Below are positions 1 through 64,000 of a DNA stretch of 64,000 nucleotides, in pieces. The stretch's first letter is position 1, and each line of letters starts with the position of its first letter. Source of the DNA: Candidatus Freyrarchaeum guaymasense (GTDB lineage Archaea > Asgardarchaeota > Jordarchaeia > Jordarchaeales > Freyrarchaeaceae); assembly GCA_030587405.1 (NCBI GenBank), contig JAUQZD010000056.1, positions 1 through 64,000 on the forward strand. The letters run 5' to 3'. The notes beneath the pieces were generated by a model, which had not been told where the DNA came from, ran no database searches, and was given only the letters and a program-made list of their open reading frames with translations. The position numbers and the translations under genes are program-made.

Positions 1-420
1 CTTTAAGGTGAGCATGTCAGCGAGAACCTGACATGGATGGTACATGTCGCTTAAAGCGTTTATGACGGGGACACCTGAATACTCGGCTAGCACTTCAAGG
101 TCCTCATGGCCGTACACCCTAGCAATTAACCCGTCAACGTACCTTCCAAGAACCCTAGCGGTATCCTTTAATGTCTCCCCTCTAACAAGCTGTAACTCAT
201 CCCCCCTAAGAAAAATAATCTCTCCGCCTAGATGCCTCACGGCGACTTCAAAGGAAACCCTCGTCCTAGTCGAGGGCTTGAGGAACAAGGCAGCTAAAAC
301 CTTCCCCCCTAAAACATCGGATTTTTCCTTCCTCTTCTTCATCTCTTCTGCCCTATTGATGAGAGCCTCCACCTCCATTCGTGAAAGATCCTTTAACGTT
401 AAGAAGCACCTAGCCTTCAT
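1..420 (-). CDS. argF: Ornithine carbamoyltransferase, C-terminus beyond window
   Basis: Arginine biosynthesis enzyme that joins carbamoyl phosphate and ornithine to citrulline in the cytosol. Only the first 140 codons are present and the gene runs off the left edge. The carbamoyl-phosphate loop KPSTRTRVSFE lies near residue 48, followed by RGETLKDTARVL, and the HPCQVLAD motif that typifies the carbamoyltransferase substrate pocket sits close to the edge. The ATG at 420 is preceded by GGGAGACGGG. It lies 21 nt beyond the end of ftsY on the same strand, so it is placed downstream of the translation block. Aspartate carbamoyltransferase is the alternative, but the spacing and HPCQ context favour ornithine. 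Confidence 0.88.
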   Translation of the reverse strand, partial: MKARCFLTLKDLSRMEVEALINRAEEMKKRKEKSDVLGGKVLAALFLKPSTRTRVSFEVAVRHLGGEIIFLRGDELQLVRGETLKDTARVLGRYVDGLIARVYGHEDLEVLAEYSGVPVINALSDMYHPCQVLADMLTLK

Positions 421-441
421 CCCGTCTCCCTTGCTAAATCG

Positions 442-1344
442 CTAAAGTATCCTGTCTGCAAACCACTTTGGGTCAAACTCTTCTAAGTCGTCGTATCCCT
501 GCCCTACCCCGACGAAGATGATCGGCTTCCTGGTAGCGTAGGTCACCGACAGTGCGGTGCCCCCCCTAACGTCAGCATCAACCTTTGTTAGAATTATCGC
601 GTCTAAGCCTATCGCCTCGTTAAACTTCTCCGCCTGCTCCACAGCGTCGTTACCCGTTAACGCGTCTCCAACGAATACCTTGAGGTCTGGATCAGCAACC
701 CTTACGATCTTCTTCATTTCTTCAAGGAGGTTCCTATCAGTTTGCATCCTTCCAGCAGTATCAACTAGAACCGCGTTTATGAATTTAGCCTTCGCGTGCT
801 CCACGGCATCCCATGCTACTGCCGCCGCGTCGGCATGGTAAGACTGCTTCACAAGTTTAACACCCAGCCTCTTTGCATGTTTCTCTATTTGCTCTATGCT
901 TCCAGCCCTGAACGTGTCTGCAGCCGCAAGAACACACGTGTACCCCTTCTTCTGAAGTAGCCAGGCGAGCTTCGCTATAGTCGTCGTTTTCCCGGTTCCG
1001 TTAACGCCGACGAAAACCATTACAAGCGGCTCTCTCCTCCTCTTCTTCTCCTCCAGAATCCCGAACAGGTCTATTTTCCCTCCGCTCTCCAGTACTTCTA
1101 GAATGGCCTCCCTAAGAGCCTCCCTGACCATGCCCCTTACGTCACTAAACCTTCTGACCTTCTCGCCCACAAGCTTCTCCTTTACGCTCCAAGCTATCTG
1201 CTCTGCAACTTTAAGGGACACGTCGTTTTGAAGGAGTACAAGCTGAAGTTCCCAGAGCACCTCGTCAAGCTCCTTCTCACTGAGCTCTCTAACACTAATC
1301 TTCTCGATAACCTTCCCAAGTCCCTCTTTAACCTTCTCGAACAC
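442..1344 (-). CDS. ftsY: Signal recognition particle receptor FtsY
   Basis: SRP-family GTPase that docks the SRP-ribosome complex at the membrane. The protein has 300 residues: an alpha-helical N domain (about 1-85) and a G domain with GVNGTGKTTTIAKLA (P-loop), DTFRAGSIEQIE (insertion-box region), DTAGRMQTD (G3) and TKVDADVRGG (G4). The long acidic A domain of bacterial FtsY is absent, as usual in archaea. A GTG start at 1344 gives a normal N domain beginning MFEKVKEG. It is the last gene of a same-strand run with pfdA, rpl18a, tif6, rpl31e and rpl39e, an arrangement common in archaea. Confidence 0.97.
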   Translation of the reverse strand: MFEKVKEGLGKVIEKISVRELSEKELDEVLWELQLVLLQNDVSLKVAEQIAWSVKEKLVGEKVRRFSDVRGMVREALREAILEVLESGGKIDLFGILEEKKRRREPLVMVFVGVNGTGKTTTIAKLAWLLQKKGYTCVLAAADTFRAGSIEQIEKHAKRLGVKLVKQSYHADAAAVAWDAVEHAKAKFINAVLVDTAGRMQTDRNLLEEMKKIVRVADPDLKVFVGDALTGNDAVEQAEKFNEAIGLDAIILTKVDADVRGGTALSVTYATRKPIIFVGVGQGYDDLEEFDPKWFADRIL

Positions 1345-1378
1345 TTGGCATCGCCTTTTCCCAAAGGATGTAACCCTT

Positions 1379-1825
1379 TTACCTAAGCCCTCTCTCCTCG
1401 CTTATTTTCGCGGCTAAATCCTGCACTTGCCTGTTAAGCTCCCTCGCCCTCCTTACTATTGCATCTAGCTGCTGCGCGGTAGTCTGAAGGCTCTTCTGCA
1501 ACTCTCCCTGCCTCTCACTCAGCTTAGCTTTAACTTCATCAACGCTTTTCTCTATCACAACCCCTGCTCCAACCTGAAACACAACCCTTTCCCTTTCAGC
1601 AACCCTCGCCTTTAAGAACGTGCCTGCTCCCAAGGAGACTAGGATCTCTTGGTCAGGCACCATGTTCTTAAGTTCGTCTAGGGCTGCGCTAGCCCTAGCT
1701 ATCTCTTCCATCATTTGGTTGATGGCTTCTATGCGCCCCTCAAGCACCTGTGCCTGTTGCTCGTAGGCGTTAAGCTGGCTTAACGCCAACCTAAACTTCT
1801 GCTCGTTTTCCGACATTTTCTTCAC
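1379..1825 (-). CDS. pfdA: Prefoldin subunit alpha
   Basis: Subunit of the hexameric prefoldin chaperone that hands unfolded proteins to the thermosome. The 148 residues form two long coiled-coil arms (about 5-50 and 95-145) flanking a beta-hairpin region containing MVPDQEILVSLGAGTFLKARV, the usual alpha-subunit pattern. Two in-frame starts are possible: ATG at 1825, overlapping the rpl18a stop by 4 nt, or ATG at 1816 giving MSENEQ. The overlap suggests translational coupling. The partner beta subunit is not in the window. Confidence 0.94.
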   Translation of the reverse strand: MKKMSENEQKFRLALSQLNAYEQQAQVLEGRIEAINQMMEEIARASAALDELKNMVPDQEILVSLGAGTFLKARVAERERVVFQVGAGVVIEKSVDEVKAKLSERQGELQKSLQTTAQQLDAIVRRARELNRQVQDLAAKISEERGLR

Positions 1826-2070
1826 GTCTCCAATCCGGAGAGAAGTCTAACAATCACCTTCTTAGCTTCCTCGGGATTAATAACATTTACCCGTTCTACT
1901 TTAATCTCTCTCCTCTTAACACGATGCCTACTACCTAGATTCGAGTAAACTAGCTCTAACGCATCCTCCTCACGTAACCCCCGAACCTCCTCGCTAAAGA
2001 ATATTTTCCTCTTCTTTTTAATGTAGTAACCTTCAATCCTAAAAACCCTAACTTCGCCGTCTGAACCCAC
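1822..2070 (-). CDS. rpl18a: Large-subunit ribosomal protein L18Ae (LX, L20A)
   Basis: Archaeal/eukaryotic 50S protein of 82 residues, the usual length for the short archaeal LX form. The pattern VFRIEGYYIKKKRKIFFSEEVRGLREEDA followed by YSNLGSRHRVKRREIKVE is characteristic of the family (ligands and contacts not inspected further). It sits between tif6 and pfdA as in many archaea, overlapping pfdA by 4 nt and starting 15 nt beyond tif6. Confidence 0.93.
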   Translation of the reverse strand: MGSDGEVRVFRIEGYYIKKKRKIFFSEEVRGLREEDALELVYSNLGSRHRVKRREIKVERVNVINPEEAKKVIVRLLSGLET

Positions 2071-2085
2071 GTTGCCACCCCCGTT

Positions 2086-2754
2086 TTACGCAACATCTAA
2101 AATACTTATTATGTTCTGAATCTCTGGTCCTGTAGTGTCCTCACCCACTACAGCCCCAACGGAGTTGGCAACCATTCCTATACCAACATAGGGCATACCG
2201 CTGTTAACGGTTCCAACGTCAACTGAAACCCCAAAAACCTCTTCGAGAAGCATTATCTCCTTTCCGGTCGACTGAGGATGAACCAGAACACCTTTAGTTG
2301 TCGCCACAGCCGAAGACCCAACTATGGGGAGACGAGCCACAGTACCTTTCCGCACGTTAACGTTTAAAGCGTTCTCGATCACGCTAACAGCTTCCTCTGT
2401 TAGCTCTGGGCTGACGACAGCTGCATCGTCGCTGGCCAGCACAACATTGCCGAGAGCCGTTATCTTGCCTGGAACCCTAGCGACCTCAACTTGTAGGGTC
2501 TTCCTTAACCTCTCTATTTCTTCATCTAAAGTGTAGTATGGCACCACAACACCCTCAGAGTTGCCTGCAGCTAGAACCCCAACAATACTGCTTTCACCAA
2601 TGGATGCCTTAACCACTTCGACCTCTAAGGTTTCCTTTAAAACATTTAAAACCTTATCTGGAGCGTCAGGCGGAACCAGAGCATATTTCTCCGTCGCCAG
2701 AATAAAGACGCCTATGTTAGAAGTGCCCTTGTATCTTATACGCGTGACGGCCAA
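2086..2754 (-). CDS. tif6: Translation initiation factor 6 (anti-association factor)
   Basis: aIF6 binds the large ribosomal subunit and prevents premature joining with the small subunit. The 222 residues are the normal length and show the five-fold pseudosymmetric repeats of the family: NIGVFILATEKYALVPP, GNSEGVVVPY, LASDDAAVVSPE, ATTKGVLVHPQ and MPYVGIGMVANSVGAVVG each mark one blade. It lies between rpl31e and rpl18a in the ribosomal operon, 14 nt from rpl31e. Confidence 0.96.
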   Translation of the reverse strand: MAVTRIRYKGTSNIGVFILATEKYALVPPDAPDKVLNVLKETLEVEVVKASIGESSIVGVLAAGNSEGVVVPYYTLDEEIERLRKTLQVEVARVPGKITALGNVVLASDDAAVVSPELTEEAVSVIENALNVNVRKGTVARLPIVGSSAVATTKGVLVHPQSTGKEIMLLEEVFGVSVDVGTVNSGMPYVGIGMVANSVGAVVGEDTTGPEIQNIISILDVA

Positions 2755-2768
2755 AAGACGTCCCTCGC

Positions 2769-3134
2769 CTACTCTGATGCGAGATCTACTTCGACAACGC
2801 CTTCCTCGCTTTTGACAGCCTTAACCTTAACCCTTCTAGGCGGCTTCTCTATCCCCCTACTCCATATCTTCTCATTGAGACGCTGGGAAATAATAACCCT
2901 TTCAGCTTTCATGTGCCTTCTAATAAACTCTCGCAGGATCTTAACAGCCTTCTTAGCCCTCTTGTACCTAGGAACGTAGTAAGCCTTCTTTAAGGGTACA
3001 GTGTAGATTCTGCTTTCCTTCTCCTCCTCTTCAACCAGCGGGACCTCTCGCTCCTCCTCAACCTTTCCCTCTTCCCCCTTCTCCTCTTCCACTCCTTCAA
3101 CTTTGGCTTCTTCCTCGCTCATCTTCCTGTCCAC
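2769..3134 (-). CDS. rpl31e: Large-subunit ribosomal protein L31e with acidic N-terminal extension
   Basis: 50S protein near the peptide exit tunnel. The L31e core occupies residues 41-121 (YTVPLKKAYYVPRYKRAKKAVKILREFIRRHM, then RLNEKIWSRGIEKPPRRVKVKA). It is preceded by about 40 residues that are almost entirely Glu, Lys and Val, an extension not found in ordinary archaeal L31e of 80-90 residues. An ATG at 3122 (MSEEEAK) would shorten this only slightly, so most of the acidic tail appears to be translated. Neighbours rpl39e and tif6 confirm the assignment. Confidence 0.93.
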   Translation of the reverse strand: MDRKMSEEEAKVEGVEEEKGEEGKVEEEREVPLVEEEEKESRIYTVPLKKAYYVPRYKRAKKAVKILREFIRRHMKAERVIISQRLNEKIWSRGIEKPPRRVKVKAVKSEEGVVEVDLASE

Positions 3135-3146
3135 CCGTCAACGTCT

Positions 3147-3302
3147 TTACGGTTTAATCCTACTTGACCTCCAATGACGCCTTTTAGGGTTTGTCCTTAC
3201 ACGTCCAGCTGTTTTAACTATCACCCATGCTGGAACGCTAGAATTTTGCTTATTAGCCTTGGCAAGCCTCAACTTTTTTCCTAAAGGTTTAACTCTAGCC
3301 AT
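3147..3302 (-). CDS. rpl39e: Large-subunit ribosomal protein L39e
   Basis: A 51-codon gene read directly from the minus strand: it begins [20 protein letters not shown] and ends with [26 protein letters not shown], the highly basic L39e signature, followed by TAA at 3147-3149. L39e lines the nascent-chain exit tunnel. The ATG at 3302 follows a GGTGATCCTG ribosome site. It sits between the PDCD5-like gene (5 nt away) and rpl31e, its usual partner. Confidence 0.95.
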
Positions 3303-3307
3303 CAGGA

Positions 3308-3637
3308 TCACCTGAACTTAACCCTTGTTTCCCTCCTGGAACCCTGAAGCTGAAGCAAGATCCTCTTTAACATGTCATCTGTTATGGGCAGCTTAACCCT
3401 CCCGCTCTGAGCAAGCTGAATAAGCTGGGCTTCCAACTGCTCCGCGAAAGCCGGCCTAACCATTTTCAAGTTTGCTAACCTCTCCCTTGCCTCAGGGGTT
3501 AGAATCTGCCTGAGAGCAGCCTGCTTTTGAGCCTCCATTTCCCGCCTGATCTCCTCCTGCCTTTGCGCCTCAGCAATCTGCCTTTGAAGCTCAAGCATTC
3601 TCCTTCTTCTTATCTCCTCAAGCTCCTCCTCGGACAA
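3308..3637 (-). CDS. PDCD5-family DNA-binding protein
   Basis: Small archaeal protein of the programmed cell death 5/TFAR19 family, 109 residues. The N-terminal half is a charged helix ([23 protein letters not shown]) and the C-terminal half holds the three-helix core with [25 protein letters not shown] and [15 protein letters not shown]. Family members bind DNA and possibly chaperones, and the cellular role in archaea is unsettled. It is located between rps19e and rpl39e, a conserved archaeal order. Confidence 0.93.
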
Positions 3638-3727
3638 CGTAAACCACCCAGTTAACGCCTTAACGGCCCTAATAGAAATGTGACAAGCTGCTCATTAATC
3701 GAACATTAATGCAAACATGGATCCTAA

Positions 3728-4186
3728 TTAAAGATAGCTCTTAATTTCAGGGATCTCCTTTCTAAGCTTTAAACTTATCTTATATGCTGTTCTATCTAGA
3801 AGAGACCGCCCTTTATTCGTTACCCTTCTCCCTTCCTTTTCAACCTTCTCAACCAATCCTGCTTCCTCTAACTGCTGAAGCGCCCGCCTAATGATGGATC
3901 CGCTACCCTTCGCGAAGTGTTCAGGTCTAACTCCCCTCCTCTTCCTACCTCCGTAAGCCGTTCTGAGACGTGATACGCCGACAGGGCCGTGAACGTACAG
4001 TTTTCGGAGTATCGAAGCACACCTTATGTACCACCAGTCTGCCTGCTCCGGTGGAACCTCCTTATGAACTCCTGTTTTCCAGAACTGATATCCTGGAGGC
4101 GGGCTCACAGATGGATACTCCTCCTTAAGTATTTTAGCTACCTCTCTTATCAGGTCCCATGCCGGCACGTCGTAAGCACTCACCAT
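3728..4186 (-). CDS. rps19e: Small-subunit ribosomal protein S19e
   Basis: 30S protein needed for small-subunit maturation, 152 residues as expected. Recognisable segments are VSAYDVPAWDLIREVAKIL at the start, DWWYIRCASILRKLYVHGPVGVSRLRTAYGGRKRRGVRPEHF in the centre, then IRRALQQLEEAGLV and TNKGRSLLDRTAYKI in the winged-helix part. The ATG at 4186 gives the standard N-terminus. It forms part of the minus-strand translation block, 90 nt from the PDCD5-like gene. Confidence 0.96.
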   Translation of the reverse strand: MVSAYDVPAWDLIREVAKILKEEYPSVSPPPGYQFWKTGVHKEVPPEQADWWYIRCASILRKLYVHGPVGVSRLRTAYGGRKRRGVRPEHFAKGSGSIIRRALQQLEEAGLVEKVEKEGRRVTNKGRSLLDRTAYKISLKLRKEIPEIKSYL

Positions 4187-4295
4187 TCAAAATCCTCCTC
4201 GAAACTTCCCAGCTTTGGTGGGGAGACAAATATCTCAAACTAATATAAATTTTGCTAGATGTAAACGGGGAAGCCACCTAATCAAAATTCCTTAT

Positions 4296-4634
4296 CTAAC
4301 CTTCCTTTCTAACTTTATAGTAATATCTCATTTGCCTTTTACATTTGAGGCATGTGACTGTTACATGTGAGCTCCTGTTGATTCTGAGACGCACCCTGCA
4401 GCTAACTCCTGGCCACAGGTATGCCCCACAGTGCCGGCATATCCTCCTACGTAGCCACTTCGGAAACCTCACGTTCGCTTTAGCCCCAATTGCTCTAGCC
4501 AGCTCAACATACCTCTGCGCCAGCTCTTGATCTTCTGAGAACACCTTCTCTGCAAGCTCCATAAGCCTTTTCATTCTGCTGATAGCTATCTTCTTGACGT
4601 CCTTCCTGCTAGGCCGTCTGCTAATCCGAATCAA
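4296..4634 (-). CDS. rnp4: RNase P protein component 4 (Rpp21 homologue)
   Basis: Protein subunit of archaeal RNase P, which matures tRNA 5' ends; it pairs with Rpp29 on the specificity domain. The 112 residues contain the four zinc ligands in CRHCGAYLWPG and CLKC, separated by the basic stretch SCRVRLRINRSSHVT, typical of Rpp21/RPR2. The ATG lies at 4634, and the gene is divergent from Nep1, so the 127-bp gap (4635-4761) should hold both promoters. Confidence 0.92.
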   Translation of the reverse strand: MIRISRRPSRKDVKKIAISRMKRLMELAEKVFSEDQELAQRYVELARAIGAKANVRFPKWLRRRICRHCGAYLWPGVSCRVRLRINRSSHVTVTCLKCKRQMRYYYKVRKEG

Positions 4635-4761
4635 CCATTACACCTTCAAGCCATGGGTGCATTCATCACCAGAAAACCTTTTCCCTTCTTTCTTCTTAAG
4701 TTCTCTTAGATGCTTCAACGCTTTTTACGTTTTGGCCATTCACCTTAAAGGGGTTAATGTG

Positions 4762-5442
4762 ATGCTGTTCTTGATTCTAGCGGAGTCTGCCTTGGAACCT
4801 GTACCTCGCAAGTTTCACTCAGATCCAATAATACGTAGGCTGGCAAGGCGGAAAGGTAAGAAGCCATCCGCCCTCATCCTTGACTCGTCGCTTTACCCCC
4901 AGCTTATACGTCGTCTCCCGATGAGCGAGAAAAGAGGGCGGCCAGACATCGTTCACATATCACTCCTCTGCGCTCTAGGCACTCCTCTTAACATGGAAGG
5001 CCTCCTCAGAGTTTTCGTTCACACCATCCAAGACAAAGTGATAGAGGTGAATCCTGAAGTGAGGCTTCCGAGAAACTACAACCGCTTCATAGGATTAATA
5101 GAGCAGCTTTACGAGCACGGCCAAGTCCCTCCCTCCTCCCCCCCACTCCTAACTCTTAAAGAGAAAACCTTAGCGGAACTCATGAAAGAGTTAAACCCTG
5201 AAAAAATCATTTTATTTAGTGAGGGAGGGAAACCTGTGAAGCTGGACGATTACATGGCGCAACAGCCCTTAGGGAGGATAGCAACGATAGTTGGAGGCTT
5301 TCCCCACGGCTCCTTCTCAGAGTCCACTCTCCTGCTCGCAGACGAGCAAGTCTCAATCCATCACAGGGTTCTCGACGCGTGGACTGTAGTTTCCCGGATA
5401 ATATACTGCTACGAACTGGCATTATCCTGCAAAAACAAGTAG
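4762..5442 (+). CDS. nep1: rRNA pseudouridine N1-methyltransferase Nep1 (Emg1)
   Basis: SPOUT-class methyltransferase that modifies a 16S rRNA pseudouridine and helps assemble the small subunit. From the ATG at 4762 the 226 residues read MLFLILAESALEPVP, the standard start. They include ILDSSLYPQLIRRLP, RGRPDIVHISLLCALGTPLN and the C-terminal knot segment IVGGFPHGSF. The open frame extends 56 codons further upstream, but that part overlaps the RNase P gene and has no family similarity, so it is excluded. A GTG at 4759 is the other possible start; AAAGGGG precedes it. Confidence 0.93.
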   Translation: MLFLILAESALEPVPRKFHSDPIIRRLARRKGKKPSALILDSSLYPQLIRRLPMSEKRGRPDIVHISLLCALGTPLNMEGLLRVFVHTIQDKVIEVNPEVRLPRNYNRFIGLIEQLYEHGQVPPSSPPLLTLKEKTLAELMKELNPEKIILFSEGGKPVKLDDYMAQQPLGRIATIVGGFPHGSFSESTLLLADEQVSIHHRVLDAWTVVSRIIYCYELALSCKNK

Positions 5443-5496
5443 CTCTTAACCCTTCTTATCTCCTAGCCAGTGAACTTTATGTTCCCTGCTGGGTCT

Positions 5497-6243
5497 TCAG
5501 GTTGACTCCGTCAGGGCTTTTATGGCTGATGAAAAAGTTTCTTTTGCCTCCTCTATGGATGCCACGCCCACAGCAACCGACCCAACTTTCCCGATGGAGA
5601 AAAGGTACTTCATGGCTGCTTCAGGCTTTATCCTGCCAGCGGCTAATGGCTTCATGGCTATAACGTAGACGTCACTTTCCTTTATTCTATCAATCAGTTC
5701 CTCTCGTCTGTCACCCATCAAATATCCAACTTTGTTTAGTGGAAGCATTAATATGTCAAATTCTAGCTCCTTAAGGATGGCGGGGATTGTTCTACTTGGA
5801 CTATGCGTTACAACGCCGGTTAGGTATCCCTCCCTCTCTATCCTCCTCAGCCATCTGCGATTCTCGTTCATATCCATTTTATCCGTCTGCTCCCCATGAA
5901 GCAAAGCGGCTACAGTCTTAAACTCTGAAAGACACTCTAACGCTCGCTCAGGGATATCGTAAGGTAAGCTTCCCACAACGATAAGTCGCCGTCCAACGTT
6001 TTCTTCCGCCTTCCTAATCGCCTTACCTATCTGAGGGTAGGCAACCAGCTGGACGCCGTTAACACCCATCTCTATGCATCCCTCAACCAACCTTGTTATG
6101 TTCTCAGGTTGCCGAAAAAATGCTCTGTAGTACTCGTACGCCCTCACACCAAACTGCCCTGCGCCGAGGAAGGGGGATGTTCCAAGCAGTACTCTTGGTA
6201 TTTCTCTCCCCTTCACCCTTACGGTCGGCACTCTAAGCCTCAA
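5497..6243 (-). CDS. Aldo/keto-reductase-like TIM-barrel protein
   Basis: 248-residue protein with the look of a short aldo/keto-reductase barrel: EIPRVLLGTSPFLGAGQFG near the start, then alternating strand-helix units (GVNGVQLVAYP, RLIVVGSLPYD, VAALLHGEQTD, LTGVVTHSPS, YVIAMKPLAAGRI) and SVAVGVASIEEAKET at the end, which matches the cofactor-loop region of that family. The catalytic Tyr-Lys-His set cannot be located with confidence, so the substrate is unknown. A TTG start at 6243 follows GGAGGAG and overlaps the stop of the cyclin-fold gene, indicating coupling. Confidence 0.6.
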   Translation of the reverse strand: MRLRVPTVRVKGREIPRVLLGTSPFLGAGQFGVRAYEYYRAFFRQPENITRLVEGCIEMGVNGVQLVAYPQIGKAIRKAEENVGRRLIVVGSLPYDIPERALECLSEFKTVAALLHGEQTDKMDMNENRRWLRRIEREGYLTGVVTHSPSRTIPAILKELEFDILMLPLNKVGYLMGDRREELIDRIKESDVYVIAMKPLAAGRIKPEAAMKYLFSIGKVGSVAVGVASIEEAKETFSSAIKALTEST

Positions 6244-6881
6244 ACACTCCTCCTCTCTCTCAACTTTTCAATTTCCCTATACATTAATTCTCTAATCACC
6301 CTGTGCATTTCCCTCCTAAAGATTGGCGGCACTATTTTTAGCCTGTCAACAAGCCTTTCAACTAGGCCTTCAACTACTTCGTCCTCATTCATCACCTCTA
6401 TGCCAAGCATTGTTCGCACTCCTATCTCCTCAACCGTTGACTTAACAACCGAACATAGAACGGTTCCTATCACGCTTTCAGGATCTATATAGTATGGAAA
6501 CCTATTATAATCGTAGATCTTAATGAACCCCAGCCTTTCACTTATCGTTTCAGCGTACCATTCAAGGCTGCTCGCCTTAAGCCTAAACCTCTCCGCAAAC
6601 TCTCCCTTGGAAACGTGGTTGGGGAAAGAGAATGGATGCCTACTAGCCAAATATATCGATGCAGTATACGCCGCCTCCCTCTCCTTCGGTAAGCCGGCGG
6701 CTTCCACGTAGCGCTTAAGGATCGTGACAGCGTAAACTGAGAGCGCCTCCTCCACATCATTCTTCACGAAAAACTTGTAAGCGTCCTTAATTAGTTCAAC
6801 CTCCTCCTCGCTGAGGGCGAAGACGTCCCTACCTGAAAAATAATTGTAAAACACCACCCCTTCCCCCTTATCATTCCTCAC
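6240..6881 (-). CDS. Cyclin-fold protein resembling a TFB core repeat
   Basis: 213 residues from a GTG at 6881 (GGAGG site 4 nt upstream). The region around residues 45-120 (YAVTILKRYVEAAGLPKEREAAYTASIYLASR, then the SKGEFAERFRLKASSLEW segment and YAETISERLGF) resembles one cyclin repeat of transcription factor B, and a second helical segment follows at about 125-205. No zinc ribbon or B-reader is present, so it is not a complete TFB. It overlaps the next gene by 4 nt. A role in transcription is inference from fold-like pattern only. Confidence 0.5.
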   Translation of the reverse strand: MRNDKGEGVVFYNYFSGRDVFALSEEEVELIKDAYKFFVKNDVEEALSVYAVTILKRYVEAAGLPKEREAAYTASIYLASRHPFSFPNHVSKGEFAERFRLKASSLEWYAETISERLGFIKIYDYNRFPYYIDPESVIGTVLCSVVKSTVEEIGVRTMLGIEVMNEDEVVEGLVERLVDRLKIVPPIFRREMHRVIRELMYREIEKLRERRSV

Positions 6882-6893
6882 GCAGCCTCCAGC

Positions 6894-7424
6894 CTACTTA
6901 GACCGTTCCTGCTCGTACGCCTTCTGGAAAGCCCACTTAGCGGCTTCCCTAACCCTGTTAAGCCTCCGCTGGTCTCTATAGTTGAAAACCACGATCTCCT
7001 TTAACGCGTCACCGGAAACGTTGACCTCGTACTTTAACCTCTCCTCCTCCGAGATCTTACCCTCCTCGAGCAGCCGCCTATCCTCCTCAACCATGCTTGC
7101 TAGAACTTTCCCTATGAGAAATGAAGCGATGGGAGGGGAATTATAGCTGAAATCTATGCCTGCCGAAGGCACGATCCTAAGCATATCCTTCCTAACGTAG
7201 ATCTCGGCGAGCACCCCTCCGTCCTTTGAAAGCAAGGGTATAACCCTTTCCTCTTTAGCCTGCTTATCAGTCTCCATGACCTCCGCAGCCGTCTTAAAGC
7301 TCACCGTTTTCAACTCTTTCTCGATGATTTCCCTAATCTTCTTAAGAATCTCAATTTTATACGTCATTTCGGCTATTTCCTTGTCAAGGTACGACTTAAG
7401 CTCGGCGAGCACCTCTGCGTCCAT
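6894..7424 (-). CDS. Conserved hypothetical protein with N-terminal coiled coil
   Basis: 176 residues, not assigned to a named family. Residues 1-45 are heptad-like (LAELKSYLDKEIAEMTYKIEILKKIREIIEKEL), and the centre has beta-rich segments (ERVIPLLSKDGGVLAEIYVRKDMLRIVPS). The C-terminal third is helical and basic (YRDQRRLNRVREAAKWAFQKAYEQ). It lies 12 nt upstream of the cyclin-fold gene on the same strand, so the three genes from 7424 to 5497 look like one transcription unit. Confidence 0.65.
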   Translation of the reverse strand: MDAEVLAELKSYLDKEIAEMTYKIEILKKIREIIEKELKTVSFKTAAEVMETDKQAKEERVIPLLSKDGGVLAEIYVRKDMLRIVPSAGIDFSYNSPPIASFLIGKVLASMVEEDRRLLEEGKISEEERLKYEVNVSGDALKEIVVFNYRDQRRLNRVREAAKWAFQKAYEQERSK

Positions 7425-7543
7425 CAGCCTTCAACTCCATCAGCATCAGGGCATCGACGAAAAACGTGGCAAATTCTCTATGTACCCCCTTACTTTATAA
7501 TATTTCTCTCCCTAAAAATAAATCGGTTCATGGAGGGAGACCA

Positions 7544-8212
7544 TTGAAGGCTGGCTACGCCGTATTTAAATGTCCTAAATGTGGACGCTACACCTTCGCG
7601 CCAGCATCCAGCAAAAGTAGGCTTTGCTCTAATTGCGGAAAGATAATTAAGGTTGACCTTTCACGAGCCGAGATTGTTGGAGACGCCAGGAGAGCCAGCG
7701 AGCTGGTGAGGTATCGGAATGCGAAGGAAGCTCCTCCAAACGTGAAGCAAGCCATAAGAATGAAGGGTGAAGACGCTAGGCTACCTCCACGGGAGGGTGT
7801 GCGAAGCTCATCGCTCCTCCTCAAAATGCTCGCAGAAAGATGCTCGGATACCCCTATATCGCTTGACGCGTTAGACTCTCTCTGTAAAGAATACGATTTA
7901 GACCCTGGATGGGTTAGGGAGAAGCTGCCGGAACTAGGGGTGAAGGGCATAGTTTTCTTCCCCACCCCATGGACCCTCAAGTTTATAGACCGCAAGCGCA
8001 AACCTGAGGTTAAATCCCGGAAGATGGGAAACATCTATAAAGTAGTACTAGACGCCCTTTCACGCTCCTCCCTTTCAGAGTCTGAGATAGTTGAACTGCT
8101 CGCTGAACAGGGATTTTCCCCTCAACAAGTCGAAGAAGCGATAGAAGCCCTCCATAATCGGGGCTTAATAATAGAAGTAAAGCCGGGATTCTTCAAGAAA
8201 GCTCCACCGTAA
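7544..8212 (+). CDS. Zinc-ribbon (DUF1922-like) protein with winged-helix C-terminus
   Basis: The start is the TTG at 7544, preceded by GGAGGGAG; upstream in-frame codons lack a ribosome site. The N-terminal 40 residues form a zinc ribbon: FKCPKCGRYTFAPASSKSRLC then SNCGKIIKV, as in the archaeal DUF1922 family. Residues 60-150 are helical, and the last 60 (VVLDALSRSSLSESEIVELLAEQGF, then EEAIEALHNRGLIIEV) read as a winged helix. Nucleic-acid binding is likely; the function is unknown. It is transcribed alone on the + strand between two minus-strand units. Confidence 0.72.
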   Translation: MKAGYAVFKCPKCGRYTFAPASSKSRLCSNCGKIIKVDLSRAEIVGDARRASELVRYRNAKEAPPNVKQAIRMKGEDARLPPREGVRSSSLLLKMLAERCSDTPISLDALDSLCKEYDLDPGWVREKLPELGVKGIVFFPTPWTLKFIDRKRKPEVKSRKMGNIYKVVLDALSRSSLSESEIVELLAEQGFSPQQVEEAIEALHNRGLIIEVKPGFFKKAPP

Positions 8213-8215
8213 CCG

Positions 8216-8917
8216 TTACCCTGCGATCTTGGGTTTAGGCCTGCTCGGCTTAAGGCACTTACCTACTTCCTCTGCAAGTCTAAGGGCCGTTACGGTTTTG
8301 GTCTCGCTTGGAGTGAAAGAGTAAATTAGGTGTGGCTTCTCCCTTCTCACCGAAATCCTAACTATAAGATCTTTAACGCGTGTTACCTCTCCTTTTAACC
8401 CTCCTCTTTCCAGTATTTCCTTAGCAGCGTCAACGTTTGAAGCCCAAACCTCTAACCCATCCAAGTCGTCAACTTTGAGCATGCCCTCCCCCGGCGCCTC
8501 GACCTTGCTCGGGTTGAAGATCTCCATTGATAACCGCGGCTTCGCTTTGAAGTTAGCCTTGCAAAGGAACATGTCGCTATGAGGCCTAAACCTTGACACT
8601 ACATGATGTAAAAGGTTTTCTCTGCTAACTAGGTAGAGGGTGACATCCAAGTCGTCTAAGGGCTCCCTTTTAGCCTTACACTTAACGTTAAACCCACTAA
8701 GCCTGTAAGCTTTATGCCCAACCACGCGGAAACCTTCCTTAAACCATTCATTTAGTAAGGTCCAGTACTTTTCCATCAATCTCCTGTTCCGCCTCAAGCC
8801 GACAAAATAGTTAACGGTGAAGGCAGTCATGAACCCTAGAAAGACAAGTGCCGCCACGCTAACCAGCAAGTCTGTCAGCCAAGCATCAAGCAACCACAGC
8901 ACCTCGATGGTAACCAT
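8216..8917 (-). CDS. Membrane-anchored protein of unknown function
   Basis: 233 residues with one clear N-terminal membrane helix (about residues 13-37, LTDLLVSVAALVFLGFMTA) followed by a basic LRRNRR stop-transfer segment, placing the remaining 190 residues probably on the cytosolic side. The soluble part is mixed alpha/beta with no recognised motif. The gene starts 3 nt beyond the stop of the PH-like/zinc-ribbon gene, so the two are likely co-expressed; both may act at the membrane. Confidence 0.6.
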   Translation of the reverse strand: MVTIEVLWLLDAWLTDLLVSVAALVFLGFMTAFTVNYFVGLRRNRRLMEKYWTLLNEWFKEGFRVVGHKAYRLSGFNVKCKAKREPLDDLDVTLYLVSRENLLHHVVSRFRPHSDMFLCKANFKAKPRLSMEIFNPSKVEAPGEGMLKVDDLDGLEVWASNVDAAKEILERGGLKGEVTRVKDLIVRISVRREKPHLIYSFTPSETKTVTALRLAEEVGKCLKPSRPKPKIAG

Positions 8918-8920
8918 AAT

Positions 8921-9649
8921 TTAATCCAGAACCTTTCCCGAGAAGAAGTTCACCTTCCTTCCGCACGCCGGGCAAACGTACATTCCTGGCCGCCATAGCA
9001 CATACTCTCCGCAAGCAGGACATATAAGCTCCATTTCCCCTTCAACCTCCACGTCTGGGGGAACCTTAAGTAGCTCCTCCTCCCTTCTTTTCGCTTCTAC
9101 CTCCTTTTTCCTCTTAAAAATATCGGCTATCCCGAAACTGACCGCTCCCTCCCCTCCCTCATCAGGGTTTATCACCTTAAGGATCTTGCTTATTAATCCT
9201 TCCTTTCCCGTTTCCCCTCCCTCCCCTGCCAGCTCTGCTACAGGGATGGGCTTCGAGGACTCCTTGAACTCCTCCACGATGGATACTATGCGTCCAATCT
9301 GCTCATCCGTTAGCCCCTTTAAAACTACCCTATCACTTTTCAACAGTGAGAACCTGCTGCTCTTAGGATACTTAACTTCAAGTCCTTTAGAGATGACGCC
9401 GACCGCCTTAATCTCCTCCATGTTCCTAAAGAAAAGGCTGAGGGTTGCAACCCCCTTCTTCCCTTTTCTTAAGAGCTTCGAGAAGGACCCAAGCTTCCCG
9501 TGAAAGATAAGCCTCATATTAGTTACGTAAAGGTCTCCTTTATCTGTCTCCAGCTCAACCCCCTCAGCATCGCTAACCTTAACTCCCCGGACAACCCATA
9601 ACAGTTTTTCTCCACTAAGGAGGTATGGAACCTCGCTTCCACCGATCAT
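8921..9649 (-). CDS. PH/GRAM-like domain protein with C-terminal zinc ribbon
   Basis: 242 residues. Residues 10-130 follow the bacterial-type PH/GRAM pattern: LLSGEKLLWVVRGVKV, GDLYVTNMRLIFHG, then basic strands and a closing helix (TDEQIGRIVSIVEEF). A low-complexity charged linker (about 135-205) leads to a zinc ribbon at the end (LICPACGEYVLWRPGMYVCPAC). PH-like domains usually bind membranes or proteins. The membrane protein downstream starts 3 nt away, so a shared role is plausible but unproven. The ATG at 9649 follows AAAGGGG. Confidence 0.68.
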   Translation of the reverse strand: MIGGSEVPYLLSGEKLLWVVRGVKVSDAEGVELETDKGDLYVTNMRLIFHGKLGSFSKLLRKGKKGVATLSLFFRNMEEIKAVGVISKGLEVKYPKSSRFSLLKSDRVVLKGLTDEQIGRIVSIVEEFKESSKPIPVAELAGEGGETGKEGLISKILKVINPDEGGEGAVSFGIADIFKRKKEVEAKRREEELLKVPPDVEVEGEMELICPACGEYVLWRPGMYVCPACGRKVNFFSGKVLD

Positions 9650-9802
9650 CCTAGAACCCCTTTAAATGGTTCCGAATAAACGGTGAAACAGCTTAAATAT
9701 AAAGTTAGAGTTTTGCACATAGCCAACGCGCCGCGAAGAGCCCATTCAAAATTTCCTTTCTCAATTAAACCCCCTCGCGACCCCCTCTAATCAACTTAAG
9801 AT
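9650..9802. other. Promoter-bearing gap upstream of the PH-like gene
   Basis: AT-rich stretch between the PH-like gene start and repeat copy 1. On the minus strand the TTTATATTTAAGCTG segment (about 9691-9705) is a plausible TATA region for the gene starting at 9649. No further gene is visible here; the remainder to 10033 is the repeat element and 22 nt of spacer. Confidence 0.4.
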
Positions 9803-10011
9803 GCCTTGCGAAACAGTTAAAATTTGGTAAGTGTTTAAGGTGCTGGTCTGGCCACAGGGTAGCCTATGAGGGCGGAACCTTCAGATGTGGGGCTCCGGGG
9901 TTACCCCGAAAGCCCCATCAGAGGCGTAGAGGCGTACGCCTCGATGACGGGGAAACGCCTGACAGACCAAAACCCACATTTACCCATAAAAGCCTATCAA
10001 GCGTGAACCCC
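9803..10011 (+). repeat. Structured repeat element, copy 1
   Basis: First of three near-identical elements of about 200 bp. It begins GCCTTGCGAAACAGTTAA and ends CAAGCGTGAACCCC. Internal inverted repeats visible: GGTCTG with CAGACC (outer helix), GGTAAGTGT with ACATTTACC (longer outer helix with one G-T), GGGGCT with AGCCCC enclosing GGGG-TTA-CCCC, and GAGGCG with CGCCTC. This copy has a tandem 8-base duplication (GAGGCGTA twice) in the last hairpin and one mismatch in the GGCCAC hairpin. It lies between two minus-strand genes. No open frame of note. It could be a small RNA gene or a non-autonomous mobile element. Confidence 0.85.
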
Positions 10012-10033
10012 GCCTTTAAAAGCATAAGAGAAG

Positions 10034-11830
10034 TCATTCCTCCCCTCCCACGTAATAGAATTCTCCCATCGCCTTTTGCTCTCTGTCAAGGCGGCTTCCC
10101 TCCTTGTTCACACGTGGCCTTCCTGTCCTAGGATCCCTTCGAAAAGTCACGTTCATCTGCCTTAAGAAGAAGTTCATGCCGCTCCTTAGATCCATAGGCT
10201 TATTGGCAACCCCCATCACTCCAGGCTTCCCCGTGAAGACCATTAAGCTGTCTGATATCGCATCTACGAGGACTATGTCGTGTTCTACAACGAATGCAGC
10301 CGCCTCGGCTTTCTCCACAGTCCTCCTTACAACCTTTGCCATGTTAAGCCTCTGCTCGGAAGACAAGAATGCGCTTGGCTCGTCCAGCAAGTATAAGTCT
10401 GCTTCTCTAGCCAGGCATGCGGCTATAGCGACCCTCTGAAGTTCACCGCCGCTTAAACTTTTAACCTCCCTATCTAGAAGAGGAGTAACCTCTAACGGCT
10501 CTAAGACCTCCGTCTTAAACGCGCTTGAGAAAACCTCTTTCCCTCCAGATTCTAGCAGTAACGACTGGACTGTTCCATCGTAGCTCGGAGTCAAGTACTG
10601 TGGCTTGTAGCTCACCTTTAATGTTCTGGGCGGAGCAGCTCCCGTATCCGGCTTCAGTAATCCTGCCACGAGCTTTATAAACGTCGTTTTCCCGATGCCG
10701 TTTGGACCTATTATCCCGACGACCTCTCCCCTGTGAACCTCTCCACCCTCCACCCTCAGCGAGAACTCGCCGAGTCGCTTCCCCATCTCTCCGAAAGAGA
10801 GGAGGACGTCTTCGCTCGTCCACCTCTCAGATGGAACCGGGTTCACATGGAACCTTATCGCTTCGCTTCTAAACCTAAGGTTTTCGTCGGGAAGGTAGCC
10901 GTCCAAATATATGTTTATACCTTCTCTCACCCCATGGGGGTTCGTTACCACACCATACACTCCAGGCTCCCCGTAAAACATGCATACAACATCGCTTAGG
11001 TAGTCAACCAGCGCTAAGTCATGTTCTATGCACACCACTGTTTTCCCCTCGTCCACGAGTCTTCTTATTACGCGTGCAGCATTAAGCCTCTGGTATATGT
11101 CTAGGTAGCTTGAAGGCTCGTCAAAGAGGTAAACCTCAGCGTCGCGGGATATTGCGGCCGCTATAGCCACCCGTTGAAGCTCCCCTCCACTAAGAACGCT
11201 CAGCTCTCTTTCAAGAACCTCCTTAAGCTCAAGCTCCCTCACAAGTTTCTCCATGACGCCTCTTTCGTCCACCCTCTCTAAGAGTTCCCCCACAACCCCT
11301 TTAACAACTTTAGGGAGCAGCGTTATGTTCTGCGGTTTGTGAACAACCTTTAAGTCACCGTTAGACATCCTTTCAAAGTACCCCTGCAGTTCGCTTCCCT
11401 TATAGTATTTAATTATCTCCTCCCAGCTAGGCGGGTCGTCATAGCGTCCAAAGTTAGGCTTCAGCTCTCCTGCTAGTATACGCATAGCCGTCGTCTTCCC
11501 TACTCCGTTCGGCCCGATGAGCCCGGTCACCCTTCCGCTTTTGGGTATCGGTAAGCGGTAGAGCTTAAACATGTTTGGCCCGTACCTGAACGTTAAGTCG
11601 CTTTCGAGCTCCTCGGGAAGGTTCACTATTCGTATGGCGTGGAAGGGACACTTTTTAACGCAAATCCCTTCCCCCTCACAAAGAGACTCTATGATCCTCG
11701 CTCTCCCTGTTTCCTCGTCGAAAACTATGGTTTCCTGCCCCATCCTGACCCCCGGGCAGAACCGGTAGCATTCCTTAGAGCAGTCATTAGGCTTACACCT
11801 GTCCCTGTCAATAACCGCTATGCGCACCAT
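10034..11830 (-). CDS. abce1: ABCE1/RLI ribosome-recycling ATPase
   Basis: Splits ribosomes after termination, together with aRF1 or aPelota. The ATG at 11830 (after GGGGGC) gives 598 residues, the family length; 14 further codons upstream have no support. The N-terminal iron-sulfur domain has CKPNDCSKECYRFCPG and CEGEGICVKKCPF. Two ABC domains follow, with Walker A GPNGVGKTT and GPNGIGKTT, signature LSGGELQRVAIA in each, and Walker B YLFDEPSSYLD and YLLDEPSAFLS; the hinge lies near residue 320. The gene ends 22 nt after repeat copy 1, which is on the opposite strand. Confidence 0.97.
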   Translation of the reverse strand: MVRIAVIDRDRCKPNDCSKECYRFCPGVRMGQETIVFDEETGRARIIESLCEGEGICVKKCPFHAIRIVNLPEELESDLTFRYGPNMFKLYRLPIPKSGRVTGLIGPNGVGKTTAMRILAGELKPNFGRYDDPPSWEEIIKYYKGSELQGYFERMSNGDLKVVHKPQNITLLPKVVKGVVGELLERVDERGVMEKLVRELELKEVLERELSVLSGGELQRVAIAAAISRDAEVYLFDEPSSYLDIYQRLNAARVIRRLVDEGKTVVCIEHDLALVDYLSDVVCMFYGEPGVYGVVTNPHGVREGINIYLDGYLPDENLRFRSEAIRFHVNPVPSERWTSEDVLLSFGEMGKRLGEFSLRVEGGEVHRGEVVGIIGPNGIGKTTFIKLVAGLLKPDTGAAPPRTLKVSYKPQYLTPSYDGTVQSLLLESGGKEVFSSAFKTEVLEPLEVTPLLDREVKSLSGGELQRVAIAACLAREADLYLLDEPSAFLSSEQRLNMAKVVRRTVEKAEAAAFVVEHDIVLVDAISDSLMVFTGKPGVMGVANKPMDLRSGMNFFLRQMNVTFRRDPRTGRPRVNKEGSRLDREQKAMGEFYYVGGEE

Positions 11831-11922
11831 CAAGAAGCCCCCAAAGAAGCCTTCTTCCATCCTTTTTATCAAGGTTTTCTAGGAGGAGGGCTGCCTTAAA
11901 GGTCTTCCGTGACTCGTGCCCT

Positions 11923-12951
11923 TTAGACTTGTGTTGCCTTAAAGGAGAACCAGACCGGGTCATAGTTAAGCTTCATGTTATTCTCACCGAACCATCTTTG
12001 TAGCTCTTCAAAGGTGGGGAATCCCTTTGCACCATATAGGCGGATGAAGAGGTCTACAGGGTATAGGCGGTCTGATATGGTGCTTTCAACTCCAAATATG
12101 AAACCGTCCGGCTTCAAGTAGCTTTTTAACTCGCCAACAACCCTAACCGGGTCCTCTAACCAGTGAAGCACGTGGGATATGAATATTGCGTCATACCGTC
12201 CCTCGGCGGGCCTCTCCTCCTTAAGGCTGAAGAAATGTATTGGGAGACCTAAACCCGTGTCTTCCCTCGCCATCCTGAGCAGCTCCTCGGATACATCACA
12301 TCCATCTATTTCCAGTTCATCCTTAACCTCTGAAAGGTGGTTAAATAGTTGCACCGTTCCCTCCCCGCTTCCACAGCCATAGTCAAGCAGCCTGAACGTG
12401 CCTGCACGCTTCCCAGCTTCTTCCTTCACCCTTGAAAACCTTATCGCTTTATCCCTCTGAATTCTGTAAAATTCCCCTCCAAGAGCTATACTCCAGTATA
12501 CTCTAAGCTCGGCTGACCCAACCTCATCAACATCCCCGGAGAGGCGTGCACGGATCACCTTCACGGTGGGCTCCCCAAAAGTCCCGAAAGCCTCCAACAG
12601 TTTAGGGTGCATCTTCTCCAGCATGTTTGAGAAAGGCCGCTCAGGGGCCTCCCTCAAAAGCACAATCTTCCCCTGTTTAACGCGTATGACCCCCTCCTCC
12701 TCCACAAAACGCAGCAGCTCTAAGAGTAGCTCCCCATCAACATATCCTTCAACTTTCATCAACTTTTCTATTGGGATTTCCTTTCCGATAGGCATTCTCG
12801 ACAAGGCAGGCTCCAAAGCCTCAATCACCAGCATACGCATGTACTTCCTAATGTCTTTCAACATTCTAATCTTATCATAGAAAAGAATCGGCGACTTCAA
12901 TATCTCATACAGTAATGAAATCTTCTCAAACAAACTATAACCCTCCCTCAT
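11923..12951 (-). CDS. SAM-dependent methyltransferase with helical N-terminal domain
   Basis: 342 residues. The class I Rossmann fold starts near residue 190 with FRLLDYGCGSGEGTVQLF (motif I), then EIDGCDVSEELLRMA (motif II acidic end) and YDAIFISHVLHWLEDP (motif IV). Residues 35-130 resemble a winged-helix dimerisation domain (IPIEKLMKVEGYVDGELLLELLRFVEEEGVIRVKQGKI), a layout shared with plant-type O-methyltransferases. The substrate is unknown. It is 13 nt downstream of the longin-like gene on the same strand. Confidence 0.78.
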   Translation of the reverse strand: MREGYSLFEKISLLYEILKSPILFYDKIRMLKDIRKYMRMLVIEALEPALSRMPIGKEIPIEKLMKVEGYVDGELLLELLRFVEEEGVIRVKQGKIVLLREAPERPFSNMLEKMHPKLLEAFGTFGEPTVKVIRARLSGDVDEVGSAELRVYWSIALGGEFYRIQRDKAIRFSRVKEEAGKRAGTFRLLDYGCGSGEGTVQLFNHLSEVKDELEIDGCDVSEELLRMAREDTGLGLPIHFFSLKEERPAEGRYDAIFISHVLHWLEDPVRVVGELKSYLKPDGFIFGVESTISDRLYPVDLFIRLYGAKGFPTFEELQRWFGENNMKLNYDPVWFSFKATQV

Positions 12952-12964
12952 GGTGGCTCCCTTT

Positions 12965-13849
12965 TTAGTCTAAGGAGACCATTCCTCGAACATCCATTTT
13001 ACGGACTACTTCAAGAGTTTGTAGGGGATCCTCAAGTCCCATAAGAATCTCCAGTAAGAACTTGCCCTCAACCTTCTCCATGAACTCATCTATCGTCTCC
13101 TCGCCGAAAAGCGCCTTTGCAGCGGTAACCAAGTTCCTATTTAACGTGATCGTTTTCATTGCGTTCTCACAAATGAACTCGAACAGCTTTACGTAACGTT
13201 GAACATCCCTATCTGGCATGTCCTTGGATAAGAGGGCAATAATCCTGAATGGTTCACGTTTCTTCTTGATGAAAAGGTATGTTAGGAGTTCATCGTTCAC
13301 CTTAACGACTTCGCCAGGCATGGTTTCCGATAGCTGAATGAGCTCGAGGACTCTAACGTCAACTTTCAGCTCCGCCCAGAAGCGCCGGTTACCTCGGTCG
13401 TACAGCACATATCCTACAACTCCATTAGGGAGATTTTTCTCATCGTACCCCTCAGACATGTTCCTCCATATTAACCGTTCAAGAGCCATCATAACCTTAT
13501 CTTTAAACCCTGAGAACCGTTCTACGTTTCCATCCCATTCCTCAAGAGAATACGTCGTCTCAAAGGACCATGCAATCTCGGACGCGAACTGCTTATACTC
13601 TTCGGCATCGTCTTCACGATCTAACACTAAAACTACCAGTATATGCTTTAAGGAGGAAATTAGGAAAAACTTGTCGGACGTTTTAAACGAGGAAAAGTCC
13701 CCTATCTTCAACTCCTCAGCAAGATCTCCTAACGCCCGCAGCATTCCGCCAAGAAGAACATCGTCAGAATTAACAACTGTGCCCTTAAGGTCTACCTTGA
13801 AAAGAGGGACACCTGACGCTTTATGTAATATCAACAGTTTCCTAAGCAT
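12965..13849 (-). CDS. Longin/Roadblock-like protein
   Basis: 294 residues. The first 130 (RKLLILHKASGVPLFKVDLKG, then VLLGGMLRALGDLAEEL, DKFFLISSLKHILVVLVLDRED and a helix with EIAWSFETTY) follow the beta-beta-alpha-beta-beta-beta-alpha order of longin or Roadblock-type domains, which usually work with small GTPases. The C-terminal half is helical, with no motif recognised. No GTPase gene is adjacent, but a MglA-like GTPase lies 31 kb away in this window. Fold assignment is pattern-based. Confidence 0.55.
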   Translation of the reverse strand: MLRKLLILHKASGVPLFKVDLKGTVVNSDDVLLGGMLRALGDLAEELKIGDFSSFKTSDKFFLISSLKHILVVLVLDREDDAEEYKQFASEIAWSFETTYSLEEWDGNVERFSGFKDKVMMALERLIWRNMSEGYDEKNLPNGVVGYVLYDRGNRRFWAELKVDVRVLELIQLSETMPGEVVKVNDELLTYLFIKKKREPFRIIALLSKDMPDRDVQRYVKLFEFICENAMKTITLNRNLVTAAKALFGEETIDEFMEKVEGKFLLEILMGLEDPLQTLEVVRKMDVRGMVSLD

Positions 13850-14019
13850 TCCCTATCCCTTAACGCTTCTCCATGAAATATGAAAAATATTATTTTAAAT
13901 AATTTCTAATAAAACTTTACTTTTCTTATCGACCGAACAAAAAAGAGTACGCTTCACTCAACCGTCCAGATCTACAATGCTTTTCATCCTTTTCTAAAAC
14001 CGGTTAATTTTACCACCTG

Positions 14020-14631
14020 TTAGAAGAAGATAAATGGTTCCATTCTCCCTTTAAAGTACTGCCTCATGACCTTTTTAATTTCTTTTTCATCAACCATTTT
14101 TTTGTAACCCAGCTTCCTTAACCGTTCCTCCCATTTCAGCTGGAGGGGTGGCACTTCCCGTGGAGCAGTCCTTTTAGGGTACGCGAAGAAGTATGTCCTC
14201 TTCTTAGGGTCATAATTCATGTAAAAGAAACTATTATATTCATCGTTAAAGAAAACAGCCACCGATGTGACCATGTACTTTCCATGGTAGCGAGGGTTTC
14301 TCTCCAGTCTGAGCTCCTCAGCAATCTTCTTAAGCTTCTTGTTCTCTTCCCAGATGGTTTTCATAAGCTCTGCGGTCTCGTAAAGATCCTTCAAGTAAAA
14401 CTTAAGGGTTTCGCCCTTATACTCTGTCACGGTAAACTTCGGAATCCAAGTATCGGCTATAGTGCCTTCAAAGTGCGGCTTCATGGGGGCCCTCGCCATC
14501 AACTCAATGTGATCTATTTCCGCCGCTTTCCTACCTATCTCCTCATCCATTGGAACCCTAAACAGGTACTCTAATATCTGAGCAAGGGCTCTTGCATCAG
14601 CTTCATCAACCCTCTTTTTATCATCAGACAA
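14020..14631 (-). CDS. Hypothetical protein
   Basis: 203 residues with no family I recognise. It has an acidic N-terminus (MSDDKKRVDEADARALAQILEYL), a central region rich in aromatic residues and strands (KYMVTSVAVFFNDEYNSFFYMNY), and a basic helical end (VDEKEIKKVMRQYFKGRMEPFIFF). No signal peptide or membrane helix. A TTG start at 14631 follows GTGAAGGCTG. It is a single gene with long flanking gaps (170 and 270 bp), and neighbours give no functional clue. Confidence 0.55.
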   Translation of the reverse strand: MSDDKKRVDEADARALAQILEYLFRVPMDEEIGRKAAEIDHIELMARAPMKPHFEGTIADTWIPKFTVTEYKGETLKFYLKDLYETAELMKTIWEENKKLKKIAEELRLERNPRYHGKYMVTSVAVFFNDEYNSFFYMNYDPKKRTYFFAYPKRTAPREVPPLQLKWEERLRKLGYKKMVDEKEIKKVMRQYFKGRMEPFIFF

Positions 14632-14901
14632 CAGCCTTCACCTCAACATAATTAATAACATACACTTCGGGCATCTAACCCTCTATAGGTCATCTAATTA
14701 AAGCCGAAACTTCTTCATAACAGGTTAACAATGAACATTAAACAGTTCGATTTTAACCCTTCTTAAGCTGATCTTTCAACTTATAATTATCAAGGTGAAC
14801 TTAACTACATAAATTTAACCTCACTCAGCTGGTTCATCATCTGTTACACGGGAACTTTTAAAGGAAGGTTTCCACCGTTTCTTCGAGCAGTACCCCGCTA
14901 A

Positions 14902-15366
14902 TCACTCAACAATAACGATCTTTATAGGGTTTCCATCCTTATCATACGCGTAAATATCATTAAGGCTGGTATAAGGGTAGGTGACTATTACATGTACAAC
15001 ACCAAAGCTGAAGGCTACGTTGACATCACGTTTTGAAGGAAACTTTATTCCTGAAGGGTGGCTGTGAACGCTGCCGACTATTGAAAGGTCAAATGGCAAC
15101 ATGTAAGGGGAGAAGGACGCCTCCCCCGCTCCATAGACGCTAAAGGGAGGTATAATTACTTCAGAAATTACTCCTTTATTATCCGCTCTTAATAGACCGA
15201 TAAATTCTTTAGGGTAAAGTTCCCGAGAAATCTCCAGTAACCCCTCAGCTACCTCTCTTTTTATCCTCACCAGAGAAATTTTCTTAGCTCTTTTCCTACC
15301 CCAAAATTTTGGCGAAATACGGAATCCTCCCTTTCCTACCTTCACTCCCACCTGTTCTTTCATCAT
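14902..15366 (-). CDS. JAMM/MPN-family metalloprotease
   Basis: 154 residues. The JAMM zinc motif is complete: a glutamate in LYPKEFIGLLR (about residue 48), then VGSVHSHPSGIKFPSKRDV with the His-x-His and downstream aspartate. Archaeal relatives cleave ubiquitin-like SAMP modifiers from proteins or act on similar isopeptide bonds. No ubiquitin-like, E1-like or proteasome gene is in the window, so the substrate is open. Possible starts are the paired ATGs at 15366 and 15363. Confidence 0.85.
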   Translation of the reverse strand: MMKEQVGVKVGKGGFRISPKFWGRKRAKKISLVRIKREVAEGLLEISRELYPKEFIGLLRADNKGVISEVIIPPFSVYGAGEASFSPYMLPFDLSIVGSVHSHPSGIKFPSKRDVNVAFSFGVVHVIVTYPYTSLNDIYAYDKDGNPIKIVIVE

Positions 15367-15642
15367 GAACTCCTTAATTTTTTAACTCTTTCTTGAAAGA
15401 AAAAATTTACAATTCCAAACGAAATATTAAATATATAATTATTCAATTATTAACATAAACATAGATATAATCGGGCTTCTTTCTTCGATTTCCTGTGAAA
15501 CTTAACCGGGATTACTGCATGCTTTCCAACCATCTCCTCCTTTTCGGGGGAACATGTCAAAAATTGGATGTGCCGGGAAAAAGTTATAAAAGGGTTTGAT
15601 ATGGTTTAGAGTGTTGAGCGGGGATTGGATTGGGGGGACTTT
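15367..15642. other. Intergenic region between divergent genes
   Basis: AT-rich gap of about 275 bp between the JAMM protease and the RecA-like gene. Beyond the TATA box annotated separately at 15581-15594, the 15410-15450 stretch is almost wholly A and T and may carry the promoter of the minus-strand JAMM gene. No RNA gene or repeat is seen. Confidence 0.4.
15581..15594 (+). promoter_or_regulatory. TATA box for the RecA/KaiC-like gene
   Basis: AAGTTATAAAAGGG preceded by purine-rich GGGAAA matches the archaeal BRE-TATA pattern. Transcription would begin near 15610, so the message of the following gene has a short leader with a strong GGGGGG ribosome site. Confidence 0.6.
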
Positions 15643-16431
15643 TTGAGTAGTTGCGAACTACTCAAAAAATATCTTAATTTTTCGTTTAATAAGCCCTGCA
15701 GGTTCTGGGTGAGTGGTGAGGATAAAGCTGATAGGTGCATGCTAGATTATTCCGTCCCGGTTTGCGGTGGGTATTGGTGTGAAGAGATCGGTGAAGGAAT
15801 GTACATAACCGTTTGTGATAAGCTGAAAGAAATCGCAAGAAAGCTTCCTCTCATGATACATACTGGAGTAGAGAGATTAGACTTAATTTTAGGAGGCGGT
15901 TTCTCTCCCTCGACACACGTAGCCCTACTTGGAAGCAGCGAAGGCGTGGAATTAATAGTTAAGAATAGTATTCTCAGCGGGTTAGAGAAGGGTTACATGT
16001 GCATTCAAATGGTTTTGGGAGAACCAAGAGTACGTGTTAACGTGAAGAACGCGTTTCTCCTAGAGGATTTAAGCGAGTTTTATGAGTCAACCCTAGACGG
16101 GTACTACCAGGTTAAGCAAGTATCAAAATTTCAGGAGAAGGCGCTTGAAAGGAGTTTCTCAGGGCTCCTAATCGTTTTCGATGCTTCAACATACTTGAAA
16201 AATAGGCCGCACTCAAAGAAGCCCTTTATTTTCGAGGAAAGAATCAGAAAAATCAAGCTTAAAGAAACAGTAATTCTGTGCATGTATGACGGCGGAGTAA
16301 TTGGAAAGGTAGACCGGCCGTTTATACTTGACACACACGATGTCGTCTTAGAAGCCAGAGACGAGCCGTTAGCAGCTAGAATATTAAAAGCTGCAAGAAT
16401 AAGTGATGAGTGGATTCGAATTCCATTGTAA
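15643..16431 (+). CDS. RecA/KaiC-like ATPase-fold protein lacking a P-loop lysine
   Basis: The start is probably the TTG at 15643, four bases after GGGGGGAC (a TTG at 15625 is the alternative, adding six residues). About 262 residues. After a cysteine-bearing N-terminal region (RFWVSGEDKADRCMLDYSVP, then CGGYWCEE), the segment IHTGVERLDLILGGGFSPSTHVALLGSSEGVELIV aligns with the KaiC/RadA Walker A region, but the G-x-GK-T/S lysine is missing (LLGSSEGVEL). Walker B-like LLIVFDASTYL and a late LETVILCMYDGG-type strand follow. It is a likely non-hydrolysing member of the family, possibly regulatory. Confidence 0.6.
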   Translation: MSSCELLKKYLNFSFNKPCRFWVSGEDKADRCMLDYSVPVCGGYWCEEIGEGMYITVCDKLKEIARKLPLMIHTGVERLDLILGGGFSPSTHVALLGSSEGVELIVKNSILSGLEKGYMCIQMVLGEPRVRVNVKNAFLLEDLSEFYESTLDGYYQVKQVSKFQEKALERSFSGLLIVFDASTYLKNRPHSKKPFIFEERIRKIKLKETVILCMYDGGVIGKVDRPFILDTHDVVLEARDEPLAARILKAARISDEWIRIPL

Positions 16432-16461
16432 AAGTTGTTAAGCCTTCTTACTTCTCGATCA

Positions 16462-17697
16462 TTATCCCAACGCTATTGATATCGAATTGACTTGAAGACT
16501 GCTTATGACCGTTACTGCTGGGACTTCGGATACCACGGTCGTTATAACGCTAACTTTCTTAGCAAAGTCTGTTCCTAATGGAGTTTTAGAGTAGACTACT
16601 GCCTGAATTATCGTGAGTTTGTTGACTCTATCGTACGCAACGTTAAGGTTGCCAACGATTCCTCCTGCCTCCAGAACCTGAGAGTAAAGCGCCATCGTTG
16701 CGACAGGCGTCACCTTCGCTTGTTCATATATCCCCTGAGTTGTTAGTCCGATAGGCAGAGAGAGGACGAGGAGGGCTAAAAGAACCGTAATTATTCTACG
16801 TTTTAACACTCTTGCAGCTACTATCCTGCGCCTCCCAGCAATCGGCCTTATACCTTGGATCCAAAACATGAGAGTGCATGCTAGATTTATGCTGAGTATG
16901 TTCATTAGAAGGAGAAATGCTGACCCTAAGGAAATGAGAGGGTTTCCAAGCCCTATCCCTATTCCAACGTTGGCTGCTGGAGGCATTAGCGCCGCGGCTA
17001 TGGCAACCCCCACAAGGGCGGCTTCTATGCCTCCGGTAAGGCATGCTGCCGCTGCTAAACCAGACACTATAGCCAACGCGAAGTCAGCTATTGTAGGCTG
17101 TGCACGGGCTAGTATTTCAGGCGTTGGGGCTGCACCGGGGAAAACCTTCGTTAATAGGATGCCTATTAGAATAGAGATGCCTATTCCTATTACTTCTGCT
17201 TTGACGCCCTCCTCGAAAAGTCGCCTGTCGCTTAAGACGGTGCCCATGGCGGTTCCCGTTATAGGCCCCATCAAGGGAGCCACCAGCATAGACCCTATTA
17301 TTACGGCTACATTATTCGCCAGCAGGCCAAGGGCAGCTAGAACCGCTCCAAGCGCTGTTAATAGAAGGTAATTGCCAGTCAGCCTCCCTGACCTTTCAAT
17401 TACAGCCATTATCTCCTCTTTTGATGCTCTCTCCAAGGCCAGCCTCCTTTCCCTTGCAGGCTGAGGGGAGGACGCTAAGACAGGTGTTAAATACGTGCTT
17501 CCATACTCTCTACCTACCCCGAGGGCGTTCAGCGTGCTTACTACGTCCTCCATCTCTTCCAAGCTGGCGGTGACCAAAATCAGCGTGTTGTCGACTCCTG
17601 AGATGCAGGAGTATTCCCAACCCTCCTCCTTTAACGCCTCTACAACATCCCCCGTTTTTTCGCGTGGAACTATGACGTGAAGCACTCTTAAAGCCAT
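16462..17697 (-). CDS. DUF389 integral membrane protein
   Basis: The ATG at 17697 gives MALRVLHVIVPREKTGDVVEAL, 411 residues. Residues 1-85 are a ferredoxin-like regulatory domain typical of DUF389. The membrane part begins with SGRLTGNYLLLTALGAVLAALGLL and holds about six helices, including NNVAVIIGSMLVAPLMGPITG, AALVGVAIAAALMPPAANVGIG and a helix pair after LLMNILSINLACTLMFW. The C-terminal 80 residues are soluble. The transport role is unknown. The frame continues upstream into the repeat element, but that extension has no coding character and is excluded. Confidence 0.85.
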   Translation of the reverse strand: MALRVLHVIVPREKTGDVVEALKEEGWEYSCISGVDNTLILVTASLEEMEDVVSTLNALGVGREYGSTYLTPVLASSPQPARERRLALERASKEEIMAVIERSGRLTGNYLLLTALGAVLAALGLLANNVAVIIGSMLVAPLMGPITGTAMGTVLSDRRLFEEGVKAEVIGIGISILIGILLTKVFPGAAPTPEILARAQPTIADFALAIVSGLAAAACLTGGIEAALVGVAIAAALMPPAANVGIGIGLGNPLISLGSAFLLLMNILSINLACTLMFWIQGIRPIAGRRRIVAARVLKRRIITVLLALLVLSLPIGLTTQGIYEQAKVTPVATMALYSQVLEAGGIVGNLNVAYDRVNKLTIIQAVVYSKTPLGTDFAKKVSVITTVVSEVPAVTVISSLQVNSISIALG

Positions 17698-17723
17698 GGC
17701 TGTCGCCCTCCACTCGCAGCGTC

Positions 17724-17922
17724 GCCTTGCGAAACAGTTAAGTATTTGTAAGTATTTGTAAGTGCTGGCTTGGCCACAGGGTGGCCTATGGGGACGGGAC
17801 CTTCGGACGTGGGGCTCCGGGGCTACCCCGAAAGCCCCATCAGAGGCGTACGCCTCGATGACGGGGAAACGCCTGACAGACCAACCACATTTACCCATAA
17901 AAACCTATCAAGCGTGAACCCC
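17724..17922 (+). repeat. Structured repeat element, copy 2
   Basis: Second copy, beginning GCCTTGCGAAACAGTTAAG and ending CAAGCGTGAACCCC. The hairpins GGCCAC/GTGGCC, GGGGCT/AGCCCC with inner GGGG/CCCC, and GAGGCG/CGCCTC are all perfect here. The outer GGCTTG/CAGACC helix has one mismatch. The 5' part carries a 10-base tandem duplication (AAGTATTTGT twice). It starts only 26 nt upstream of the DUF389 start codon, on the opposite strand, and ends 5 nt from the CofD-like gene stop. Confidence 0.85.
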
Positions 17923-17927
17923 CTTCG

Positions 17928-18911
17928 CTACCTTCTATAATTTTCCTCTTCTTTTTCCTGCCCTATAGCCTTAGTTATTTCCTCTTTAACCGTCTTCACT
18001 AATCCTCTTATTGCAGCAGCCCTCTTCCTTCTTAAGGGGATGGCTTCGAGTATCGCCTTTGGGATCTGCCCTTCTAGTGAAGCTTGAGAGATGTTTACCG
18101 TGATCACCTCCACATCTAACGACGAAATCTCTCTCTTTAAGTCTGCATAAGCATCATCGATAAATATCCTATCAGTTAATCCCTCAAAGACCCTCGCTAC
18201 ACCTAATGGTGACGCCTCAATTTTTAACGCGTTTAAAACTTGCCTACTTTTAGGCGAAATAGGTGGGCATATCAGTGTGATTTCCCCCTCACAGTTTCTC
18301 AGCGTGTTACGTACATCCTCGTTTCTTATGGTCGGTAAAATGCTGATGGGGTCGCTTAGGACTATTAAGATAGACTCGCTACTCCTCATTACGCTGAGTG
18401 CCCGTTTAAGGGGTTTAAATTCCCAGTCAACGCGGGCTTCCCCTACTCTCTTCCCCTCCTCCTTAGAGAGAAGGAATTCAAGTAGTCTCATATTTTTCCC
18501 ATCAGCCTTCACCCTGATACTCGGCATGTCCTCTGTAATAGGAATGACCATGAATCCTAGCCTGATGCTACCGCAAAGTCTTTCAAATGCCTCGTCAAGG
18601 GAGGCACCCTTTTGCAGGACTCCATGCCTAAATATGCTAAACGCCAGCATTTCTTCGGGAACCGGAGGGAAAACGGATTCACCCATCTTCTCCAGCAAGC
18701 TATAGCAGGCATACCTCTCGCCGCCCTTTAGCCCCCCTATCTTAGATGCTGCAAGAATTAGATTATCGGCCTCGTAGCATATTCTAAGGCCGGAAAACAT
18801 GTAATCGTGAACGGTATTAGCCACCACGACTAAATCCTCGGTAATGTAATTTTGAACGATCCCCCTGAGGAACGGGTGAACCTCGAAACCACCATAGAGA
18901 ATCACGGGCAA
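17928..18911 (-). CDS. Divergent CofD-family protein (2-phospholactate transferase-like)
   Basis: CofD makes the phosphodiester link of coenzyme F420. The TTG at 18911 follows GGAGGTAAAG, giving about 327 residues that begin with LPVILYGG, the position of the CofD glycine loop. Other matches: VVVANTVHDYMFSGLRI (NT-ED-GL region), FMVIPITEDMPSIRV, ILIVLSDPISILPTI and ITLICPPISPKSRQVLNALK, then SPLGVARVFEGLTDRIFID. The usual GGTGxxKL loop is replaced by YGGFEVHPFL, so substrate or activity may differ from true CofD. The gene stop is 5 nt from repeat copy 2. Confidence 0.75.
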   Translation of the reverse strand: MPVILYGGFEVHPFLRGIVQNYITEDLVVVANTVHDYMFSGLRICYEADNLILAASKIGGLKGGERYACYSLLEKMGESVFPPVPEEMLAFSIFRHGVLQKGASLDEAFERLCGSIRLGFMVIPITEDMPSIRVKADGKNMRLLEFLLSKEEGKRVGEARVDWEFKPLKRALSVMRSSESILIVLSDPISILPTIRNEDVRNTLRNCEGEITLICPPISPKSRQVLNALKIEASPLGVARVFEGLTDRIFIDDAYADLKREISSLDVEVITVNISQASLEGQIPKAILEAIPLRRKRAAAIRGLVKTVKEEITKAIGQEKEEENYRR

Positions 18912-19247
18912 AAACTTTACCTCCAATCTTCTCTATTCTTCAGGGAGAAAAGAAAGAAAAAGTTTTCAGAATGCTATCTCCCTCAACCGTATTTAACTCT
19001 TTTCAAACATAAGGCTCCCTGATTTTAGCGTTTTTACTGGAACCCTGTAAAACGGTTAATCAACCTAGTATTTTTAGTTTAACTCCCAAGTGACTGGTCA
19101 CTTGATGGCGTAGGCGACCTGTGGGTTATAAGCCCTTCATTAACCGCAGCCTTAAATAACGTTGCTCCTTAAACTGAAGCTACGAGAATTGGCTACTTAA
19201 GTTGCTTCCTCCATTCTTTGAGCTATCAGGGCTTCTGGAAATCAAAG
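18912..19247. other. Intergenic region with a hairpin
   Basis: About 335 bp without a gene between the CofD-like start and the radical SAM stop. At 19085-19125 the sequence folds into AAGTGA-CTGG-TCACTT (six pairs, tetraloop) enclosed by CCC at 19085-19087 and GGG at 19123-19125, which could be a small RNA or the 3' end of a transcript. Remaining sequence is AT-rich with no repeats seen. Confidence 0.4.
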
Positions 19248-20471
19248 TTATGGCCCAAAATGACCTGCGATAGTCTGCACGATGACCTTCCTCAACCCGA
19301 CCCCGTTGAGCGCCTCCTTAACCCTAAGCATCTCCTTCGGGGTCGGCTGAACAATCTCTCTTCTCCTGAACTCCGGCCTATAGTCGAGAACGCAGACCTG
19401 AACGTCCGGGTCTATAGACGCTATTTTCTCCCCCATTTTAAGTAGCTCTTCAAGCGTCGGGTAGAAGAACCTATTGTATGGTATCCCTATACCCATGAAA
19501 ACCATCTCTGGGTAGTAATTGTCCGCAATGTACTTCACAGCATCCCATGAAGTTTTAAGGTATTTTAAAGCCAGCTCTTTATCCTCTATTCCCGTTATAA
19601 GCTGAAACGTTTCCAAGCGAAAAGCCTTAAGGTCTGGCCCAATATCGGTTACCCCCGCCATAATTAAATCATCAATTCTTTCCCTAGTTAGGACTGTCGC
19701 ATTAGTGTCAAGGTGGAACCGTGCATTTTCATCGGGGTTAAGCCTCCTCAACTTCTTGAAGAACTTAACGATCCAGTCATGGTTAAGCGTTGCTTCTCCT
19801 CCGCTTATCGCCATCCTATCCACTCCGTATCTTTTCCTCATAAGGCTCAGCTTCCAAGCCGCCTCATTAGGGGTCATGGCAGGAAGGGCACTATTGTAAG
19901 TGACAAAGTAGTTCTGGCAAGTCGGACAACGCAGATTACAACCTGCGGCAAATGCGGCCACTTCAATATACCCTGCTTTCCCTTTAACCCAATACGGTGT
20001 TCCAACGCCTCCAACTTGATGGGGGCTAAATCCTTCAACTATCCTAAGCGGCTCTACACCTTCCACGTTGGTACTTATTACGTCTCCATCCTTAACCTCA
20101 GTGTGGCATGCGGGCTTCGCCTCTCCATTAACAATCACAGAGCAACTGTAACATCCCCCGGTCAGGCACGGAGAAAAAATAGCGTTTTCCTCTGGAAACC
20201 TAGTAAACCTGTATCCTAAGGACTCCAGAGCCCTCATAACCGTCGTTTTCTCAGCTACCTCATATACAGTACCATCAACGATTATCTTGATTTTCCTCCT
20301 TGGCTCGTGGTCCTCTACGGGTTCCCGCGCCATGTACGGGCACGCAACGTAGCATGAGCCACAGCCTATGCAATAACCCGACCCTGGACACCGGACAACG
20401 CTCCCGCAGAACCCACAATTGACACATTTTTCCGTCTTAACATATTTTAAAAACAAGTCTGCCATTAACAT
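19248..20471 (-). CDS. Radical SAM protein with ferredoxin and 2Fe-2S domains
   Basis: 407 residues with three cofactor modules. Residues 14-48 carry dense cysteines (CVNCGFCGSVVRCPG, then CIGCGSCYVACPY) for one or two 4Fe-4S clusters. Residues 58-135 are a plant-type 2Fe-2S domain with CLTGGCYSCSVIVNGEAKPAC. From about 165 a radical SAM domain of the pyruvate formate-lyase-activase type has CNLRCPTC, SGGEATLN and DTNATVL. The built-in relay could deliver electrons to the SAM cluster. The substrate is unknown, and no glycyl-radical enzyme lies nearby. ATG at 20471, or ATG at 20465 after GGGGTGA. Confidence 0.8.
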   Translation of the reverse strand: MLMADLFLKYVKTEKCVNCGFCGSVVRCPGSGYCIGCGSCYVACPYMAREPVEDHEPRRKIKIIVDGTVYEVAEKTTVMRALESLGYRFTRFPEENAIFSPCLTGGCYSCSVIVNGEAKPACHTEVKDGDVISTNVEGVEPLRIVEGFSPHQVGGVGTPYWVKGKAGYIEVAAFAAGCNLRCPTCQNYFVTYNSALPAMTPNEAAWKLSLMRKRYGVDRMAISGGEATLNHDWIVKFFKKLRRLNPDENARFHLDTNATVLTRERIDDLIMAGVTDIGPDLKAFRLETFQLITGIEDKELALKYLKTSWDAVKYIADNYYPEMVFMGIGIPYNRFFYPTLEELLKMGEKIASIDPDVQVCVLDYRPEFRRREIVQPTPKEMLRVKEALNGVGLRKVIVQTIAGHFGP

Positions 20472-20560
20472 TTATCACCCCATTTTAGGCCTAGCCCCTC
20501 TACCCCCGCCTCTTCATACCATCTCTTTCACCGTTGCCTAAAATCCCTAATTCTCCATTT

Positions 20561-22339
20561 TTACTCGTACGCTTCAAGCTTTTCTACTCCCTTTTTAAGT
20601 GCCAGGTATGCTGCTACCCCTCCCACAATTAGAGACACTGCGATCCCAGCAATTCTCACAGGGACGCTTACGGGTTCCAAATGGACTAACATGAACGCCA
20701 ACACTATCGAGGCTGAAGGGGGAAGCCAAGGGATGCCATTAAGCACCGTCATTGAGGGTATCAGGTTAAGTACCCACGGGACTACGGATAAAATTAGCAT
20801 CACCCCTGTAGTTATCCCGGTTAAAATCATCGTGATTAAAAAGTTGATGAGGTGTCCTATTCCCCTCTCTTGGAAAACAGGCCTCCAAGCGTAAACCCCA
20901 ACGGTTATGGCCGAGCTCACAGCGACCAGAAAGAGCATTGTAGCTAGAACTGTTGCAGGGTTTCCCGTCATCCCTCCTAAGGCTAAGTAGAACATTACCG
21001 CCGAGATCACTGCTAGGGGGGTGCTTAAAATCAACGCCTCGAGGAACATTGCGTGAACCATAAGCTTCACGCCGGCAGGCGTCTTCTTAATAGTCCAAAG
21101 CACGTCTTTATTTCTTACAAAAGTGTATGGAACTATCATTATTGGAAGCAAGACGCCAGCCATCATAATGTACACGCCAGTAAACGAGGAGAAGAAGCTA
21201 ATCCACCCAACATCTCCTTGGAAGACGTTAGTTTGCATGATCCCTCTCATAAGGAATATTATAGCGGGAAATACTAGGACTGTGGCTACCCGTGCCATAT
21301 TATCCATTCTTCTGGCGAACTCCTTAAGCTGGGATACCAGCATGATGTTAAGGGGTGTGGGCGTGATTTTCCTAATAGCCCTGTAAAACCAGTTCTCCCC
21401 CTTAACCATGACTGTTACTTCCTCCCCTCCTGTCTCTATGAAGCTCACCTTGCTAGCGTAGGCTACTCCAGCTAAGACCACTAGGAAGGTGAACAGTACT
21501 AGGAGCGCTAGGCTTGTCCACCCGTCAGGGTAAACTGGAAACGCGATATAAAAGTAATTTATCTTTGCTATTGCAATGTTGCTTTGGGTTACTGCAAAGT
21601 GCACGACATTCCCCACCCAAGTTGACGGTAGAAACCACAGGTTTAAGGGCATAGTAGACGATGACAAGAAGAAAAACCCTATACCCATAGCAACGCCAGC
21701 TACACCCAGCAACGTTTTAAAAAGAGTTTTCATACGCTCGGTGGTTTCTCTAATGTAAAGGTATGATGAAATCATGACTCCTATCCATATTCCTGAAAGG
21801 TTCGCAATAGCAATAGAGGCAAATATCAACGCTATGGCTTGAGGTGTCAAGTAAAAAGTGATCGCAGCTGGAATCATCATGAAGGATGCTATTATCAGAA
21901 CCACAGGAACTATAATCAGATTTACTATAAAGTCGCCGAGAAGGACGTGGCGGGCTTTAAGGGGGCTTGCGAGTATCACGTCTCTGCTTACGACCTCCGC
22001 CTCCTGCAATTGCCGTCCTATTGCTGCAAATATGGGTATCATGAAGGCGACTGCCCCAGCCATAGATCCCATGTTTAAAACATACACCGAATCTTGAAGG
22101 AAGATCGATGTTGATGCAAGCATAGGCATCATTACAACTTCCTTAAAGTAGTTATTCAACCTTGAGACAAAAAAGTTCTTAGACACAAGCAACATTACAG
22201 CCGCTAATATAATTATACCAGAGATGAGTGCCACTGGTATAACCGGCCGTAACCTCCTTAACACTTTACCAGAAGTCATAAGCCTGTACTCGTTTCTCGC
22301 TATAATATACCATAAGGGCAATTTTTCACACCCACTCAA
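20561..22339 (-). CDS. ABC-2 type exporter permease
   Basis: 592 residues with about a dozen hydrophobic segments, e.g. VIPVALISGIIILAAVMLLV near the start, VVLIIASFMMIPAAITF, a strongly hydrophobic mid-region around residue 370, and ISLIVGGVAAYLALKKGVE at the end. The length suggests two fused six-helix halves. It overlaps the ATPase gene by 14 nt, so both subunits are translated together. Likely exports a lipid, peptide or drug; substrate unknown. A TTG start at 22339 is assumed. Confidence 0.82.
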   Translation of the reverse strand: MSGCEKLPLWYIIARNEYRLMTSGKVLRRLRPVIPVALISGIIILAAVMLLVSKNFFVSRLNNYFKEVVMMPMLASTSIFLQDSVYVLNMGSMAGAVAFMIPIFAAIGRQLQEAEVVSRDVILASPLKARHVLLGDFIVNLIIVPVVLIIASFMMIPAAITFYLTPQAIALIFASIAIANLSGIWIGVMISSYLYIRETTERMKTLFKTLLGVAGVAMGIGFFFLSSSTMPLNLWFLPSTWVGNVVHFAVTQSNIAIAKINYFYIAFPVYPDGWTSLALLVLFTFLVVLAGVAYASKVSFIETGGEEVTVMVKGENWFYRAIRKITPTPLNIMLVSQLKEFARRMDNMARVATVLVFPAIIFLMRGIMQTNVFQGDVGWISFFSSFTGVYIMMAGVLLPIMIVPYTFVRNKDVLWTIKKTPAGVKLMVHAMFLEALILSTPLAVISAVMFYLALGGMTGNPATVLATMLFLVAVSSAITVGVYAWRPVFQERGIGHLINFLITMILTGITTGVMLILSVVPWVLNLIPSMTVLNGIPWLPPSASIVLAFMLVHLEPVSVPVRIAGIAVSLIVGGVAAYLALKKGVEKLEAYE

Positions 22340-23078
22340 GCATATCCCTCGTTACCCTCCTCCCCGTAACTTGGAGGAAAACCTCCTCTAAGTTTCCTGC
22401 CCCATACTTCTCCATTAACCCTTCAGGCGTCCCAACCTCCTTAAGTTCGCCCCTATCAATTATCCCTATCCTCCCGCATACTTCCTCGGCGAGGGGGAGA
22501 ATATGCGTACATATAAAGAACGTCTTATTTGTCTCTGATGATAATGTTTTTATGAGGTCCTTCACCATCTTGGACGAGAAAGGGTCTAAACCGCTGGTGG
22601 GCTCATCTAGAAAAACTATTTCTGGATCATGGATGAGAGCCGACGCAAGTAGGACCTTCTGCCTCATACCCTTACTAAACCCCTCAAGCAACTCGTCTCC
22701 CCTGTCTTCTATCTCGAAAAACTCAAGCAGTTCGTCTATCCTCCTCTTCAACGTGTCCTCTGGAACGCCATATAAGCCACCTATAAACTCTAAGAACTCT
22801 CTCGCCGAAAGCTTCTCGTAAACTCCTGGCGTCTCGGGTAGGAGCCCGGTTATCCTCTTAACCTTCTCAGGCTCACTTACGATGTCGTATCCCCCAACCT
22901 TGGCTGTTCCGCTAGTAGGCTTAATTATACAGTTTAGCAGCCTAACAGTCGTTGTTTTCCCTGAACCGTTAGGGCCAAGGAAGCCAAACGTCTCACCGCT
23001 TGAAACCTCTAAATTTAAGTCTTTCACTCCGAGAGTTGAACCGTAAAACTTAGTTAGACCACGTGTTTTTATGGCCAC
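22326..23078 (-). CDS. ABC transporter ATP-binding protein
   Basis: Drives the adjacent permease. The GTG at 23078 follows AGGTGGGTGAC and gives MAIKTRGLTKFYG, about 250 residues; a TTG at 23105 would add nine residues without a ribosome site. It has Walker A GPNGSGKTTTV, Q-loop ETPGVYE, signature LEGFSKGMRQKVLLA, Walker B IVFLDEPTSGLDP and switch histidine ICTHILPLAEEV. The C-terminal LEEVFLQVTGR is typical of the ABC-2 exporter class. Confidence 0.95.
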   Translation of the reverse strand: MAIKTRGLTKFYGSTLGVKDLNLEVSSGETFGFLGPNGSGKTTTVRLLNCIIKPTSGTAKVGGYDIVSEPEKVKRITGLLPETPGVYEKLSAREFLEFIGGLYGVPEDTLKRRIDELLEFFEIEDRGDELLEGFSKGMRQKVLLASALIHDPEIVFLDEPTSGLDPFSSKMVKDLIKTLSSETNKTFFICTHILPLAEEVCGRIGIIDRGELKEVGTPEGLMEKYGAGNLEEVFLQVTGRRVTRDMLEWV

Positions 23079-23399
23079 AGTCACCCACCTAGAACCCTTT
23101 TCCAATTAACTTCCTTCATCAAAGGGTGGCAGACTCCCAAGCATGTCTTAAAGATGGTTTTAAAATCATAGCAACATAATGTTGGTTTGTTTTTAAAAAT
23201 GCTTTGTTAAACTTCTTCTATTATTTCTTTAACAATTTTATGAAAATGCTTTTCATCTTATTGTCAAGTACTTTTTACCTTTAAAGTGCAATCATTTCAA
23301 CTTTTTAGGTGCTTCTTTATTTTTCTCCCAAAAAATAGATAAATGTGTTTGTGAACTATTTACTTTATGATGAACTCCCTGGAGGAGAGAGGTGGTTTA
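23079..23399. other. AT-rich intergenic region
   Basis: About 320 bp between the ABC exporter and a small charged gene. Very AT-rich from 23160 to 23350 with runs of T. No gene, hairpin of note or repeat is seen; promoters for both divergent units should lie here. Confidence 0.4.
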
Positions 23400-23600
23400 A
23401 TGGGCGAAGAAGCTCCGCCATCACCTGAAGAGGTGAAGAAAGCTAAAGAGTTACTCGAGAAGCTCCACGAGGAACGAAGAAAAGAAGAGCAGGAAGCCTT
23501 AGCTAAAACCAAGGAAGAACGAGCAAAGATGATGCAAGAAGCTGCTAGCGCGCTTGAGAAACACGTGGAAGAAAAAGCCAAGAAAGCCCCTCCAAGCTGA
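23400..23600 (+). CDS. Small charged coiled-coil protein
   Basis: 66 residues from the ATG at 23400, which follows a strong GGAGGAGAGAGGTGG stretch; an upstream ATG at 23367 overlaps that site and is less likely. The composition is nearly all Glu, Lys and Ala (EVKKAKELLEKLHEERRKEEQEALAK), predicting a single long helix. Proline-rich ends (APPSPEE, KAPPS) flank it. No family recognised. It precedes the accessory operon starting at 23843 in the same direction, 240 bp away. Confidence 0.6.
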   Translation: MGEEAPPSPEEVKKAKELLEKLHEERRKEEQEALAKTKEERAKMMQEAASALEKHVEEKAKKAPPS

Positions 23601-23842
23601 ACTTGAGAAGTAAGTTCTAACAAAAATTAAGGCCAGTCATTAATGGTGTCATTGAACAACACACTTCCCCTTTTTCCTCTCTTAGCTCTCTCTTGCAAAC
23701 CTACCTGCAGGATGTTAAAAAAGGAACGAAAAAATGAAACGAGACTATGGAAATGATTATTAAAACTTTCTTTCAAGTCTTATTTGATTTGAACTTAAAA
23801 TTCTACATTTAGTGAATGCTGGCTTTCAGGGGAGGGAATCGG

Positions 23843-25012
23843 TTGAAGTATGGTGAAGTTCTCAGGCAGTGGCTTGATAAATGGTATGGTTTTACTGCCG
23901 GTGTGATCAGCGGATACTTCTTCGTAGACTTAAACGTCATCGGCGAAGCCGTTAAAACTCTTAAAAGTGGCAAAGTTGCAAAATCCCTTTTTAAACACGT
24001 TAAAGGCGTAGTCCTCAACCCTGAAACTGTTAGAACCTCTCAGCTTCTCCTCGAAGTTTTTTCCAATGAGGTCATCCTTAACCCCCTTTTACGAAACAAC
24101 ATGATAGCGATAACGGTGTTAGAGTCTGGGGAGAGTAAAGTTTGTGGTGTTGGCTACGGAAAAGAGAAGTGGGTATGTGTCTTCAAGACCCGCGAGAAAG
24201 AGTCAAAAATGATCGTGGCAAACTTGCTTTCCATATTAAACTTCGGCGAGAGAACCTACGAGTTTAGCGGGACGCGCATTTTCATCGATGGCTTAGAAAA
24301 ATGGTTGCGAAGGCTTTTTGGAGAGAATAATCTTGAGTACATCTGGGTGCGTAACGATTTTGAAGAGGGAGGAGTGCTGCCAAAAGATTTAAACCTTATA
24401 ATTAGAACCTTGCAGAATCTTTTCGAGGGCCCTTCCTTTGCCTCATCCCTAATGCTCTTCTTAGACCAGAAGGGGAGCAGAGGGGTATGGGGGATGCGGT
24501 ATCATGATAAGATCTCGTGTGTTTTCTCCGGGTTCGGGGGAGAATCTTATGCTAGGGAAATATCGGAGACCTTAGCGGAGGTTTATGACTGTTATACGAG
24601 CGGCCTCGTAAAGCCCGAAGTGACGGGGATTGTAGAAGCCCAGCTGGGTTTCACAAAAGAAGCTGCGTCAAAGGCTGAAATGACCGCTGAAGTCAGCTCC
24701 GAGAAGGCAGAAGCCCATCAGCAATTCTACCCTCCGCAGGATGTTTCAGAGTTAAAAGTGATACTTGAAGATCTTAAGCATAAATTTAGCCTTTTGGAGG
24801 ATAGGGTTGGTTCTTTAGAGGCAAAGTTGTCGTCTGTATCATCCCTGACAGGTTTAGGTGAGATGATGAGTAACTTAAACGAAAAGGTAAAGATGATAGA
24901 CGAGTCCATAAGCAGGGTAAGGGAACTTATGGGTGAGTTCTCCGAGAAGTTGCATGAGTTAAGACGGCAACGAAGCGAGCTCTTAAGGTCGATTGAAGAC
25001 TTGTCAAAGTAG
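23843..25012 (+). CDS. Hypothetical protein with two alpha/beta repeats and coiled-coil tail
   Basis: The TTG at 23843 after GGGGAGGG is preferred; an ATG at 23816 would add nine residues. About 389 residues. Two similar alpha/beta segments seem to be present: one near residues 60-140 (LLLEVFSNEVILNPLLRNNM, CGVGYGKEKWVCVFKTRE) and one near 190-270 (IIRTLQNLFEGPSFASSLML, WGMRYHDKISCVFSGFGGE). The C-terminal 80 residues form a coiled coil (LKHKFSLLEDRVGSLEAKL). First gene of a tight three-gene operon; function unknown. It shares its layout with the 390-residue protein at 56308. Confidence 0.65.
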   Translation: MKYGEVLRQWLDKWYGFTAGVISGYFFVDLNVIGEAVKTLKSGKVAKSLFKHVKGVVLNPETVRTSQLLLEVFSNEVILNPLLRNNMIAITVLESGESKVCGVGYGKEKWVCVFKTREKESKMIVANLLSILNFGERTYEFSGTRIFIDGLEKWLRRLFGENNLEYIWVRNDFEEGGVLPKDLNLIIRTLQNLFEGPSFASSLMLFLDQKGSRGVWGMRYHDKISCVFSGFGGESYAREISETLAEVYDCYTSGLVKPEVTGIVEAQLGFTKEAASKAEMTAEVSSEKAEAHQQFYPPQDVSELKVILEDLKHKFSLLEDRVGSLEAKLSSVSSLTGLGEMMSNLNEKVKMIDESISRVRELMGEFSEKLHELRRQRSELLRSIEDLSK

Positions 25013-25021
25013 GAGGAGAGC

Positions 25022-25765
25022 ATGAAAAAAGTAATTGAATTAATTAAGCATGTCGATTCGGTTGCCTCCACCCTCACCTCTCTACTAGATGACCTTGAAA
25101 AAAGCCTCTCGTTAGCTGTTACTATTGCTGCAGAGTATAGTGACCTTTACATGCTCATTGCCACCTCCTTTGATAAGCTACTGCTAAGATATCTCAAGGA
25201 TCTAAGGGAGAAAGGTCGCTTTTCAACCCCTAAGGAAGGTGAACGCTTCATCCCCCTCATGGTCATATCAACCCAACCAGAAGATCTTTCTCCTCTCTCA
25301 AAAACAATAAAAAAATTATTTGATGAGGCGAGGAAATCCGGAAATCCATTCTACTATTTGGTTCTCCCCGACGCTGAGGGAAGAATCGAAACAGGAGAAA
25401 AAGTGGTGAAGATAATTTCTACTACTCCTTTAGGAAGAAGCGACTCTGAAGCGATCATCGTAGTTCTTAGGAGCTTTAAAGATCTTCCAACGGAAAAAAA
25501 CCTCTTAATAATTAACGACTCATTTTCTTTAGATAAGCATGGAATAATCCCGTCCCTAAAGGATTCCATCAAGAACGTAAGTATATCCTTAGATAACGAA
25601 ACATTCGGCGGAGGACCAGTAGTATACTGCCTTCACATGCTTGCAAAGAAAGGTAAAAAATCCCTCCTAGATGTAAGCCTATCCGAGAGCCTTCTTGATA
25701 ACGGTGCTGTGAAGAATATATTCCAAATTCTGACGGAAGCCGCTAGGAGAATAGCAGGGTGGTAA
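25022..25765 (+). CDS. Hypothetical alpha/beta protein of the accessory operon
   Basis: 247 residues, no recognised family. The first 70 residues are helical (VDSVASTLTSLLDDLEKSLSLA). The rest alternates strands and helices (RFIPLMVISTQPEDL, PFYYLVLPDAEGRIE, EAIIVVLRSFKDLP, KNLLIINDSFSL) like a flavodoxin or Rossmann core without a nucleotide motif. ATG at 25022 follows AGGAGGAG, 9 nt after the previous stop; its stop overlaps the start region of the giant ligase gene. Probably part of one complex with its neighbours. Confidence 0.62.
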   Translation: MKKVIELIKHVDSVASTLTSLLDDLEKSLSLAVTIAAEYSDLYMLIATSFDKLLLRYLKDLREKGRFSTPKEGERFIPLMVISTQPEDLSPLSKTIKKLFDEARKSGNPFYYLVLPDAEGRIETGEKVVKIISTTPLGRSDSEAIIVVLRSFKDLPTEKNLLIINDSFSLDKHGIIPSLKDSIKNVSISLDNETFGGGPVVYCLHMLAKKGKKSLLDVSLSESLLDNGAVKNIFQILTEAARRIAGW

Positions 25766-25767
25766 AG

Positions 25768-28700
25768 TTGGCAAGTACGCTAACCAAGCTACCGTTCACG
25801 CATGGCATAGAATCTGAAATCCAGATCGTAAACTTGAAAGGCCGTTGGATTGATGGAGAGAAAATGGTCAGCATTATGGGAAAAATAGTTCAGGATGTAG
25901 CGGAAGGTCTTAAAGGGATTCTCAGGGACCCACAGGATGAGCTCACGGAAATGATCAGCAAGAAAACCTCTAACATAAGGATCGCACCCGTAGAAAGAAG
26001 GGGTGACACCCTAATAGTAACGTACACGCTATCTAACGGCGAACAAGTTGACATCGAAATTCTTGGACGCGACCCCCATATTGGAACGATCACGTGGATC
26101 CTTGAGGCCGCCACACCGCCCTGCACTACGCTTGAAGAGCTTGCTTGGTGGATGCACACTATACTCAAACTTTCCCATGACTCGCTGCCTGCAGGAGTCA
26201 AATTCATAACGACCGGGCTAAACCCCCTGATGGAGTACCAGCAAGGTTTAAGCTTCGGCGACCACCACCATATTGGCGTCCCTGACCCAGGCTACAGGCT
26301 ATCCGTCTATAACCTTATCCGGGCATTCATACCACACTTAGTAGCTCTCTCCGTTAACTCTCCCTTCGTAGCCGGACGGCCAACAGACATCGTCACAATG
26401 AAGGATGGAAGGCTTCAGGCTCCGGGTTGCATTAGAAGCATCCGACTCCAACTTAACGCCCGACAACTCGGACCTGACGATCCCCAACATTACATTCCAC
26501 ATCTTACCTCCTTGGACGAATCTTTCTTTGAAAGGGTTGTTGGCCGTACTCCCGCCAGAATGTGTGATATGTACCCTTTTACACGCTTTAACACGGTTGA
26601 AATTAGAGTTTTTGACTCTCAAATTAGTGTGATCCGTAAGGTGGCTCTCGCAGCACTGCTCCAAGCATTAGCCCTTAAGGCCAAGAAGCTTCATGATGGT
26701 GGGGAATTAATTCCCGAAGTAGACTCTGAAACGCTCATCAAGAATAGACGTTCAGCGATCAGGTGGGGGTTAACAGGCCCCTTCTTTAAGCCTAGGAATC
26801 TTGACGAGTTCGCTAGGAAGCACCCTAACTTCGCGGCATTCTACTTTTTTGATTGCAGGCTGGGAGGGAAAGAACCTGTTAAACGCATAGTAGACGCGGT
26901 AAAAAACATGTTCTTCTTCTTGAAGGAGGAACTCGAAGAACTCGGCATTCTAAAGTCTGAGTTCCTCAGCCCGTTGTTGGTTAGCGTCTATGGGGACATG
27001 TCTGGCAAAATTATCCCGCCCATGACTACGGCTGACTATCAACTGGAGAAGTACTTCGAGCTTGGGGAAAGCATAGAAAGCCTCTCGAGAGAATTGCAGA
27101 TAATAGCTGACCAAACATGCAGCAATGTCTGGAGCGACCCTCTCTCTGGCACTCCAAACCTTCAGGAGCTAGTAGCCGTCCCAGTTTCCCTCGAATTATC
27201 GTTTGAACCATCCATCGTTTTCGAGGGACAATCGGTAACATGTAAAATATTCGTGGAGAACAAGGGCGAAGAACCCCTCAGAGATCTCAACCTTAGCTGT
27301 GTAGTCATTGATCACGCCGGGGAAGAAGTATTGGAAGAGCTCTTTACCCTCGAAACGCTGGAACCCGGTGAGAGGCGTTATGGCGAAATAGAGTTTGACA
27401 CCGAGGCAGGCGTACCTCAGTATACTCTCAGCGCCAAGCTAACAGTGTCCTCCGAGCTCGTCGCGGTGGAAAAGCTCGCAATCCCTGTATATAGGGTTGT
27501 TTGCAAGACAGACCTCATAGCCCAAGTCGACGGCGTAATCGTTACTGGAGAAACAGAGATTCCCTTTATAGTAGCAGTCGAGAACACCACCCCCCAAGAC
27601 ATGTATTTAACACTCAAAATATCCGTTGTCGACAAGGACCAGGGACGCGAACTAGACTCCGTGCTGAGTGATCTAAAGCCGTGGGGCGTCTACCTTAAAC
27701 CTATAAGGGCGAAGGATCACGCCCTTTTCGTCGCCATGTCGGAGGAGATAGCGAAGCTTGACTGGGCTAAAGCCGTGCTAGAAGGGCAAACCGAAGGGAG
27801 CTGGGTTGAAATAGACCCGTTAGTGTTAAAGCCTTGGCTTTACAGCTCTTGGATCAGTCCACGGTGTGCTATAAGAGCCCAGCTTCTAGATTCAAGTGGC
27901 CACGTGATATCTGAAAGCTGGTCTAGGGACTTCAGAGTGTTCTTCCAAGGAGCCATGGTCTCCGTTGAAGTCGGGCAGAAACCAAAGTCCACTTATAACG
28001 TAGGGGAAACATTGGAGACGTCTTTAATGGTCGATGCAAGCGACCTCCTATCCCCCTCACCGGTGAAGGTGGTAGTGAAGATCAAGTCTCCTTCAGACGA
28101 AACATTTGAAAGAAAGATTTTTGAGGCCTCGGTCAAACCAGGAGTTTCAACGACAATGCCGGTTAAATGGACTATTCCAAGGGACATCTTAGGTAAGGGA
28201 GCCGGTGAAGGCGTCTTTTACCTCACGGTTGAAGTCTTACACGACGGCGAGCTAGTTAACCTTGTCGAGGCACCTGCCAAGTTTAAAGTTGTTAGAGGCC
28301 CAGAAGTAAGCTTAAAGTGGTCTGAGGTTCCTAAAAGTTCTCTTTCAGGATCTACGATTAGGGGAAAGTTGTCGATAAGCGGTTTAAGCAGCTCCTTAAC
28401 TCCATGCTCACTCGTAATAGAGAGCACAACTGCATCCGGGTCTGAAACGGTTGCCACGATGGAACTGTCAGATCCCGTGACCGAGTCGTCAATAGATGTT
28501 CCTCCAATACCGGTTCCAAGCGGTGTTAAATCCATTCTTTTAACAGCTGCAATAATTAAAGACTCTAAGAAAATAGCTGAGGACTCCATTCAAGTCAACG
28601 TGCTGGACTTAAGGGAGGCTATAAGCGTAATAGTTCACGAGCTTCCTCCTTCCCTTCCCCCCGGCTCTCTCCACGACATAATCATCCAGATAGAGAACTT

Positions 28701-29316
28701 AACGGATTCCACCCTCAGCTTTGAACTCGCATACCGTGAGGCTGTGGACGACTTTACAGTATTAGACGGTGTAATACCCATAGAAATAGCTCCAAAGGAC
28801 AAGGTTCTCGCAAGAATACCCATAAAAGTGCCTCTATTCGCTGTTGACAAGGAGTGCGCGGTTAAGCTTGAAATTAAAAGGAATGGTGCGTCCGGCTGGA
28901 CTACTGAAAGGCGGCTTCTCGTCGAAGCAGTTAAGCCTCTTATAAGAGTGGCATACATCAGCACTCCGCCCTTGTCAGAATACATCCAGATGGAAGGCGA
29001 TAAACTAGAGTTGAAGCTTTCCCCCTCCGTTCAAAGCTTTGCCGACTACAATTTACCTGTTAGGGCTGTTTTCGCCGTGTTTGAAAAGAAGGCTAAAAAA
29101 GTTATTCTGCGGAAAACGGTTGAAACAACGCTCATAAAGGGAAACATAGTGAGGCTAACGTATGAGCCAATCATATGGGAAGTACATAAACCTAAGCAGC
29201 CTGAATCCTATTACCTGGGAATGATCTTCTTTGAAAAAGTGAAAGGGCAGCTTAAGGAGATACCCAACAAGCTAGTTCAAAACTCCCTAATAACCGTGAC
29301 GTTTACTCCATCCTAA
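25768..29316 (+). CDS. GCS2-like carboxylate-amine ligase fused to Ig-like repeats
   Basis: About 1182 residues; a TTG at 25768 after AGGGTGGT, or the GTG at 25759. Residues 10-450 match the GCS2/YbdK family (glutamine-synthetase fold): FTHGIESEIQIV, LSFGDHHHIGVPDPGYRL, HLVALSVNSPFVAGRPTD and FNTVEIRVFDSQ carry the acidic and histidine metal-ATP positions. Standard GCS2 proteins end near 370-450. Residues 470-1185 are successive beta-sandwich segments of CARDB/Ig-like type (SFEPSIVFEGQSVTCKIFVENKG is repeated in pattern). No signal peptide, so the repeats are presumably cytosolic. Last gene of the + operon, convergent with the VWA gene. Confidence 0.75.
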   Translation: MASTLTKLPFTHGIESEIQIVNLKGRWIDGEKMVSIMGKIVQDVAEGLKGILRDPQDELTEMISKKTSNIRIAPVERRGDTLIVTYTLSNGEQVDIEILGRDPHIGTITWILEAATPPCTTLEELAWWMHTILKLSHDSLPAGVKFITTGLNPLMEYQQGLSFGDHHHIGVPDPGYRLSVYNLIRAFIPHLVALSVNSPFVAGRPTDIVTMKDGRLQAPGCIRSIRLQLNARQLGPDDPQHYIPHLTSLDESFFERVVGRTPARMCDMYPFTRFNTVEIRVFDSQISVIRKVALAALLQALALKAKKLHDGGELIPEVDSETLIKNRRSAIRWGLTGPFFKPRNLDEFARKHPNFAAFYFFDCRLGGKEPVKRIVDAVKNMFFFLKEELEELGILKSEFLSPLLVSVYGDMSGKIIPPMTTADYQLEKYFELGESIESLSRELQIIADQTCSNVWSDPLSGTPNLQELVAVPVSLELSFEPSIVFEGQSVTCKIFVENKGEEPLRDLNLSCVVIDHAGEEVLEELFTLETLEPGERRYGEIEFDTEAGVPQYTLSAKLTVSSELVAVEKLAIPVYRVVCKTDLIAQVDGVIVTGETEIPFIVAVENTTPQDMYLTLKISVVDKDQGRELDSVLSDLKPWGVYLKPIRAKDHALFVAMSEEIAKLDWAKAVLEGQTEGSWVEIDPLVLKPWLYSSWISPRCAIRAQLLDSSGHVISESWSRDFRVFFQGAMVSVEVGQKPKSTYNVGETLETSLMVDASDLLSPSPVKVVVKIKSPSDETFERKIFEASVKPGVSTTMPVKWTIPRDILGKGAGEGVFYLTVEVLHDGELVNLVEAPAKFKVVRGPEVSLKWSEVPKSSLSGSTIRGKLSISGLSSSLTPCSLVIESTTASGSETVATMELSDPVTESSIDVPPIPVPSGVKSILLTAAIIKDSKKIAEDSIQVNVLDLREAISVIVHELPPSLPPGSLHDIIIQIENLTDSTLSFELAYREAVDDFTVLDGVIPIEIAPKDKVLARIPIKVPLFAVDKECAVKLEIKRNGASGWTTERRLLVEAVKPLIRVAYISTPPLSEYIQMEGDKLELKLSPSVQSFADYNLPVRAVFAVFEKKAKKVILRKTVETTLIKGNIVRLTYEPIIWEVHKPKQPESYYLGMIFFEKVKGQLKEIPNKLVQNSLITVTFTPS

Positions 29317-29447
29317 AAATCATGGAAAGAGTGGTGGGGTTTCCAGCCTTCAAAAAATGCCTCTGGGACTTTTGGCCTCCATTTACACGTTACAATAACA
29401 TTAGCCATTATCCCCTGAATGGGAAATGTGGGGTTGAAGCCTGACAG

Positions 29448-30914
29448 TTAAGCTTCTAGCCGGATGACGAGGTCCCTTGCTAATTTTTGATACCAGTTTA
29501 GCAGGTCTCCCAAGTCTTCAGCCTTATAGTAAATTCCATGTCCTTTAGTTGCTATTGCCTCCATTATCCTTTCCTGCACCTCCCCTCCAATTCCAACAGT
29601 ATATATTACTACGTCACTTCTCTTTGAGAAGTGGTCGTGAACAACTTGGACGGGTGGCCCTTCATCTCCCCAAATGTCTGGGAAACCGTCGCTTAACAGT
29701 ACGATCATGTTAGGTAGCCTTTTCCCCTCAGGCTCCTCTTTTTCCCACGTTTCTATTAGCTTTAATGCTTCCATGAGCGCCTCGGACATATTGGTGTGGC
29801 TGCTGGAAACCCTGTTAAGCCTGTCGATTATGAGCCTTCCAAGTTGCGAGACCCCCGCCATCTTGCTCTTCCCAGGATGGAAGTATGGAAGCTTCACCCC
29901 TCCTGTCATGAGGAACGTTATGGGCTCAGCTGTCTCACTATAAGTTATTATTGCCACTCTCTCTCCGTAACCGCGCCCAACCTTCTCCACCAAGTAAAGT
30001 AGCGCTGCAAACACGGCTCCAGCAACTCTTTTGACGTTTTTCCCCTCTTGGAACTGCTCCAAGAACTCCTTAATTTCAGGGATTTCCCCTCCTATCGTTT
30101 TTATGGCTTCGATCGCTGGAGCTATATTCATAACCTTCATGTCCTCCGTCAGCATGCTTCTTGACACGTCTATTAACAGGATTGCATTGAATGGAACAGC
30201 CGCCCTCCAAGGTTTGACTTCATAGCTTTTTATCTCAGCGAAGTTTATTATTCCAACCTGCCTTCCAGTTAATGGAGGCTCCGTAGAAACGACGTAAACG
30301 TTAACGTTTAGCTTAGGAAACTTCAAAACCCAATCTTTGAATATAACCCTTCCATCAAGCCAATTTTGGAATTCGTCTTTAGCGTCCAGAACCCTCCTTA
30401 TAGCCTCCTCGGCTCCCCCCTCTAGCGGCTCCACCCCGAAGACTATCTTAGTTATCTTCTGTGGTGTTCCCTCAAACTTGCCAATGTTCACCTCGAAGCC
30501 CTCATCGATGCCACATGCCTCGCTAAGGGCAGGCTCCATGACAGCGGTTCCTGGAGGAACATCTTTGTCTAGGTGGGCAAGGGCTACACCCCCCGCCCCC
30601 GAGAGTGGGTCCTCAAACTCCACTATTGACCCTTCAAGAATCTGCAGCTCTGAGGCATCCTTCTCATTAAGAGATATGTATCCTGATAATCCCTCCTTAA
30701 CAACAACTTTAAACTGCTTTTTAGGAGGCTTCTCCTCCTTAGCTTCCTCTGCTTCTTTAAACATTCTCTCGATGACTTCCTCCTCTTCCCCCTTCTTTTC
30801 CTCGACGGCTTTCTCCTCAGCGGCCTCCGCTCTCTTTTTCTTAACAGTTTTCTTAACAGCCTTCAGGGGCTTAACCTCTTTCTCCTTTTGCTCCTCGGCA
30901 CCTTTATCCGGCAT
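29448..30914 (-). CDS. VWA-domain protein with barrel-like N-terminal domain
   Basis: 488 residues. Residues 1-65 are a Lys/Glu-rich low-complexity tail. Residues 68-165 resemble a double-psi barrel as in Cdc48 N domains (VVKEGLSGYISLNEKDASEL, GSIVEFEDPLSG, GGVALAHLDKD). From about 240 a von Willebrand A domain has an intact metal site: LLIDVSRSM (DxSxS), SHTNMSEAL (threonine position) and VLLSDGFPDIWGDEG. VWA domains with MIDAS bind partner proteins through a metal. It lies 140 nt downstream of the amidohydrolase on the same strand. Confidence 0.8.
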   Translation of the reverse strand: MPDKGAEEQKEKEVKPLKAVKKTVKKKRAEAAEEKAVEEKKGEEEEVIERMFKEAEEAKEEKPPKKQFKVVVKEGLSGYISLNEKDASELQILEGSIVEFEDPLSGAGGVALAHLDKDVPPGTAVMEPALSEACGIDEGFEVNIGKFEGTPQKITKIVFGVEPLEGGAEEAIRRVLDAKDEFQNWLDGRVIFKDWVLKFPKLNVNVYVVSTEPPLTGRQVGIINFAEIKSYEVKPWRAAVPFNAILLIDVSRSMLTEDMKVMNIAPAIEAIKTIGGEIPEIKEFLEQFQEGKNVKRVAGAVFAALLYLVEKVGRGYGERVAIITYSETAEPITFLMTGGVKLPYFHPGKSKMAGVSQLGRLIIDRLNRVSSSHTNMSEALMEALKLIETWEKEEPEGKRLPNMIVLLSDGFPDIWGDEGPPVQVVHDHFSKRSDVVIYTVGIGGEVQERIMEAIATKGHGIYYKAEDLGDLLNWYQKLARDLVIRLEA

Positions 30915-31054
30915 TAAGGAGTCCTCCTAAAAGTCAATTGCAACATTTAGGTCTTAAAGCATAAATTTACTAAAGAATTTTAGAGAAAACTGACATATAT
31001 AATTTCTTAAATTCTTTTGAAAATGGAATGTTTTCCTTCTCTCCTTCTTCATCT

Positions 31055-32524
31055 TTAGGATTTCTCAAAGAGTGGCTTCAAAATGCTCCTTATTTTCTCT
31101 TCAATTTGCGCCTGTTCGCGCTCTACCTTGCTGGGCCAGAGCTTATTGTAAAACCTTTGCCTTAATGGTGAATCATCGTACGCTAACTCTCTTCTTAATA
31201 ATGTGTCTAGGCTGGTTAACTCAGAGTCTAACCGTGCTATAACTCCTATCCCACGTATTGTGAAAAACATGAGTGAAGCTTTCCTATCGTCTCCGTTCAT
31301 GCTCCTAATGGAGATGACGCAGTCTTCTCTAACGTTCGCCCTCGGCGGAGGCTGGAGGAAAGGGTCAAAAGAGGTTACATCACATTTTTTATTAGATGCT
31401 AGATTAGCTAGTTCTAAGGCTATTTTCCTTTTAACCATGGGGGCCAGCTCCCTTCTAAAATGAACCGCCTCAAGTTTAAAGGGTGCCCTCTCCAGTTTTG
31501 GAGGTATTAAGCGTAGCACGTTAACTCCCAGAATACGCTGTGCGTCCTCGAAGGTTCCAGGGAAATCTTCGCTAAGGACGTAGGAGATGAACTGTACTGC
31601 ATGTGGCACGTCGAAATATGGGAAATCTGTCCCGAATATTAACTTTTCCGACCATCTACGGTATGGTCCTAAGTTTTCGCTTAGCCTTACAGAGGCCTCC
31701 TCAAAAAGCCGTCTTATCCCCGCGTCGTGAACCCCTGAAGTTTCACCGTAAATATTAGGGTGACTTAGGATGGAGAAAAGCTCATCATGACCCACGTGAA
31801 ACCCTACATGGGCGAGTATTACCTTAAGCCTCTTCGCAAGCCTCTTATCGATGTTTGCCAGCCTCAGCTTCGCCTTAACGGTTACCTCCGCTATGTCAAC
31901 CACCTGGTTAAACCCTCTCGTATCAAAGATCACAGGAATACCTAGCTTAGCAGCTTCAACAAGAACTCTTTCTACAGGATCCGTGTTGATCTCCCCTCCC
32001 CATCCGTCAGATCTAGGATGGAGCTTTAATCCTCTGAGACCGAGCTCCTCTACCGCCCTGTGAAGCTCCCTGACAGCCACGTCCCCTTCATGCGGAACTA
32101 TACGCGCATACCCCACGAGCTTAAAGGAGTAAGGGGCGCGCGCAGTCCATCTGTAAATGTTATCGTTTGATCTCCAGTAAGTTGCTTTCCCCTCGTCTCC
32201 CTCTCTCCACTTGAACTCGTCGTTAAACGGGAAGACAACCGTCTTATCTACAGCCCAAGTTCCGTTAAGCACGTCCTTCCACTTGTCTTCCTGTTCGAGA
32301 ATCTCTTTTAAGAAGCCATGTGGCTCAGCTTTCAAGTCTACTTTCCCATCAGCAAGTATTCTTAAGAGCTGACTGGTTATCTTAAAGCAAAAGTCAAATG
32401 TTCCTCCGGGGGCAGCGGGGTTCCGATTACTTTGCCCGTCTACGTCGGCTCCTAAATGGTGATGCCCATCAACGATGTAAAACTTATAATACGCTCCATT
32501 CTCTTTATCCATGAACTCTAACAT
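31055..32524 (-). CDS. Amidohydrolase-2-like metal-dependent hydrolase
   Basis: 489 residues. A TIM-barrel amidohydrolase: the first metal motif is VDGHHHLGA (about residues 18-26), then ELGLRGLKLHPRSDGWGG, PVIFDTRGF, VILAHVGFH and IFGTDFPYFDV, the last carrying the conserved aspartate. A C-terminal alpha/beta domain (about 345-450) is extra and of unknown fold. The substrate is unknown. The gene precedes the VWA gene, and the two are found fused, in degenerate form, at 53758. Confidence 0.82.
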   Translation of the reverse strand: MLEFMDKENGAYYKFYIVDGHHHLGADVDGQSNRNPAAPGGTFDFCFKITSQLLRILADGKVDLKAEPHGFLKEILEQEDKWKDVLNGTWAVDKTVVFPFNDEFKWREGDEGKATYWRSNDNIYRWTARAPYSFKLVGYARIVPHEGDVAVRELHRAVEELGLRGLKLHPRSDGWGGEINTDPVERVLVEAAKLGIPVIFDTRGFNQVVDIAEVTVKAKLRLANIDKRLAKRLKVILAHVGFHVGHDELFSILSHPNIYGETSGVHDAGIRRLFEEASVRLSENLGPYRRWSEKLIFGTDFPYFDVPHAVQFISYVLSEDFPGTFEDAQRILGVNVLRLIPPKLERAPFKLEAVHFRRELAPMVKRKIALELANLASNKKCDVTSFDPFLQPPPRANVREDCVISIRSMNGDDRKASLMFFTIRGIGVIARLDSELTSLDTLLRRELAYDDSPLRQRFYNKLWPSKVEREQAQIEEKIRSILKPLFEKS

Positions 32525-32796
32525 TTTTCCTACCCTCTGACGGTGAAACCCCCCTTACAGCCTCCCTGTCTTCCTTTCATCATCCACTTTATTTAAGTTA
32601 TTTGGAAAAGTTATTAGAAAACAATTAAAACCGAGTTAAAAATTAACGAAGCTCTCATTTTTCTTTGTTAAATTAGGAAACTTTATATCCATCGTTCTTT
32701 CATCAAAAATTACCTGAGATCACTTGTGAAAGAAGGTTACCTTTTTCACGAGCTTAAATTACCCTTTGCAAAGCGTGTTTGATGGAAGTGTCTTGA

Positions 32797-34347
32797 ATGA
32801 GTGTTCTCGCCAAGATAGAAGAAGTTAAAATTTTCAGAAATCTTGCCACCTTAAGACGCACATTCTCAGCCGAACTTAAGGAAGGCTCATCAACGATCCT
32901 CGTTGAAGGGCTTGAAAAAACAATAATTCCAGGGTCGATAAGGGTTTTCTCTAGGAAAGGCGTGACGGTAACCGGAGCTGATTTGAAAACAACTGTGGTG
33001 GGGATAGATAAGGCCGTATCCGAAAAGGAACTCCTTCTCAGAGAGTTAAGGGAGTTGAAGGAGAAAGTTAAAACGCTTGAAAGCGAAATTGAAGAATCGA
33101 AAAAGCTGATTGAATCGTTCGACAAGGCTTTAAGCAAAGCAGCTGAGGCGTTCGTCACCGCTGGTCTTGTAGGGGAAGCCTCAAAGCAGCACCTCAACGA
33201 AGTCCTAGAAGCAATCTCGGAAATAAGGAAAAAGAAGGTTTTTGAAATAATAGAGCGGGAGCGCGAGCTATCCTCTCTAAATGACGAGATAAAGCGCATC
33301 GAAGTACTCCTTGAAGGAATTGACAAGAAAGCCGTAGAACTAGGAGCAATCGAACTCGATCTAATCTGTGAGCGGGCAGACACGTACGACTTCATACTAC
33401 AGTATGAAGTGTCAAACGCTGGCTGGTCTCCCGTATATGACGTGTTGCTGGAGGGACAGGCTGAAATAGCCATGTACGCTCAAGTAGTACAATCTACAGG
33501 GGTTTCTTGGGAGGACGTTCCCGTAACAGTATCAGGCAAGATTATTCGCACCGCTACGAAACCTGAGCCAGCACCATGGTTCATCAACGCTATTAAACCG
33601 GGTGCACCATCCTTCATCCCTCCCACCCGAGCGCCGAAAATGGCGGTTATGACCGAGGAAATGGCTGAGGAGACGTTAGGTGAAGAGATGGAGGAAGCCT
33701 TAGAACCAGCCTTCCAGGAAGCTGACCTTGTGTCAGCCGGCGCACTCGCGTTTAAAGTATCCTCTAAGGGCTCTTTCTTCCCCGGGAGGCCAACTATGAT
33801 ACTTCTTAAACGCTTCGACGTTGAGGCTGAAACCTACTATGTATGGGACGCCTACCAGCATTCAGACTTCGTCGAAATAGTTAAAATAAGGAATGGGGAG
33901 GTTCCGCTTAGCCCTGGAACTTGCAGGATGTTTAAGGACGGAATGCTGGTAGGCACCACCAGCATTCCGTATGTCGCCCCAAACCAGGAGTTTGAGCTTC
34001 CTATAGCTTGGGAGGAAAGGCTTGAGTGCGAACGTAAAATGATACTTAGAGAGGAGGAGAAGAAGGGCATGGTTAAAGGTAAGGCGCATGTAACCTACGG
34101 CTACTTCCTCTCCGTCAAGAACCACTTGGAAAATGAAGCTAAACTGGTTATCTACGATAGAATACCTGTCGCTCGGGACCCTGAAATCTCCGTTGAACTG
34201 GTCTCTTCGAACCCGTCTCCAGACGAGAAGTCTGGAGTAGGAGTCATTAAGTGGGAGCGAACCCTAAATCCCGGAGGTCAGCTGGAAATAAACTATAAGT
34301 TTACAGTCTCATACCCGCCAGATTACATCGTTACTCCATTACCTTAA
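32797..34347 (+). CDS. DUF4139/DUF4140 (mucoidy-inhibitor-A-like) protein
   Basis: 516 residues. N-terminal beta domain (AKIEEVKIFRNLATLRRTFSAEL), a long coiled coil at about 75-185 (RELRELKEKVKTLESEIEESKK), then the DUF4139 beta-rich part with NAGWSPVYDVLLEG, STGVSWEDVPVTVSG and a late LNPGGQLEINYKFTVSYP. Bacterial relatives are envelope-associated, but no signal peptide or membrane helix is seen here. Divergent from the amidohydrolase with a 270-bp AT-rich gap. Confidence 0.85.
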   Translation: MSVLAKIEEVKIFRNLATLRRTFSAELKEGSSTILVEGLEKTIIPGSIRVFSRKGVTVTGADLKTTVVGIDKAVSEKELLLRELRELKEKVKTLESEIEESKKLIESFDKALSKAAEAFVTAGLVGEASKQHLNEVLEAISEIRKKKVFEIIERERELSSLNDEIKRIEVLLEGIDKKAVELGAIELDLICERADTYDFILQYEVSNAGWSPVYDVLLEGQAEIAMYAQVVQSTGVSWEDVPVTVSGKIIRTATKPEPAPWFINAIKPGAPSFIPPTRAPKMAVMTEEMAEETLGEEMEEALEPAFQEADLVSAGALAFKVSSKGSFFPGRPTMILLKRFDVEAETYYVWDAYQHSDFVEIVKIRNGEVPLSPGTCRMFKDGMLVGTTSIPYVAPNQEFELPIAWEERLECERKMILREEEKKGMVKGKAHVTYGYFLSVKNHLENEAKLVIYDRIPVARDPEISVELVSSNPSPDEKSGVGVIKWERTLNPGGQLEINYKFTVSYPPDYIVTPLP

Positions 34348-34845
34348 CAGGAAGCGCTGCTCTTTTATGTACGAAATTCGGCCTTCACTCGAAAGTAGCT
34401 TAACGGCGTTGTCCTGCGGAGGTTAAGAACGAGAAACATAAACATAAGCATTTTCTATAGAACCCTATACTTCTCAGAACAAACTCCTATCTTACATTAA
34501 AAGAGTTATTAAGAAACCCAACGTACAATCGTATAATTCTTCACGCGGTTAACGTTATGACGAAAATTAAGGAACTCTGAGAGTTACATTAAGCACCCAA
34601 GAGGATAACGAGTAACAGCACTCTGCCCAGACTTAAAAGTTAGATTTTTTAACTTTAGGATTTACGTCAGCATAAGTGTATGTTTCTACTAAAACTAGAA
34701 CGTGATCTTTTCCTGTTACTGTTTTTTATTAAAAACTTTCGTTATTTAAAATGAATTTCTCCTTCCCGCCTTTAACTGAAAACTAATAAAAGGAAGAAAC
34801 TAATAAAAGGAAGATAGTCGATCTCTTTTCCTTAGGGGATTACCA
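34348..34845. other. Intergenic region before the M48 protease
   Basis: Nearly 500 bp with no credible gene. At about 34637-34658 the inverted repeat AAAGTTA-GATTTT-TAACTTT forms a seven-pair hairpin followed by T-rich sequence. The last 65 bp hold a duplicated promoter (annotated separately). The remainder is AT-rich with nothing recognisable. Confidence 0.45.
34780..34813 (+). promoter_or_regulatory. Tandemly duplicated TATA region upstream of the M48 gene
   Basis: A 17-bp unit (AAACTAATAAAAGGAAG) occurs twice head to tail at 34780-34796 and 34797-34813. Each unit contains TAATAAAAGG, a TATA-like box, so the gene at 34846 may have two start sites 17 bp apart. Confidence 0.55.
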
Positions 34846-35814
34846 ATGAGAGTGTGGGGTCTACGGCTCCGTGTCCTTCTGGCAGTAGTGCTGATGTTCT
34901 CTCTCTTCTATGCTCTCATAGCAGTATCTATGTATCTGCTTGGAGTAAACGTACCACTGCTTTACATCTTAATAGCTGCTGGTGTAATGTTGTTCCAATA
35001 CATTATTGGCCCGAAAATTGTCGATTTCGTCATGAACGTCAATTATATCACTTCAAGCGATGAACCACGTCTTTACGGTATTGTGGCTAAAGCTTCGGCG
35101 AAGGCGGGGATACCAATGCCACGAGTTGGAATTTCAAATGTCAACATACCGAACGCTTTCGCCTTCGGAAGAACTATGCGTGACTCTCGTATTTGTGTAA
35201 CCCGCCCCCTCCTTAAACTTTTAAGCGATGATGAGCTGGAAGCTGTCATAGGACACGAATTAAGTCACATAAAAAACAGGGATATGATAATAGTGACCGC
35301 GTTAAGTGTTATACCGTTAATATGCTACTACATTTTCCTTTCCACGGTATTTTCTGGATATAGAAGCAGAGAGGGGGGAGCGGTCACTCTAGTAATAGGT
35401 CTTGGAGCCCTAGTAATGTACTTCATAACCAACTTGATAGTTCTCTACGTGAGCAGGGTGAGAGAGTACTACGCTGACGCTGGAAGCGTCGATCTCATCG
35501 GGAGGCCTGAACCATTAGCATCCGCTCTCTACAAACTAGCACGGAGCACCCTCCATAATAGCGAGAAAGAAGTTAAAGCAGTGAAATCGATGAAGGCGTT
35601 CTTCGCTGTAGACCCAACGCCAAAAGTATCAAAGGAAATGAAGCTTCTTCTTGAAGCAGACGTTAACGGAGACGGAAAACTAGACGCCTACGAGCTTCTC
35701 CTACTCGAGAAAAAGGCCAATAGTCTTGGCTTCACGAGCAGAATAGTGGAGCTTTTCTCAACACATCCAAACATACTTAGAAGAATTGCCAGACTTTCAC
35801 GCTACCTCCACTAA
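34846..35814 (+). CDS. htpX: M48 family membrane metalloprotease (HtpX-like) with EF-hand loop
   Basis: Zinc protease for membrane-protein quality control, 322 residues. Two N-terminal membrane helices (about 8-32 and 36-58) are followed by the catalytic motif GHELSHIKNRD near residue 136, a second helix pair (LSVIPLICYYIFLST, LVMYFITNLIVLYVS) and the third ligand region REYYADAGS. An insertion near residues 270-285 reads ADVNGDGKLDAYE, a canonical calcium EF-hand loop, which is not part of ordinary HtpX. ATG at 34846 after GGGGATTACC. Confidence 0.9.
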   Translation: MRVWGLRLRVLLAVVLMFSLFYALIAVSMYLLGVNVPLLYILIAAGVMLFQYIIGPKIVDFVMNVNYITSSDEPRLYGIVAKASAKAGIPMPRVGISNVNIPNAFAFGRTMRDSRICVTRPLLKLLSDDELEAVIGHELSHIKNRDMIIVTALSVIPLICYYIFLSTVFSGYRSREGGAVTLVIGLGALVMYFITNLIVLYVSRVREYYADAGSVDLIGRPEPLASALYKLARSTLHNSEKEVKAVKSMKAFFAVDPTPKVSKEMKLLLEADVNGDGKLDAYELLLLEKKANSLGFTSRIVELFSTHPNILRRIARLSRYLH

Positions 35815-35995
35815 GAGGGGAATGGAAAGAACAAAATTTAAAAATAAAATTCATGTTTAGAACGAGTTAAAAAAAATATGTAAGTGAGGCAGCTGCACGT
35901 TTTAGCAGATTGGGGAAAGTTATCTGAATCTCGTAGTGTTCGGAATGAACTCTTTTGGCAAACTTTGATCTGGAGGTTTCCGATGAGTTGGTGGC

Positions 35996-36823
35996 TTATG
36001 ATGATCTGCCGTCGACTTGTTCTTCCTTTCTTTTAGGGAGTTTAATTTCTACCACTCCCATTCCACCTGTTCTTTTCGCTCCAACGTTTGAAAACGTTGC
36101 ATATTCTGAGAGTATCGTAATCCAGGGAGCATACCCATCCGTCCTCTCCTCGTAAAAGTCGGCATATCCCGTGAAGCCTACAACTTTTCTTTCTTTTCCC
36201 ATTGTTACATCTACTGTGTTGAGGCGATAGTTACGTACGTAAACGTTGCCAGACACCCATCCGTGAAGCTCGTCGACGTCAACTCTAACATATTCTGGTG
36301 CAAAGGTGTTCCATAACCTCGCAATGCTAGGGTAGATGTAGCGTGGGTCTGGAAATAAGAATGGATAGTTCATGCTTCGTACTGACAGTTGTGTAGGTGT
36401 CTTAAATACCATCCTAAACCTATCATGTATTTCTGCACTTTTAATGAACTCTTCATATTCTTTCCTTTTAAACTTTAGTTCGACTGGCGTAAACCCCACC
36501 TCTCCCAGCTTAATCTTAAAGTCAGAAAGATGTTCAAGCACTTTCTCTCCAATTTCATCTATAAGAAAGCCCAGATGAAACTCAAACACGTCCCCTTTCC
36601 TCACGTGGAAAAGGTCGCCGTAAATTCTTCCTTTACCTACGGGGAGCGCTGGAGAAACGCTGTAAGGTCTAGGCTGATTTGGCGTATGAAGCTCGCTGGC
36701 AAGCTCTGGATCAACTCTGTTGAAAAAGTCTAGCAGCCCTCCCCTAATCAGATGGCCTGAAAAGCGCTTTATCCCCCCTGAACCTAATGCGGCAACCTTT
36801 ACGTGAAGGCTAATGGGCAACAC
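35996..36823 (-). CDS. cas6: Cas6-like CRISPR RNA endonuclease, orphan
   Basis: 275 residues. The RAMP pattern of Cas6 is seen: SGHLIRGGLLDFF with candidate histidine near residue 24, DPELASELHTPNQPRPYSVSPAL, and the C-terminal glycine-rich loop SEYATFSNVGAKRTGGMGVVEI. Cas6 cuts CRISPR precursor RNA within repeats. No array or other cas gene is present in the window. A TTG start at 36823 follows GGGGG. It could instead be a Cas6-derived protein with another RNA target. Confidence 0.8.
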   Translation of the reverse strand: MLPISLHVKVAALGSGGIKRFSGHLIRGGLLDFFNRVDPELASELHTPNQPRPYSVSPALPVGKGRIYGDLFHVRKGDVFEFHLGFLIDEIGEKVLEHLSDFKIKLGEVGFTPVELKFKRKEYEEFIKSAEIHDRFRMVFKTPTQLSVRSMNYPFLFPDPRYIYPSIARLWNTFAPEYVRVDVDELHGWVSGNVYVRNYRLNTVDVTMGKERKVVGFTGYADFYEERTDGYAPWITILSEYATFSNVGAKRTGGMGVVEIKLPKRKEEQVDGRSS

Positions 36824-37133
36824 GGAACCCCCAAGTACCTTCTACAAAGGAGAAGACTTTCCCCTTAAAAAGAAAACCATGAAACTCGTATAAATGACTC
36901 TTTCGTACCATGTCCTCTACAACGTACGGTAACCTTGCTGTCCTGCATCATTAAACTTCTATATTAAACTTCTATAGGAAACCAGACGGAAATATCGCTC
37001 AAAACCATGTTCCCTCTTTTAATCGTCCACTCTCTCCTTGGTTGCTCCCCCAAGCTGGGAAAAAGAAAATATACCTCTCACTTCTATTTCATAAAATTAG
37101 GAGTTAAACAGTCGTGTTCCGCCGGGTGGATTT
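36824..37133. other. Intergenic region with a 13-bp tandem repeat
   Basis: About 310 bp between divergent genes. ATTAAACTTCTAT occurs twice in tandem at 36950-36962 and 36963-36975; two adjacent copies without spacers are not a CRISPR array. Promoters of both genes should be here. Nothing else recognisable. Confidence 0.5.
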
Positions 37134-37991
37134 ATGGTTTCAATCTTCGTGTTTGGACTGTTAGCTGGTGATGTGGGGAAAACTGCTGTTTCTTCTGCAA
37201 TAGCTAGGGGGCTTGTCAGGCGTGGGTTTGACGTAGGCGTCTTTAAACCTGTTTCAGAACATGACTTATGGCATGGCTATGATACTTACCTCAAATGTAA
37301 GGAAGAGGGGCGGCTTTTCTGCGAAGACATCGTTAGGCTTCACAATGCCGCTATGGTGAGAGACCTGCCTTACGAGATATCAAACCCTGTAGACGCGTTG
37401 GAGACGTTTAGGTCTCCTGCTGCAGGTTCAGGATTCCAAACAGTCTTAATTGAGCGTTACACGCTCGTCAAGAGGAGAATGTTTAATGTGCTATCTGTTA
37501 ACTCTCAGGTTGCTTCTAAGTCGCTTGACCCTGACTTCATTTACAAGCTTAAAAACTACGCTGAAAGAACGGTTGGCGTAGGAAGCGATGAAAAGTTTAA
37601 AGAGCTACGGAGCTACCTTGCACCTAAAGCCGTGGAGAGTTGCTACAAGGTTATAGAGGAGAGGTATAGTCACGTAATAGTGGAAAGCCACGAGGATAGG
37701 GTGTGTCCTGCACCATCACTAAGGTATGACGTGGTCATAGGTGTAGCCCCAGGCGTCGCAGTTCTCTTCGACGCTGAAAAGTTTAACGCCGGCGTCCAGA
37801 ATGCCCTTAAATCTGGAACCCCCGTCGACGAGGTTAACTGCAACGACGTGGAGCAGTACTTAGAGAAGAACTCGGTGATACGTCTCCCCCTCCTCCCATC
37901 GAAAACGCTGAACAACTACGAGCACTTAAGCGAAGAGTTCAACCTCCTCGTGAAAATCGTAGCCAAGGAAATAGAACGCCTAGAATCTTAG
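37134..37991 (+). CDS. P-loop ATPase related to dethiobiotin synthetase fold
   Basis: 285 residues. IFVFGLLAGDVGKTAVSSAIARGLVRRG at the start is a variant Walker A (DVGKTA) as in BioD/ParA-type ATPases, followed by VGVFKPVSEHDLWHGYDTY, the typical switch/substrate segment. Later strands are SHVIVESHED, YDVVIGVAPG and NSVIRLPLLPS. It looks like an archaeal relative of dethiobiotin synthetase with a different substrate; no biotin genes adjoin. ATG at 37134 after GGGTGGA. The stop overlaps the stop of DUF763. Confidence 0.65.
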   Translation: MVSIFVFGLLAGDVGKTAVSSAIARGLVRRGFDVGVFKPVSEHDLWHGYDTYLKCKEEGRLFCEDIVRLHNAAMVRDLPYEISNPVDALETFRSPAAGSGFQTVLIERYTLVKRRMFNVLSVNSQVASKSLDPDFIYKLKNYAERTVGVGSDEKFKELRSYLAPKAVESCYKVIEERYSHVIVESHEDRVCPAPSLRYDVVIGVAPGVAVLFDAEKFNAGVQNALKSGTPVDEVNCNDVEQYLEKNSVIRLPLLPSKTLNNYEHLSEEFNLLVKIVAKEIERLES

Positions 37992-39091
37992 CTAGTGTTC
38001 TTCCAGATGAAGCGTCTAAGCCTCTTTAAAGCCTCAACCTTCTCCTCTACCCCAAGCTTAGCCTCCTCCACTGCCTCCTCTAGGAAGGCTGCCGCCTCAT
38101 CCATACGCTTCCTGTCAACAGGGTACGGTACCCCGTCCTTTCCTCCGACGGCGAAGGAGTATTTAACCGGATCCTTCCAGCTTGGCGGCGCCCCGAAGAC
38201 GAGCTCCGAGATAAACGCCAGCGCCCTCACGGTCCCCCTCCCTATACCTCTTATGGCGAGTAGTTGCTCGTAATTTTCAGGTTGCCTCTCGTAAGCCTCC
38301 CTTAACGCTTTCCAGTTAACGTTGACCCTCATGTTCAATCTTCTTTCCCCCCTCCACCCCTGCACCCACTCAAGGATACTCCTCTGCCCTCCCCCAGAAA
38401 AGTAGCTTCTAAGATGTGAGGGGTTGTCTTTAACAAGGTCAAGGGATACCTTTCTACACTCCTCACTAGCCTTAGCCGTCATGTCTAAAACCCTTTCATG
38501 GCGTACGTCTCCCACTATCCCTGTATGCGGCTCGTCAACAAAGGACTTGACTTTTTCAGAGAGCCAGTGATACCTTCTCGCAGATTTAAACTCCGTGTTC
38601 ATCCCCTGCTGTACGACAGCCCACCTTCCACTTTCAGAAATGAAAATCATGTGATGGTAAAGCTGGTATCCCCCCTGGATAGCCACGTTATCCACTTTCG
38701 CAGTCATCCTACTCGAGTAAGTAAGCCTCTCCACCACGTCCTCTGATAAGCTAAAAGTAGCCCCTATCCTACCTATCTCCTCAGGAGCCTTAAGCGAGAA
38801 ACCCCCCTTCCCCCCAGCCGCAGCAATACGGTGCTCATCAGGGTTTAACGCTGACTTAATAGCGGAGCACGTCACGGTCGTTGTACCGGAGCTATGCCAG
38901 TCAAACCCCAAGACGCACGACAAGGCCTGAAACCAGAACGGATCAGCCAACCTTCTTAAAAATTCCTCCTCCCCATACTCTAAAACTATGAATGAAATTA
39001 TCGGCCTCGCCAGCCTAACCATCCTGCTAAACAACCATCTAGGCGCGCTCCCACCATGAAGAACTAGGTCAGCGACACCGCTACGACGCAT
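37988..39091 (-). CDS. DUF763 protein
   Basis: 367 residues, matching the conserved DUF763 family of unknown function: MRRSGVADLVLHGGSAPRWLF at the start, FWFQALSCVLGFDWHSSGTTT, the KVDNVAIQGGYQLYHHMIF segment, WAVVQQGMN and ARRYHWLSE. The C-terminal QLLAIRGIGRGTVRALAF is helix-hairpin-helix-like, suggesting nucleic-acid binding. Convergent with the P-loop gene, overlapping by 4 nt. Confidence 0.85.
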   Translation of the reverse strand: MRRSGVADLVLHGGSAPRWLFSRMVRLARPIISFIVLEYGEEEFLRRLADPFWFQALSCVLGFDWHSSGTTTVTCSAIKSALNPDEHRIAAAGGKGGFSLKAPEEIGRIGATFSLSEDVVERLTYSSRMTAKVDNVAIQGGYQLYHHMIFISESGRWAVVQQGMNTEFKSARRYHWLSEKVKSFVDEPHTGIVGDVRHERVLDMTAKASEECRKVSLDLVKDNPSHLRSYFSGGGQRSILEWVQGWRGERRLNMRVNVNWKALREAYERQPENYEQLLAIRGIGRGTVRALAFISELVFGAPPSWKDPVKYSFAVGGKDGVPYPVDRKRMDEAAAFLEEAVEEAKLGVEEKVEALKRLRRFIWKNTS

Positions 39092-39351
39092 TAATCACCC
39101 CTCATCAAGCATTTTACGAAAAACTTATGGAAATTCCCCTTTCTCTAAAAAACACTTAGATTAAAGCAAATTAAAATTGCTTCCCATGTTTTCATCCCTC
39201 ATCTCTCCTTCCAAACGTGCCCCTTACTAAGACTACCTTTCCTCTTTTCCTTTTTTCCTAACCGTTTTTCCAAAAATTAATTTAAAGATAAAGTATCCTT
39301 TATTTTAAGCTGGAGTCAAAATATGCTTGAGGTGGTGGGAGAATTCCTAAG
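39092..39351. other. AT-rich intergenic region
   Basis: About 260 bp between DUF763 and a small gene. Contains T-rich runs; TTAAAGATAAAGTATCC near 39279-39296 may be a promoter element for the gene at 39352. No RNA or repeat is apparent. Confidence 0.35.
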
Positions 39352-39579
39352 TTGGAGGGGCGCATAACGGATGAGAACCGTGTTCCAATACCGATGTGTC
39401 CTGTAGAAATAGATGGTCGTGTAGTCGTGACGGATAACGAGGGACGCTTCTCGGTGGAACTACCTAAAGGTAAACATTCCCTTAAGGTGAAACATCCATC
39501 TTACTGGGAAGTCTCCCGTAAAATAAAATTAGATAAAGATTTTTTCACCCACATTATCCTTCGCAAGGTGGCGACATAA
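39352..39579 (+). CDS. Small carboxypeptidase-regulatory-like beta-sandwich protein
   Basis: 75 residues from a TTG at 39352 after GGTGGTGGGAG. It consists of a single CarboxypepD_reg-type domain: GRITDENRVPIPMCPVEIDG, TDNEGRFSVELPKGKHSLKV and KHPSYWEVSRKIKLDKD. Such domains normally occur in larger extracellular proteins, but here it stands alone without a signal peptide. Function unknown. Confidence 0.7.
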   Translation: MEGRITDENRVPIPMCPVEIDGRVVVTDNEGRFSVELPKGKHSLKVKHPSYWEVSRKIKLDKDFFTHIILRKVAT

Positions 39580-39633
39580 AAATTAAAATGGGGAATTAGA
39601 CCTAGCTGTTACTGCCTTAAAAGAAACGCAAAT

Positions 39634-40839
39634 TTACGATTTTGTGGTGTTGCCATTCTCCTCTTCAATTATCATTGTTATGGGAACCTTGCCGCCATTA
39701 GATATAATGTTATAAAGCTCAATGACTTCTTCATGCGGTACACTGGTCTTTCTTCCAAAGAGGTATTGCTCCTGTATTTTTAAGAGAATCTTGCTTACGA
39801 CAGGATCGTCCTTGTTGATATCTATCCCAGCTTCCCTCAGGACGAAAACTATGCTCTCTCTTCCCGTGGTCTCCCCTATAACTATCTTCTCTCTCAGACT
39901 ACCCTCTCTCATTCCTACTTCCTCGGCTCTCACCCTTTCGTACAAAGACACGTCCCTGAGAACCCCGTGTGCATGTATCCCTGACTCATGACGGTAAATG
40001 TTCCTGCCGACTATAGGCGTGTTGGGTGGCAGCTTTATCCCCGAGGCTTTCTCTACGAACGCTGCCAACTCTGCCAATTTGCCAATCTTATACTTCCTTA
40101 TGTTAAAGTGTTTGTACAGGTTGTATAGTAGTGCTTCAAGGGATGTGAAGCCGCCTCTCTCGCCTAGACGGCAGACGCTGGTGTCAAGCCATTTGGCGCC
40201 TGCCCTGAACGCTTCTATAGCGTTTCCTACAGCCATGCCCATGTCATCGTGCCCGTGAAACTCTATTGGAATCTTAACTTTCCTTTTCAGCTCCGAAATC
40301 ACAGTATACGTTTCGTGTGGTATGAGTTCTCCAAGGGTGTCACAATACCTTATCCTGTCCGCTCCCGCATCGGCCACCGTGTTAGCGAACTCCACCAAGT
40401 ATTCTGGCTCTGTGCCCACGCTCTTCTCCGCGTTAACGGAGACATAGAGTCCGTGATCCTTGGCGTAGGTTACGGCCTCACACATTGTCTCCATAATCTG
40501 CTCTTTCGTCATGCGAAGCTTCTTCTCCCTGTGCCCCTTCTCGGTGGCTATCGATAATGCCACCGCTCCAAAGTCAAGCCTTGTACCAATCGACTTCTCC
40601 AAGTCTCTTCGTAGTCCTCTATGCCAGACTAGGAGCTTGTCAGACAATCCCATCTTGTTTAGCTCCCTGATAAGGTAGTAGTCCTTTATTACGTATGAGG
40701 GGGAGAAGACTTCTATCTGGTCTACGCCTATTTCGTCGAGCATCCTAGCTATCTCGATGCACTCGTAAAGTGTTAAGTAGACACCTGGCATTTGCCGTCC
40801 GTCTCTGAGTGTAGTATCGCAAATATACACTTCGCCCAT
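39634..40839 (-). CDS. Homocitrate/2-isopropylmalate synthase family enzyme
   Basis: Condenses acetyl-CoA with a 2-oxoacid. The ATG at 40839 with upstream GGTG gives 401 residues; a TTG at 40863 lacks a ribosome site. The family signature IYCDTTLRDGRQMPG (as VYICDTTLRDG), then DIGVDQIEVFSP-type strand, FHGHDDMGMAVGNAIEAFRAGA and YRHESGIHAHGVLRD are present. It lacks the C-terminal regulatory domain of LeuA, so homocitrate synthase (AksA/NifV-like) or citramalate synthase is likelier than leucine-regulated LeuA. Single gene. Confidence 0.8.
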   Translation of the reverse strand: MGEVYICDTTLRDGRQMPGVYLTLYECIEIARMLDEIGVDQIEVFSPSYVIKDYYLIRELNKMGLSDKLLVWHRGLRRDLEKSIGTRLDFGAVALSIATEKGHREKKLRMTKEQIMETMCEAVTYAKDHGLYVSVNAEKSVGTEPEYLVEFANTVADAGADRIRYCDTLGELIPHETYTVISELKRKVKIPIEFHGHDDMGMAVGNAIEAFRAGAKWLDTSVCRLGERGGFTSLEALLYNLYKHFNIRKYKIGKLAELAAFVEKASGIKLPPNTPIVGRNIYRHESGIHAHGVLRDVSLYERVRAEEVGMREGSLREKIVIGETTGRESIVFVLREAGIDINKDDPVVSKILLKIQEQYLFGRKTSVPHEEVIELYNIISNGGKVPITMIIEEENGNTTKS

Positions 40840-41514
40840 CTCTAGCACCTTTACATTTTTCAAGATAGAACGTTACATAATTCCAAGTACGAGATATGGG
40901 ATACATAGGAAATTCATTGTCTTATATTCTTTTCTCCAGCACCACAATACAAACGTCAACATTCAACTTCGACCGTAACCATGTCAATAAGCAAGTACTA
41001 TTAAACGATTTAATTTAAAAGGGTTTAAATGAAAGATGTAGAAAATATGACCCGGGTTTTATCGCACAAACAGTTAAGATGCTTGATGGTGAAAAATGGG
41101 GGCTCGTCAACGTGGTCCAAGATTAACTTGTTGGGTGGTCTTTCCGCCATCCCTCCAATGTGGGCTGTTATCATCTCTACTCTCGTCGCCGTGGCTCTGT
41201 ACACGTCTTCTCCGCTGAGACCGGCTTTCCTAGGGCTATTCAGGTTCGTCCTCCCGTCACTCTTTCCAGTAGCAACGCAAGGTACACTACTTTAGCCAGT
41301 ATATCAGTGAGCTTGGAATAAGGCTATAGCTCCTACCCATCCAACTGTGGACTGATAGTTCAGGTGTATTGGATGCCCTCACTTCCTAGCCTACTTAAAC
41401 TTTTGAGAAAAGCAGCCATCACGTAGGTGTTATCTTCGGCTTTGCTGCAGCCGTCGCTTGACCAGCATAGGCGCCTTCCCCATGTCGATTTCCCCCTTAC
41501 GTAAGTCTTTCCGC
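40840..41514. other. Gene-poor region before repeat copy 3
   Basis: About 675 bp. It contains an 88-codon + frame (41029-41295) with one hydrophobic segment (AVIISTLVAVALYT) and TTTAAAAGGGTTTAA just upstream, but it shows no similarity to anything and may be decayed sequence. I looked here for the missing N-terminus of the M24 peptidase found at 41717 and did not find it. Confidence 0.35.
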
Positions 41515-41716
41515 GCCTTGCGAAACAGTTAAATATTTGGTAAGTGTCTGTGAGTGCTGGTCTGGCCACAGGGTGGCCTAATGGGGTGGAATCTTCAGGT
41601 GTGGGGCTCCGGGGTTACCCCAAAAGCCCCATCAAAGGCGCATGCCTCGATGACGGGGAAACGCCTGATAGACCAAAACCCACATTACCCATAAAAACCT
41701 ATCAAGCGTGAACCCC
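41515..41716 (+). repeat. Structured repeat element, copy 3
   Basis: Third and most diverged copy, GCCTTGCGAAACAGTTAAAT to CAAGCGTGAACCCC. It keeps GGCCAC/GTGGCC, GGGGCT/AGCCCC with inner GGGG/CCCC, and GGTCTG with AGACC. The last hairpin is altered (AAGGCG with TGCCTC, one mismatch and one G-T) and the outer ACATTACC has lost one base. It abuts the 5'-truncated M24 peptidase remnant at 41717 with no spacer. Confidence 0.85.
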
Positions 41717-42513
41717 GAGTTAAGCATGTTACAAGAGAAGCTTCCAGACGCCAAATTTGTGAATGCGTCAAGGGTTATGAATGAAGCGGTGGTCGTTAAG
41801 GAACCGGCTGAAATTGAAAGGATAAGGAAGGCAGCCGATATTGTTGATGCTGGAATAAAAGCCTCGCTTAAAGCGTTAAAGGTTGGTGTAACGGAGACGG
41901 CGGTCGTCGGAGCCGGGGAAAAGGCCATGCGTGAACTCGGCTCAATGTGGAACTGGCCCATTACAGGAGGCGACGAGATATCATCAGGTTATCGAGGCGG
42001 ATACTCGAGGTGTGGCTGCACTCCCCCTCAAACAAGACAATTAAAGAAGGAGAAATAGTTATGACCGACCTGCACGCAACGTATGACCTATACTATTCGG
42101 ATTTATCGTTTAACGTCGTCATGGGGAAAGCCAACCAGGAGCAGAGGAAAATGATAGAAACGTTCGTCGAGCTATCGTATACCCTCCTCGACAACGTCGC
42201 CCCCGGAGTGAGGATAGGAGAAGTCGCTCAGAAAGTTATGGATAAGCTCAGCAAGACAGAGTACGCCCCTCACACTCCACTGGTATTTGGGCATGGAATA
42301 GGAATAGTTGGTCATGAATGGTACCCGCCCATAGCCCCGTTCGAACCATGGACGAAATATGAGCTTAAAGGGGGGATGGTGGAAGAGCTCTACCTCCAGA
42401 TAAACAAGCCTGGGGTCGGAGGGCTAAGGCTGGAGGTTCCCGTGCTGATAACCGGGAGAGGGTGCGAAAAGCTTACGAAAACCCCGATAGAGCCGGCTGA
42501 GCTACCCGTGTAG
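41717..42513 (+). pseudogene. M24 aminopeptidase-P-like gene, truncated and frameshifted
   Basis: The M24 creatinase/prolidase fold is recognisable in two frames: VKEPAEIERIRKAADIVDAG and MRELGSMWNWPITGGDEISSGYR in one, then KTIKEGEIVMTDLHATYDLYYSDLS and VFGHGIGIVGHEWYPP in the next. The switch occurs at the run CCCCC near 42020-42024; adding one C would restore a continuous TPPSNKT reading. The N-terminal domain is missing and repeat copy 3 sits directly at the break. An intact M24 gene lies immediately downstream on the other strand. Confidence 0.82.
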
Positions 42514-42615
42514 CCCCCTCCTGCCCTTGATCTCCATCAAATCAACTGCAAAACCTTTAACTAGCCTACTATCTCTAAAACGCGAAACCGGCTTAACTTG
42601 CGCGTCCTTCCGGAT

Positions 42616-43665
42616 TTAACTGAGGATTAAATCCTTAGGTCTCCTCGTTAGAACCTTTGCCCCTCTTTTCTCGACGACAACCATGTCCTCTACTCGTACC
42701 CCTCCAACACGGAGAATGTACACTCCGGGTTCAACGGTGAAAACCATGCCCTCTTTAAGCTTTGCCTCACTCACCGGGGAAATGTGAGGTAGTTCGTGCA
42801 CGTCTAACCCTACCCCATGCCCTAGACTGTGGGTGAAGCACTCTCCGTACCCCCTCTCCTCCAGAATACTCCTAGCCGCGCGGTCTACTTCCTTGGCGCT
42901 AACACCGGGCTTGACAGCATTTACAGCTGCCTCTTGGGCTTCAATGACCGCGGTTAGCATTTCCACCTTCTCCTTCCCTCCTCCAAGAACAACAGTTCTC
43001 GTAACGTCTGAACAGTAGCCGCCGTACTTCGCCCCTAAATCTATTACTACAAGGTCCCCCTTCCTGATCCTGCGTGTGCTGCAGGTGGCGTGAGGGTTTG
43101 CCCCCCTCTTACCGGATGCAACTATGGTGTCGAAGGGGAACCCTTCAGCCCCCGCCCTCCTCATAGCGTACTCTGCCTCAGCAGCCACCTCACACTCTCT
43201 AACGCCAACGTCCACCATGCCCACTGCAGCCTCCAGCCCCCTCTCAGCTATCCTGGCAGCCCTAACAATCCTCTCAAGCTCCCCCTTCGACTTAACGCTT
43301 CTAACCCTCATCATCACGTCTGAACTTTCAAAGGAAACATGTGGAAGCTCCTCCCTAAACCTAGACAGCAACCCTGCCTCTAACGAGTCCTCAACCATAA
43401 CCCTCCCAAGCCTCCCCCCTGCAACCTCCCTAAGCTTCCTAGCGTATCCCCTCTCCCCCGCAACCTCCACCCTAACCTTACAATTCTCCCTAGCAAGCTC
43501 CGCGTCCCCCCGGGAAACCACAAGCACAACCTCCCCCCTTTTAGGAACAAAAAGAAGAGCGGGAAACCCCGGGGTAAACCCTATAACATACCCTATGTTT
43601 TTCGGGTTCACCAAGAGAAAACCGTCATATTCGCCCATCATCTCCCTCAAAACGTTGACGCGCAT
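42616..43665 (-). CDS. pepQ: Xaa-Pro dipeptidase (M24 family)
   Basis: Metallopeptidase cleaving dipeptides or peptides next to proline. ATG at 43665 after AGGTGGG gives about 349 residues; the frame continues four codons further. The N-terminal creatinase domain is followed by metal ligands in VVIDLGAKYGGYCSDVTRT (two aspartates), HSLGHGVGLDVHE (histidine), VFTVEPGVYI and GGVRVEDMVVV (glutamates). All five ligands are present, so it should be active. Confidence 0.92.
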   Translation of the reverse strand: MRVNVLREMMGEYDGFLLVNPKNIGYVIGFTPGFPALLFVPKRGEVVLVVSRGDAELARENCKVRVEVAGERGYARKLREVAGGRLGRVMVEDSLEAGLLSRFREELPHVSFESSDVMMRVRSVKSKGELERIVRAARIAERGLEAAVGMVDVGVRECEVAAEAEYAMRRAGAEGFPFDTIVASGKRGANPHATCSTRRIRKGDLVVIDLGAKYGGYCSDVTRTVVLGGGKEKVEMLTAVIEAQEAAVNAVKPGVSAKEVDRAARSILEERGYGECFTHSLGHGVGLDVHELPHISPVSEAKLKEGMVFTVEPGVYILRVGGVRVEDMVVVEKRGAKVLTRRPKDLILS

Positions 43666-43806
43666 CCTCGCACCCACCTAACAAAGACGAAAACATAAAA
43701 ATAAAAATAAGCGTTCCCTAACGGGGAACAGCGAGAAACGCTAACCAGAGGAGCCTCGAAACACGTAAACGTCCCCAGGCAGCTTAACATGCTGAAGGTG
43801 GCCCAC

Positions 43807-44388
43807 ATGCTCACCGTAGCCGTAGGATCCCAAAACCCTGTAAAAGTAGACGCCGTCAGGTCCGTCATGGGCAGGCTAATAGGCAAGGTAAAGGTAACTC
43901 CCGTTAAAGTAGACCCGAAAGTACCAAGCCAACCCATCGGAGTGGAGCAAACCCTGAGAGGAGCCATAAACCGCGCCTCCCTAGCGCTAGAAAAAACAGG
44001 CGCAGACCTAGGCGTCGGAATAGAAGCAGGACTCATCGAGTTCCCCCAAACAAAAACCGGATACATGGACTTCCAGTACTGCGCCATAACAGACAGGGAG
44101 GGATGGACAACACTAGGCTGCGGTCCAGGCTTCGAATACCCGCCACACGTAATCCAAGCAGTCTTCACGAGGAAAATCGAGGTAGGAGTGGCGATGATGG
44201 AGCTTACAGGCATCAAGGACCTAGGAAGAAAACAAGGAGCTATAGGCTACCTCACCCACGGCGTCATACCAAGGAAAAAGCTAACCGAAATATCAGTCAT
44301 AATGGCAATGATACCACGAATAAACAAGCAACTCTACACTACAACCAACACACCACTAACGAAAAAAGCAACCCAAAAGAAAACTTAA
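43807..44388 (+). CDS. YjjX-type non-canonical purine NTP phosphatase (DUF84)
   Basis: House-cleaning enzyme that hydrolyses ITP/XTP. ATG at 43807 after AAGGTGG gives MLTVAVGSQNPVKVDAVRSV, 193 residues. Family motifs GVEQTLRGAINRASLAL, ADLGVGIEAGLIE, GYMDFQYCAITDREG and TGIKDLGRKQGAIGYLT are present. The last 25 residues (YTTTNTPLTKKATQKKT) are a basic tail, low in complexity. The coding sequence lies in a strongly A+C-rich strand segment. Confidence 0.85.
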   Translation: MLTVAVGSQNPVKVDAVRSVMGRLIGKVKVTPVKVDPKVPSQPIGVEQTLRGAINRASLALEKTGADLGVGIEAGLIEFPQTKTGYMDFQYCAITDREGWTTLGCGPGFEYPPHVIQAVFTRKIEVGVAMMELTGIKDLGRKQGAIGYLTHGVIPRKKLTEISVIMAMIPRINKQLYTTTNTPLTKKATQKKT

Positions 44389-44410
44389 AAACAGCCCGAA
44401 CCCCTAAAAC

Positions 44411-44788
44411 CTAAATTAACTGCGCGATCTTTTCAGCAGCCCTCTTCATGTAAAGCCTAAGAACCCCCAGATTAGCATCCTTAGTCGCACTAGCCGTTAT
44501 CACGGCATTCGGGCCAGCACCCATAACCAGAATGTACCCGTCACTACCCCTAACATAAACCTCATCCACAATCCCCTTCTCAAACTCCTGAACAGCCCTC
44601 TCACCCAGACTAAGAATCGCCGCAGTAATAGCCGCCAACCTCACATCATCAATCTCCGGAGGAAGACTAGCAGCAATAGGCAACCCCTCAACACTAACCA
44701 CAGCCGCCCCCTCAATTTGAGGAACATTCTCGTGCAACTCCCTCAACACATTCTCAATCTCCTCGTTCTTGCCAAGCAGCATCCACAT
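44411..44788 (-). CDS. Roadblock/LC7-domain protein (1 of 3)
   Basis: 125 residues, one Roadblock/LC7 domain: VLRELHENVPQIEGAAVVSVEGLPIAASL, then ITAAILSLGERAVQEF and YILVMGAGPNAVITASATKDANLGVLR. These domains dimerise and act as MglB-type GTPase regulators. It sits 67 nt downstream of a MglA-like GTPase. Its codons end mostly in G or T, the opposite of the Roadblock gene at 45473. Confidence 0.9.
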   Translation of the reverse strand: MWMLLGKNEEIENVLRELHENVPQIEGAAVVSVEGLPIAASLPPEIDDVRLAAITAAILSLGERAVQEFEKGIVDEVYVRGSDGYILVMGAGPNAVITASATKDANLGVLRLYMKRAAEKIAQLI

Positions 44789-44855
44789 ACCACCTCAAAC
44801 ACCACTTCAAACAAAAACCCAAGCAACACCAAAACCCTTACATCTTACATCTTAC

Positions 44856-45419
44856 TTACATCTTATAAAGCCTCTTCAAAAGCACCTCCCTGGCAATAGC
44901 CTGAAAAGCCCTCTTAACACCCAAACCCTTAATAGCAATCGACTCGTAAATTGGAAAACCGTCAACACCAAGAGCCTCCACAAGCTCCTGCCTAGGCATC
45001 GCATCAGGCAAATCCCTTTTATTAAGCAAGACAACCATTGGTATCTCCTTACCAAGCTTATCCCCCAAAAACCCCCTAAGCTCCTCCAAGCTCTCAATGT
45101 TATTCTGAAGCTGCCTCCTCGACGAATCAACCACAAATATCAACCCATCCGCCCCCTGAAGAACTATCTTACGCTGATGCCTATGCCTCCTCTGACCAGC
45201 CACAGTGAACACGTCAAAAACCACCTTACCAGTAGCCGAGATCGGCGTGTAGTCAAAGTATAATGTGCGTCCTGTCGGGTCTTCCACCGAGGTGAATCCC
45301 CCCTTAGTTAGCCCGGTGACCTCGTCATAGATCCAGCGTAAGCACGTAGTCTTCCCGCTCAGGCTAGGGCCGACATATACTATTTTAAAATGTATCCGTC
45401 CCTCCGCATCCTTTTTCAA
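44856..45419 (-). CDS. MglA/Arf-like small GTPase
   Basis: 187 residues. P-loop VYVGPSLSGKTTCLRWIY, switch-region FDYTPI, VFDVFTVAGQRRHR (G3-like with the MglA-type TVAGQ), VVLLNKRDLPDA (NKxD) and ESIAIKGLG (G5-like). Such GTPases pair with Roadblock proteins in bacteria and archaea to control polarity or surface structures. Codon third positions change from A/C-rich (first 60 codons) to G/T-rich (the rest) near 45240. Confidence 0.92.
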   Translation of the reverse strand: MKKDAEGRIHFKIVYVGPSLSGKTTCLRWIYDEVTGLTKGGFTSVEDPTGRTLYFDYTPISATGKVVFDVFTVAGQRRHRHQRKIVLQGADGLIFVVDSSRRQLQNNIESLEELRGFLGDKLGKEIPMVVLLNKRDLPDAMPRQELVEALGVDGFPIYESIAIKGLGVKRAFQAIAREVLLKRLYKM

Positions 45420-45420
45420 G
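45236..45420. other. Strand-composition switch point
   Basis: Left of here the + strand is A+C-rich (41-42 of 60 bases in sampled lines at 43441, 44821 and 44881). Right of it the + strand is G+T-rich (41-45 of 60 at 45961, 46021 and 46441). Spacer as well as coding sequence flips, and all genes around it lie on the same strand. This is the pattern seen at replication-direction boundaries. Confidence 0.6.
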
Positions 45421-45472
45421 GCTTACACGTCTCCTTCTCTTTTTTAGGGCTGGAGGGTTTGAGAGGGCGTTA

Positions 45473-45955
45473 TTACACTTTTTCCAGTTCTCCGAATGCT
45501 GCTTTCAGCTCTTCCTCTTCTTCTCCTTCTGTTAATGGTACTACTGGTTTCTCGGCTAGGAACTCGTCTAGGATTGCTTTTAGCTGTTCTGACGCTTTCT
45601 TCATGAGCAGCCTTACCATTCCTATGTTTACCGTTTCATCCGTTATGACGCATAGGATTCCTTTCCCGCAGCTCGCCGCGAAGATTTTCCCGTGCTCAAA
45701 CTCGGATGTTACTATTTGGAGTTCTCCTAGCTCTAATCCTTTCCCCTGTTCTTCGCTTGCACAGTAGACCGCTGAGGCTATGGCTCCTATCCCGTCTACG
45801 TCTACTTTAAAATAGCTGAACCGCGTCGTATATGCTATGGTTAAACCCGTCCTGTCGACTAGGATTACCTTTTTGATGCCGCTCTCCGCCTTGATCACTT
45901 CGGCTAGTACGCGTTCGAACGCCTTAACATCTACTGCCATTTGGGTTTCCTCCAA
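45473..45955 (-). CDS. Roadblock/LC7-domain protein (2 of 3)
   Basis: 160 residues with one Roadblock/LC7 domain: FERVLAEVIKAESGIKKVILVDRTGLTIAYTT, IGAIASAVYCASEEQGKGLE and KIFAASCGKGILCVITDETVNIGMVR. The C-terminal 30 residues are acidic (LTEGEEEEELKAAF). It precedes the GTPase gene by 53 nt on the same strand. Codons end mainly in A or C. Confidence 0.9.
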   Translation of the reverse strand: MEETQMAVDVKAFERVLAEVIKAESGIKKVILVDRTGLTIAYTTRFSYFKVDVDGIGAIASAVYCASEEQGKGLELGELQIVTSEFEHGKIFAASCGKGILCVITDETVNIGMVRLLMKKASEQLKAILDEFLAEKPVVPLTEGEEEEELKAAFGELEKV

Positions 45956-46048
45956 CTTGACGTCCTTTTAATTGTAAAGTTTTTTCGCATATATTTGGTT
46001 TTCGCACAGTTGTTTTTGTATTGTTTCTGCTGTTTCTTGAATCTTGAT

Positions 46049-46345
46049 TTATTCTTCTTTTTCTCTTAGTACTATTAGTACGAATTCTTGTTCGGGTGCT
46101 ATTTGGATTTCGCTTTTGCCTGCGTCGAGGGTGAGGAATTTTAGTCCTTCTTCTCCCATTTCTTTTATGACGCTTCTTGCTTTTCCCACGAGGGATGTTA
46201 CGAGGGCTGCTATTGTCTCCGTCTTTTGGGGGTCAAGCGTTGTGCTTATCGGTAGCCCTTCGCTGCTGGTGACGACTACTCCCTTTACTCCAGGGTGTTT
46301 CTGGAGTTCTTGAAGTGTTTTCTGGAAAACTTTTGAGCTTATCAT
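46049..46345 (-). CDS. Roadblock/LC7-domain protein (3 of 3)
   Basis: 98 residues forming just the domain: FQKTLQELQKHPGVKGVVVTSSEGLPISTTL, TIAALVTSLVGKARSVI and QIAPEQEFVLIVLREKEE. The first of the Roadblock-GTPase group in transcription order, 93 nt upstream of the second Roadblock gene. Possible partners are the GTPase at 44856 and the longin-like protein at 12965. Confidence 0.88.
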   Translation of the reverse strand: MISSKVFQKTLQELQKHPGVKGVVVTSSEGLPISTTLDPQKTETIAALVTSLVGKARSVIKEMGEEGLKFLTLDAGKSEIQIAPEQEFVLIVLREKEE

Positions 46346-46411
46346 TTTTAATCCCCTTGCCGCTCTTTCTTTGATATCATTTTAGGACTTTATGGGATTT
46401 AAAGGCTTTCG

Positions 46412-47788
46412 TCAGGTGCTTCTCCGGGGGGTTGATGGGTTTTGCGGGCTTGTTCTTCTTTTCGTGCTGTGCGTGGCTGGTTGTTTCTGCTCGCTTCTCC
46501 CTTGGCTTGCTTCCTGGAGCGTTACTTCATGTTTGGCCTTGACTATGGTGTTTGACGGTACATTGGCTGCTACCACGATGCCTGGGGCTATTAGGCTGTT
46601 TGCCCCTATGGTTACGCCGGGCATTATCATTACTCCGATTCCTGTTTTCACGTTGTCCCCTATCACTGCGCCCATCTTCCTTCTCTTGGTGTCGACCTTT
46701 CTGCCTTTAACGGTGGCTGTTACGTTCCTTTCGTCGAGCCTCAGATTTGCTGTTATGGTGCCTGCTCCAAGGTTCACGTTTTCTCCTATTATGCTGTCTC
46801 CCACGTAGGAGAGGTGGGCTACGTTTGTCCTGCTCATTATGATCGAGTTTTTCACTTCGCATGCGTTCCCTATATGGCAGCTGTCACCTATGACCGTGTA
46901 GGGTCTAACGTAGCAGTTTGGCCCTATGACCGCGTTTTCCCCTATGTGTACTGGCCCCTCTATGTATGCTCCAGCCCTCACTATGGTTCCCCTCCCAACC
47001 CTGACGGGTGGATGTATGACGGCTCCCTTTTCAATTCTGGCTTCTTCTTCGACGACGACTCTCCTCTCTCCCTCATGCTTCTTCATTAGTTCCTCGTTTG
47101 CGGTGAGGAGGTCCCAGGGGTAGCCTACATCTAGCCACCAGCCTTCTATTCTGTAAGGTATTATTTCTCCGCCTTCATCTATTATTTTCTGGATGGCATC
47201 CGTTATCTCGTATTCTCCTCTCTCTGAAAGAGGGACTTCTCTTAAAGAGTTGAACACCTCGCTGCTGAAAACGTAAATGCCTGCGTTAACCAGGTTGCTG
47301 CCTACCTTGACGGTGGGCTTCTCAATCACCCTAACTATTTTCTCTCCCTTAACCTCGACCACGCCGTAGCTTGAAGGGTCAGCGACCTCGGCGAGAGCCA
47401 TCACATGGCTCCCATGCTTACGGAACGCCTTAACCGCTTCGCCATAGTTTTCCCCCTCGGTTAGGACGTCTCCGTTCACGAGGATGAAGTCTTCACCTCC
47501 CACAAACTCCTCCGCTAGGCTGGCTGCATGCGCCGTTCCCAGGGGCTTTTCCTGAACGATGTACTCCACCTTTAAGCCGAGCCGTCCTCCATCACCTACG
47601 GCCTCAACCACCTTATCTTTATGTCTTCCCACCACTACGGCGGCTTCCGTCACACTGCCCCTTTTCAGCATTGATAGTATGTGTTCTAGGATCGGCTTCC
47701 CAGCCACGGGGAGAAGCGGCTTGGGACGCGTATGCGTCAAAGGGTACATTCGAGTTCCTTCCCCAGCAGCTAAAACCACCGCCTTCAA
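46412..47788 (-). CDS. GlmU-like bifunctional sugar-1-phosphate nucleotidylyltransferase/acetyltransferase
   Basis: Makes nucleotide-activated amino sugar. 458 residues from a TTG at 47788 after GGTGGTG. The nucleotidyl-transfer domain has VVLAAGEGTRMYPLTHTRPKPLLPV, LVNGDVL and the EITDAIQKIIDEGG region. From about 255 come hexapeptide repeats of a left-handed beta-helix (HIGENAVIGPNCYVRPYTVI, IGENVNLGAGTITANL), as in archaeal UDP-N-acetylglucosamine synthesis enzymes. The last 30 residues (TKRRTSPQNPSTPRRST) are a disordered basic tail. Confidence 0.92.
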   Translation of the reverse strand: MKAVVLAAGEGTRMYPLTHTRPKPLLPVAGKPILEHILSMLKRGSVTEAAVVVGRHKDKVVEAVGDGGRLGLKVEYIVQEKPLGTAHAASLAEEFVGGEDFILVNGDVLTEGENYGEAVKAFRKHGSHVMALAEVADPSSYGVVEVKGEKIVRVIEKPTVKVGSNLVNAGIYVFSSEVFNSLREVPLSERGEYEITDAIQKIIDEGGEIIPYRIEGWWLDVGYPWDLLTANEELMKKHEGERRVVVEEEARIEKGAVIHPPVRVGRGTIVRAGAYIEGPVHIGENAVIGPNCYVRPYTVIGDSCHIGNACEVKNSIIMSRTNVAHLSYVGDSIIGENVNLGAGTITANLRLDERNVTATVKGRKVDTKRRKMGAVIGDNVKTGIGVMIMPGVTIGANSLIAPGIVVAANVPSNTIVKAKHEVTLQEASQGRSEQKQPATHSTKRRTSPQNPSTPRRST

Positions 47789-47855
47789 CGGGGCACCACC
47801 AGCCGAAAACCTTTAGCTTTGCCTTCTCATTGTTTGCTTCCTCATCATGTTTCCA

Positions 47856-48458
47856 CTACTCAGGGATGAACTTTTTGCAGGGATCCTCCCTGAGAACCCT
47901 TTCCAGCTCGGAGATCGTTAGGCCCTTGACCTCGTCCCCGAAGACCTCGCACTTCTCCCTTAACCCTCGCTCCTCTGGGGGGCGAACTACAACCTCAACG
48001 GTAATCCCCTCAGCGGTCTTAAGGTAAACGTGAACATACTTCCTCAGCTTCTCCTTCCCCTCCTCCTTAACCCGGACGACCTCGCCGTTTCCCTTCGCTT
48101 TCTCCACGACTTCCTGGGGGTCTTCAGCGTAAACTCTAATGTCTATGTCACTCCCCTCCCTAGCTGTCCCCCTCCAGACCGAACCGACGAGCACAGGGTT
48201 AAACTCCCTCAACGCCTTCATCACCCTTAACGCTTCAAGTCTGAGCTTCACCATCCTCCTCCTTCTTCCTTCTCCCTCTAGGAGGTCTGCGAGCCTGTCT
48301 AGTTCAACAGCTACCTCCCTGTTGCTTGGGAGGACGCTGACCCCTAGGTTTTCAGCCGCTTGACGCTTTGCCTCGTAATACTCTGAAGCAAACCTGAAGT
48401 AGAGAAGGCGGGCTGCCTCCCTAGCAACATGCCTCCTCTTACTCGAGGAAGACCTCAA
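47856..48458 (-). CDS. Nucleotidyltransferase-fold protein
   Basis: 200 residues from a TTG at 48458 after GGGGG. Helical N-terminal half, then a polymerase-beta type core: NPVLVGSVWRGTAREGSDIDIRVYA (GS followed by DxD metal site) and VHVYLKTAEGITVEVVVRPPEE. Such proteins add nucleotides to RNA, drugs or partner proteins. No HEPN partner gene is adjacent, so a toxin-antitoxin role is not supported. Function unknown. Confidence 0.75.
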   Translation of the reverse strand: MRSSSSKRRHVAREAARLLYFRFASEYYEAKRQAAENLGVSVLPSNREVAVELDRLADLLEGEGRRRRMVKLRLEALRVMKALREFNPVLVGSVWRGTAREGSDIDIRVYAEDPQEVVEKAKGNGEVVRVKEEGKEKLRKYVHVYLKTAEGITVEVVVRPPEERGLREKCEVFGDEVKGLTISELERVLREDPCKKFIPE

Positions 48459-48548
48459 GTAAACCCCCTGACAACTTGGAACTCCAGCGAAAAATTTCTT
48501 TCCCTAATAAGCCGTGAGCCCTTATTGCGGCGCCCCCTCAACGTGCTA

Positions 48549-48560
48549 CTTTTATAAGTT
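48549..48560 (+). promoter_or_regulatory. TATA box for the enoyl-CoA hydratase gene
   Basis: CTTTTATAAGTT lies about 45 bases before the TTG start at 48599, leaving room for a short leader that contains the GGAGGTGA ribosome site at 48588-48595. Confidence 0.55.
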
Positions 48561-48598
48561 AGAATCTTATTTGTTACGCCGCTCAGGAGGTGAAGCCC

Positions 48599-49378
48599 TT
48601 GACGTATCAGAACATAGTACTCGAAAAGGATGGATACGTTGCGAGAATAATACTTAACAGGCCGGACCGGCTTAACGCCTTAAACCCGGACTTGATGATG
48701 GAGCTTGAAAGAGCACTGGAGGAAGTCCAGAACGATAAGGATGTCCGAGTTCTAGTGATCACGGGTGCAGGAAAGGCTTTCTCTGCTGGCGCGGACGTGA
48801 CAGTGATGAAGGATGCAACACCCCTTCAGGCAAGGTCATTCTCACAGCTTGGGCAGAGAGTTCTAATGAAACTGGAAAACCTAGAGATTCCGGTGATAGC
48901 TGCGATAAACGGCTACGCTCTAGGTGGAGGATGCGAGATAGCCCTGGCATGTGACATTAGAATTGCAAGCGAGAAAGCGCAGCTTGGCCAGCCGGAAATC
49001 AACTTAGGGATCATTCCCGGATGGGGTGGGTGCATTCGCCTTCCAAGGATTGTTGGTTCGGCTAAGGCGCTCGAAATAATCCTAACAGGAGACCGGATAA
49101 GCGCTCAGGAGGCGCTTCAAGTAGGATTAGTCAACATGGTCGTTCCAGAAGACCAGCTTGAAAAAGCAGTAAAGGAGCTGGCTGACAAGCTTGCAGGCAA
49201 ACCCCCCGTGGCCGTGAAACTGGCTAAAAGTGTAGTCAAGAAGGGGTTGGAGTCAAGCTTGAAGTCTGGCATGAACCTCGAGTCATCTGCCTTCAGCATA
49301 TGCTTCGCCACCGAAGACCAGAAGGAAGGCGTAAAGGCATTCTTGGAGAAGCGTAAACCACAATTCAAGGGAGAGTAG
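48599..49378 (+). CDS. Enoyl-CoA hydratase/isomerase family (crotonase) protein
   Basis: 259 residues from the TTG at 48599, which follows GGAGGTGA; a GTG at 48590 lies inside that site. Crotonase hallmarks: RIILNRPDRLNALNPDL, VLVITGAGKAFSAGADV (oxyanion loop) and LGGGCEIALACDIRIA. The glutamate of GQPEINLGIIPGWGG, and a second acidic position further on, suit hydratase activity. Acts in fatty-acid or amino-acid degradation, or 4-hydroxybutyrate-type pathways; single gene, so the pathway is open. Confidence 0.88.
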   Translation: MTYQNIVLEKDGYVARIILNRPDRLNALNPDLMMELERALEEVQNDKDVRVLVITGAGKAFSAGADVTVMKDATPLQARSFSQLGQRVLMKLENLEIPVIAAINGYALGGGCEIALACDIRIASEKAQLGQPEINLGIIPGWGGCIRLPRIVGSAKALEIILTGDRISAQEALQVGLVNMVVPEDQLEKAVKELADKLAGKPPVAVKLAKSVVKKGLESSLKSGMNLESSAFSICFATEDQKEGVKAFLEKRKPQFKGE

Positions 49379-49451
49379 TTATGGAAACCCCCCTTCCACT
49401 ATGCTCTTTTTTCTTAACTAGGTAAAACCTGTGATGGTACTCGATTACGTA

Positions 49452-49464
49452 ACTTTTAAAAAGT
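49452..49464 (+). promoter_or_regulatory. TATA-like box for tRNA-Cys
   Basis: ACTTTTAAAAAGT lies about 30 bases before the first tRNA base (49492), the usual spacing for an archaeal tRNA promoter with a short leader. Confidence 0.55.
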
Positions 49465-49491
49465 TTCCCGTATATTTGGCTAATCAGCTAA

Positions 49492-49603
49492 GCCGGGGTG
49501 GCCGAGTGGCGAGCCCCATCTAGAGGGTGCCAAGCGGCAGGCTGCAGACCTGCTCTACCGGGGTTCAAAACCGTTAATGGTGAAACTCCCTGCCCCGGCT
49601 CCA
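49492..49603 (+). tRNA. tRNA-Cys (GCA) with D-loop and T-loop insertions
   Basis: Acceptor GCCGGGG (49492-49498) pairs with CCCCGGC (49593-49599), discriminator T, encoded CCA at 49601-49603. Anticodon arm GCAGG-CTGCAGA-CCTGC (49537-49553), anticodon GCA. T stem CGGGG (49559-49563) pairs with CCCTG (49588-49592), but 24 bases lie between, 17 more than a normal loop beginning TTCAAA. The D arm (49501-49536) is also about 19 bases too long and holds a GCCCC-CATCTAGA-GGG hairpin. Both insertions suit non-canonical bulge-helix-bulge introns; exact splice sites are uncertain. It is followed 22 nt later by the SepCysE gene. Confidence 0.85.
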
Positions 49604-49625
49604 CTACTTCTCCAATTTTTGTGAG

Positions 49626-50255
49626 ATGAGACGTATGCCCTTCCTGATCCCCCCTGACGTCGTCGATAAGATCACTTCCGCTATAGATGACCTCATAACT
49701 CTCTGGTCTATCATCCGCAGGTCGTCTCCAAGCCACGTGCTTAACGGAGACGAGGAAAAATCGTTTATTGAACGTTTAAAGCGCGTCTCTCTGTGCCTCT
49801 CAGAAGCTCTGGAAAGGCTGGACGTTAAAGAGTCTGGTTTAGAGGGTCTTGAAAGCTCTCTCTCCACCCTCTCCCCGCATACTACGCTAATACTGGTGGC
49901 TTCTCCTTCCCTGCGTAAGAAACTTTTAGGCATGGGCATCCCGCGTAGCAGGGTGCTGGCCATTGGAGGGCCGCTGACGGTTGACGATATGAAAAAGCTT
50001 AACCCGGACATTTCAGACCAAGCTGTGAAGGGTTTAGAGGCTCGCATAGAAAGATTTTGGAGAGATCTCGAACGAAGAGCAAAGGAGATAAAGGATGTAA
50101 TTCTCCTTCTGGGTGAAGGTAAGCGTGCCGATGACATGATAGCTAGACGTTCAAGCATCATATCTGAAAGGACGGGGGTCAACGTTAGGGTTATCCGTTT
50201 AAAACGGTTTGACGACCTGTCACTAAAAGTCCTTCTCAGATTTTTTGGAGGGTGA
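49626..50255 (+). CDS. SepCysE (DUF2100), cysteinyl-tRNA biosynthesis scaffold
   Basis: In methanogens SepCysE joins SepRS and SepCysS into a complex and boosts tRNA-dependent cysteine synthesis. The 209 residues carry the family segment RKKLLGMGIPRSRVLAIGGPLTVDDMKKLNPDIS, followed by a basic coiled helix (ARIERFWRDLERRAKEIKD). Family assignment rests on that motif from memory and on position between tRNA-Cys and SepCysS. ATG at 49626, or 49635 after GAGATGAG. Only 3 nt separate it from SepCysS. Confidence 0.8.
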   Translation: MRRMPFLIPPDVVDKITSAIDDLITLWSIIRRSSPSHVLNGDEEKSFIERLKRVSLCLSEALERLDVKESGLEGLESSLSTLSPHTTLILVASPSLRKKLLGMGIPRSRVLAIGGPLTVDDMKKLNPDISDQAVKGLEARIERFWRDLERRAKEIKDVILLLGEGKRADDMIARRSSIISERTGVNVRVIRLKRFDDLSLKVLLRFFGG

Positions 50256-50258
50256 AGG

Positions 50259-51464
50259 GTGTTGCCGTTTAGCCCTTATGCCACCTCACGCTACTTGAAC
50301 CTTACAAGGACGACCGAAATGAACATGATAAACCTTAACCCCATCCAGAGCGGTGGCAGAGCCGGAGACTATCCTGGAGTCGTTAAAGCGGTGCTAGAAT
50401 TCATCGACGGCTACAGCACATGCGACTACTGCATAAAGGGGAGGCTCGACGAGATCGAAACACCCCCACTAAGCGACTTTCACGCGGATCTGGCATCCTT
50501 CATAGACATGGACGAGGTCCGCTTGCTCCCAGGATGCAGACAAGCACAATTTGCAGCCTTTCACAGCCTAGCTGAACCAGGAGACTACGTGGTCATAGAT
50601 TCCTTATCCCATTATTCAACTTATTTGGCTGCCGAAAGAGCTAGGTTGAACATCGTCGAGGTCCCGCATAGCGGACACCCTCACTTCGAAATCAACCCTG
50701 AACTTTACGCTGAGAAGATCGAGGAGGTTAAGCGTTCCACGGGTAAGCTGCCTGCAGTAGTCTTCCTAACGCACGTTGACTACTCATATGGGAACTTGAA
50801 TGATGCAAAGGAGGTCGGGAAAATAGCCCGTGAGTACGGGGTGCCGTTCATGTTGAACTGCGCGTATACTATTGGTAGGATGCCTGTCTCGGGAAAATCT
50901 CTTCATGCTGACATCGTAACAGCCTCTCTCCACAAGTCTTTCGCATCTCCCGCCCCCTCCGGCATTCTAGCAGCCAACGGCGAATACGCGGAGAGAATTT
51001 TCGTGAAATCAGAGGTTAAAGGGGACTGGAGTGGCAGGTCGTTCCCAAATAAGGAGGTGGAGCTTCTGGGTTGCACCCTGCCCGGCTGCGTAGCAGTGGG
51101 GGTTATGGCAGCTTTCCCCTATGTCGTGAAGCGGGTGGAAAAATGGGAAGAGGAGGTGAAGAAGGCACGCTACTTTTCCTCCCAGCTGACCAGGATTGAA
51201 GGGGTCGCCCAGCTTGGCCAGGTACCTCACAACCACGACCTCCTCCACTTTGAAAGCCCAAGCTTCTTCGACGTTGCCCGGCGCCATCCACGGAAAGGCT
51301 TCTTCCTTTACGATGAGCTCAGAGCTAGGGGGGTTGTAGGGGTTCAACCCGGCCTTTCGAAATCATGGAAGGTTTCAACCTACGGTCAGAGCTGGGAAAA
51401 CGTTAAAGCCGCTGCACAAGCCTTCCTTGACATAGCGGAAAAGTACGGCGTCTCCGTTCTTTAA
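50259..51464 (+). CDS. pscS: O-phosphoseryl-tRNA:Cys-tRNA synthase (SepCysS)
   Basis: PLP enzyme turning phosphoseryl-tRNA(Cys) into cysteinyl-tRNA(Cys). 401 residues from a GTG at 50259 (TTG at 50262 also possible) after GGAGGGTGAAGG. Recognisable: YLNLTRTTEMNMINLNPIQSGGR at the start, catalytic cysteines in GYSTCDYCIKG, PLP lysine in ASLHKSFASPAPSG, and the third key cysteine in ELLGCTLPG. SepRS, which charges the tRNA with phosphoserine, is not in the window. Confidence 0.96.
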   Translation: MLPFSPYATSRYLNLTRTTEMNMINLNPIQSGGRAGDYPGVVKAVLEFIDGYSTCDYCIKGRLDEIETPPLSDFHADLASFIDMDEVRLLPGCRQAQFAAFHSLAEPGDYVVIDSLSHYSTYLAAERARLNIVEVPHSGHPHFEINPELYAEKIEEVKRSTGKLPAVVFLTHVDYSYGNLNDAKEVGKIAREYGVPFMLNCAYTIGRMPVSGKSLHADIVTASLHKSFASPAPSGILAANGEYAERIFVKSEVKGDWSGRSFPNKEVELLGCTLPGCVAVGVMAAFPYVVKRVEKWEEEVKKARYFSSQLTRIEGVAQLGQVPHNHDLLHFESPSFFDVARRHPRKGFFLYDELRARGVVGVQPGLSKSWKVSTYGQSWENVKAAAQAFLDIAEKYGVSVL

Positions 51465-51546
51465 CGTTTTTATGCTGAGTTATGCATGTATATGCTGCAT
51501 TTTAGAAAAGTTTATTAAACGATCATTAATGATTTTAATGGGCTTA

Positions 51547-51578
51547 CCCTCAGCCCTCCTGAAAGGGGAAACTGAGGG
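51547..51578 (+). other. Hairpin in the leader of the TFS-like gene
   Basis: CCCTCAG (51547-51553) pairs with CTGAGGG (51572-51578), and an inner helix forms between CTCC and GGGG around a TGAAA loop. It lies 18 bases before the start codon, after the SepCysS stop at 51464. It may be a terminator-like stem or a control element of the next gene. Confidence 0.45.
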
Positions 51579-51596
51579 AAGAAGGTGATTTAAGGG

Positions 51597-51860
51597 ATGT
51601 TTTGCCCTAAAGATGGCTCACTTATGGTTCCGAAAAGGAAAGATGGTAAGACCGTTTTAGTGTGCAAGAGATGTGGGTACGAGGAAAAGGCGGCGGACGA
51701 GAAAAAGTATAAACTCGTTGTTAAAATCCCCCACACGACAAAGGATAAAACAGCAGTTGTCGAAGAGGAAATAGGAATACCTCTTAGAAGAGACGAGGAA
51801 GAAAGGGAGGAGCTCCGCCGGCAAACTCTAGAGTTCCTCGTTGAAGAAGGAGAAAGCTAA
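51597..51860 (+). CDS. TFS/RPB9-type protein with only the N-terminal zinc ribbon
   Basis: 87 residues. The start MFCPKDGSLMVPKRKDG then VLVCKRCGYEE is the N-terminal ribbon of transcription factor S/RPB9, with one Cys of the first pair replaced by Asp (CPKD). Full TFS is about 105-110 residues and ends with a second ribbon that inserts in the RNA polymerase funnel. That ribbon is absent here and replaced by a charged helix (RRDEEEREELRRQTLEFLVEE). It may bind polymerase without cleavage activity. ATG at 51597. Confidence 0.75.
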   Translation: MFCPKDGSLMVPKRKDGKTVLVCKRCGYEEKAADEKKYKLVVKIPHTTKDKTAVVEEEIGIPLRRDEEEREELRRQTLEFLVEEGES

Positions 51861-51916
51861 CCCTTACTTTCCCTCCAACATTTATTCTTTTTCTCCCCTT
51901 CTAACTGGCTACGGTG

Positions 51917-52570
51917 ATGCGCGTGACGCTTCACAAAGGAAAATTACTTGAAAAGATAAGGGACTGTATCGTACTCCTCAATGGCGGCGAACTTGAAGAG
52001 CTAATCAGGGAAGCCTTAACTGAGGGAATACCGCCATTAGAAGTCCTGAATGCAATGTCAGCTGGAATGGATGAGGTGGGAAAGAAGTATGAAAGCCAAG
52101 AATACTTTTTAAGCGAACTTATTTTCAGCGGGGAGATATTTAAGAAAGGAATGGCCCTCCTAGAACCACACTTGAAGGGGGGAAATAGCCCCCCTAGAGG
52201 AGTCGTTGTGGTTGGAACGATCGCGAACGATCTCCATGACATAGGGAAAAACATTTTTCTAACGCTCCTCATGGCCGCCGGATTTAAAGTGGTGGATCTG
52301 GGGGTGGATGTCCCACCAGAAAAGTTCGTTGAGGCGATTAAAGAGAATCACGCCGAAATTCTTGGAATTTCGGCTCTTCTAACGGCTACAGCACCTGGAA
52401 TACGAGAAGTAATAAGGCTGCTAGAGGAAAATAATCTGCGTGGACGCGTTAAGGTTATCGTCGGGGGGGCTGCTTTAACACGTGAAATGGCTGAGGAGTT
52501 CGGAGCCGACGCTTACGCCAAGACAGCTGTAGAAGGCGTTGAAGTATGTAAGAGATGGGTTGAAGGGTAA
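51917..52570 (+). CDS. Corrinoid (B12-binding) methyltransferase protein
   Basis: 217 residues from the ATG at 51917 (a GTG precedes it). An N-terminal helical cap (LLEKIRDCIVLLNGGELEELI) is followed by the cobalamin domain with NDLHDIGKNIFLTLL (DxHxxG, B12 histidine), GISALLTATAPGI and KVIVGGAALTREMAEEFGADAY. Belongs with MtaC/MtbC/MttC-type proteins carrying methyl groups from methanol, methylamines or similar. No MtaB/MttB or activating enzyme adjoins. Confidence 0.88.
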   Translation: MRVTLHKGKLLEKIRDCIVLLNGGELEELIREALTEGIPPLEVLNAMSAGMDEVGKKYESQEYFLSELIFSGEIFKKGMALLEPHLKGGNSPPRGVVVVGTIANDLHDIGKNIFLTLLMAAGFKVVDLGVDVPPEKFVEAIKENHAEILGISALLTATAPGIREVIRLLEENNLRGRVKVIVGGAALTREMAEEFGADAYAKTAVEGVEVCKRWVEG

Positions 52571-52586
52571 CCCCTCCTGCAGCAGT

Positions 52587-53534
52587 TTATCCTCCCTTTT
52601 TACTCTTTACGGTTGACCCGAACGCCTCACCTACCTCTTTAAACATTTCAAAGAATTCTTTTGGAACCACGTACTTCTTAGCCGCCCCCTCACCGATCCT
52701 GTTCAACGTTTCCAAGTACTGAAGCGTCATGGTTTTCTCGTCGATCTTCCTAGCAACGTTCATTATTCTCTCTAAAGACTGAGCGAATCCTTCTGCTCGA
52801 AGTATTGCCGCCTGCTTACTCCCCTCCGCTCTAATGGTGAACGCCTTCCTTTTCGCCTCCGCCCTTGTAACCATCGCCCTCTTTTCGCCCTCTGCTACAA
52901 GTATTGATGCCTCCCTTTTACCATCAGCTTGCGCCACGGTCGCCCTCCTAATCCTTTCAGCCTCCATCTGCCTTATCATCGCGTCCAGAACGGTTGGCGG
53001 AGGCAAAATCTCTCGTATTTCAACACCTGTAACCTTAACCCCCCACCTCTCCGTTACCTCATCGAGCTTCTCTTGGAGGACGGCGTTTATGTGCTCCCTC
53101 TCGGCAAGCACTCCATCCAAGTTTATGTCCCCCACCACCGACCTGAGGGTTGTCTGAGCTATTCCCACCGCTGCAAGCCTCCAGTTTGCAACCTTAAGGA
53201 CAGAGTCGAGAGGGTCGACAACCTTATGGTAGATTATCACGTCTATGTCAACCGGGGCATTATCTCTCGTTATACATCTCTGATGAGGCACTTCAAAGTA
53301 GTCCTCCCTAAGATCCACCTTAACCATCCTATCAATAATGGGTATCAGGTAGACGATTCCTGGGCCTTTAACGTTTGGAAGAGCTCTTCCAAGCCTAAAT
53401 ACAATACCTCTCTCGTACTCCCTTAAAATCCTTAAACCACTAAGCAAGATCAACGCCACGAAAAAAAGGATCACCACTAGAGCCATGAGGAAAGGTGTCT
53501 CAGCAATCCCTTCTTGAAGAGGCAAAAGCAACAT
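52587..53534 (-). CDS. Stomatin/prohibitin-family (SPFH) membrane protein
   Basis: 315 residues: one N-terminal membrane helix (about 15-36), SPFH domain beginning ILREYERGIVFRLGRALPNVKGPGIVYLIP, with ITRDNAPVDIDVIIYHKVVDP, then a long coiled-coil part rich in Ala, Glu and Arg (REASILVAEGEKRAMVTRAEAKRKA). Forms membrane microdomains and helps a partner protease. No NfeD-type gene adjoins. ATG at 53534 after GGAGGGG. Confidence 0.92.
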   Translation of the reverse strand: MLLLPLQEGIAETPFLMALVVILFFVALILLSGLRILREYERGIVFRLGRALPNVKGPGIVYLIPIIDRMVKVDLREDYFEVPHQRCITRDNAPVDIDVIIYHKVVDPLDSVLKVANWRLAAVGIAQTTLRSVVGDINLDGVLAEREHINAVLQEKLDEVTERWGVKVTGVEIREILPPPTVLDAMIRQMEAERIRRATVAQADGKREASILVAEGEKRAMVTRAEAKRKAFTIRAEGSKQAAILRAEGFAQSLERIMNVARKIDEKTMTLQYLETLNRIGEGAAKKYVVPKEFFEMFKEVGEAFGSTVKSKKGG

Positions 53535-53757
53535 TTACCCCTCCTTCTTGAAGAAGGAAGCCTTCCATCCTTAAGAACATTTCCCATTTACTATCTTCCA
53601 CCATATTCTTGCTTCTTTCCAGCATCAAGCTCCCATCACATAACACCATATAAGTATCATAAGTATCTTTTTTAAAGAATGAAGTTAAAGAGTAAAGGTA
53701 AAGAATAACAATTCAAAGGGAGATGCGTCTTCACTTGTCTAAGAGTGAGGGAGAGAA

Positions 53758-56304
53758 TTGTTTTTCATAGAGGTTGCTGGGCGCGAAGAAGACGTATATG
53801 TTGTTGATGTTGACGCGCAGGTTGGCGTCGGGTCTGGCGCCATAAGCAAGTCCTATAGCATAGATGAAATACATGACTTAGCTAGGATGCTTGAAGGAGA
53901 CCTAGCCATCAAAAGCGCCTCCCTTAAACATCCAATCGTAAGGTTTAGCTCAAGCTTCTTCTTCGAGCTTAGGGAAGATGTAAGTAAGAGAAGCCGCCTC
54001 GTAGATGAATTCTTCATTTCACCTTTCGTTACTAAAATTGCCAGTGGTGGGGGGGACGTAGAATACATAGTTGAAGAGGTTACTAGAAATAACGAACTTG
54101 TGTTACGATGGCAGAGAAATGTAAAATTCTTTAACTTTTCCTCTTTCCGCTACATTCTCCCGGGCGAAGTACCGGATGTCCCCTACCTTGTCCTAGAAGG
54201 GTACAGGGGGGCGAGAGTTAAAATCGTTGACTCACCATGGTTCACGACTCTCTACTCTGACCTCTCTTATGTTAGGATGCCCCTGATCGTAGAGGTTTTC
54301 AGCAGGAGGGGGCTTGACCAACTTGAAAGGTTTGTTGAGGGTAACGAGGTTGGCGGTAAGCTTGAAAACCCCGTGATCGTGATCCCCTACATTAAAGAGA
54401 CCATAAGACCAGAACTTTACGGTTTCATGGGCGTCGGAAACGTCTTCCTCTCCCTTTCCCCAATGCCTCTAACCTTCGTAAAGCAAGTTATTTACAGTTT
54501 AAGTGAAATGGAAAAGGAGTGGTTTAAGCGCCTCGTCTTCGGAACAGGCTTCCCTTACTCCAGCGTTGAGGACGTTGCAAAAACGATCCTGTTCTTTTTA
54601 GGTGAGGACTTCCCCGGCGGACTGAGGGAGCTTAGGTGGATTATGGGGTTAAACGCCGTCTCCCTCCTCCCCCCCAAAGCGGATCGAAGAGGCGGCGTCG
54701 AACAAGAGGACAGATGCTTCATGGTCGATGCTAAAGTTTCTAAAAAGTTTCTTTCATCTTTTAAAGACGTGATGACGCATGCTTTAAAAAGGGAGTCTAT
54801 AGCAGTAACCGCATGTGACTACTTAATAGACATGCATCAAGAAAAAGTGGACTTGGGGAAGTGCTTCATCAACCTTGCTTCCACGAGAGGCGAGAAGAAG
54901 GTGGGAAACATACTTGTTTTAGCTGGCCGCGACACTTCATCACCACTAATGCTACTCTTGCTAAAACTCGAAACAGTCAGAAAAATTAGAAGCAGGTTTA
55001 CCGAAGACATAGCTAAAACGCCTGAAATCAGAAGCGCGATATCACGTGCCGTAAAGGTTTTATCAGAGGAAGACGCCGAGCTAACTCTACAGGAACTCAT
55101 CAATCACTTTAAAGATACAAGTCTAATCAGCCATGAGGACGTAAACTTATTTACAATTCACACCTTTCAACTTGGCAGGAAAGTGGCTCAAATGAATGAC
55201 CAAGACATGCGGCTACTAAACCTTAAAAACGGCGACTTAGCATTGGTTAGGGTAACCCTAACCGGAGACTGGTATGTTGTCCCGGTCACATCGGGAGAAG
55301 ACGTTCTCGGAGGAGAACTTCACGTAGACGAAGGAGTAATCAACAACTGGTATGTTTTTGATGGCGACACTGTACATGTTGAAAAGTTTGAGGGAAACGT
55401 GCCAATGTTAGAAGAAGTTAGCTTCGTGGTCGAGGAGAATGAGGGGAGAATAGGCAACGTTGAGGAGGTTCTCGAAGACGCCCTAGACGGTATCATAGTC
55501 GGCAAAAACTCTAGGTTTGTCTTACCTGAAACAGAAAGGATACCTCCTGTAGCGATCGTAGCCAGCATGGACCCAGAGTTTTCCACAGTCGGATTAGTTA
55601 AGAAAGGGAAGACAAGGGTGCGTGTCGTCTCAAAGGCAGCCTTAAAACCATATAATATGATTTTCGCCATAGACCTCTCAGAAAACATGGGTAAAGGATC
55701 TTTACCTCTTAAAGACCGAGGCTTGCTCAACGAATTGAAGTCTCTTGCACCTTCAAGGATAGACCTATTAGAGGGCGAATTTATTAGACGGAACATAGGT
55801 GCTGCCCTTATATCCTGTTGCCTGCTTACAAGAGCAGCCAAGCTAAGCCGTCTACGTAAGATATTCTCTATAACATACTCGAAGGAGGCAAGCTTATTCT
55901 CAATTCTTGAACGGCGAAGGATATCTCCCTACTTAGAGCTAACCCCGCAAAAGAAAAACATCGTGTTGAAGGTTTTATCATCACATATATTTGACAAGTG
56001 TAGGGAGCCGGGAGTGGGAAAGGGGGACCTAACTGGAGTCTTAGAAAAAATAAGAGAAATATTAGAGAACTTAAAGGAAAGTAACCCAGTAGTAGTCCTC
56101 TTCATGATCCCCCAGGAAAATGTTGATGAAACGCTTAAAGCAGTTTCCCCATTAAAAAATGACAGCCGCGTCAGATCAGCTTTGGTATGTCTAGGAGGTG
56201 ACGGTGTTCAAGAGGTTGAAGAAGAGAATTGTATTTACGTGAATGAAATCAGCGTAGCCGCCCTTGATCGGCTAGTAGACATGATTCTCGGCCTGATAGA
56301 ATAA
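53758..56304 (+). CDS. Fused degenerate amidohydrolase-VWA protein
   Basis: 848 residues from a TTG at 53758 after GAGGGAGAGAA. Residues 1-410 resemble the amidohydrolase at 31055: LVFGTGFPYSSVEDVAKTI, EDFPGGLRELRWIMGLNAVSLLPPK, and a C-terminal domain beyond. But the HHH metal motif reads DVDAQ and the GTD aspartate is G (GTGFP). Residues 465-848 match the VWA gene: barrel-like part near 470-560, then FAIDLSENMG near 636, where DxSxS is broken. All this argues for a scaffold, not an enzyme. Co-directional with the 390-residue gene 3 nt downstream. Confidence 0.82.
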   Translation: MFFIEVAGREEDVYVVDVDAQVGVGSGAISKSYSIDEIHDLARMLEGDLAIKSASLKHPIVRFSSSFFFELREDVSKRSRLVDEFFISPFVTKIASGGGDVEYIVEEVTRNNELVLRWQRNVKFFNFSSFRYILPGEVPDVPYLVLEGYRGARVKIVDSPWFTTLYSDLSYVRMPLIVEVFSRRGLDQLERFVEGNEVGGKLENPVIVIPYIKETIRPELYGFMGVGNVFLSLSPMPLTFVKQVIYSLSEMEKEWFKRLVFGTGFPYSSVEDVAKTILFFLGEDFPGGLRELRWIMGLNAVSLLPPKADRRGGVEQEDRCFMVDAKVSKKFLSSFKDVMTHALKRESIAVTACDYLIDMHQEKVDLGKCFINLASTRGEKKVGNILVLAGRDTSSPLMLLLLKLETVRKIRSRFTEDIAKTPEIRSAISRAVKVLSEEDAELTLQELINHFKDTSLISHEDVNLFTIHTFQLGRKVAQMNDQDMRLLNLKNGDLALVRVTLTGDWYVVPVTSGEDVLGGELHVDEGVINNWYVFDGDTVHVEKFEGNVPMLEEVSFVVEENEGRIGNVEEVLEDALDGIIVGKNSRFVLPETERIPPVAIVASMDPEFSTVGLVKKGKTRVRVVSKAALKPYNMIFAIDLSENMGKGSLPLKDRGLLNELKSLAPSRIDLLEGEFIRRNIGAALISCCLLTRAAKLSRLRKIFSITYSKEASLFSILERRRISPYLELTPQKKNIVLKVLSSHIFDKCREPGVGKGDLTGVLEKIREILENLKESNPVVVLFMIPQENVDETLKAVSPLKNDSRVRSALVCLGGDGVQEVEEENCIYVNEISVAALDRLVDMILGLIE

Positions 56305-56307
56305 ACG

Positions 56308-57480
56308 GTGATCCAGTTTAGTGGCTTTCATATGATGTTGCTTACTAAAGAAAAGTTTATCCAACTGTTCATGCATATTAACTTTAGAGCCATCTTGTGT
56401 GGGTTGAATATGTCAAGCGGCTCTGAAGTAGAATTTGAACCCTGGAGTCGAAGGTCAATCATTGCTGGAAGCTCCTACGCCGTCCAGATAGGGAAGGTTA
56501 ATGGTGAGTGGGCTGTTTGCATCTACAGAGGGAGAGAGGTTGTAGGAGTTAGAAAAACAGGTACGCTCGACATCAACGTTCTTACCTCTGTGGTTTACAA
56601 TAGCATGGCGCTTCCAATGTCACATTACAGCATAATGAGAGCCCTAAGTAACTTAATAGTGGAAGCTAAAACTAGAAATCGGCCTATAACGGCTGAAGCC
56701 CCCCCAAGACCCGCCTCAGAGCCTGCTCCTCAGCCTCCTTCACAGCTAGGGGAGGCGGCTGCCGCCGTTCAGCCGCAACCATTAGAGCAAACAGCGGATG
56801 TGCAGCCTCCACCAGCTCCTAAAATTAAGATCGAAGAGGCGGAAGGGGAAGCGCCTAGTCCCGTGGCCGAAGTTAGCGAAGGCATGGAGTCTGTTGGGGA
56901 AAGCTTTTACGAGTTCTTTAAAAGAAGCGAGCTTATTGAGGAAGAAACCAAAGCTGCTGAGCAGCTGGTTGAGGAGGAAACTGGAAAAATAGAGCTTAAA
57001 TTAGAGGACATCCCTCTTCCGGAAAGGTGGAATAGGAGTATTTCGAGCCTTCTCCTTCTCTGGGGTATTTCGGTCTCGTTCATCATGGAGAAAACAAAGA
57101 AGAAGGCTGATGAATTGTGGAGCTACTACAGGGATCTGATTAGGAAGTCTTGGAGTAAGGTGAAAGAGAAAAGCTTTGAAAATGTGGTGAAGCTCTTCAT
57201 GCATCAGTGCCGGTTGATAGGTGCAGAATACGATGTTAAAGAGTTTACGAGCAGAAGCTTCAAGGCGGAAATAAAATGTTTAGGGTCAGCGTTTAAGGAG
57301 AGATATAAGGGACTCCTCAATCTTCCGTCAGAGTTCCCATGCATAATATGTAAAATGCGAGGCGAGGAAATAGGGAAGCTATATGGTTTCACCGTCACCG
57401 TCGACGAGGCAGATGGTGGATGTAAAGTGAGGATGCAGGCTCCTCCCAAGGAGAGAGGCGAGGAACCAATTATCATTTAA
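56308..57480 (+). CDS. Hypothetical partner of the fused protein
   Basis: 390 residues from a GTG/ATG region at 56308; ATG at 56410 (MSSGSEVEF) is a later alternative. Residues about 45-130 form an alpha/beta segment (SSYAVQIGKVNGEWAVCIYRGREV, then SIMRALSNLIVEAK) similar in plan to the 23843 protein. Next comes a Pro/Ala/Glu-rich linker (about 140-240) and a C-terminal helical-plus-sheet domain (FENVVKLFMHQCRLIGAEYDVKEF, FPCIICKMRGEEIGKL). No family recognised. Starts 3 nt after the fused protein, so co-expressed. Confidence 0.6.
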   Translation: MIQFSGFHMMLLTKEKFIQLFMHINFRAILCGLNMSSGSEVEFEPWSRRSIIAGSSYAVQIGKVNGEWAVCIYRGREVVGVRKTGTLDINVLTSVVYNSMALPMSHYSIMRALSNLIVEAKTRNRPITAEAPPRPASEPAPQPPSQLGEAAAAVQPQPLEQTADVQPPPAPKIKIEEAEGEAPSPVAEVSEGMESVGESFYEFFKRSELIEEETKAAEQLVEEETGKIELKLEDIPLPERWNRSISSLLLLWGISVSFIMEKTKKKADELWSYYRDLIRKSWSKVKEKSFENVVKLFMHQCRLIGAEYDVKEFTSRSFKAEIKCLGSAFKERYKGLLNLPSEFPCIICKMRGEEIGKLYGFTVTVDEADGGCKVRMQAPPKERGEEPIII

Positions 57481-57483
57481 GCT

Positions 57484-58680
57484 TCAACCACTTCTTTTCC
57501 TTTTCATAAATTCCTCTAACCTGTTAAACGCTTCCTCTAAGATATCCACTGTTGGGAGGAAAACCATCCTAAAGTGCCATCCCCCATTCTCCCCAAAACC
57601 CGACCCATTAACCAGGAGTACGCCCGCGTCGTTAAGCACCTCAATAACAAACTCTAAGTCGTCTCTCCACTTTCTAAGGTTTATCCTCGGGAAGACGTAG
57701 AATGCCCCACGGGGCTCCTCACAGTGGAATTCGTGGATCTCGCTTAAACGTTTAAAGGTGTAATCTCTCCTTTCCCTCAGCGCGGAAACGAGTTCCTTAA
57801 CGTGTTCTTTTGAACCATTAAGTGCTGCCGCCCCTGCCACTTGAGCTGGAACATTAACTGAAAGCCTCACCCGTGCTCCCTTCACAACTCCCTCCTTCAC
57901 ATCCTGAATGACTCCTTCTGGATCATGAAAGTAAACATACCCCAGTCGCCATCCAGGAACCAGGTAAGTCTTAGAGAGCCCATTGAGACCTATTACAGGT
58001 ACGTCTCCAGCAAGCGACGCGGCACTTCTAAACCTCCCCTCATAAACTATTTGGTCGTAGATCTCGTCGGAGACTATGGGGACGCCATACTCCCCCGCCA
58101 CATCTACTATTTCCTTAACCCTCCTCTCAGGGTAAACTGAACCGCATGGATTATTAGGGTTGATTAAGAAGACAGCCTTAACATTTTCATCCATCTTACT
58201 CCTCAGGTCGTCCACGTCAGGCGTCCACCCCTCATCCTCCAAGCACCTATAAGTTCTAATCCCAACCCCGTTGAGGGCTGCGTAGGATCTGTAAGGTGGA
58301 TAGGTGGGGTCTGGAAGCAGTACTTCGTCGCCTGGATCCGCTAACGCTTGTATTACAAGCTGTATTCCCTCTGAGACCCCCGCTGTAGCTATCACATCAT
58401 CAGGGGTTATACTAGTCACCTCGTTAACTTCCCTCTCTTTCCTGCAGACAGCTTCTCTAAATTCAGGGATGCCCTCCGAGGGGGCATACCCGGCACTCCT
58501 CTCCATCACGGCTTTAACCATGGCCTCCCTCACGTGGCTTGGCACCTCGAAGAAGGGTGCAGGGTCGCCTATGTTCAAGTAAATGATCTTCCGCCCTTTC
58601 TCCTCCAAGCGCTTAGCATGAACTATAAGATCCCTTATCGCATATTTCACACGCGAAATCCTCTCGCTAGCCTTCCCCAC
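57484..58680 (-). CDS. Class I/II aminotransferase (alanine/aspartate type)
   Basis: PLP enzyme of 398 residues. Landmarks: IIYLNIGDPAPFFEVPSHV, ATAGVSEGIQLVIQAL, ALADPGDEVLLPDPTYPPY, FLINPNNPCGSVYP, the LNGLSKTYLVPGWRLGYVYF stretch with the PLP lysine, and the C-terminal arginine region (WHFRMVFLP). This pattern suits AlaT-like alanine or aromatic aminotransferases; the amino donor cannot be told from sequence. Stops 4 nt after the previous gene, convergent. Confidence 0.9.
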   Translation of the reverse strand: MGKASERISRVKYAIRDLIVHAKRLEEKGRKIIYLNIGDPAPFFEVPSHVREAMVKAVMERSAGYAPSEGIPEFREAVCRKEREVNEVTSITPDDVIATAGVSEGIQLVIQALADPGDEVLLPDPTYPPYRSYAALNGVGIRTYRCLEDEGWTPDVDDLRSKMDENVKAVFLINPNNPCGSVYPERRVKEIVDVAGEYGVPIVSDEIYDQIVYEGRFRSAASLAGDVPVIGLNGLSKTYLVPGWRLGYVYFHDPEGVIQDVKEGVVKGARVRLSVNVPAQVAGAAALNGSKEHVKELVSALRERRDYTFKRLSEIHEFHCEEPRGAFYVFPRINLRKWRDDLEFVIEVLNDAGVLLVNGSGFGENGGWHFRMVFLPTVDILEEAFNRLEEFMKRKRSG

Positions 58681-58732
58681 GTTTAATACTCCCTCCAGTC
58701 AGGGTTTTACGAATCCCTAAAAATAATGCACC

Positions 58733-60181
58733 TCATACAGGTTTAAGTGTTCTCAGGAAATGTTCCAATGGCCCTTTAAACCCTAGGTCTCTCGCTTGCC
58801 TCTTGGTGAACCCTCTTTCAGACGCTATCCTCCTGAGAAGTTTGTCGACGCCAGAGCCATACTGCATCGCCAGCTTATCCCTCTCCACCACCGATTTAGG
58901 GGCGGAAAAGCACCCGGCAATCTTCCTTAAAACAAGTTTCCTGACGTATTTCCCTCTAACATTGGAAATTTTAAGTTGCGGCGGAACCCTTACTGCATAG
59001 TCGATAACATCCCCATCAAGAAACGGCCTCCTCAGAAAAACTCCGAGGGAGCTTGCTACCTCTTCCTCACGTATGAGATCCTTCTCGGCAAGTCCCTCCA
59101 ACGCATCCACTAGGACGTTATGCAACGCATCATATCCCCTCTCCTCCAGCACTGTTATGTACCTAGCATATCCGCCGAAGCCCTCATCCGCCCCTGTCCC
59201 AAGTAAAGCGTAAGGTACACCATCTCTTCTTGCAGCCTTCAACGCGAAGAAAAGAGGAATCGAGAGTTCCACGTCTAGAACGTTGCATCCCACCAAACTC
59301 ACTATTTCTGGAAGAACCTTCTCAACGTCTTCTGCAGAGAACGTTTCCACCTTTAACTCTAACCCCATCTCATCAGCTGTGGAGGCAGCATTTTCCACGT
59401 CCTTCCCTGATTCAACCCCTGAACAGTAAAGTCGAGGCTTCAGCCCCAACTCGTCAAGCACCTTCACTATTATCGTGCTGTCAAGCCCCCCAGAAAAAAG
59501 CACGCCTAAGCGTCCCTTACACCGTCTCGAAACAGCATTCCGAATTAGCTTCGAAAGCTCATTCACAGCTTTATCCAAGCTAATTTTTTCATCGTAATTT
59601 CGCGGTAAAGGAGGGTAAACTCCTTTAATGCTCACCCTACCCTGTGAAACCCTTAAAATAGATCCAGCAGGGGCTGGCTTAACCTTCAAGCCTAGCCTTT
59701 CTCCACCCCTCAACCTACCCGTGAAGACAGTCATGTCATTCCTTGTACCCCAATATAATGCTTTGCACCCAAACCTGTCCCTTACCGCTATGAGCTCGCT
59801 CTCTCTAAGGATTAAGGACGCAAAGTTCCCTTCTAATGATTTTAATCCTTCCTCAAGATCACCAAGTCGTCCTGCATTATCAACTAGGAAACGTTCAAAA
59901 CCGGATTCTCCGCCGCCAAGCCGTCCCCCATAAACTTCACCATTAACTACTGACACGCTTCCCCCCTGAACATGGTAGGATACCCCCTCACCTAGGAGGG
60001 CAACTCCCACACCGCCCTTAGCCTTCTCGATTGGAGCATCCCTCACCTTCCCTGAGAAAATCTCGCCTTTGGAGGAGGCGAAGAACGCTTGCTCCTCCTC
60101 ACGGAGGATAAGCGCCTCCGCTAACACCTGAAAAACGTTAATTTCCTTTTCGGAGCAAACGCCGGCTATCACCATCAGCAT
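58733..60181 (-). CDS. AsnB-like asparagine synthetase without the N-terminal cysteine
   Basis: 482 residues. The synthetase domain is intact: LGVLFSGGLDSTIIVKVL (ATP pyrophosphate loop) and LLGTGADEGFGGYARYI. The N-terminal glutaminase domain is recognisable (AVRDRFGCKALYWG-type end), but the start reads MVIAGVCSEKE, where AsnB has Cys at position 2. Hence glutamine hydrolysis should be absent and ammonia used, or the protein modifies another substrate. Starts considered: ATG 60181, ATG 60175 after AGGGGGA. Confidence 0.85.
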   Translation of the reverse strand: MLMVIAGVCSEKEINVFQVLAEALILREEEQAFFASSKGEIFSGKVRDAPIEKAKGGVGVALLGEGVSYHVQGGSVSVVNGEVYGGRLGGGESGFERFLVDNAGRLGDLEEGLKSLEGNFASLILRESELIAVRDRFGCKALYWGTRNDMTVFTGRLRGGERLGLKVKPAPAGSILRVSQGRVSIKGVYPPLPRNYDEKISLDKAVNELSKLIRNAVSRRCKGRLGVLFSGGLDSTIIVKVLDELGLKPRLYCSGVESGKDVENAASTADEMGLELKVETFSAEDVEKVLPEIVSLVGCNVLDVELSIPLFFALKAARRDGVPYALLGTGADEGFGGYARYITVLEERGYDALHNVLVDALEGLAEKDLIREEEVASSLGVFLRRPFLDGDVIDYAVRVPPQLKISNVRGKYVRKLVLRKIAGCFSAPKSVVERDKLAMQYGSGVDKLLRRIASERGFTKRQARDLGFKGPLEHFLRTLKPV

Positions 60182-60252
60182 CCCCCTGAAACCAATAATC
60201 TTTATATTTGTTTTTTAAAGGCTGTTTTATCGTCCCTCTAGAGGTGTGGTTT

Positions 60253-61563
60253 TTGTCGAGAGAACATGTTGTGAAGGAGTTAAGGGAGCACAAGGGACTA
60301 TACCTTCCAAATTACAAGCAAAATATTTTCTCGGTAGTGCCGACGGCGCTACGCTTCCTAGACGTGGATGTTAACCGGCAAACGCTGCTCAACACGCGTT
60401 CCCTTAAAAGAGTTTTCGAAGACACGTGTTGCATGGACGCTGAAAACGTGGTATGCCTCGTAGTGGACTCTGTTGGTGTTCATCAGCTTCCCTGCTTCAC
60501 CCATTTATTTGATGCTTGGAGCAGCCTTGGACGGCTTAAATTGTCCTCTGTTTTCCCAACAATAACGTCAGCCGCCATAGTTTCGATCCACCTCGGAATC
60601 CCCCCGGAAAGGCATGGAATCGTGGGGCATAAGGTGCGGTTTAAACAGCTTGGAACAGTGGTTGACACGCTCAAAATGGCGTCAGTAAAATCCCTATCCG
60701 TTGACAGGCTCGTGAAAAGCGGAATCGACGTGAGGGTTCTACTGCTTGAAAACGGCTTCTACGATGAACTCAAAGATAAGGAGGTCGCCCACGTTGAGTT
60801 AATGCCATCCGACATAGCCGGCACAGGCTTATCTCATCTTCTTGAAGTGGAAGATATAACGGTTGGCTTTAGCAACGTTGTAGACGCCTTCTCAACCCTG
60901 CGCAAAGTCCTAGACAAGTTTGAAGGGAAGAAAAAGATAGTTAACGTTTACTTTGGCCTGATGGACGACATAAGCCATAAGTATGGTCCTTTAAGCGAAG
61001 AGTACAGGTTAGCCGCCCACCACGTGGAGGAGGTCTTCACCCACTTCCTCAAGGGTCTAAGCGGTAAAACCGAGAGGACCGTGTTCCTCTTCTTCAGCGA
61101 CCACGGCCAAGGGCAAGTCCACGAGGAGAAAACCGTTAAAGTTTCAGAGGATGACGCTGAGGATGTTTCGCGCTTCATGGAGTCCCCCCCGGGAAGGTCG
61201 GGCAGGGTCTGCCACTTCTATGTTAAGGAAGGTGAGGAGGAGAGGGTTAAGGATTGGATTGAAGGGAAAGTTGGGGAAAACGGGGTGGTATTATCGTTCG
61301 AAGAACTATGCAGAAGTTTTAACCTTCAGGTTAAAGGCAAAAACAGGGAAGAGTTGAAGTCTAGGATGGGAAACCTAGTGCTAGTTTTGAAGGGTGAGGC
61401 AGAACTTAAATTTCAGAGAAAAGAGAAAGAAGAAAAGGAAAAAATAGTTGAAGAGAAGTGGCGCGGCTCCCACGGATCGACTACGCTCAATGAAATCCTG
61501 GTTCCCCTGATAGCCGCGAGAGGCGACGTACTAAAAGAAGTGTTAGGAGTGAGGAGTCGTTGA
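60253..61563 (+). CDS. Type I phosphodiesterase/nucleotide pyrophosphatase-like protein
   Basis: Alkaline-phosphatase superfamily. The TTG at 60253 after GAGGTGTGG gives about 436 residues. Metal and nucleophile regions: VVCLVVDSVGV (Asp), VFPTITSAAIVSIHLGIPPERHG (Thr nucleophile position), GLMDDISHKYGP, FFSDHGQGQV, then a late GSHGSTTLNEILVPLI. Probably cleaves phosphodiester or sulfate bonds. Co-oriented with the glycosyltransferase, whose start overlaps its stop, so possibly in polysaccharide or lipid-head group metabolism. Confidence 0.85.
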   Translation: MSREHVVKELREHKGLYLPNYKQNIFSVVPTALRFLDVDVNRQTLLNTRSLKRVFEDTCCMDAENVVCLVVDSVGVHQLPCFTHLFDAWSSLGRLKLSSVFPTITSAAIVSIHLGIPPERHGIVGHKVRFKQLGTVVDTLKMASVKSLSVDRLVKSGIDVRVLLLENGFYDELKDKEVAHVELMPSDIAGTGLSHLLEVEDITVGFSNVVDAFSTLRKVLDKFEGKKKIVNVYFGLMDDISHKYGPLSEEYRLAAHHVEEVFTHFLKGLSGKTERTVFLFFSDHGQGQVHEEKTVKVSEDDAEDVSRFMESPPGRSGRVCHFYVKEGEEERVKDWIEGKVGENGVVLSFEELCRSFNLQVKGKNREELKSRMGNLVLVLKGEAELKFQRKEKEEKEKIVEEKWRGSHGSTTLNEILVPLIAARGDVLKEVLGVRSR

Positions 61564-62270
61564 CTCACCCCCTATTCTCCGTTGTGATCCCAACGTATAA
61601 CGAGGAGAGGTACCTTCCACTATGCCTAAACTCGGTCCTAAACCAAACGATGCCGAGGGAAAAATACGAGATAATAATAGTCGACGGGTACAGTGAAGAT
61701 AACACGGTTAAGATAGCCGAGGAGAAAGCCGACAAAGTTATCTTGTCGGAGAAGAGGGGGCCAGGAGACGCCAGAAATAAGGGAGGAAGAGCTGCTAGGG
61801 GAAAGATACTTCTCTTCCTGGACGCCGACACGGTCATCTCTAGGTCCCTCATGGAGAAGGTTTACGTCGCCTTTTCAGATCCCCGAGTGGTAGGCGGAAC
61901 CTGCGACATTTACCCGTTGGAACGGGATAGCCGCGGGTATGCCCTCTACTCCACGATAAACCTTCTTTATAGGGTGTTATACGCGGCGGGCTTCCCCCAC
62001 GCCCAAACAAAATGCTGCTTTTACCTACGTAAAACCTTCTTGGAGGCTGGAGGATTCAAGGAGACGCTGATTGTAGCTGAGGATCAAGAGCTTGCGTGGC
62101 GCATGTCAAGGAAGGGAAGAATGGTTTACGTTAAGGACGCTGCAGCCTACTCCTCCATGAGACGTGAAAGGAGCATGGGATACGCCAGGGTTACCTGGGA
62201 ATGGGTGAAGAACTACCTTATGGCCCTCATAATGGAAACGTCTCAAAGGGTATGGGAGCCTATAAGGTGA
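61560..62270 (+). CDS. Glycosyltransferase family 2
   Basis: 236 residues. GT-A fold: FSVVIPTYNEERYLPLCLNS at the start, EIIIVDGYSEDNTV, KGGRAARGKILLFLDADTVIS (metal DxD) and LIVAEDQELAWRM (ED acceptor region). A hydrophobic segment (YALYSTINLLYRVLYAAGF) suggests membrane proximity. TTG at 61560 overlaps the preceding stop by 4 nt. Confidence 0.92.
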   Translation: MTHPLFSVVIPTYNEERYLPLCLNSVLNQTMPREKYEIIIVDGYSEDNTVKIAEEKADKVILSEKRGPGDARNKGGRAARGKILLFLDADTVISRSLMEKVYVAFSDPRVVGGTCDIYPLERDSRGYALYSTINLLYRVLYAAGFPHAQTKCCFYLRKTFLEAGGFKETLIVAEDQELAWRMSRKGRMVYVKDAAAYSSMRRERSMGYARVTWEWVKNYLMALIMETSQRVWEPIR

Positions 62271-62280
62271 GGCGTTCACG

Positions 62281-62883
62281 TTGAGCATAGTGGACATGCA
62301 CGTTCACACAGAGTACTCTCCGTGCTCCCGAACTAAAGTATCAGACTTGCTCCTGAAGGCGGCGGACTTGCAGGTGGGCATAGCGATTACAGACCACGAC
62401 ACCATTAAGGGGGCGCTAAAGGCTAAGGAGCTGTCTAGAAAGTACGACGTCAAAGTATTCGTAGGCTGCGAGATATCCAGCAGGGAAGGACAGATACTAG
62501 CTTATGGGCTAACGGAGCCCATTCCATCATATCTACCAGCCGAGTTAACCATAGACCTCATACATGAGCAGGGGGCAGTCGCCGTTGCAGCCCACCCGTT
62601 CCGCACGGACAGGGAAAGCCTCCTTGAAAAAGTGTACCATCTCCCCCTAGACGGAGTGGAAGTACTGAACCTTGCCGGTGGAGGGGTAAGTAGGGAAGCA
62701 GAGCTTGTAGCCGCTCAGAGAAGGCTCGCCCAGACAGGTGGAAGCGACGCCCACACCCTGCAACTCGTCGGAAGAGCCGGCACGCTTTTCCCATACCAAG
62801 TGGAGTGTGAAGACGACATAATAAAGGCGATCAAGAAAAGAGATTGCAAGCCTGTCCGGCTATGGAGAACCACTAGCACGTAG
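62281..62883 (+). CDS. PHP-domain metal-dependent phosphoesterase
   Basis: 200 residues: VDMHVHTEYSPCS, AITDHDTIKGA, GCEISSREGQ, AVAAHPFR and GGSDAH carry the PHP metal histidines and aspartates. Related to RNase AM/TrpH-type 3',5'-nucleotide phosphatases and the PolX PHP domain. Starts with TTG at 62281, 10 nt after the glycosyltransferase. Its 3' end overlaps the convergent 62860 gene by 24 nt. Confidence 0.9.
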   Translation: MSIVDMHVHTEYSPCSRTKVSDLLLKAADLQVGIAITDHDTIKGALKAKELSRKYDVKVFVGCEISSREGQILAYGLTEPIPSYLPAELTIDLIHEQGAVAVAAHPFRTDRESLLEKVYHLPLDGVEVLNLAGGGVSREAELVAAQRRLAQTGGSDAHTLQLVGRAGTLFPYQVECEDDIIKAIKKRDCKPVRLWRTTST

Positions 62884-63396
62884 CCTGGCCTCACAAGCAA
62901 GCCTCCTCCCCCAACCGTCAAGCCTCCTCCACCATGAAGGCCACCCTGTTTTCGCAACCCTCAACCTTCTCTCCGGGTCTTCATAAACCCATCTTAGGAG
63001 ACTTATAAACCTCTCCCTCCCGCTTTTAATGGTAAGCAGCCCCCTAGGAACCCCTAAACTAGCTAAGTGTTCAAGGTATGCCCCCTCAACTAGGAGTTGA
63101 AGGTCTCCTTCAACTCTAACGCATTCAACCTTAAACTCCCTAGAAAGCCGCACCCTAGCAAGCTTTAAGACGTCCCCCCTACACACCTGAACCCGCTCCC
63201 CCCTCCTCACCTTAAGCCTTCTGAAGGCCTCCAAAACTATCCGGGCAGCCTCCTCCAGATACCTTCTCTCCCTGAAGAGCGGCTCCTGGAAATATCGAAC
63301 CGGAACCACCCCCGATACGAACTCTCGGCTCTCAACCCTTAAAACACCTATGACGCATCCGCCTACAGGATCCCCTGTTCCCGCGTCATCAACCAT
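62860..63396 (-). CDS. RNase-HII-like conserved archaeal protein
   Basis: About 178 residues from ATG 63396 (TTG 63405 also possible). It begins MVDDAGTGDPVGGCVIGVLR, recalling the RNase HII motif (G-x-D-E-A-G-R-G-P) but with D-D and T in place of E and R. Later acidic positions (CVRVEGDLQLLVEGAYLEHLA) could complete an RNase H-type site. The C-terminal part is basic (WPSWWRRLDGWGRR). Genuine RNase HII is usually somewhat longer with strict DEAGRGP, so the activity is uncertain. Confidence 0.5.
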   Translation of the reverse strand: MVDDAGTGDPVGGCVIGVLRVESREFVSGVVPVRYFQEPLFRERRYLEEAARIVLEAFRRLKVRRGERVQVCRGDVLKLARVRLSREFKVECVRVEGDLQLLVEGAYLEHLASLGVPRGLLTIKSGRERFISLLRWVYEDPERRLRVAKTGWPSWWRRLDGWGRRLACEARLRASGSP

Positions 63397-63442
63397 CACG
63401 GTCAACCCCTACCATCCTCCATCACGCTTTTTAGTAAGAAAG

Positions 63443-64000
<558 letters not shown>

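Follow-up and report, generated by a model that had tools for sequence, protein, structure and literature searches.

A doubly degenerate amidohydrolase–VWA fusion kept by purifying selection in Asgard archaea, a candidate non-catalytic subunit of its parental module

A protein of 848 residues encoded in the 64,000-nucleotide stretch of Asgard DNA analysed here (the window) joins in one chain the counterparts of two proteins that the same window also encodes separately, an amidohydrolase and a CDC48-N-like/VWA protein (Table 1). Judged by its residues, the fusion is a pseudoenzyme in which both metal sites have been lost. On balance, we favour the view that it serves an Asgard amidohydrolase–VWA–GCS2 module as a scaffold or regulator without catalytic activity of its own, and that it derives from one old duplication and fusion. 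Neither pseudoenzymes nor fused genes are new in kind, but here both partners of a widespread Asgard module have been joined in one chain with both sites dead. The product persists next to its living parents, in some genomes even after their loss, and amounts to a natural experiment on the role of such a protein.

Table 1. Features of the window discussed in the text
Feature	Coordinates	Strand	Remarks
Fusion pseudoenzyme	53758..56304	+	848 aa, TTG start
Amidohydrolase TIM barrel without metal ligands, fusion residues 1-310	53758..54687	+	
Counterpart of amidohydrolase C-terminal accessory domain, fusion residues 318-454	54709..55119	+	Profile alignment to fusion 454 / amidohydrolase 488
CDC48 N-like domain, fusion residues 459-625	55132..55632	+	
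VWA domain with degenerate MIDAS, fusion residues 626-848	55633..56301	+	
Active-type amidohydrolase (Amidohydro_2)	31055..32524	-	All five metal ligands present; N-half parent family
CDC48-N-like + VWA protein	29448..30914	-	MIDAS intact; C-half parent family
GCS2/YbdK-like carboxylate-amine ligase with C-terminal Ig-like region	25759..29316	+	Third module member
247-aa protein	25022..25765	+	Adjoins GCS2 in Jordarchaeia
398-aa protein with C-terminal coiled coil	23816..25012	+	In 9/227 genomes searched
SPFH/Band-7 membrane protein	52587..53534	-	Adjoins fusion in Jordarchaeia
Downstream neighbour, probably 356 aa	56410..57480	+	Listed as 390 aa from GTG 56308

The reading frames of the earlier note, 53758-56304 (+, 848 aa) and 56308-57480 (+, 390 aa), hold. 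That note had described the longer protein as colinear with the amidohydrolase followed by the VWA protein, the order in which these are transcribed. By pairwise BLASTP, the fusion aligned with the amidohydrolase at 41% over 58 aa (E 5e-13) and with the VWA protein at 20% over 320 aa (E 1e-7). Profile–profile comparison aligned residues 1-488 of the amidohydrolase with fusion residues 1-454 (99.9%, E 8.9e-37) and residues 62-444 of the VWA protein with fusion residues 459-813 (100%, E 1.3e-39), covering both proteins nearly end to end and confirming the colinearity. The two halves matched these families, rather than unrelated ones, and the alignments indicate common ancestry with the amidohydrolase and the CDC48-N-like/VWA protein. 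Structures were predicted for two proteins, the fusion and the VWA protein. The fusion model contains an amidohydrolase TIM barrel in the N half, a CDC48 N-domain fold, and a VWA Rossmann fold in the C half; both parental folds are thus predicted to be retained. The Pfam profile CDC48_N (PF02359) scored 18.5 bits on the window fusion, under its curated cut-off of 35.1.

The residue losses listed earlier (DGHHH to DVDAQ, GTD to GTG and DVSRS to DLSEN) are borne out. In the fusion, D19, Q21, K155, P210 and G264 replace the metal ligands H, H, H, H and D of the amidohydrolase, while the MIDAS positions are held by D639, S641, N643, G756 and P785, the last two of which align with the MIDAS T and D in less surely aligned columns. 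The five metal ligands are complete in 49/49 stand-alone amidohydrolases and in 0/37 fusion rows (36 genes). Likewise, all five MIDAS residues are present in 44/44 stand-alone VWA rows (about 35 genes) and in 0/37 fusion rows, which keep at most two of the five. Could the fusion nevertheless be catalytic, or bind metal, through different residues? Three orthologs (G077-079) keep HxH, and the barrel is in part strongly conserved among the Jordarchaeia fusions; but the fourth His and the Asp after the last strand are gone in 37/37 rows, and the N half offers no other group of polar residues that the lineages share, its invariant columns being D17, G23, D83, P175, P205, W255, F261, P266 and N299. 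We consider such an activity improbable.

The fusion was found in 51/227 Asgard genomes (8 Jordarchaeia-type and 43 Thorarchaeia-type), in 45 of them over nearly the full profile. Across nine Thorarchaeial pairs, its dN/dS was 0.072-0.174 (0.04-0.12 for the N half alone), compared with 0.054-0.146 for the amidohydrolase and, in seven of the nine, 0.013-0.065 for the VWA protein, with synonymous changes close to or beyond saturation in three pairs. Relaxed selection is ruled out by these fusion values, which lie near those of the active amidohydrolase. An unimportant product of decay or chance would fit the destruction of both sites and the faster divergence of the fusion than of its parents across lineages (21% between the window and the Thorarchaeial locus L096, against 37% for the amidohydrolase and 34% for the VWA protein), yet it is contradicted by the dN/dS and by the wide, mostly full-length occurrence, and we give it almost no credence. 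We conclude that the fusion is under purifying selection and is not decaying, because it is present in 51/227 genomes and its dN/dS in the Thorarchaeial pairs is 0.07-0.17.

A single old fusion event is the most likely origin according to the trees, in which all fusions fall on one side of a single branch. AU tests, covering 15/37 fusions and 19/49 amidohydrolases, reject lineage-specific fusion origins (p 0.0007 and 0.0026). The branch joining the two fusion groups is short and lies between long stems, and long-branch attraction is possible. A co-directional amidohydrolase–CDC48N/VWA pair would have been duplicated and then joined end to end, once, before the Thorarchaeial and Jordarchaeial copies split; both metal sites would have been lost thereafter, with both folds held by purifying selection.

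The proposed parent module is widespread. Amidohydrolase, VWA and GCS2 each match in a majority of the 227 genomes (131, 124 and 130, respectively), all three together in 112 and none of the three in 85; the window GCS2 protein is above the cut-off of PF04107 and below that of TIGR02050 (E 5e-24). The earlier note had placed the fusion in a second locus. This view did not survive comparison with the Jordarchaeia genome G075, relative to which window positions 23816-49378 form a single inverted block, and we therefore read the two loci as one cluster split by inversion. In G079 and G075, a single contig carries all four genes (fusion, amidohydrolase, VWA and GCS2), but the distance from fusion to amidohydrolase in Jordarchaeia runs from 12 kb (G075) to 21 kb (window), a spacing that counts against the preferred reading. 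Among Thorarchaeia-type genomes, the fusion divergently adjoins the amidohydrolase in 38/39 genomes having both, the matched stretches being 161-222 bp apart. In the one exception, G210, the fusion stops about 100 bp short of the end of its contig. The SPFH gene also occurs in most Thorarchaeial stretches read, and one Thorarchaeia-type stretch (L114) has a weak relative of the 247-aa protein next to its GCS2 gene (E 1.3e-5). Two genes off the 3' side of the fusion, Thorarchaeia carry a further degenerate CDC48N-VWA relative (L096:12387-13514). It matches the VWA family at profile E 2.3e-22 and the fusion at 3e-16, and its presence would fit a complex built from several paralogous subunits of VWA type.

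Within such a module, the pseudo-amidohydrolase and pseudo-VWA halves may serve as docking surfaces akin to those of the active proteins, and the fusion may tether or modulate a module that includes the GCS2-type ligase. Binding to the active partners, the stoichiometry, the substrate and a location at an SPFH membrane platform are putative parts of this scheme. The original suggestion of a scaffold or regulatory copy stands for a non-catalytic partner in general, as co-occurrence and adjacency favour. Against an obligate scaffold for the active pair, a check of other genomes found, beside 39 Thorarchaeia-type genomes with fusion and amidohydrolase, three (G183, G186 and G188) that have the fusion but neither amidohydrolase nor VWA. 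In these three, the fusion keeps its syntenic place and is still flanked by HEAT, SPFH and other genes; a fourth genome, G214, keeps the fusion and only fragments of the pair. The fusion must therefore do something without the amidohydrolase and VWA protein. This survival speaks for an independent role, structural or in signalling, such as that of a binding hub on an SPFH/NfeD platform at the membrane, with contact to the active proteins lost and the position inherited. The nearness of SPFH in both lineages also favours it, as does the finding that, at the thresholds used, no genome in the group G180-226 has the amidohydrolase yet lacks the fusion. However, the tight divergent adjacency to the amidohydrolase is hard to explain by inertia. 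Moreover, the fusions of pair-less genomes are more diverged, at 31-35% to L096 compared with 39-54% for others (81% for the close relative G215), although SPFH and HEAT in the same genomes are not extra diverged. Faster evolution after loss of the active pair is only suggestive, because G217 has the pair and an equally diverged fusion (31%). Also against the scaffold reading, G160, a relative of G076-079 whose assembly is in pieces, has amidohydrolase, VWA and GCS2 with no fusion match. Taken together, we regard an independent role as possible but rather unlikely, and retain the scaffold or regulatory subunit as the preferred reading.

The gene following the fusion, listed at 390 aa, probably begins at 56410 and encodes 356 aa, because its homologs start at or a few residues from M35 of the window protein (alignment A4). 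It lies directly 3' of the fusion in G001, G002, G003 and G075; in G077 and G079 one gene lies between the two. The window member has no Pfam match, other members have scattered weak ones only, and PDB sequences gave nothing better than E 0.5. Most of the 110/227 genomes that match the protein do so through weak matches to its N-terminal stretch (mostly E 1e-3 to 1e-8), and no Thorarchaeial counterpart was found. The idea that it is a partner-like relative of the 398-aa protein finds no detectable homology (hhalign probability 0.4%; BLAST E 0.056, within the coiled coil); neighbourhood alone is common to them. For the 398-aa protein, a distant counterpart beside the Thorarchaeial fusion (L096:11149-12390; hhalign 51%, E 1.5e-4) is only suggestive. 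An anti-phage defence role of the cluster is unsupported: no PADLOC model matched the fusion, VWA, amidohydrolase, GCS2, 356-aa or 247-aa proteins, and the one match, in the 398-aa protein, was weak and of coiled-coil type (E 0.005).

Word searches of a paper library found no description of an amidohydrolase–VWA–GCS2 set and nothing on Asgard archaea together with DEPDC5. Among the papers on Jordarchaeia and on Iml1/SABA consulted (PMC9723677, PMC9646525 and PMC8534245), the main text of PMC9723677 does not contain the word 'amidohydrolase'.

Among known systems, the N half of the fusion is closest to Amidohydro_2 (PF04909) enzymes such as 3cjp, 4dlf and the dihydroxybenzoate decarboxylase 2dvt, from which it differs in having none of the five catalytic metal ligands and in being joined to CDC48N and VWA. 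The module's ligase is of the same kind as YbdK/GCS2 carboxylate-amine ligases (PF04107, TIGR02050), and differs from them in its long Ig-like C-terminal region and its Asgard neighbours. The C half has the domain pair and order of Asgard CDC48N-VWA proteins from Jordarchaeales, Freyarchaeota, Lokiarchaeia and Heimdallarchaeota (for six of them, P0083-P0088, precomputed Pfam annotation gives CDC48_N and VWA domains); unlike the fusion, those proteins have an intact MIDAS (44/44 rows) and no amidohydrolase part. CDC48/p97 and NSF N-domain ATPases possess an AAA ATPase domain that is absent here. For the active VWA protein, the first three places in Foldseek go to the NTD-SABA region of DEPDC5/Iml1 over 430-456 columns (9o5e_H with E 5.5e-12, 9v0j_C and 8ae6_W), and DEPDC5/Iml1 (9xzy) ranks first for the fusion; p97/NSF chains score nearly as high, leaving a small margin. 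Whole-chain superposition on DEPDC5/Iml1 is poor (rmsd 12-16, TM 0.24-0.27), and domain orientation therefore differs. DEPDC5 is absent from the 50 VIA-align entries for either model, which single domains fill, so that this excludes nothing. No member of the IML1 sequence family was found, PF12257 being over cut-off in 0/13 genomes, with chance-level matches in 3/13, like those in 3/14 controls. Passages in PMC8534245 compare the NTD with a Sec18/NSF domain and SABA with a Sec23 domain. In DEPDC5/Iml1 (GATOR1, SEACIT), SHEN, DEP and CTD follow SABA, whereas the window fusion and VWA reading frames stop at the VWA domain. It is conceivable, though we think it quite unlikely, that the Asgard CDC48N-VWA proteins, the fusion C half and the degenerate Thorarchaeial paralog are homologs of DEPDC5/Iml1 NTD-SABA; the module would then be an Asgard precursor of the scaffold from which the nutrient-sensing GATOR1/SEACIT complex of eukaryotes was built, and the fusion a second, enzyme-derived scaffold subunit coupling ligase/hydrolase metabolism to it. 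True homology here would have implications for how TORC1 nutrient sensing arose.

Metal-site residues were compared between 37 fusion rows (>820 aa, from 64 distinct ORFs or pieces; 36 genes, G185 being counted twice) and 49 stand-alone amidohydrolases (440-560 aa, from 73 distinct ORFs). The five positions compared, known to be the metal ligands of the amidohydrolase family, are H, H, H, H and D in 49 of 49 stand-alone proteins, whereas the full set is found in none of the fusions: the fourth His and the last Asp are gone in all 37, and HxH is kept only in the G077, G078 and G079 orthologs. Similarly, the full MIDAS, the metal site of the VWA domain, is present in 44/44 VWA rows (380-760 aa, from 64 distinct ORFs, representing about 35 genes once repeats are discounted), as opposed to 0/37 fusions, of which 21 retain none of its residues, eight retain one and eight two. 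The loss of catalytic and MIDAS residues that the earlier note had read from the window's fusion is confirmed.

The fusion is nevertheless under selection. By a counting method applied to nine Thorarchaeial pairs (seven for the VWA protein; dS >1 in three of the nine), dN/dS ranges over 0.072-0.174 in the fusion, as against 0.054-0.146 in the amidohydrolase and 0.013-0.065 in the VWA protein; the pseudo-amidohydrolase half of the fusion by itself gives 0.04-0.12. Constraint on the fusion is therefore similar to that on the amidohydrolase and weaker than that on the active VWA protein.

Compared with the protein collection, the fusion retrieves a single identical entry plus six relatives over the full length, at 49-53% identity; five of these are 847 or 848 aa long and the sixth 856 aa, and three are named, as Candidatus Jordarchaeales or Freyarchaeota. 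It is also present in three MAGs named Jordarchaeia or Jordarchaeum, which makes a Jordarchaeia-type Asgard archaeon the most likely source of the window. A 25-row fusion profile (cut-off E<=1e-25) matched 69 of 227 Asgard genomes, 51 with the fusion and 18 with plain VWA genes only. The 51 consist of eight Jordarchaeia-type genomes and 43 of the group G180-G226, which we infer to be Thorarchaeia-type from a protein search with the G213 copy, whose named relatives are mostly Thorarchaeota (one Promethearchaeota, one Hodarchaeota). The match covers nearly the whole profile in 45 of the 51; the fusion is split or cut in G076, G182, G192, G200 and G223, and that of G186 matches profile positions 2-725 of 879, yet its ORF is 862 aa. 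G160 lacks a fusion match, though amidohydrolase, VWA protein and GCS2 are all present there.

A single branch sets all fusions apart in the tree of the VWA half (support 100) and likewise in that of the amidohydrolase half (support 99), and the same branch recurs in a careful amidohydrolase-half tree of 15/37 fusions and 19/49 amidohydrolases (support 100/99). Separate origins, with Jordarchaeial fusions grouped with Jordarchaeial amidohydrolases or Thorarchaeial with Thorarchaeial, are rejected by AU tests on this last sample (p 0.0007 and 0.0026). Together, the trees and the AU rejections favour a single old fusion event, followed by descent, loss or transfer, with the caveat that a short branch joins long stems, as flagged by the tree program.

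Matches to the amidohydrolase (E<=1e-12), GCS2 and the VWA protein (both E<=1e-20) were found in 131, 130 and 124 of the 227 genomes; other amidohydrolases may account for some of the weakest hits to the first (G005, G163). All three co-occur in 112 and none is found in 85, but relatedness among the genomes makes the odds ratios weaker evidence than they would be for independent genomes. In the Thorarchaeia-type arrangement, fusion and amidohydrolase are divergently transcribed in 38 of the 39 genomes with both, the matched stretches lying 161-222 bp apart; in the exception, G210, the fusion stops ~100 bp short of a contig end. The VWA gene follows the amidohydrolase in 8/8 junction stretches read (L095-L100, L114, L115). 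Around this junction lie a HEAT-repeat protein, a CAAX-protease-like protein, NfeD and SPFH, with GCS2 ~8-10 kb away where the contig is shared. The opposite flank of the fusion carries a protein without a Pfam family, a further degenerate CDC48N-VWA relative and a VWA_4 protein. The degenerate relative matches the VWA family from end to end (profile E 2.3e-22, four sequences aligned) and the fusion at E 3e-16 by profile comparison; a Pfam search of it did not detect the CDC48N-VWA kinship. A 414-aa Thorarchaeial neighbour of the fusion has a coiled-coil-like stretch at its C-terminus and may correspond distantly to the 398-aa protein of the window (hhalign 51%, E 1.5e-4). The VWA_4 protein, third gene of this run, has a weak Ig-like match.

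Features of the window and of the compared stretches
Feature	Sequence	Coordinates	Strand
398-aa protein	window	23816-25012	+
GCS2 ligase	window	25759-29316	+
CDC48-N-like/VWA protein	window	29448-30914	-
Amidohydrolase	window	31055-32524	-
MuiA-family protein	window	32797-34347	
SepCysS and methyltransferase corrinoid protein	window	50259-52570	
Fusion, 848 aa	window	53758-56304	+
390-aa protein, from its probable start (356 aa)	window	56410-57480	
414-aa neighbour of fusion	L096	11149-12390	
Degenerate CDC48N-VWA relative	L096	12387-13514	
VWA_4 protein	L096	13529-14671	
Second amidohydrolase-VWA-GCS2 set	L106	G075:C2:336000-352000	
Second amidohydrolase-VWA-GCS2 set	L118	G002:C33	

In Jordarchaeia, SPFH adjoins the fusion, and a homolog of the 390-aa protein directly follows it in G001, G002, G003 and G075, or lies one gene further in G077 and G079. 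The C-terminal part of this protein has a conserved CxxC (C345, C348) and other cysteines (C324, C372), possibly a metal or redox site. The second Jordarchaeial sets have an amidohydrolase and a VWA protein about 32-36% identical to the first. Elsewhere in the window, a MuiA-family gene (TIGR02231, E 5.6e-61, over cut-off) is divergent from the amidohydrolase, and O-phosphoseryl-tRNA:Cys-tRNA synthase (SepCysS, over cut-off) adjoins a methyltransferase corrinoid protein.

The fusion region had been regarded as a second accessory locus; the ORF map to G075, a Jordarchaeial genome, overturns this. All 13 ORFs (>=100 aa) of window 49626-64000 are collinear with G075 264980-279325, and 18 of 21 in 23816-49378 map to 263027-242872 in reversed order and, except for 41947-42513 (30% identity), reversed orientation; the other three have no match in the compared G075 stretch, and no ORF left of 23816 matched within the 93 kb compared. 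An inversion of ~25.5 kb, with breakpoints near 23105-23816 and 49378-49626, has cut one cluster in two. The 398-aa gene adjoins the 49626 homolog in G001, G002, G003 and G075, so the window's order is the derived one; the inversion may be an assembly feature. The distance from amidohydrolase to fusion in G075 is about 12 kb.

In three Thorarchaeia-type genomes (G183, G186, G188; stretches L108, L109 and L110 show such loss), the fusion still sits beside HEAT and among further flanking genes in their usual positions, and amidohydrolase and VWA protein are absent, Thorarchaeial protein queries matching the fusion itself only. In G214, whose assembly may be rearranged, there is an amidohydrolase match of 74 residues next to the fusion and a VWA match of 70 residues in another place. 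At least three genomes thus carry the fusion in the absence of its active relatives, which complicates a scaffold reading. The fusions of G183, G186 and G188 are more diverged (31-35% to L096), and SPFH and HEAT there are not; a tie between this faster divergence and loss of the active pair was set aside, as G217, with the pair, is equally diverged (31%).

Most likely, the amidohydrolase-VWA pair was duplicated and then fused; the fused protein lost both metal sites and retained the folds. It probably shares the binding partners of its parents and organises or regulates the hydrolase/ligase module. The sequence history is what the data show, whereas binding, substrate and cellular role are inferences.

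The active VWA protein was modelled at pLDDT 78.7 and pTM 0.54. Its top three Foldseek matches are GATOR1/SEACIT chains (430-456 columns, E 5.5e-12 to 2.2e-10), presumably DEPDC5/Iml1 judging by entry titles and length, with p97 and NSF chains close behind; for the fusion, the first match, 9xzy, is DEPDC5 by entry title. An IML1 model found no match over cut-off in 13 Asgard genomes, and DEPDC5/Iml1 was not found among the best 60 of 65 PDB sequence matches of the VWA profile. The Asgard proteins differ from DEPDC5/Iml1 in that SHEN, DEP and CTD are missing, and TM-scores are low (0.24-0.27). In a review (PMC8534245), the DEPDC5 NTD is likened to a domain of Sec18/NSF and SABA to one of Sec23. 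Claiming no membership, we raise the possibility, from the models, that the CDC48N-VWA protein is akin to the NTD-SABA domains of DEPDC5/Iml1, with which it shares the order of folds.
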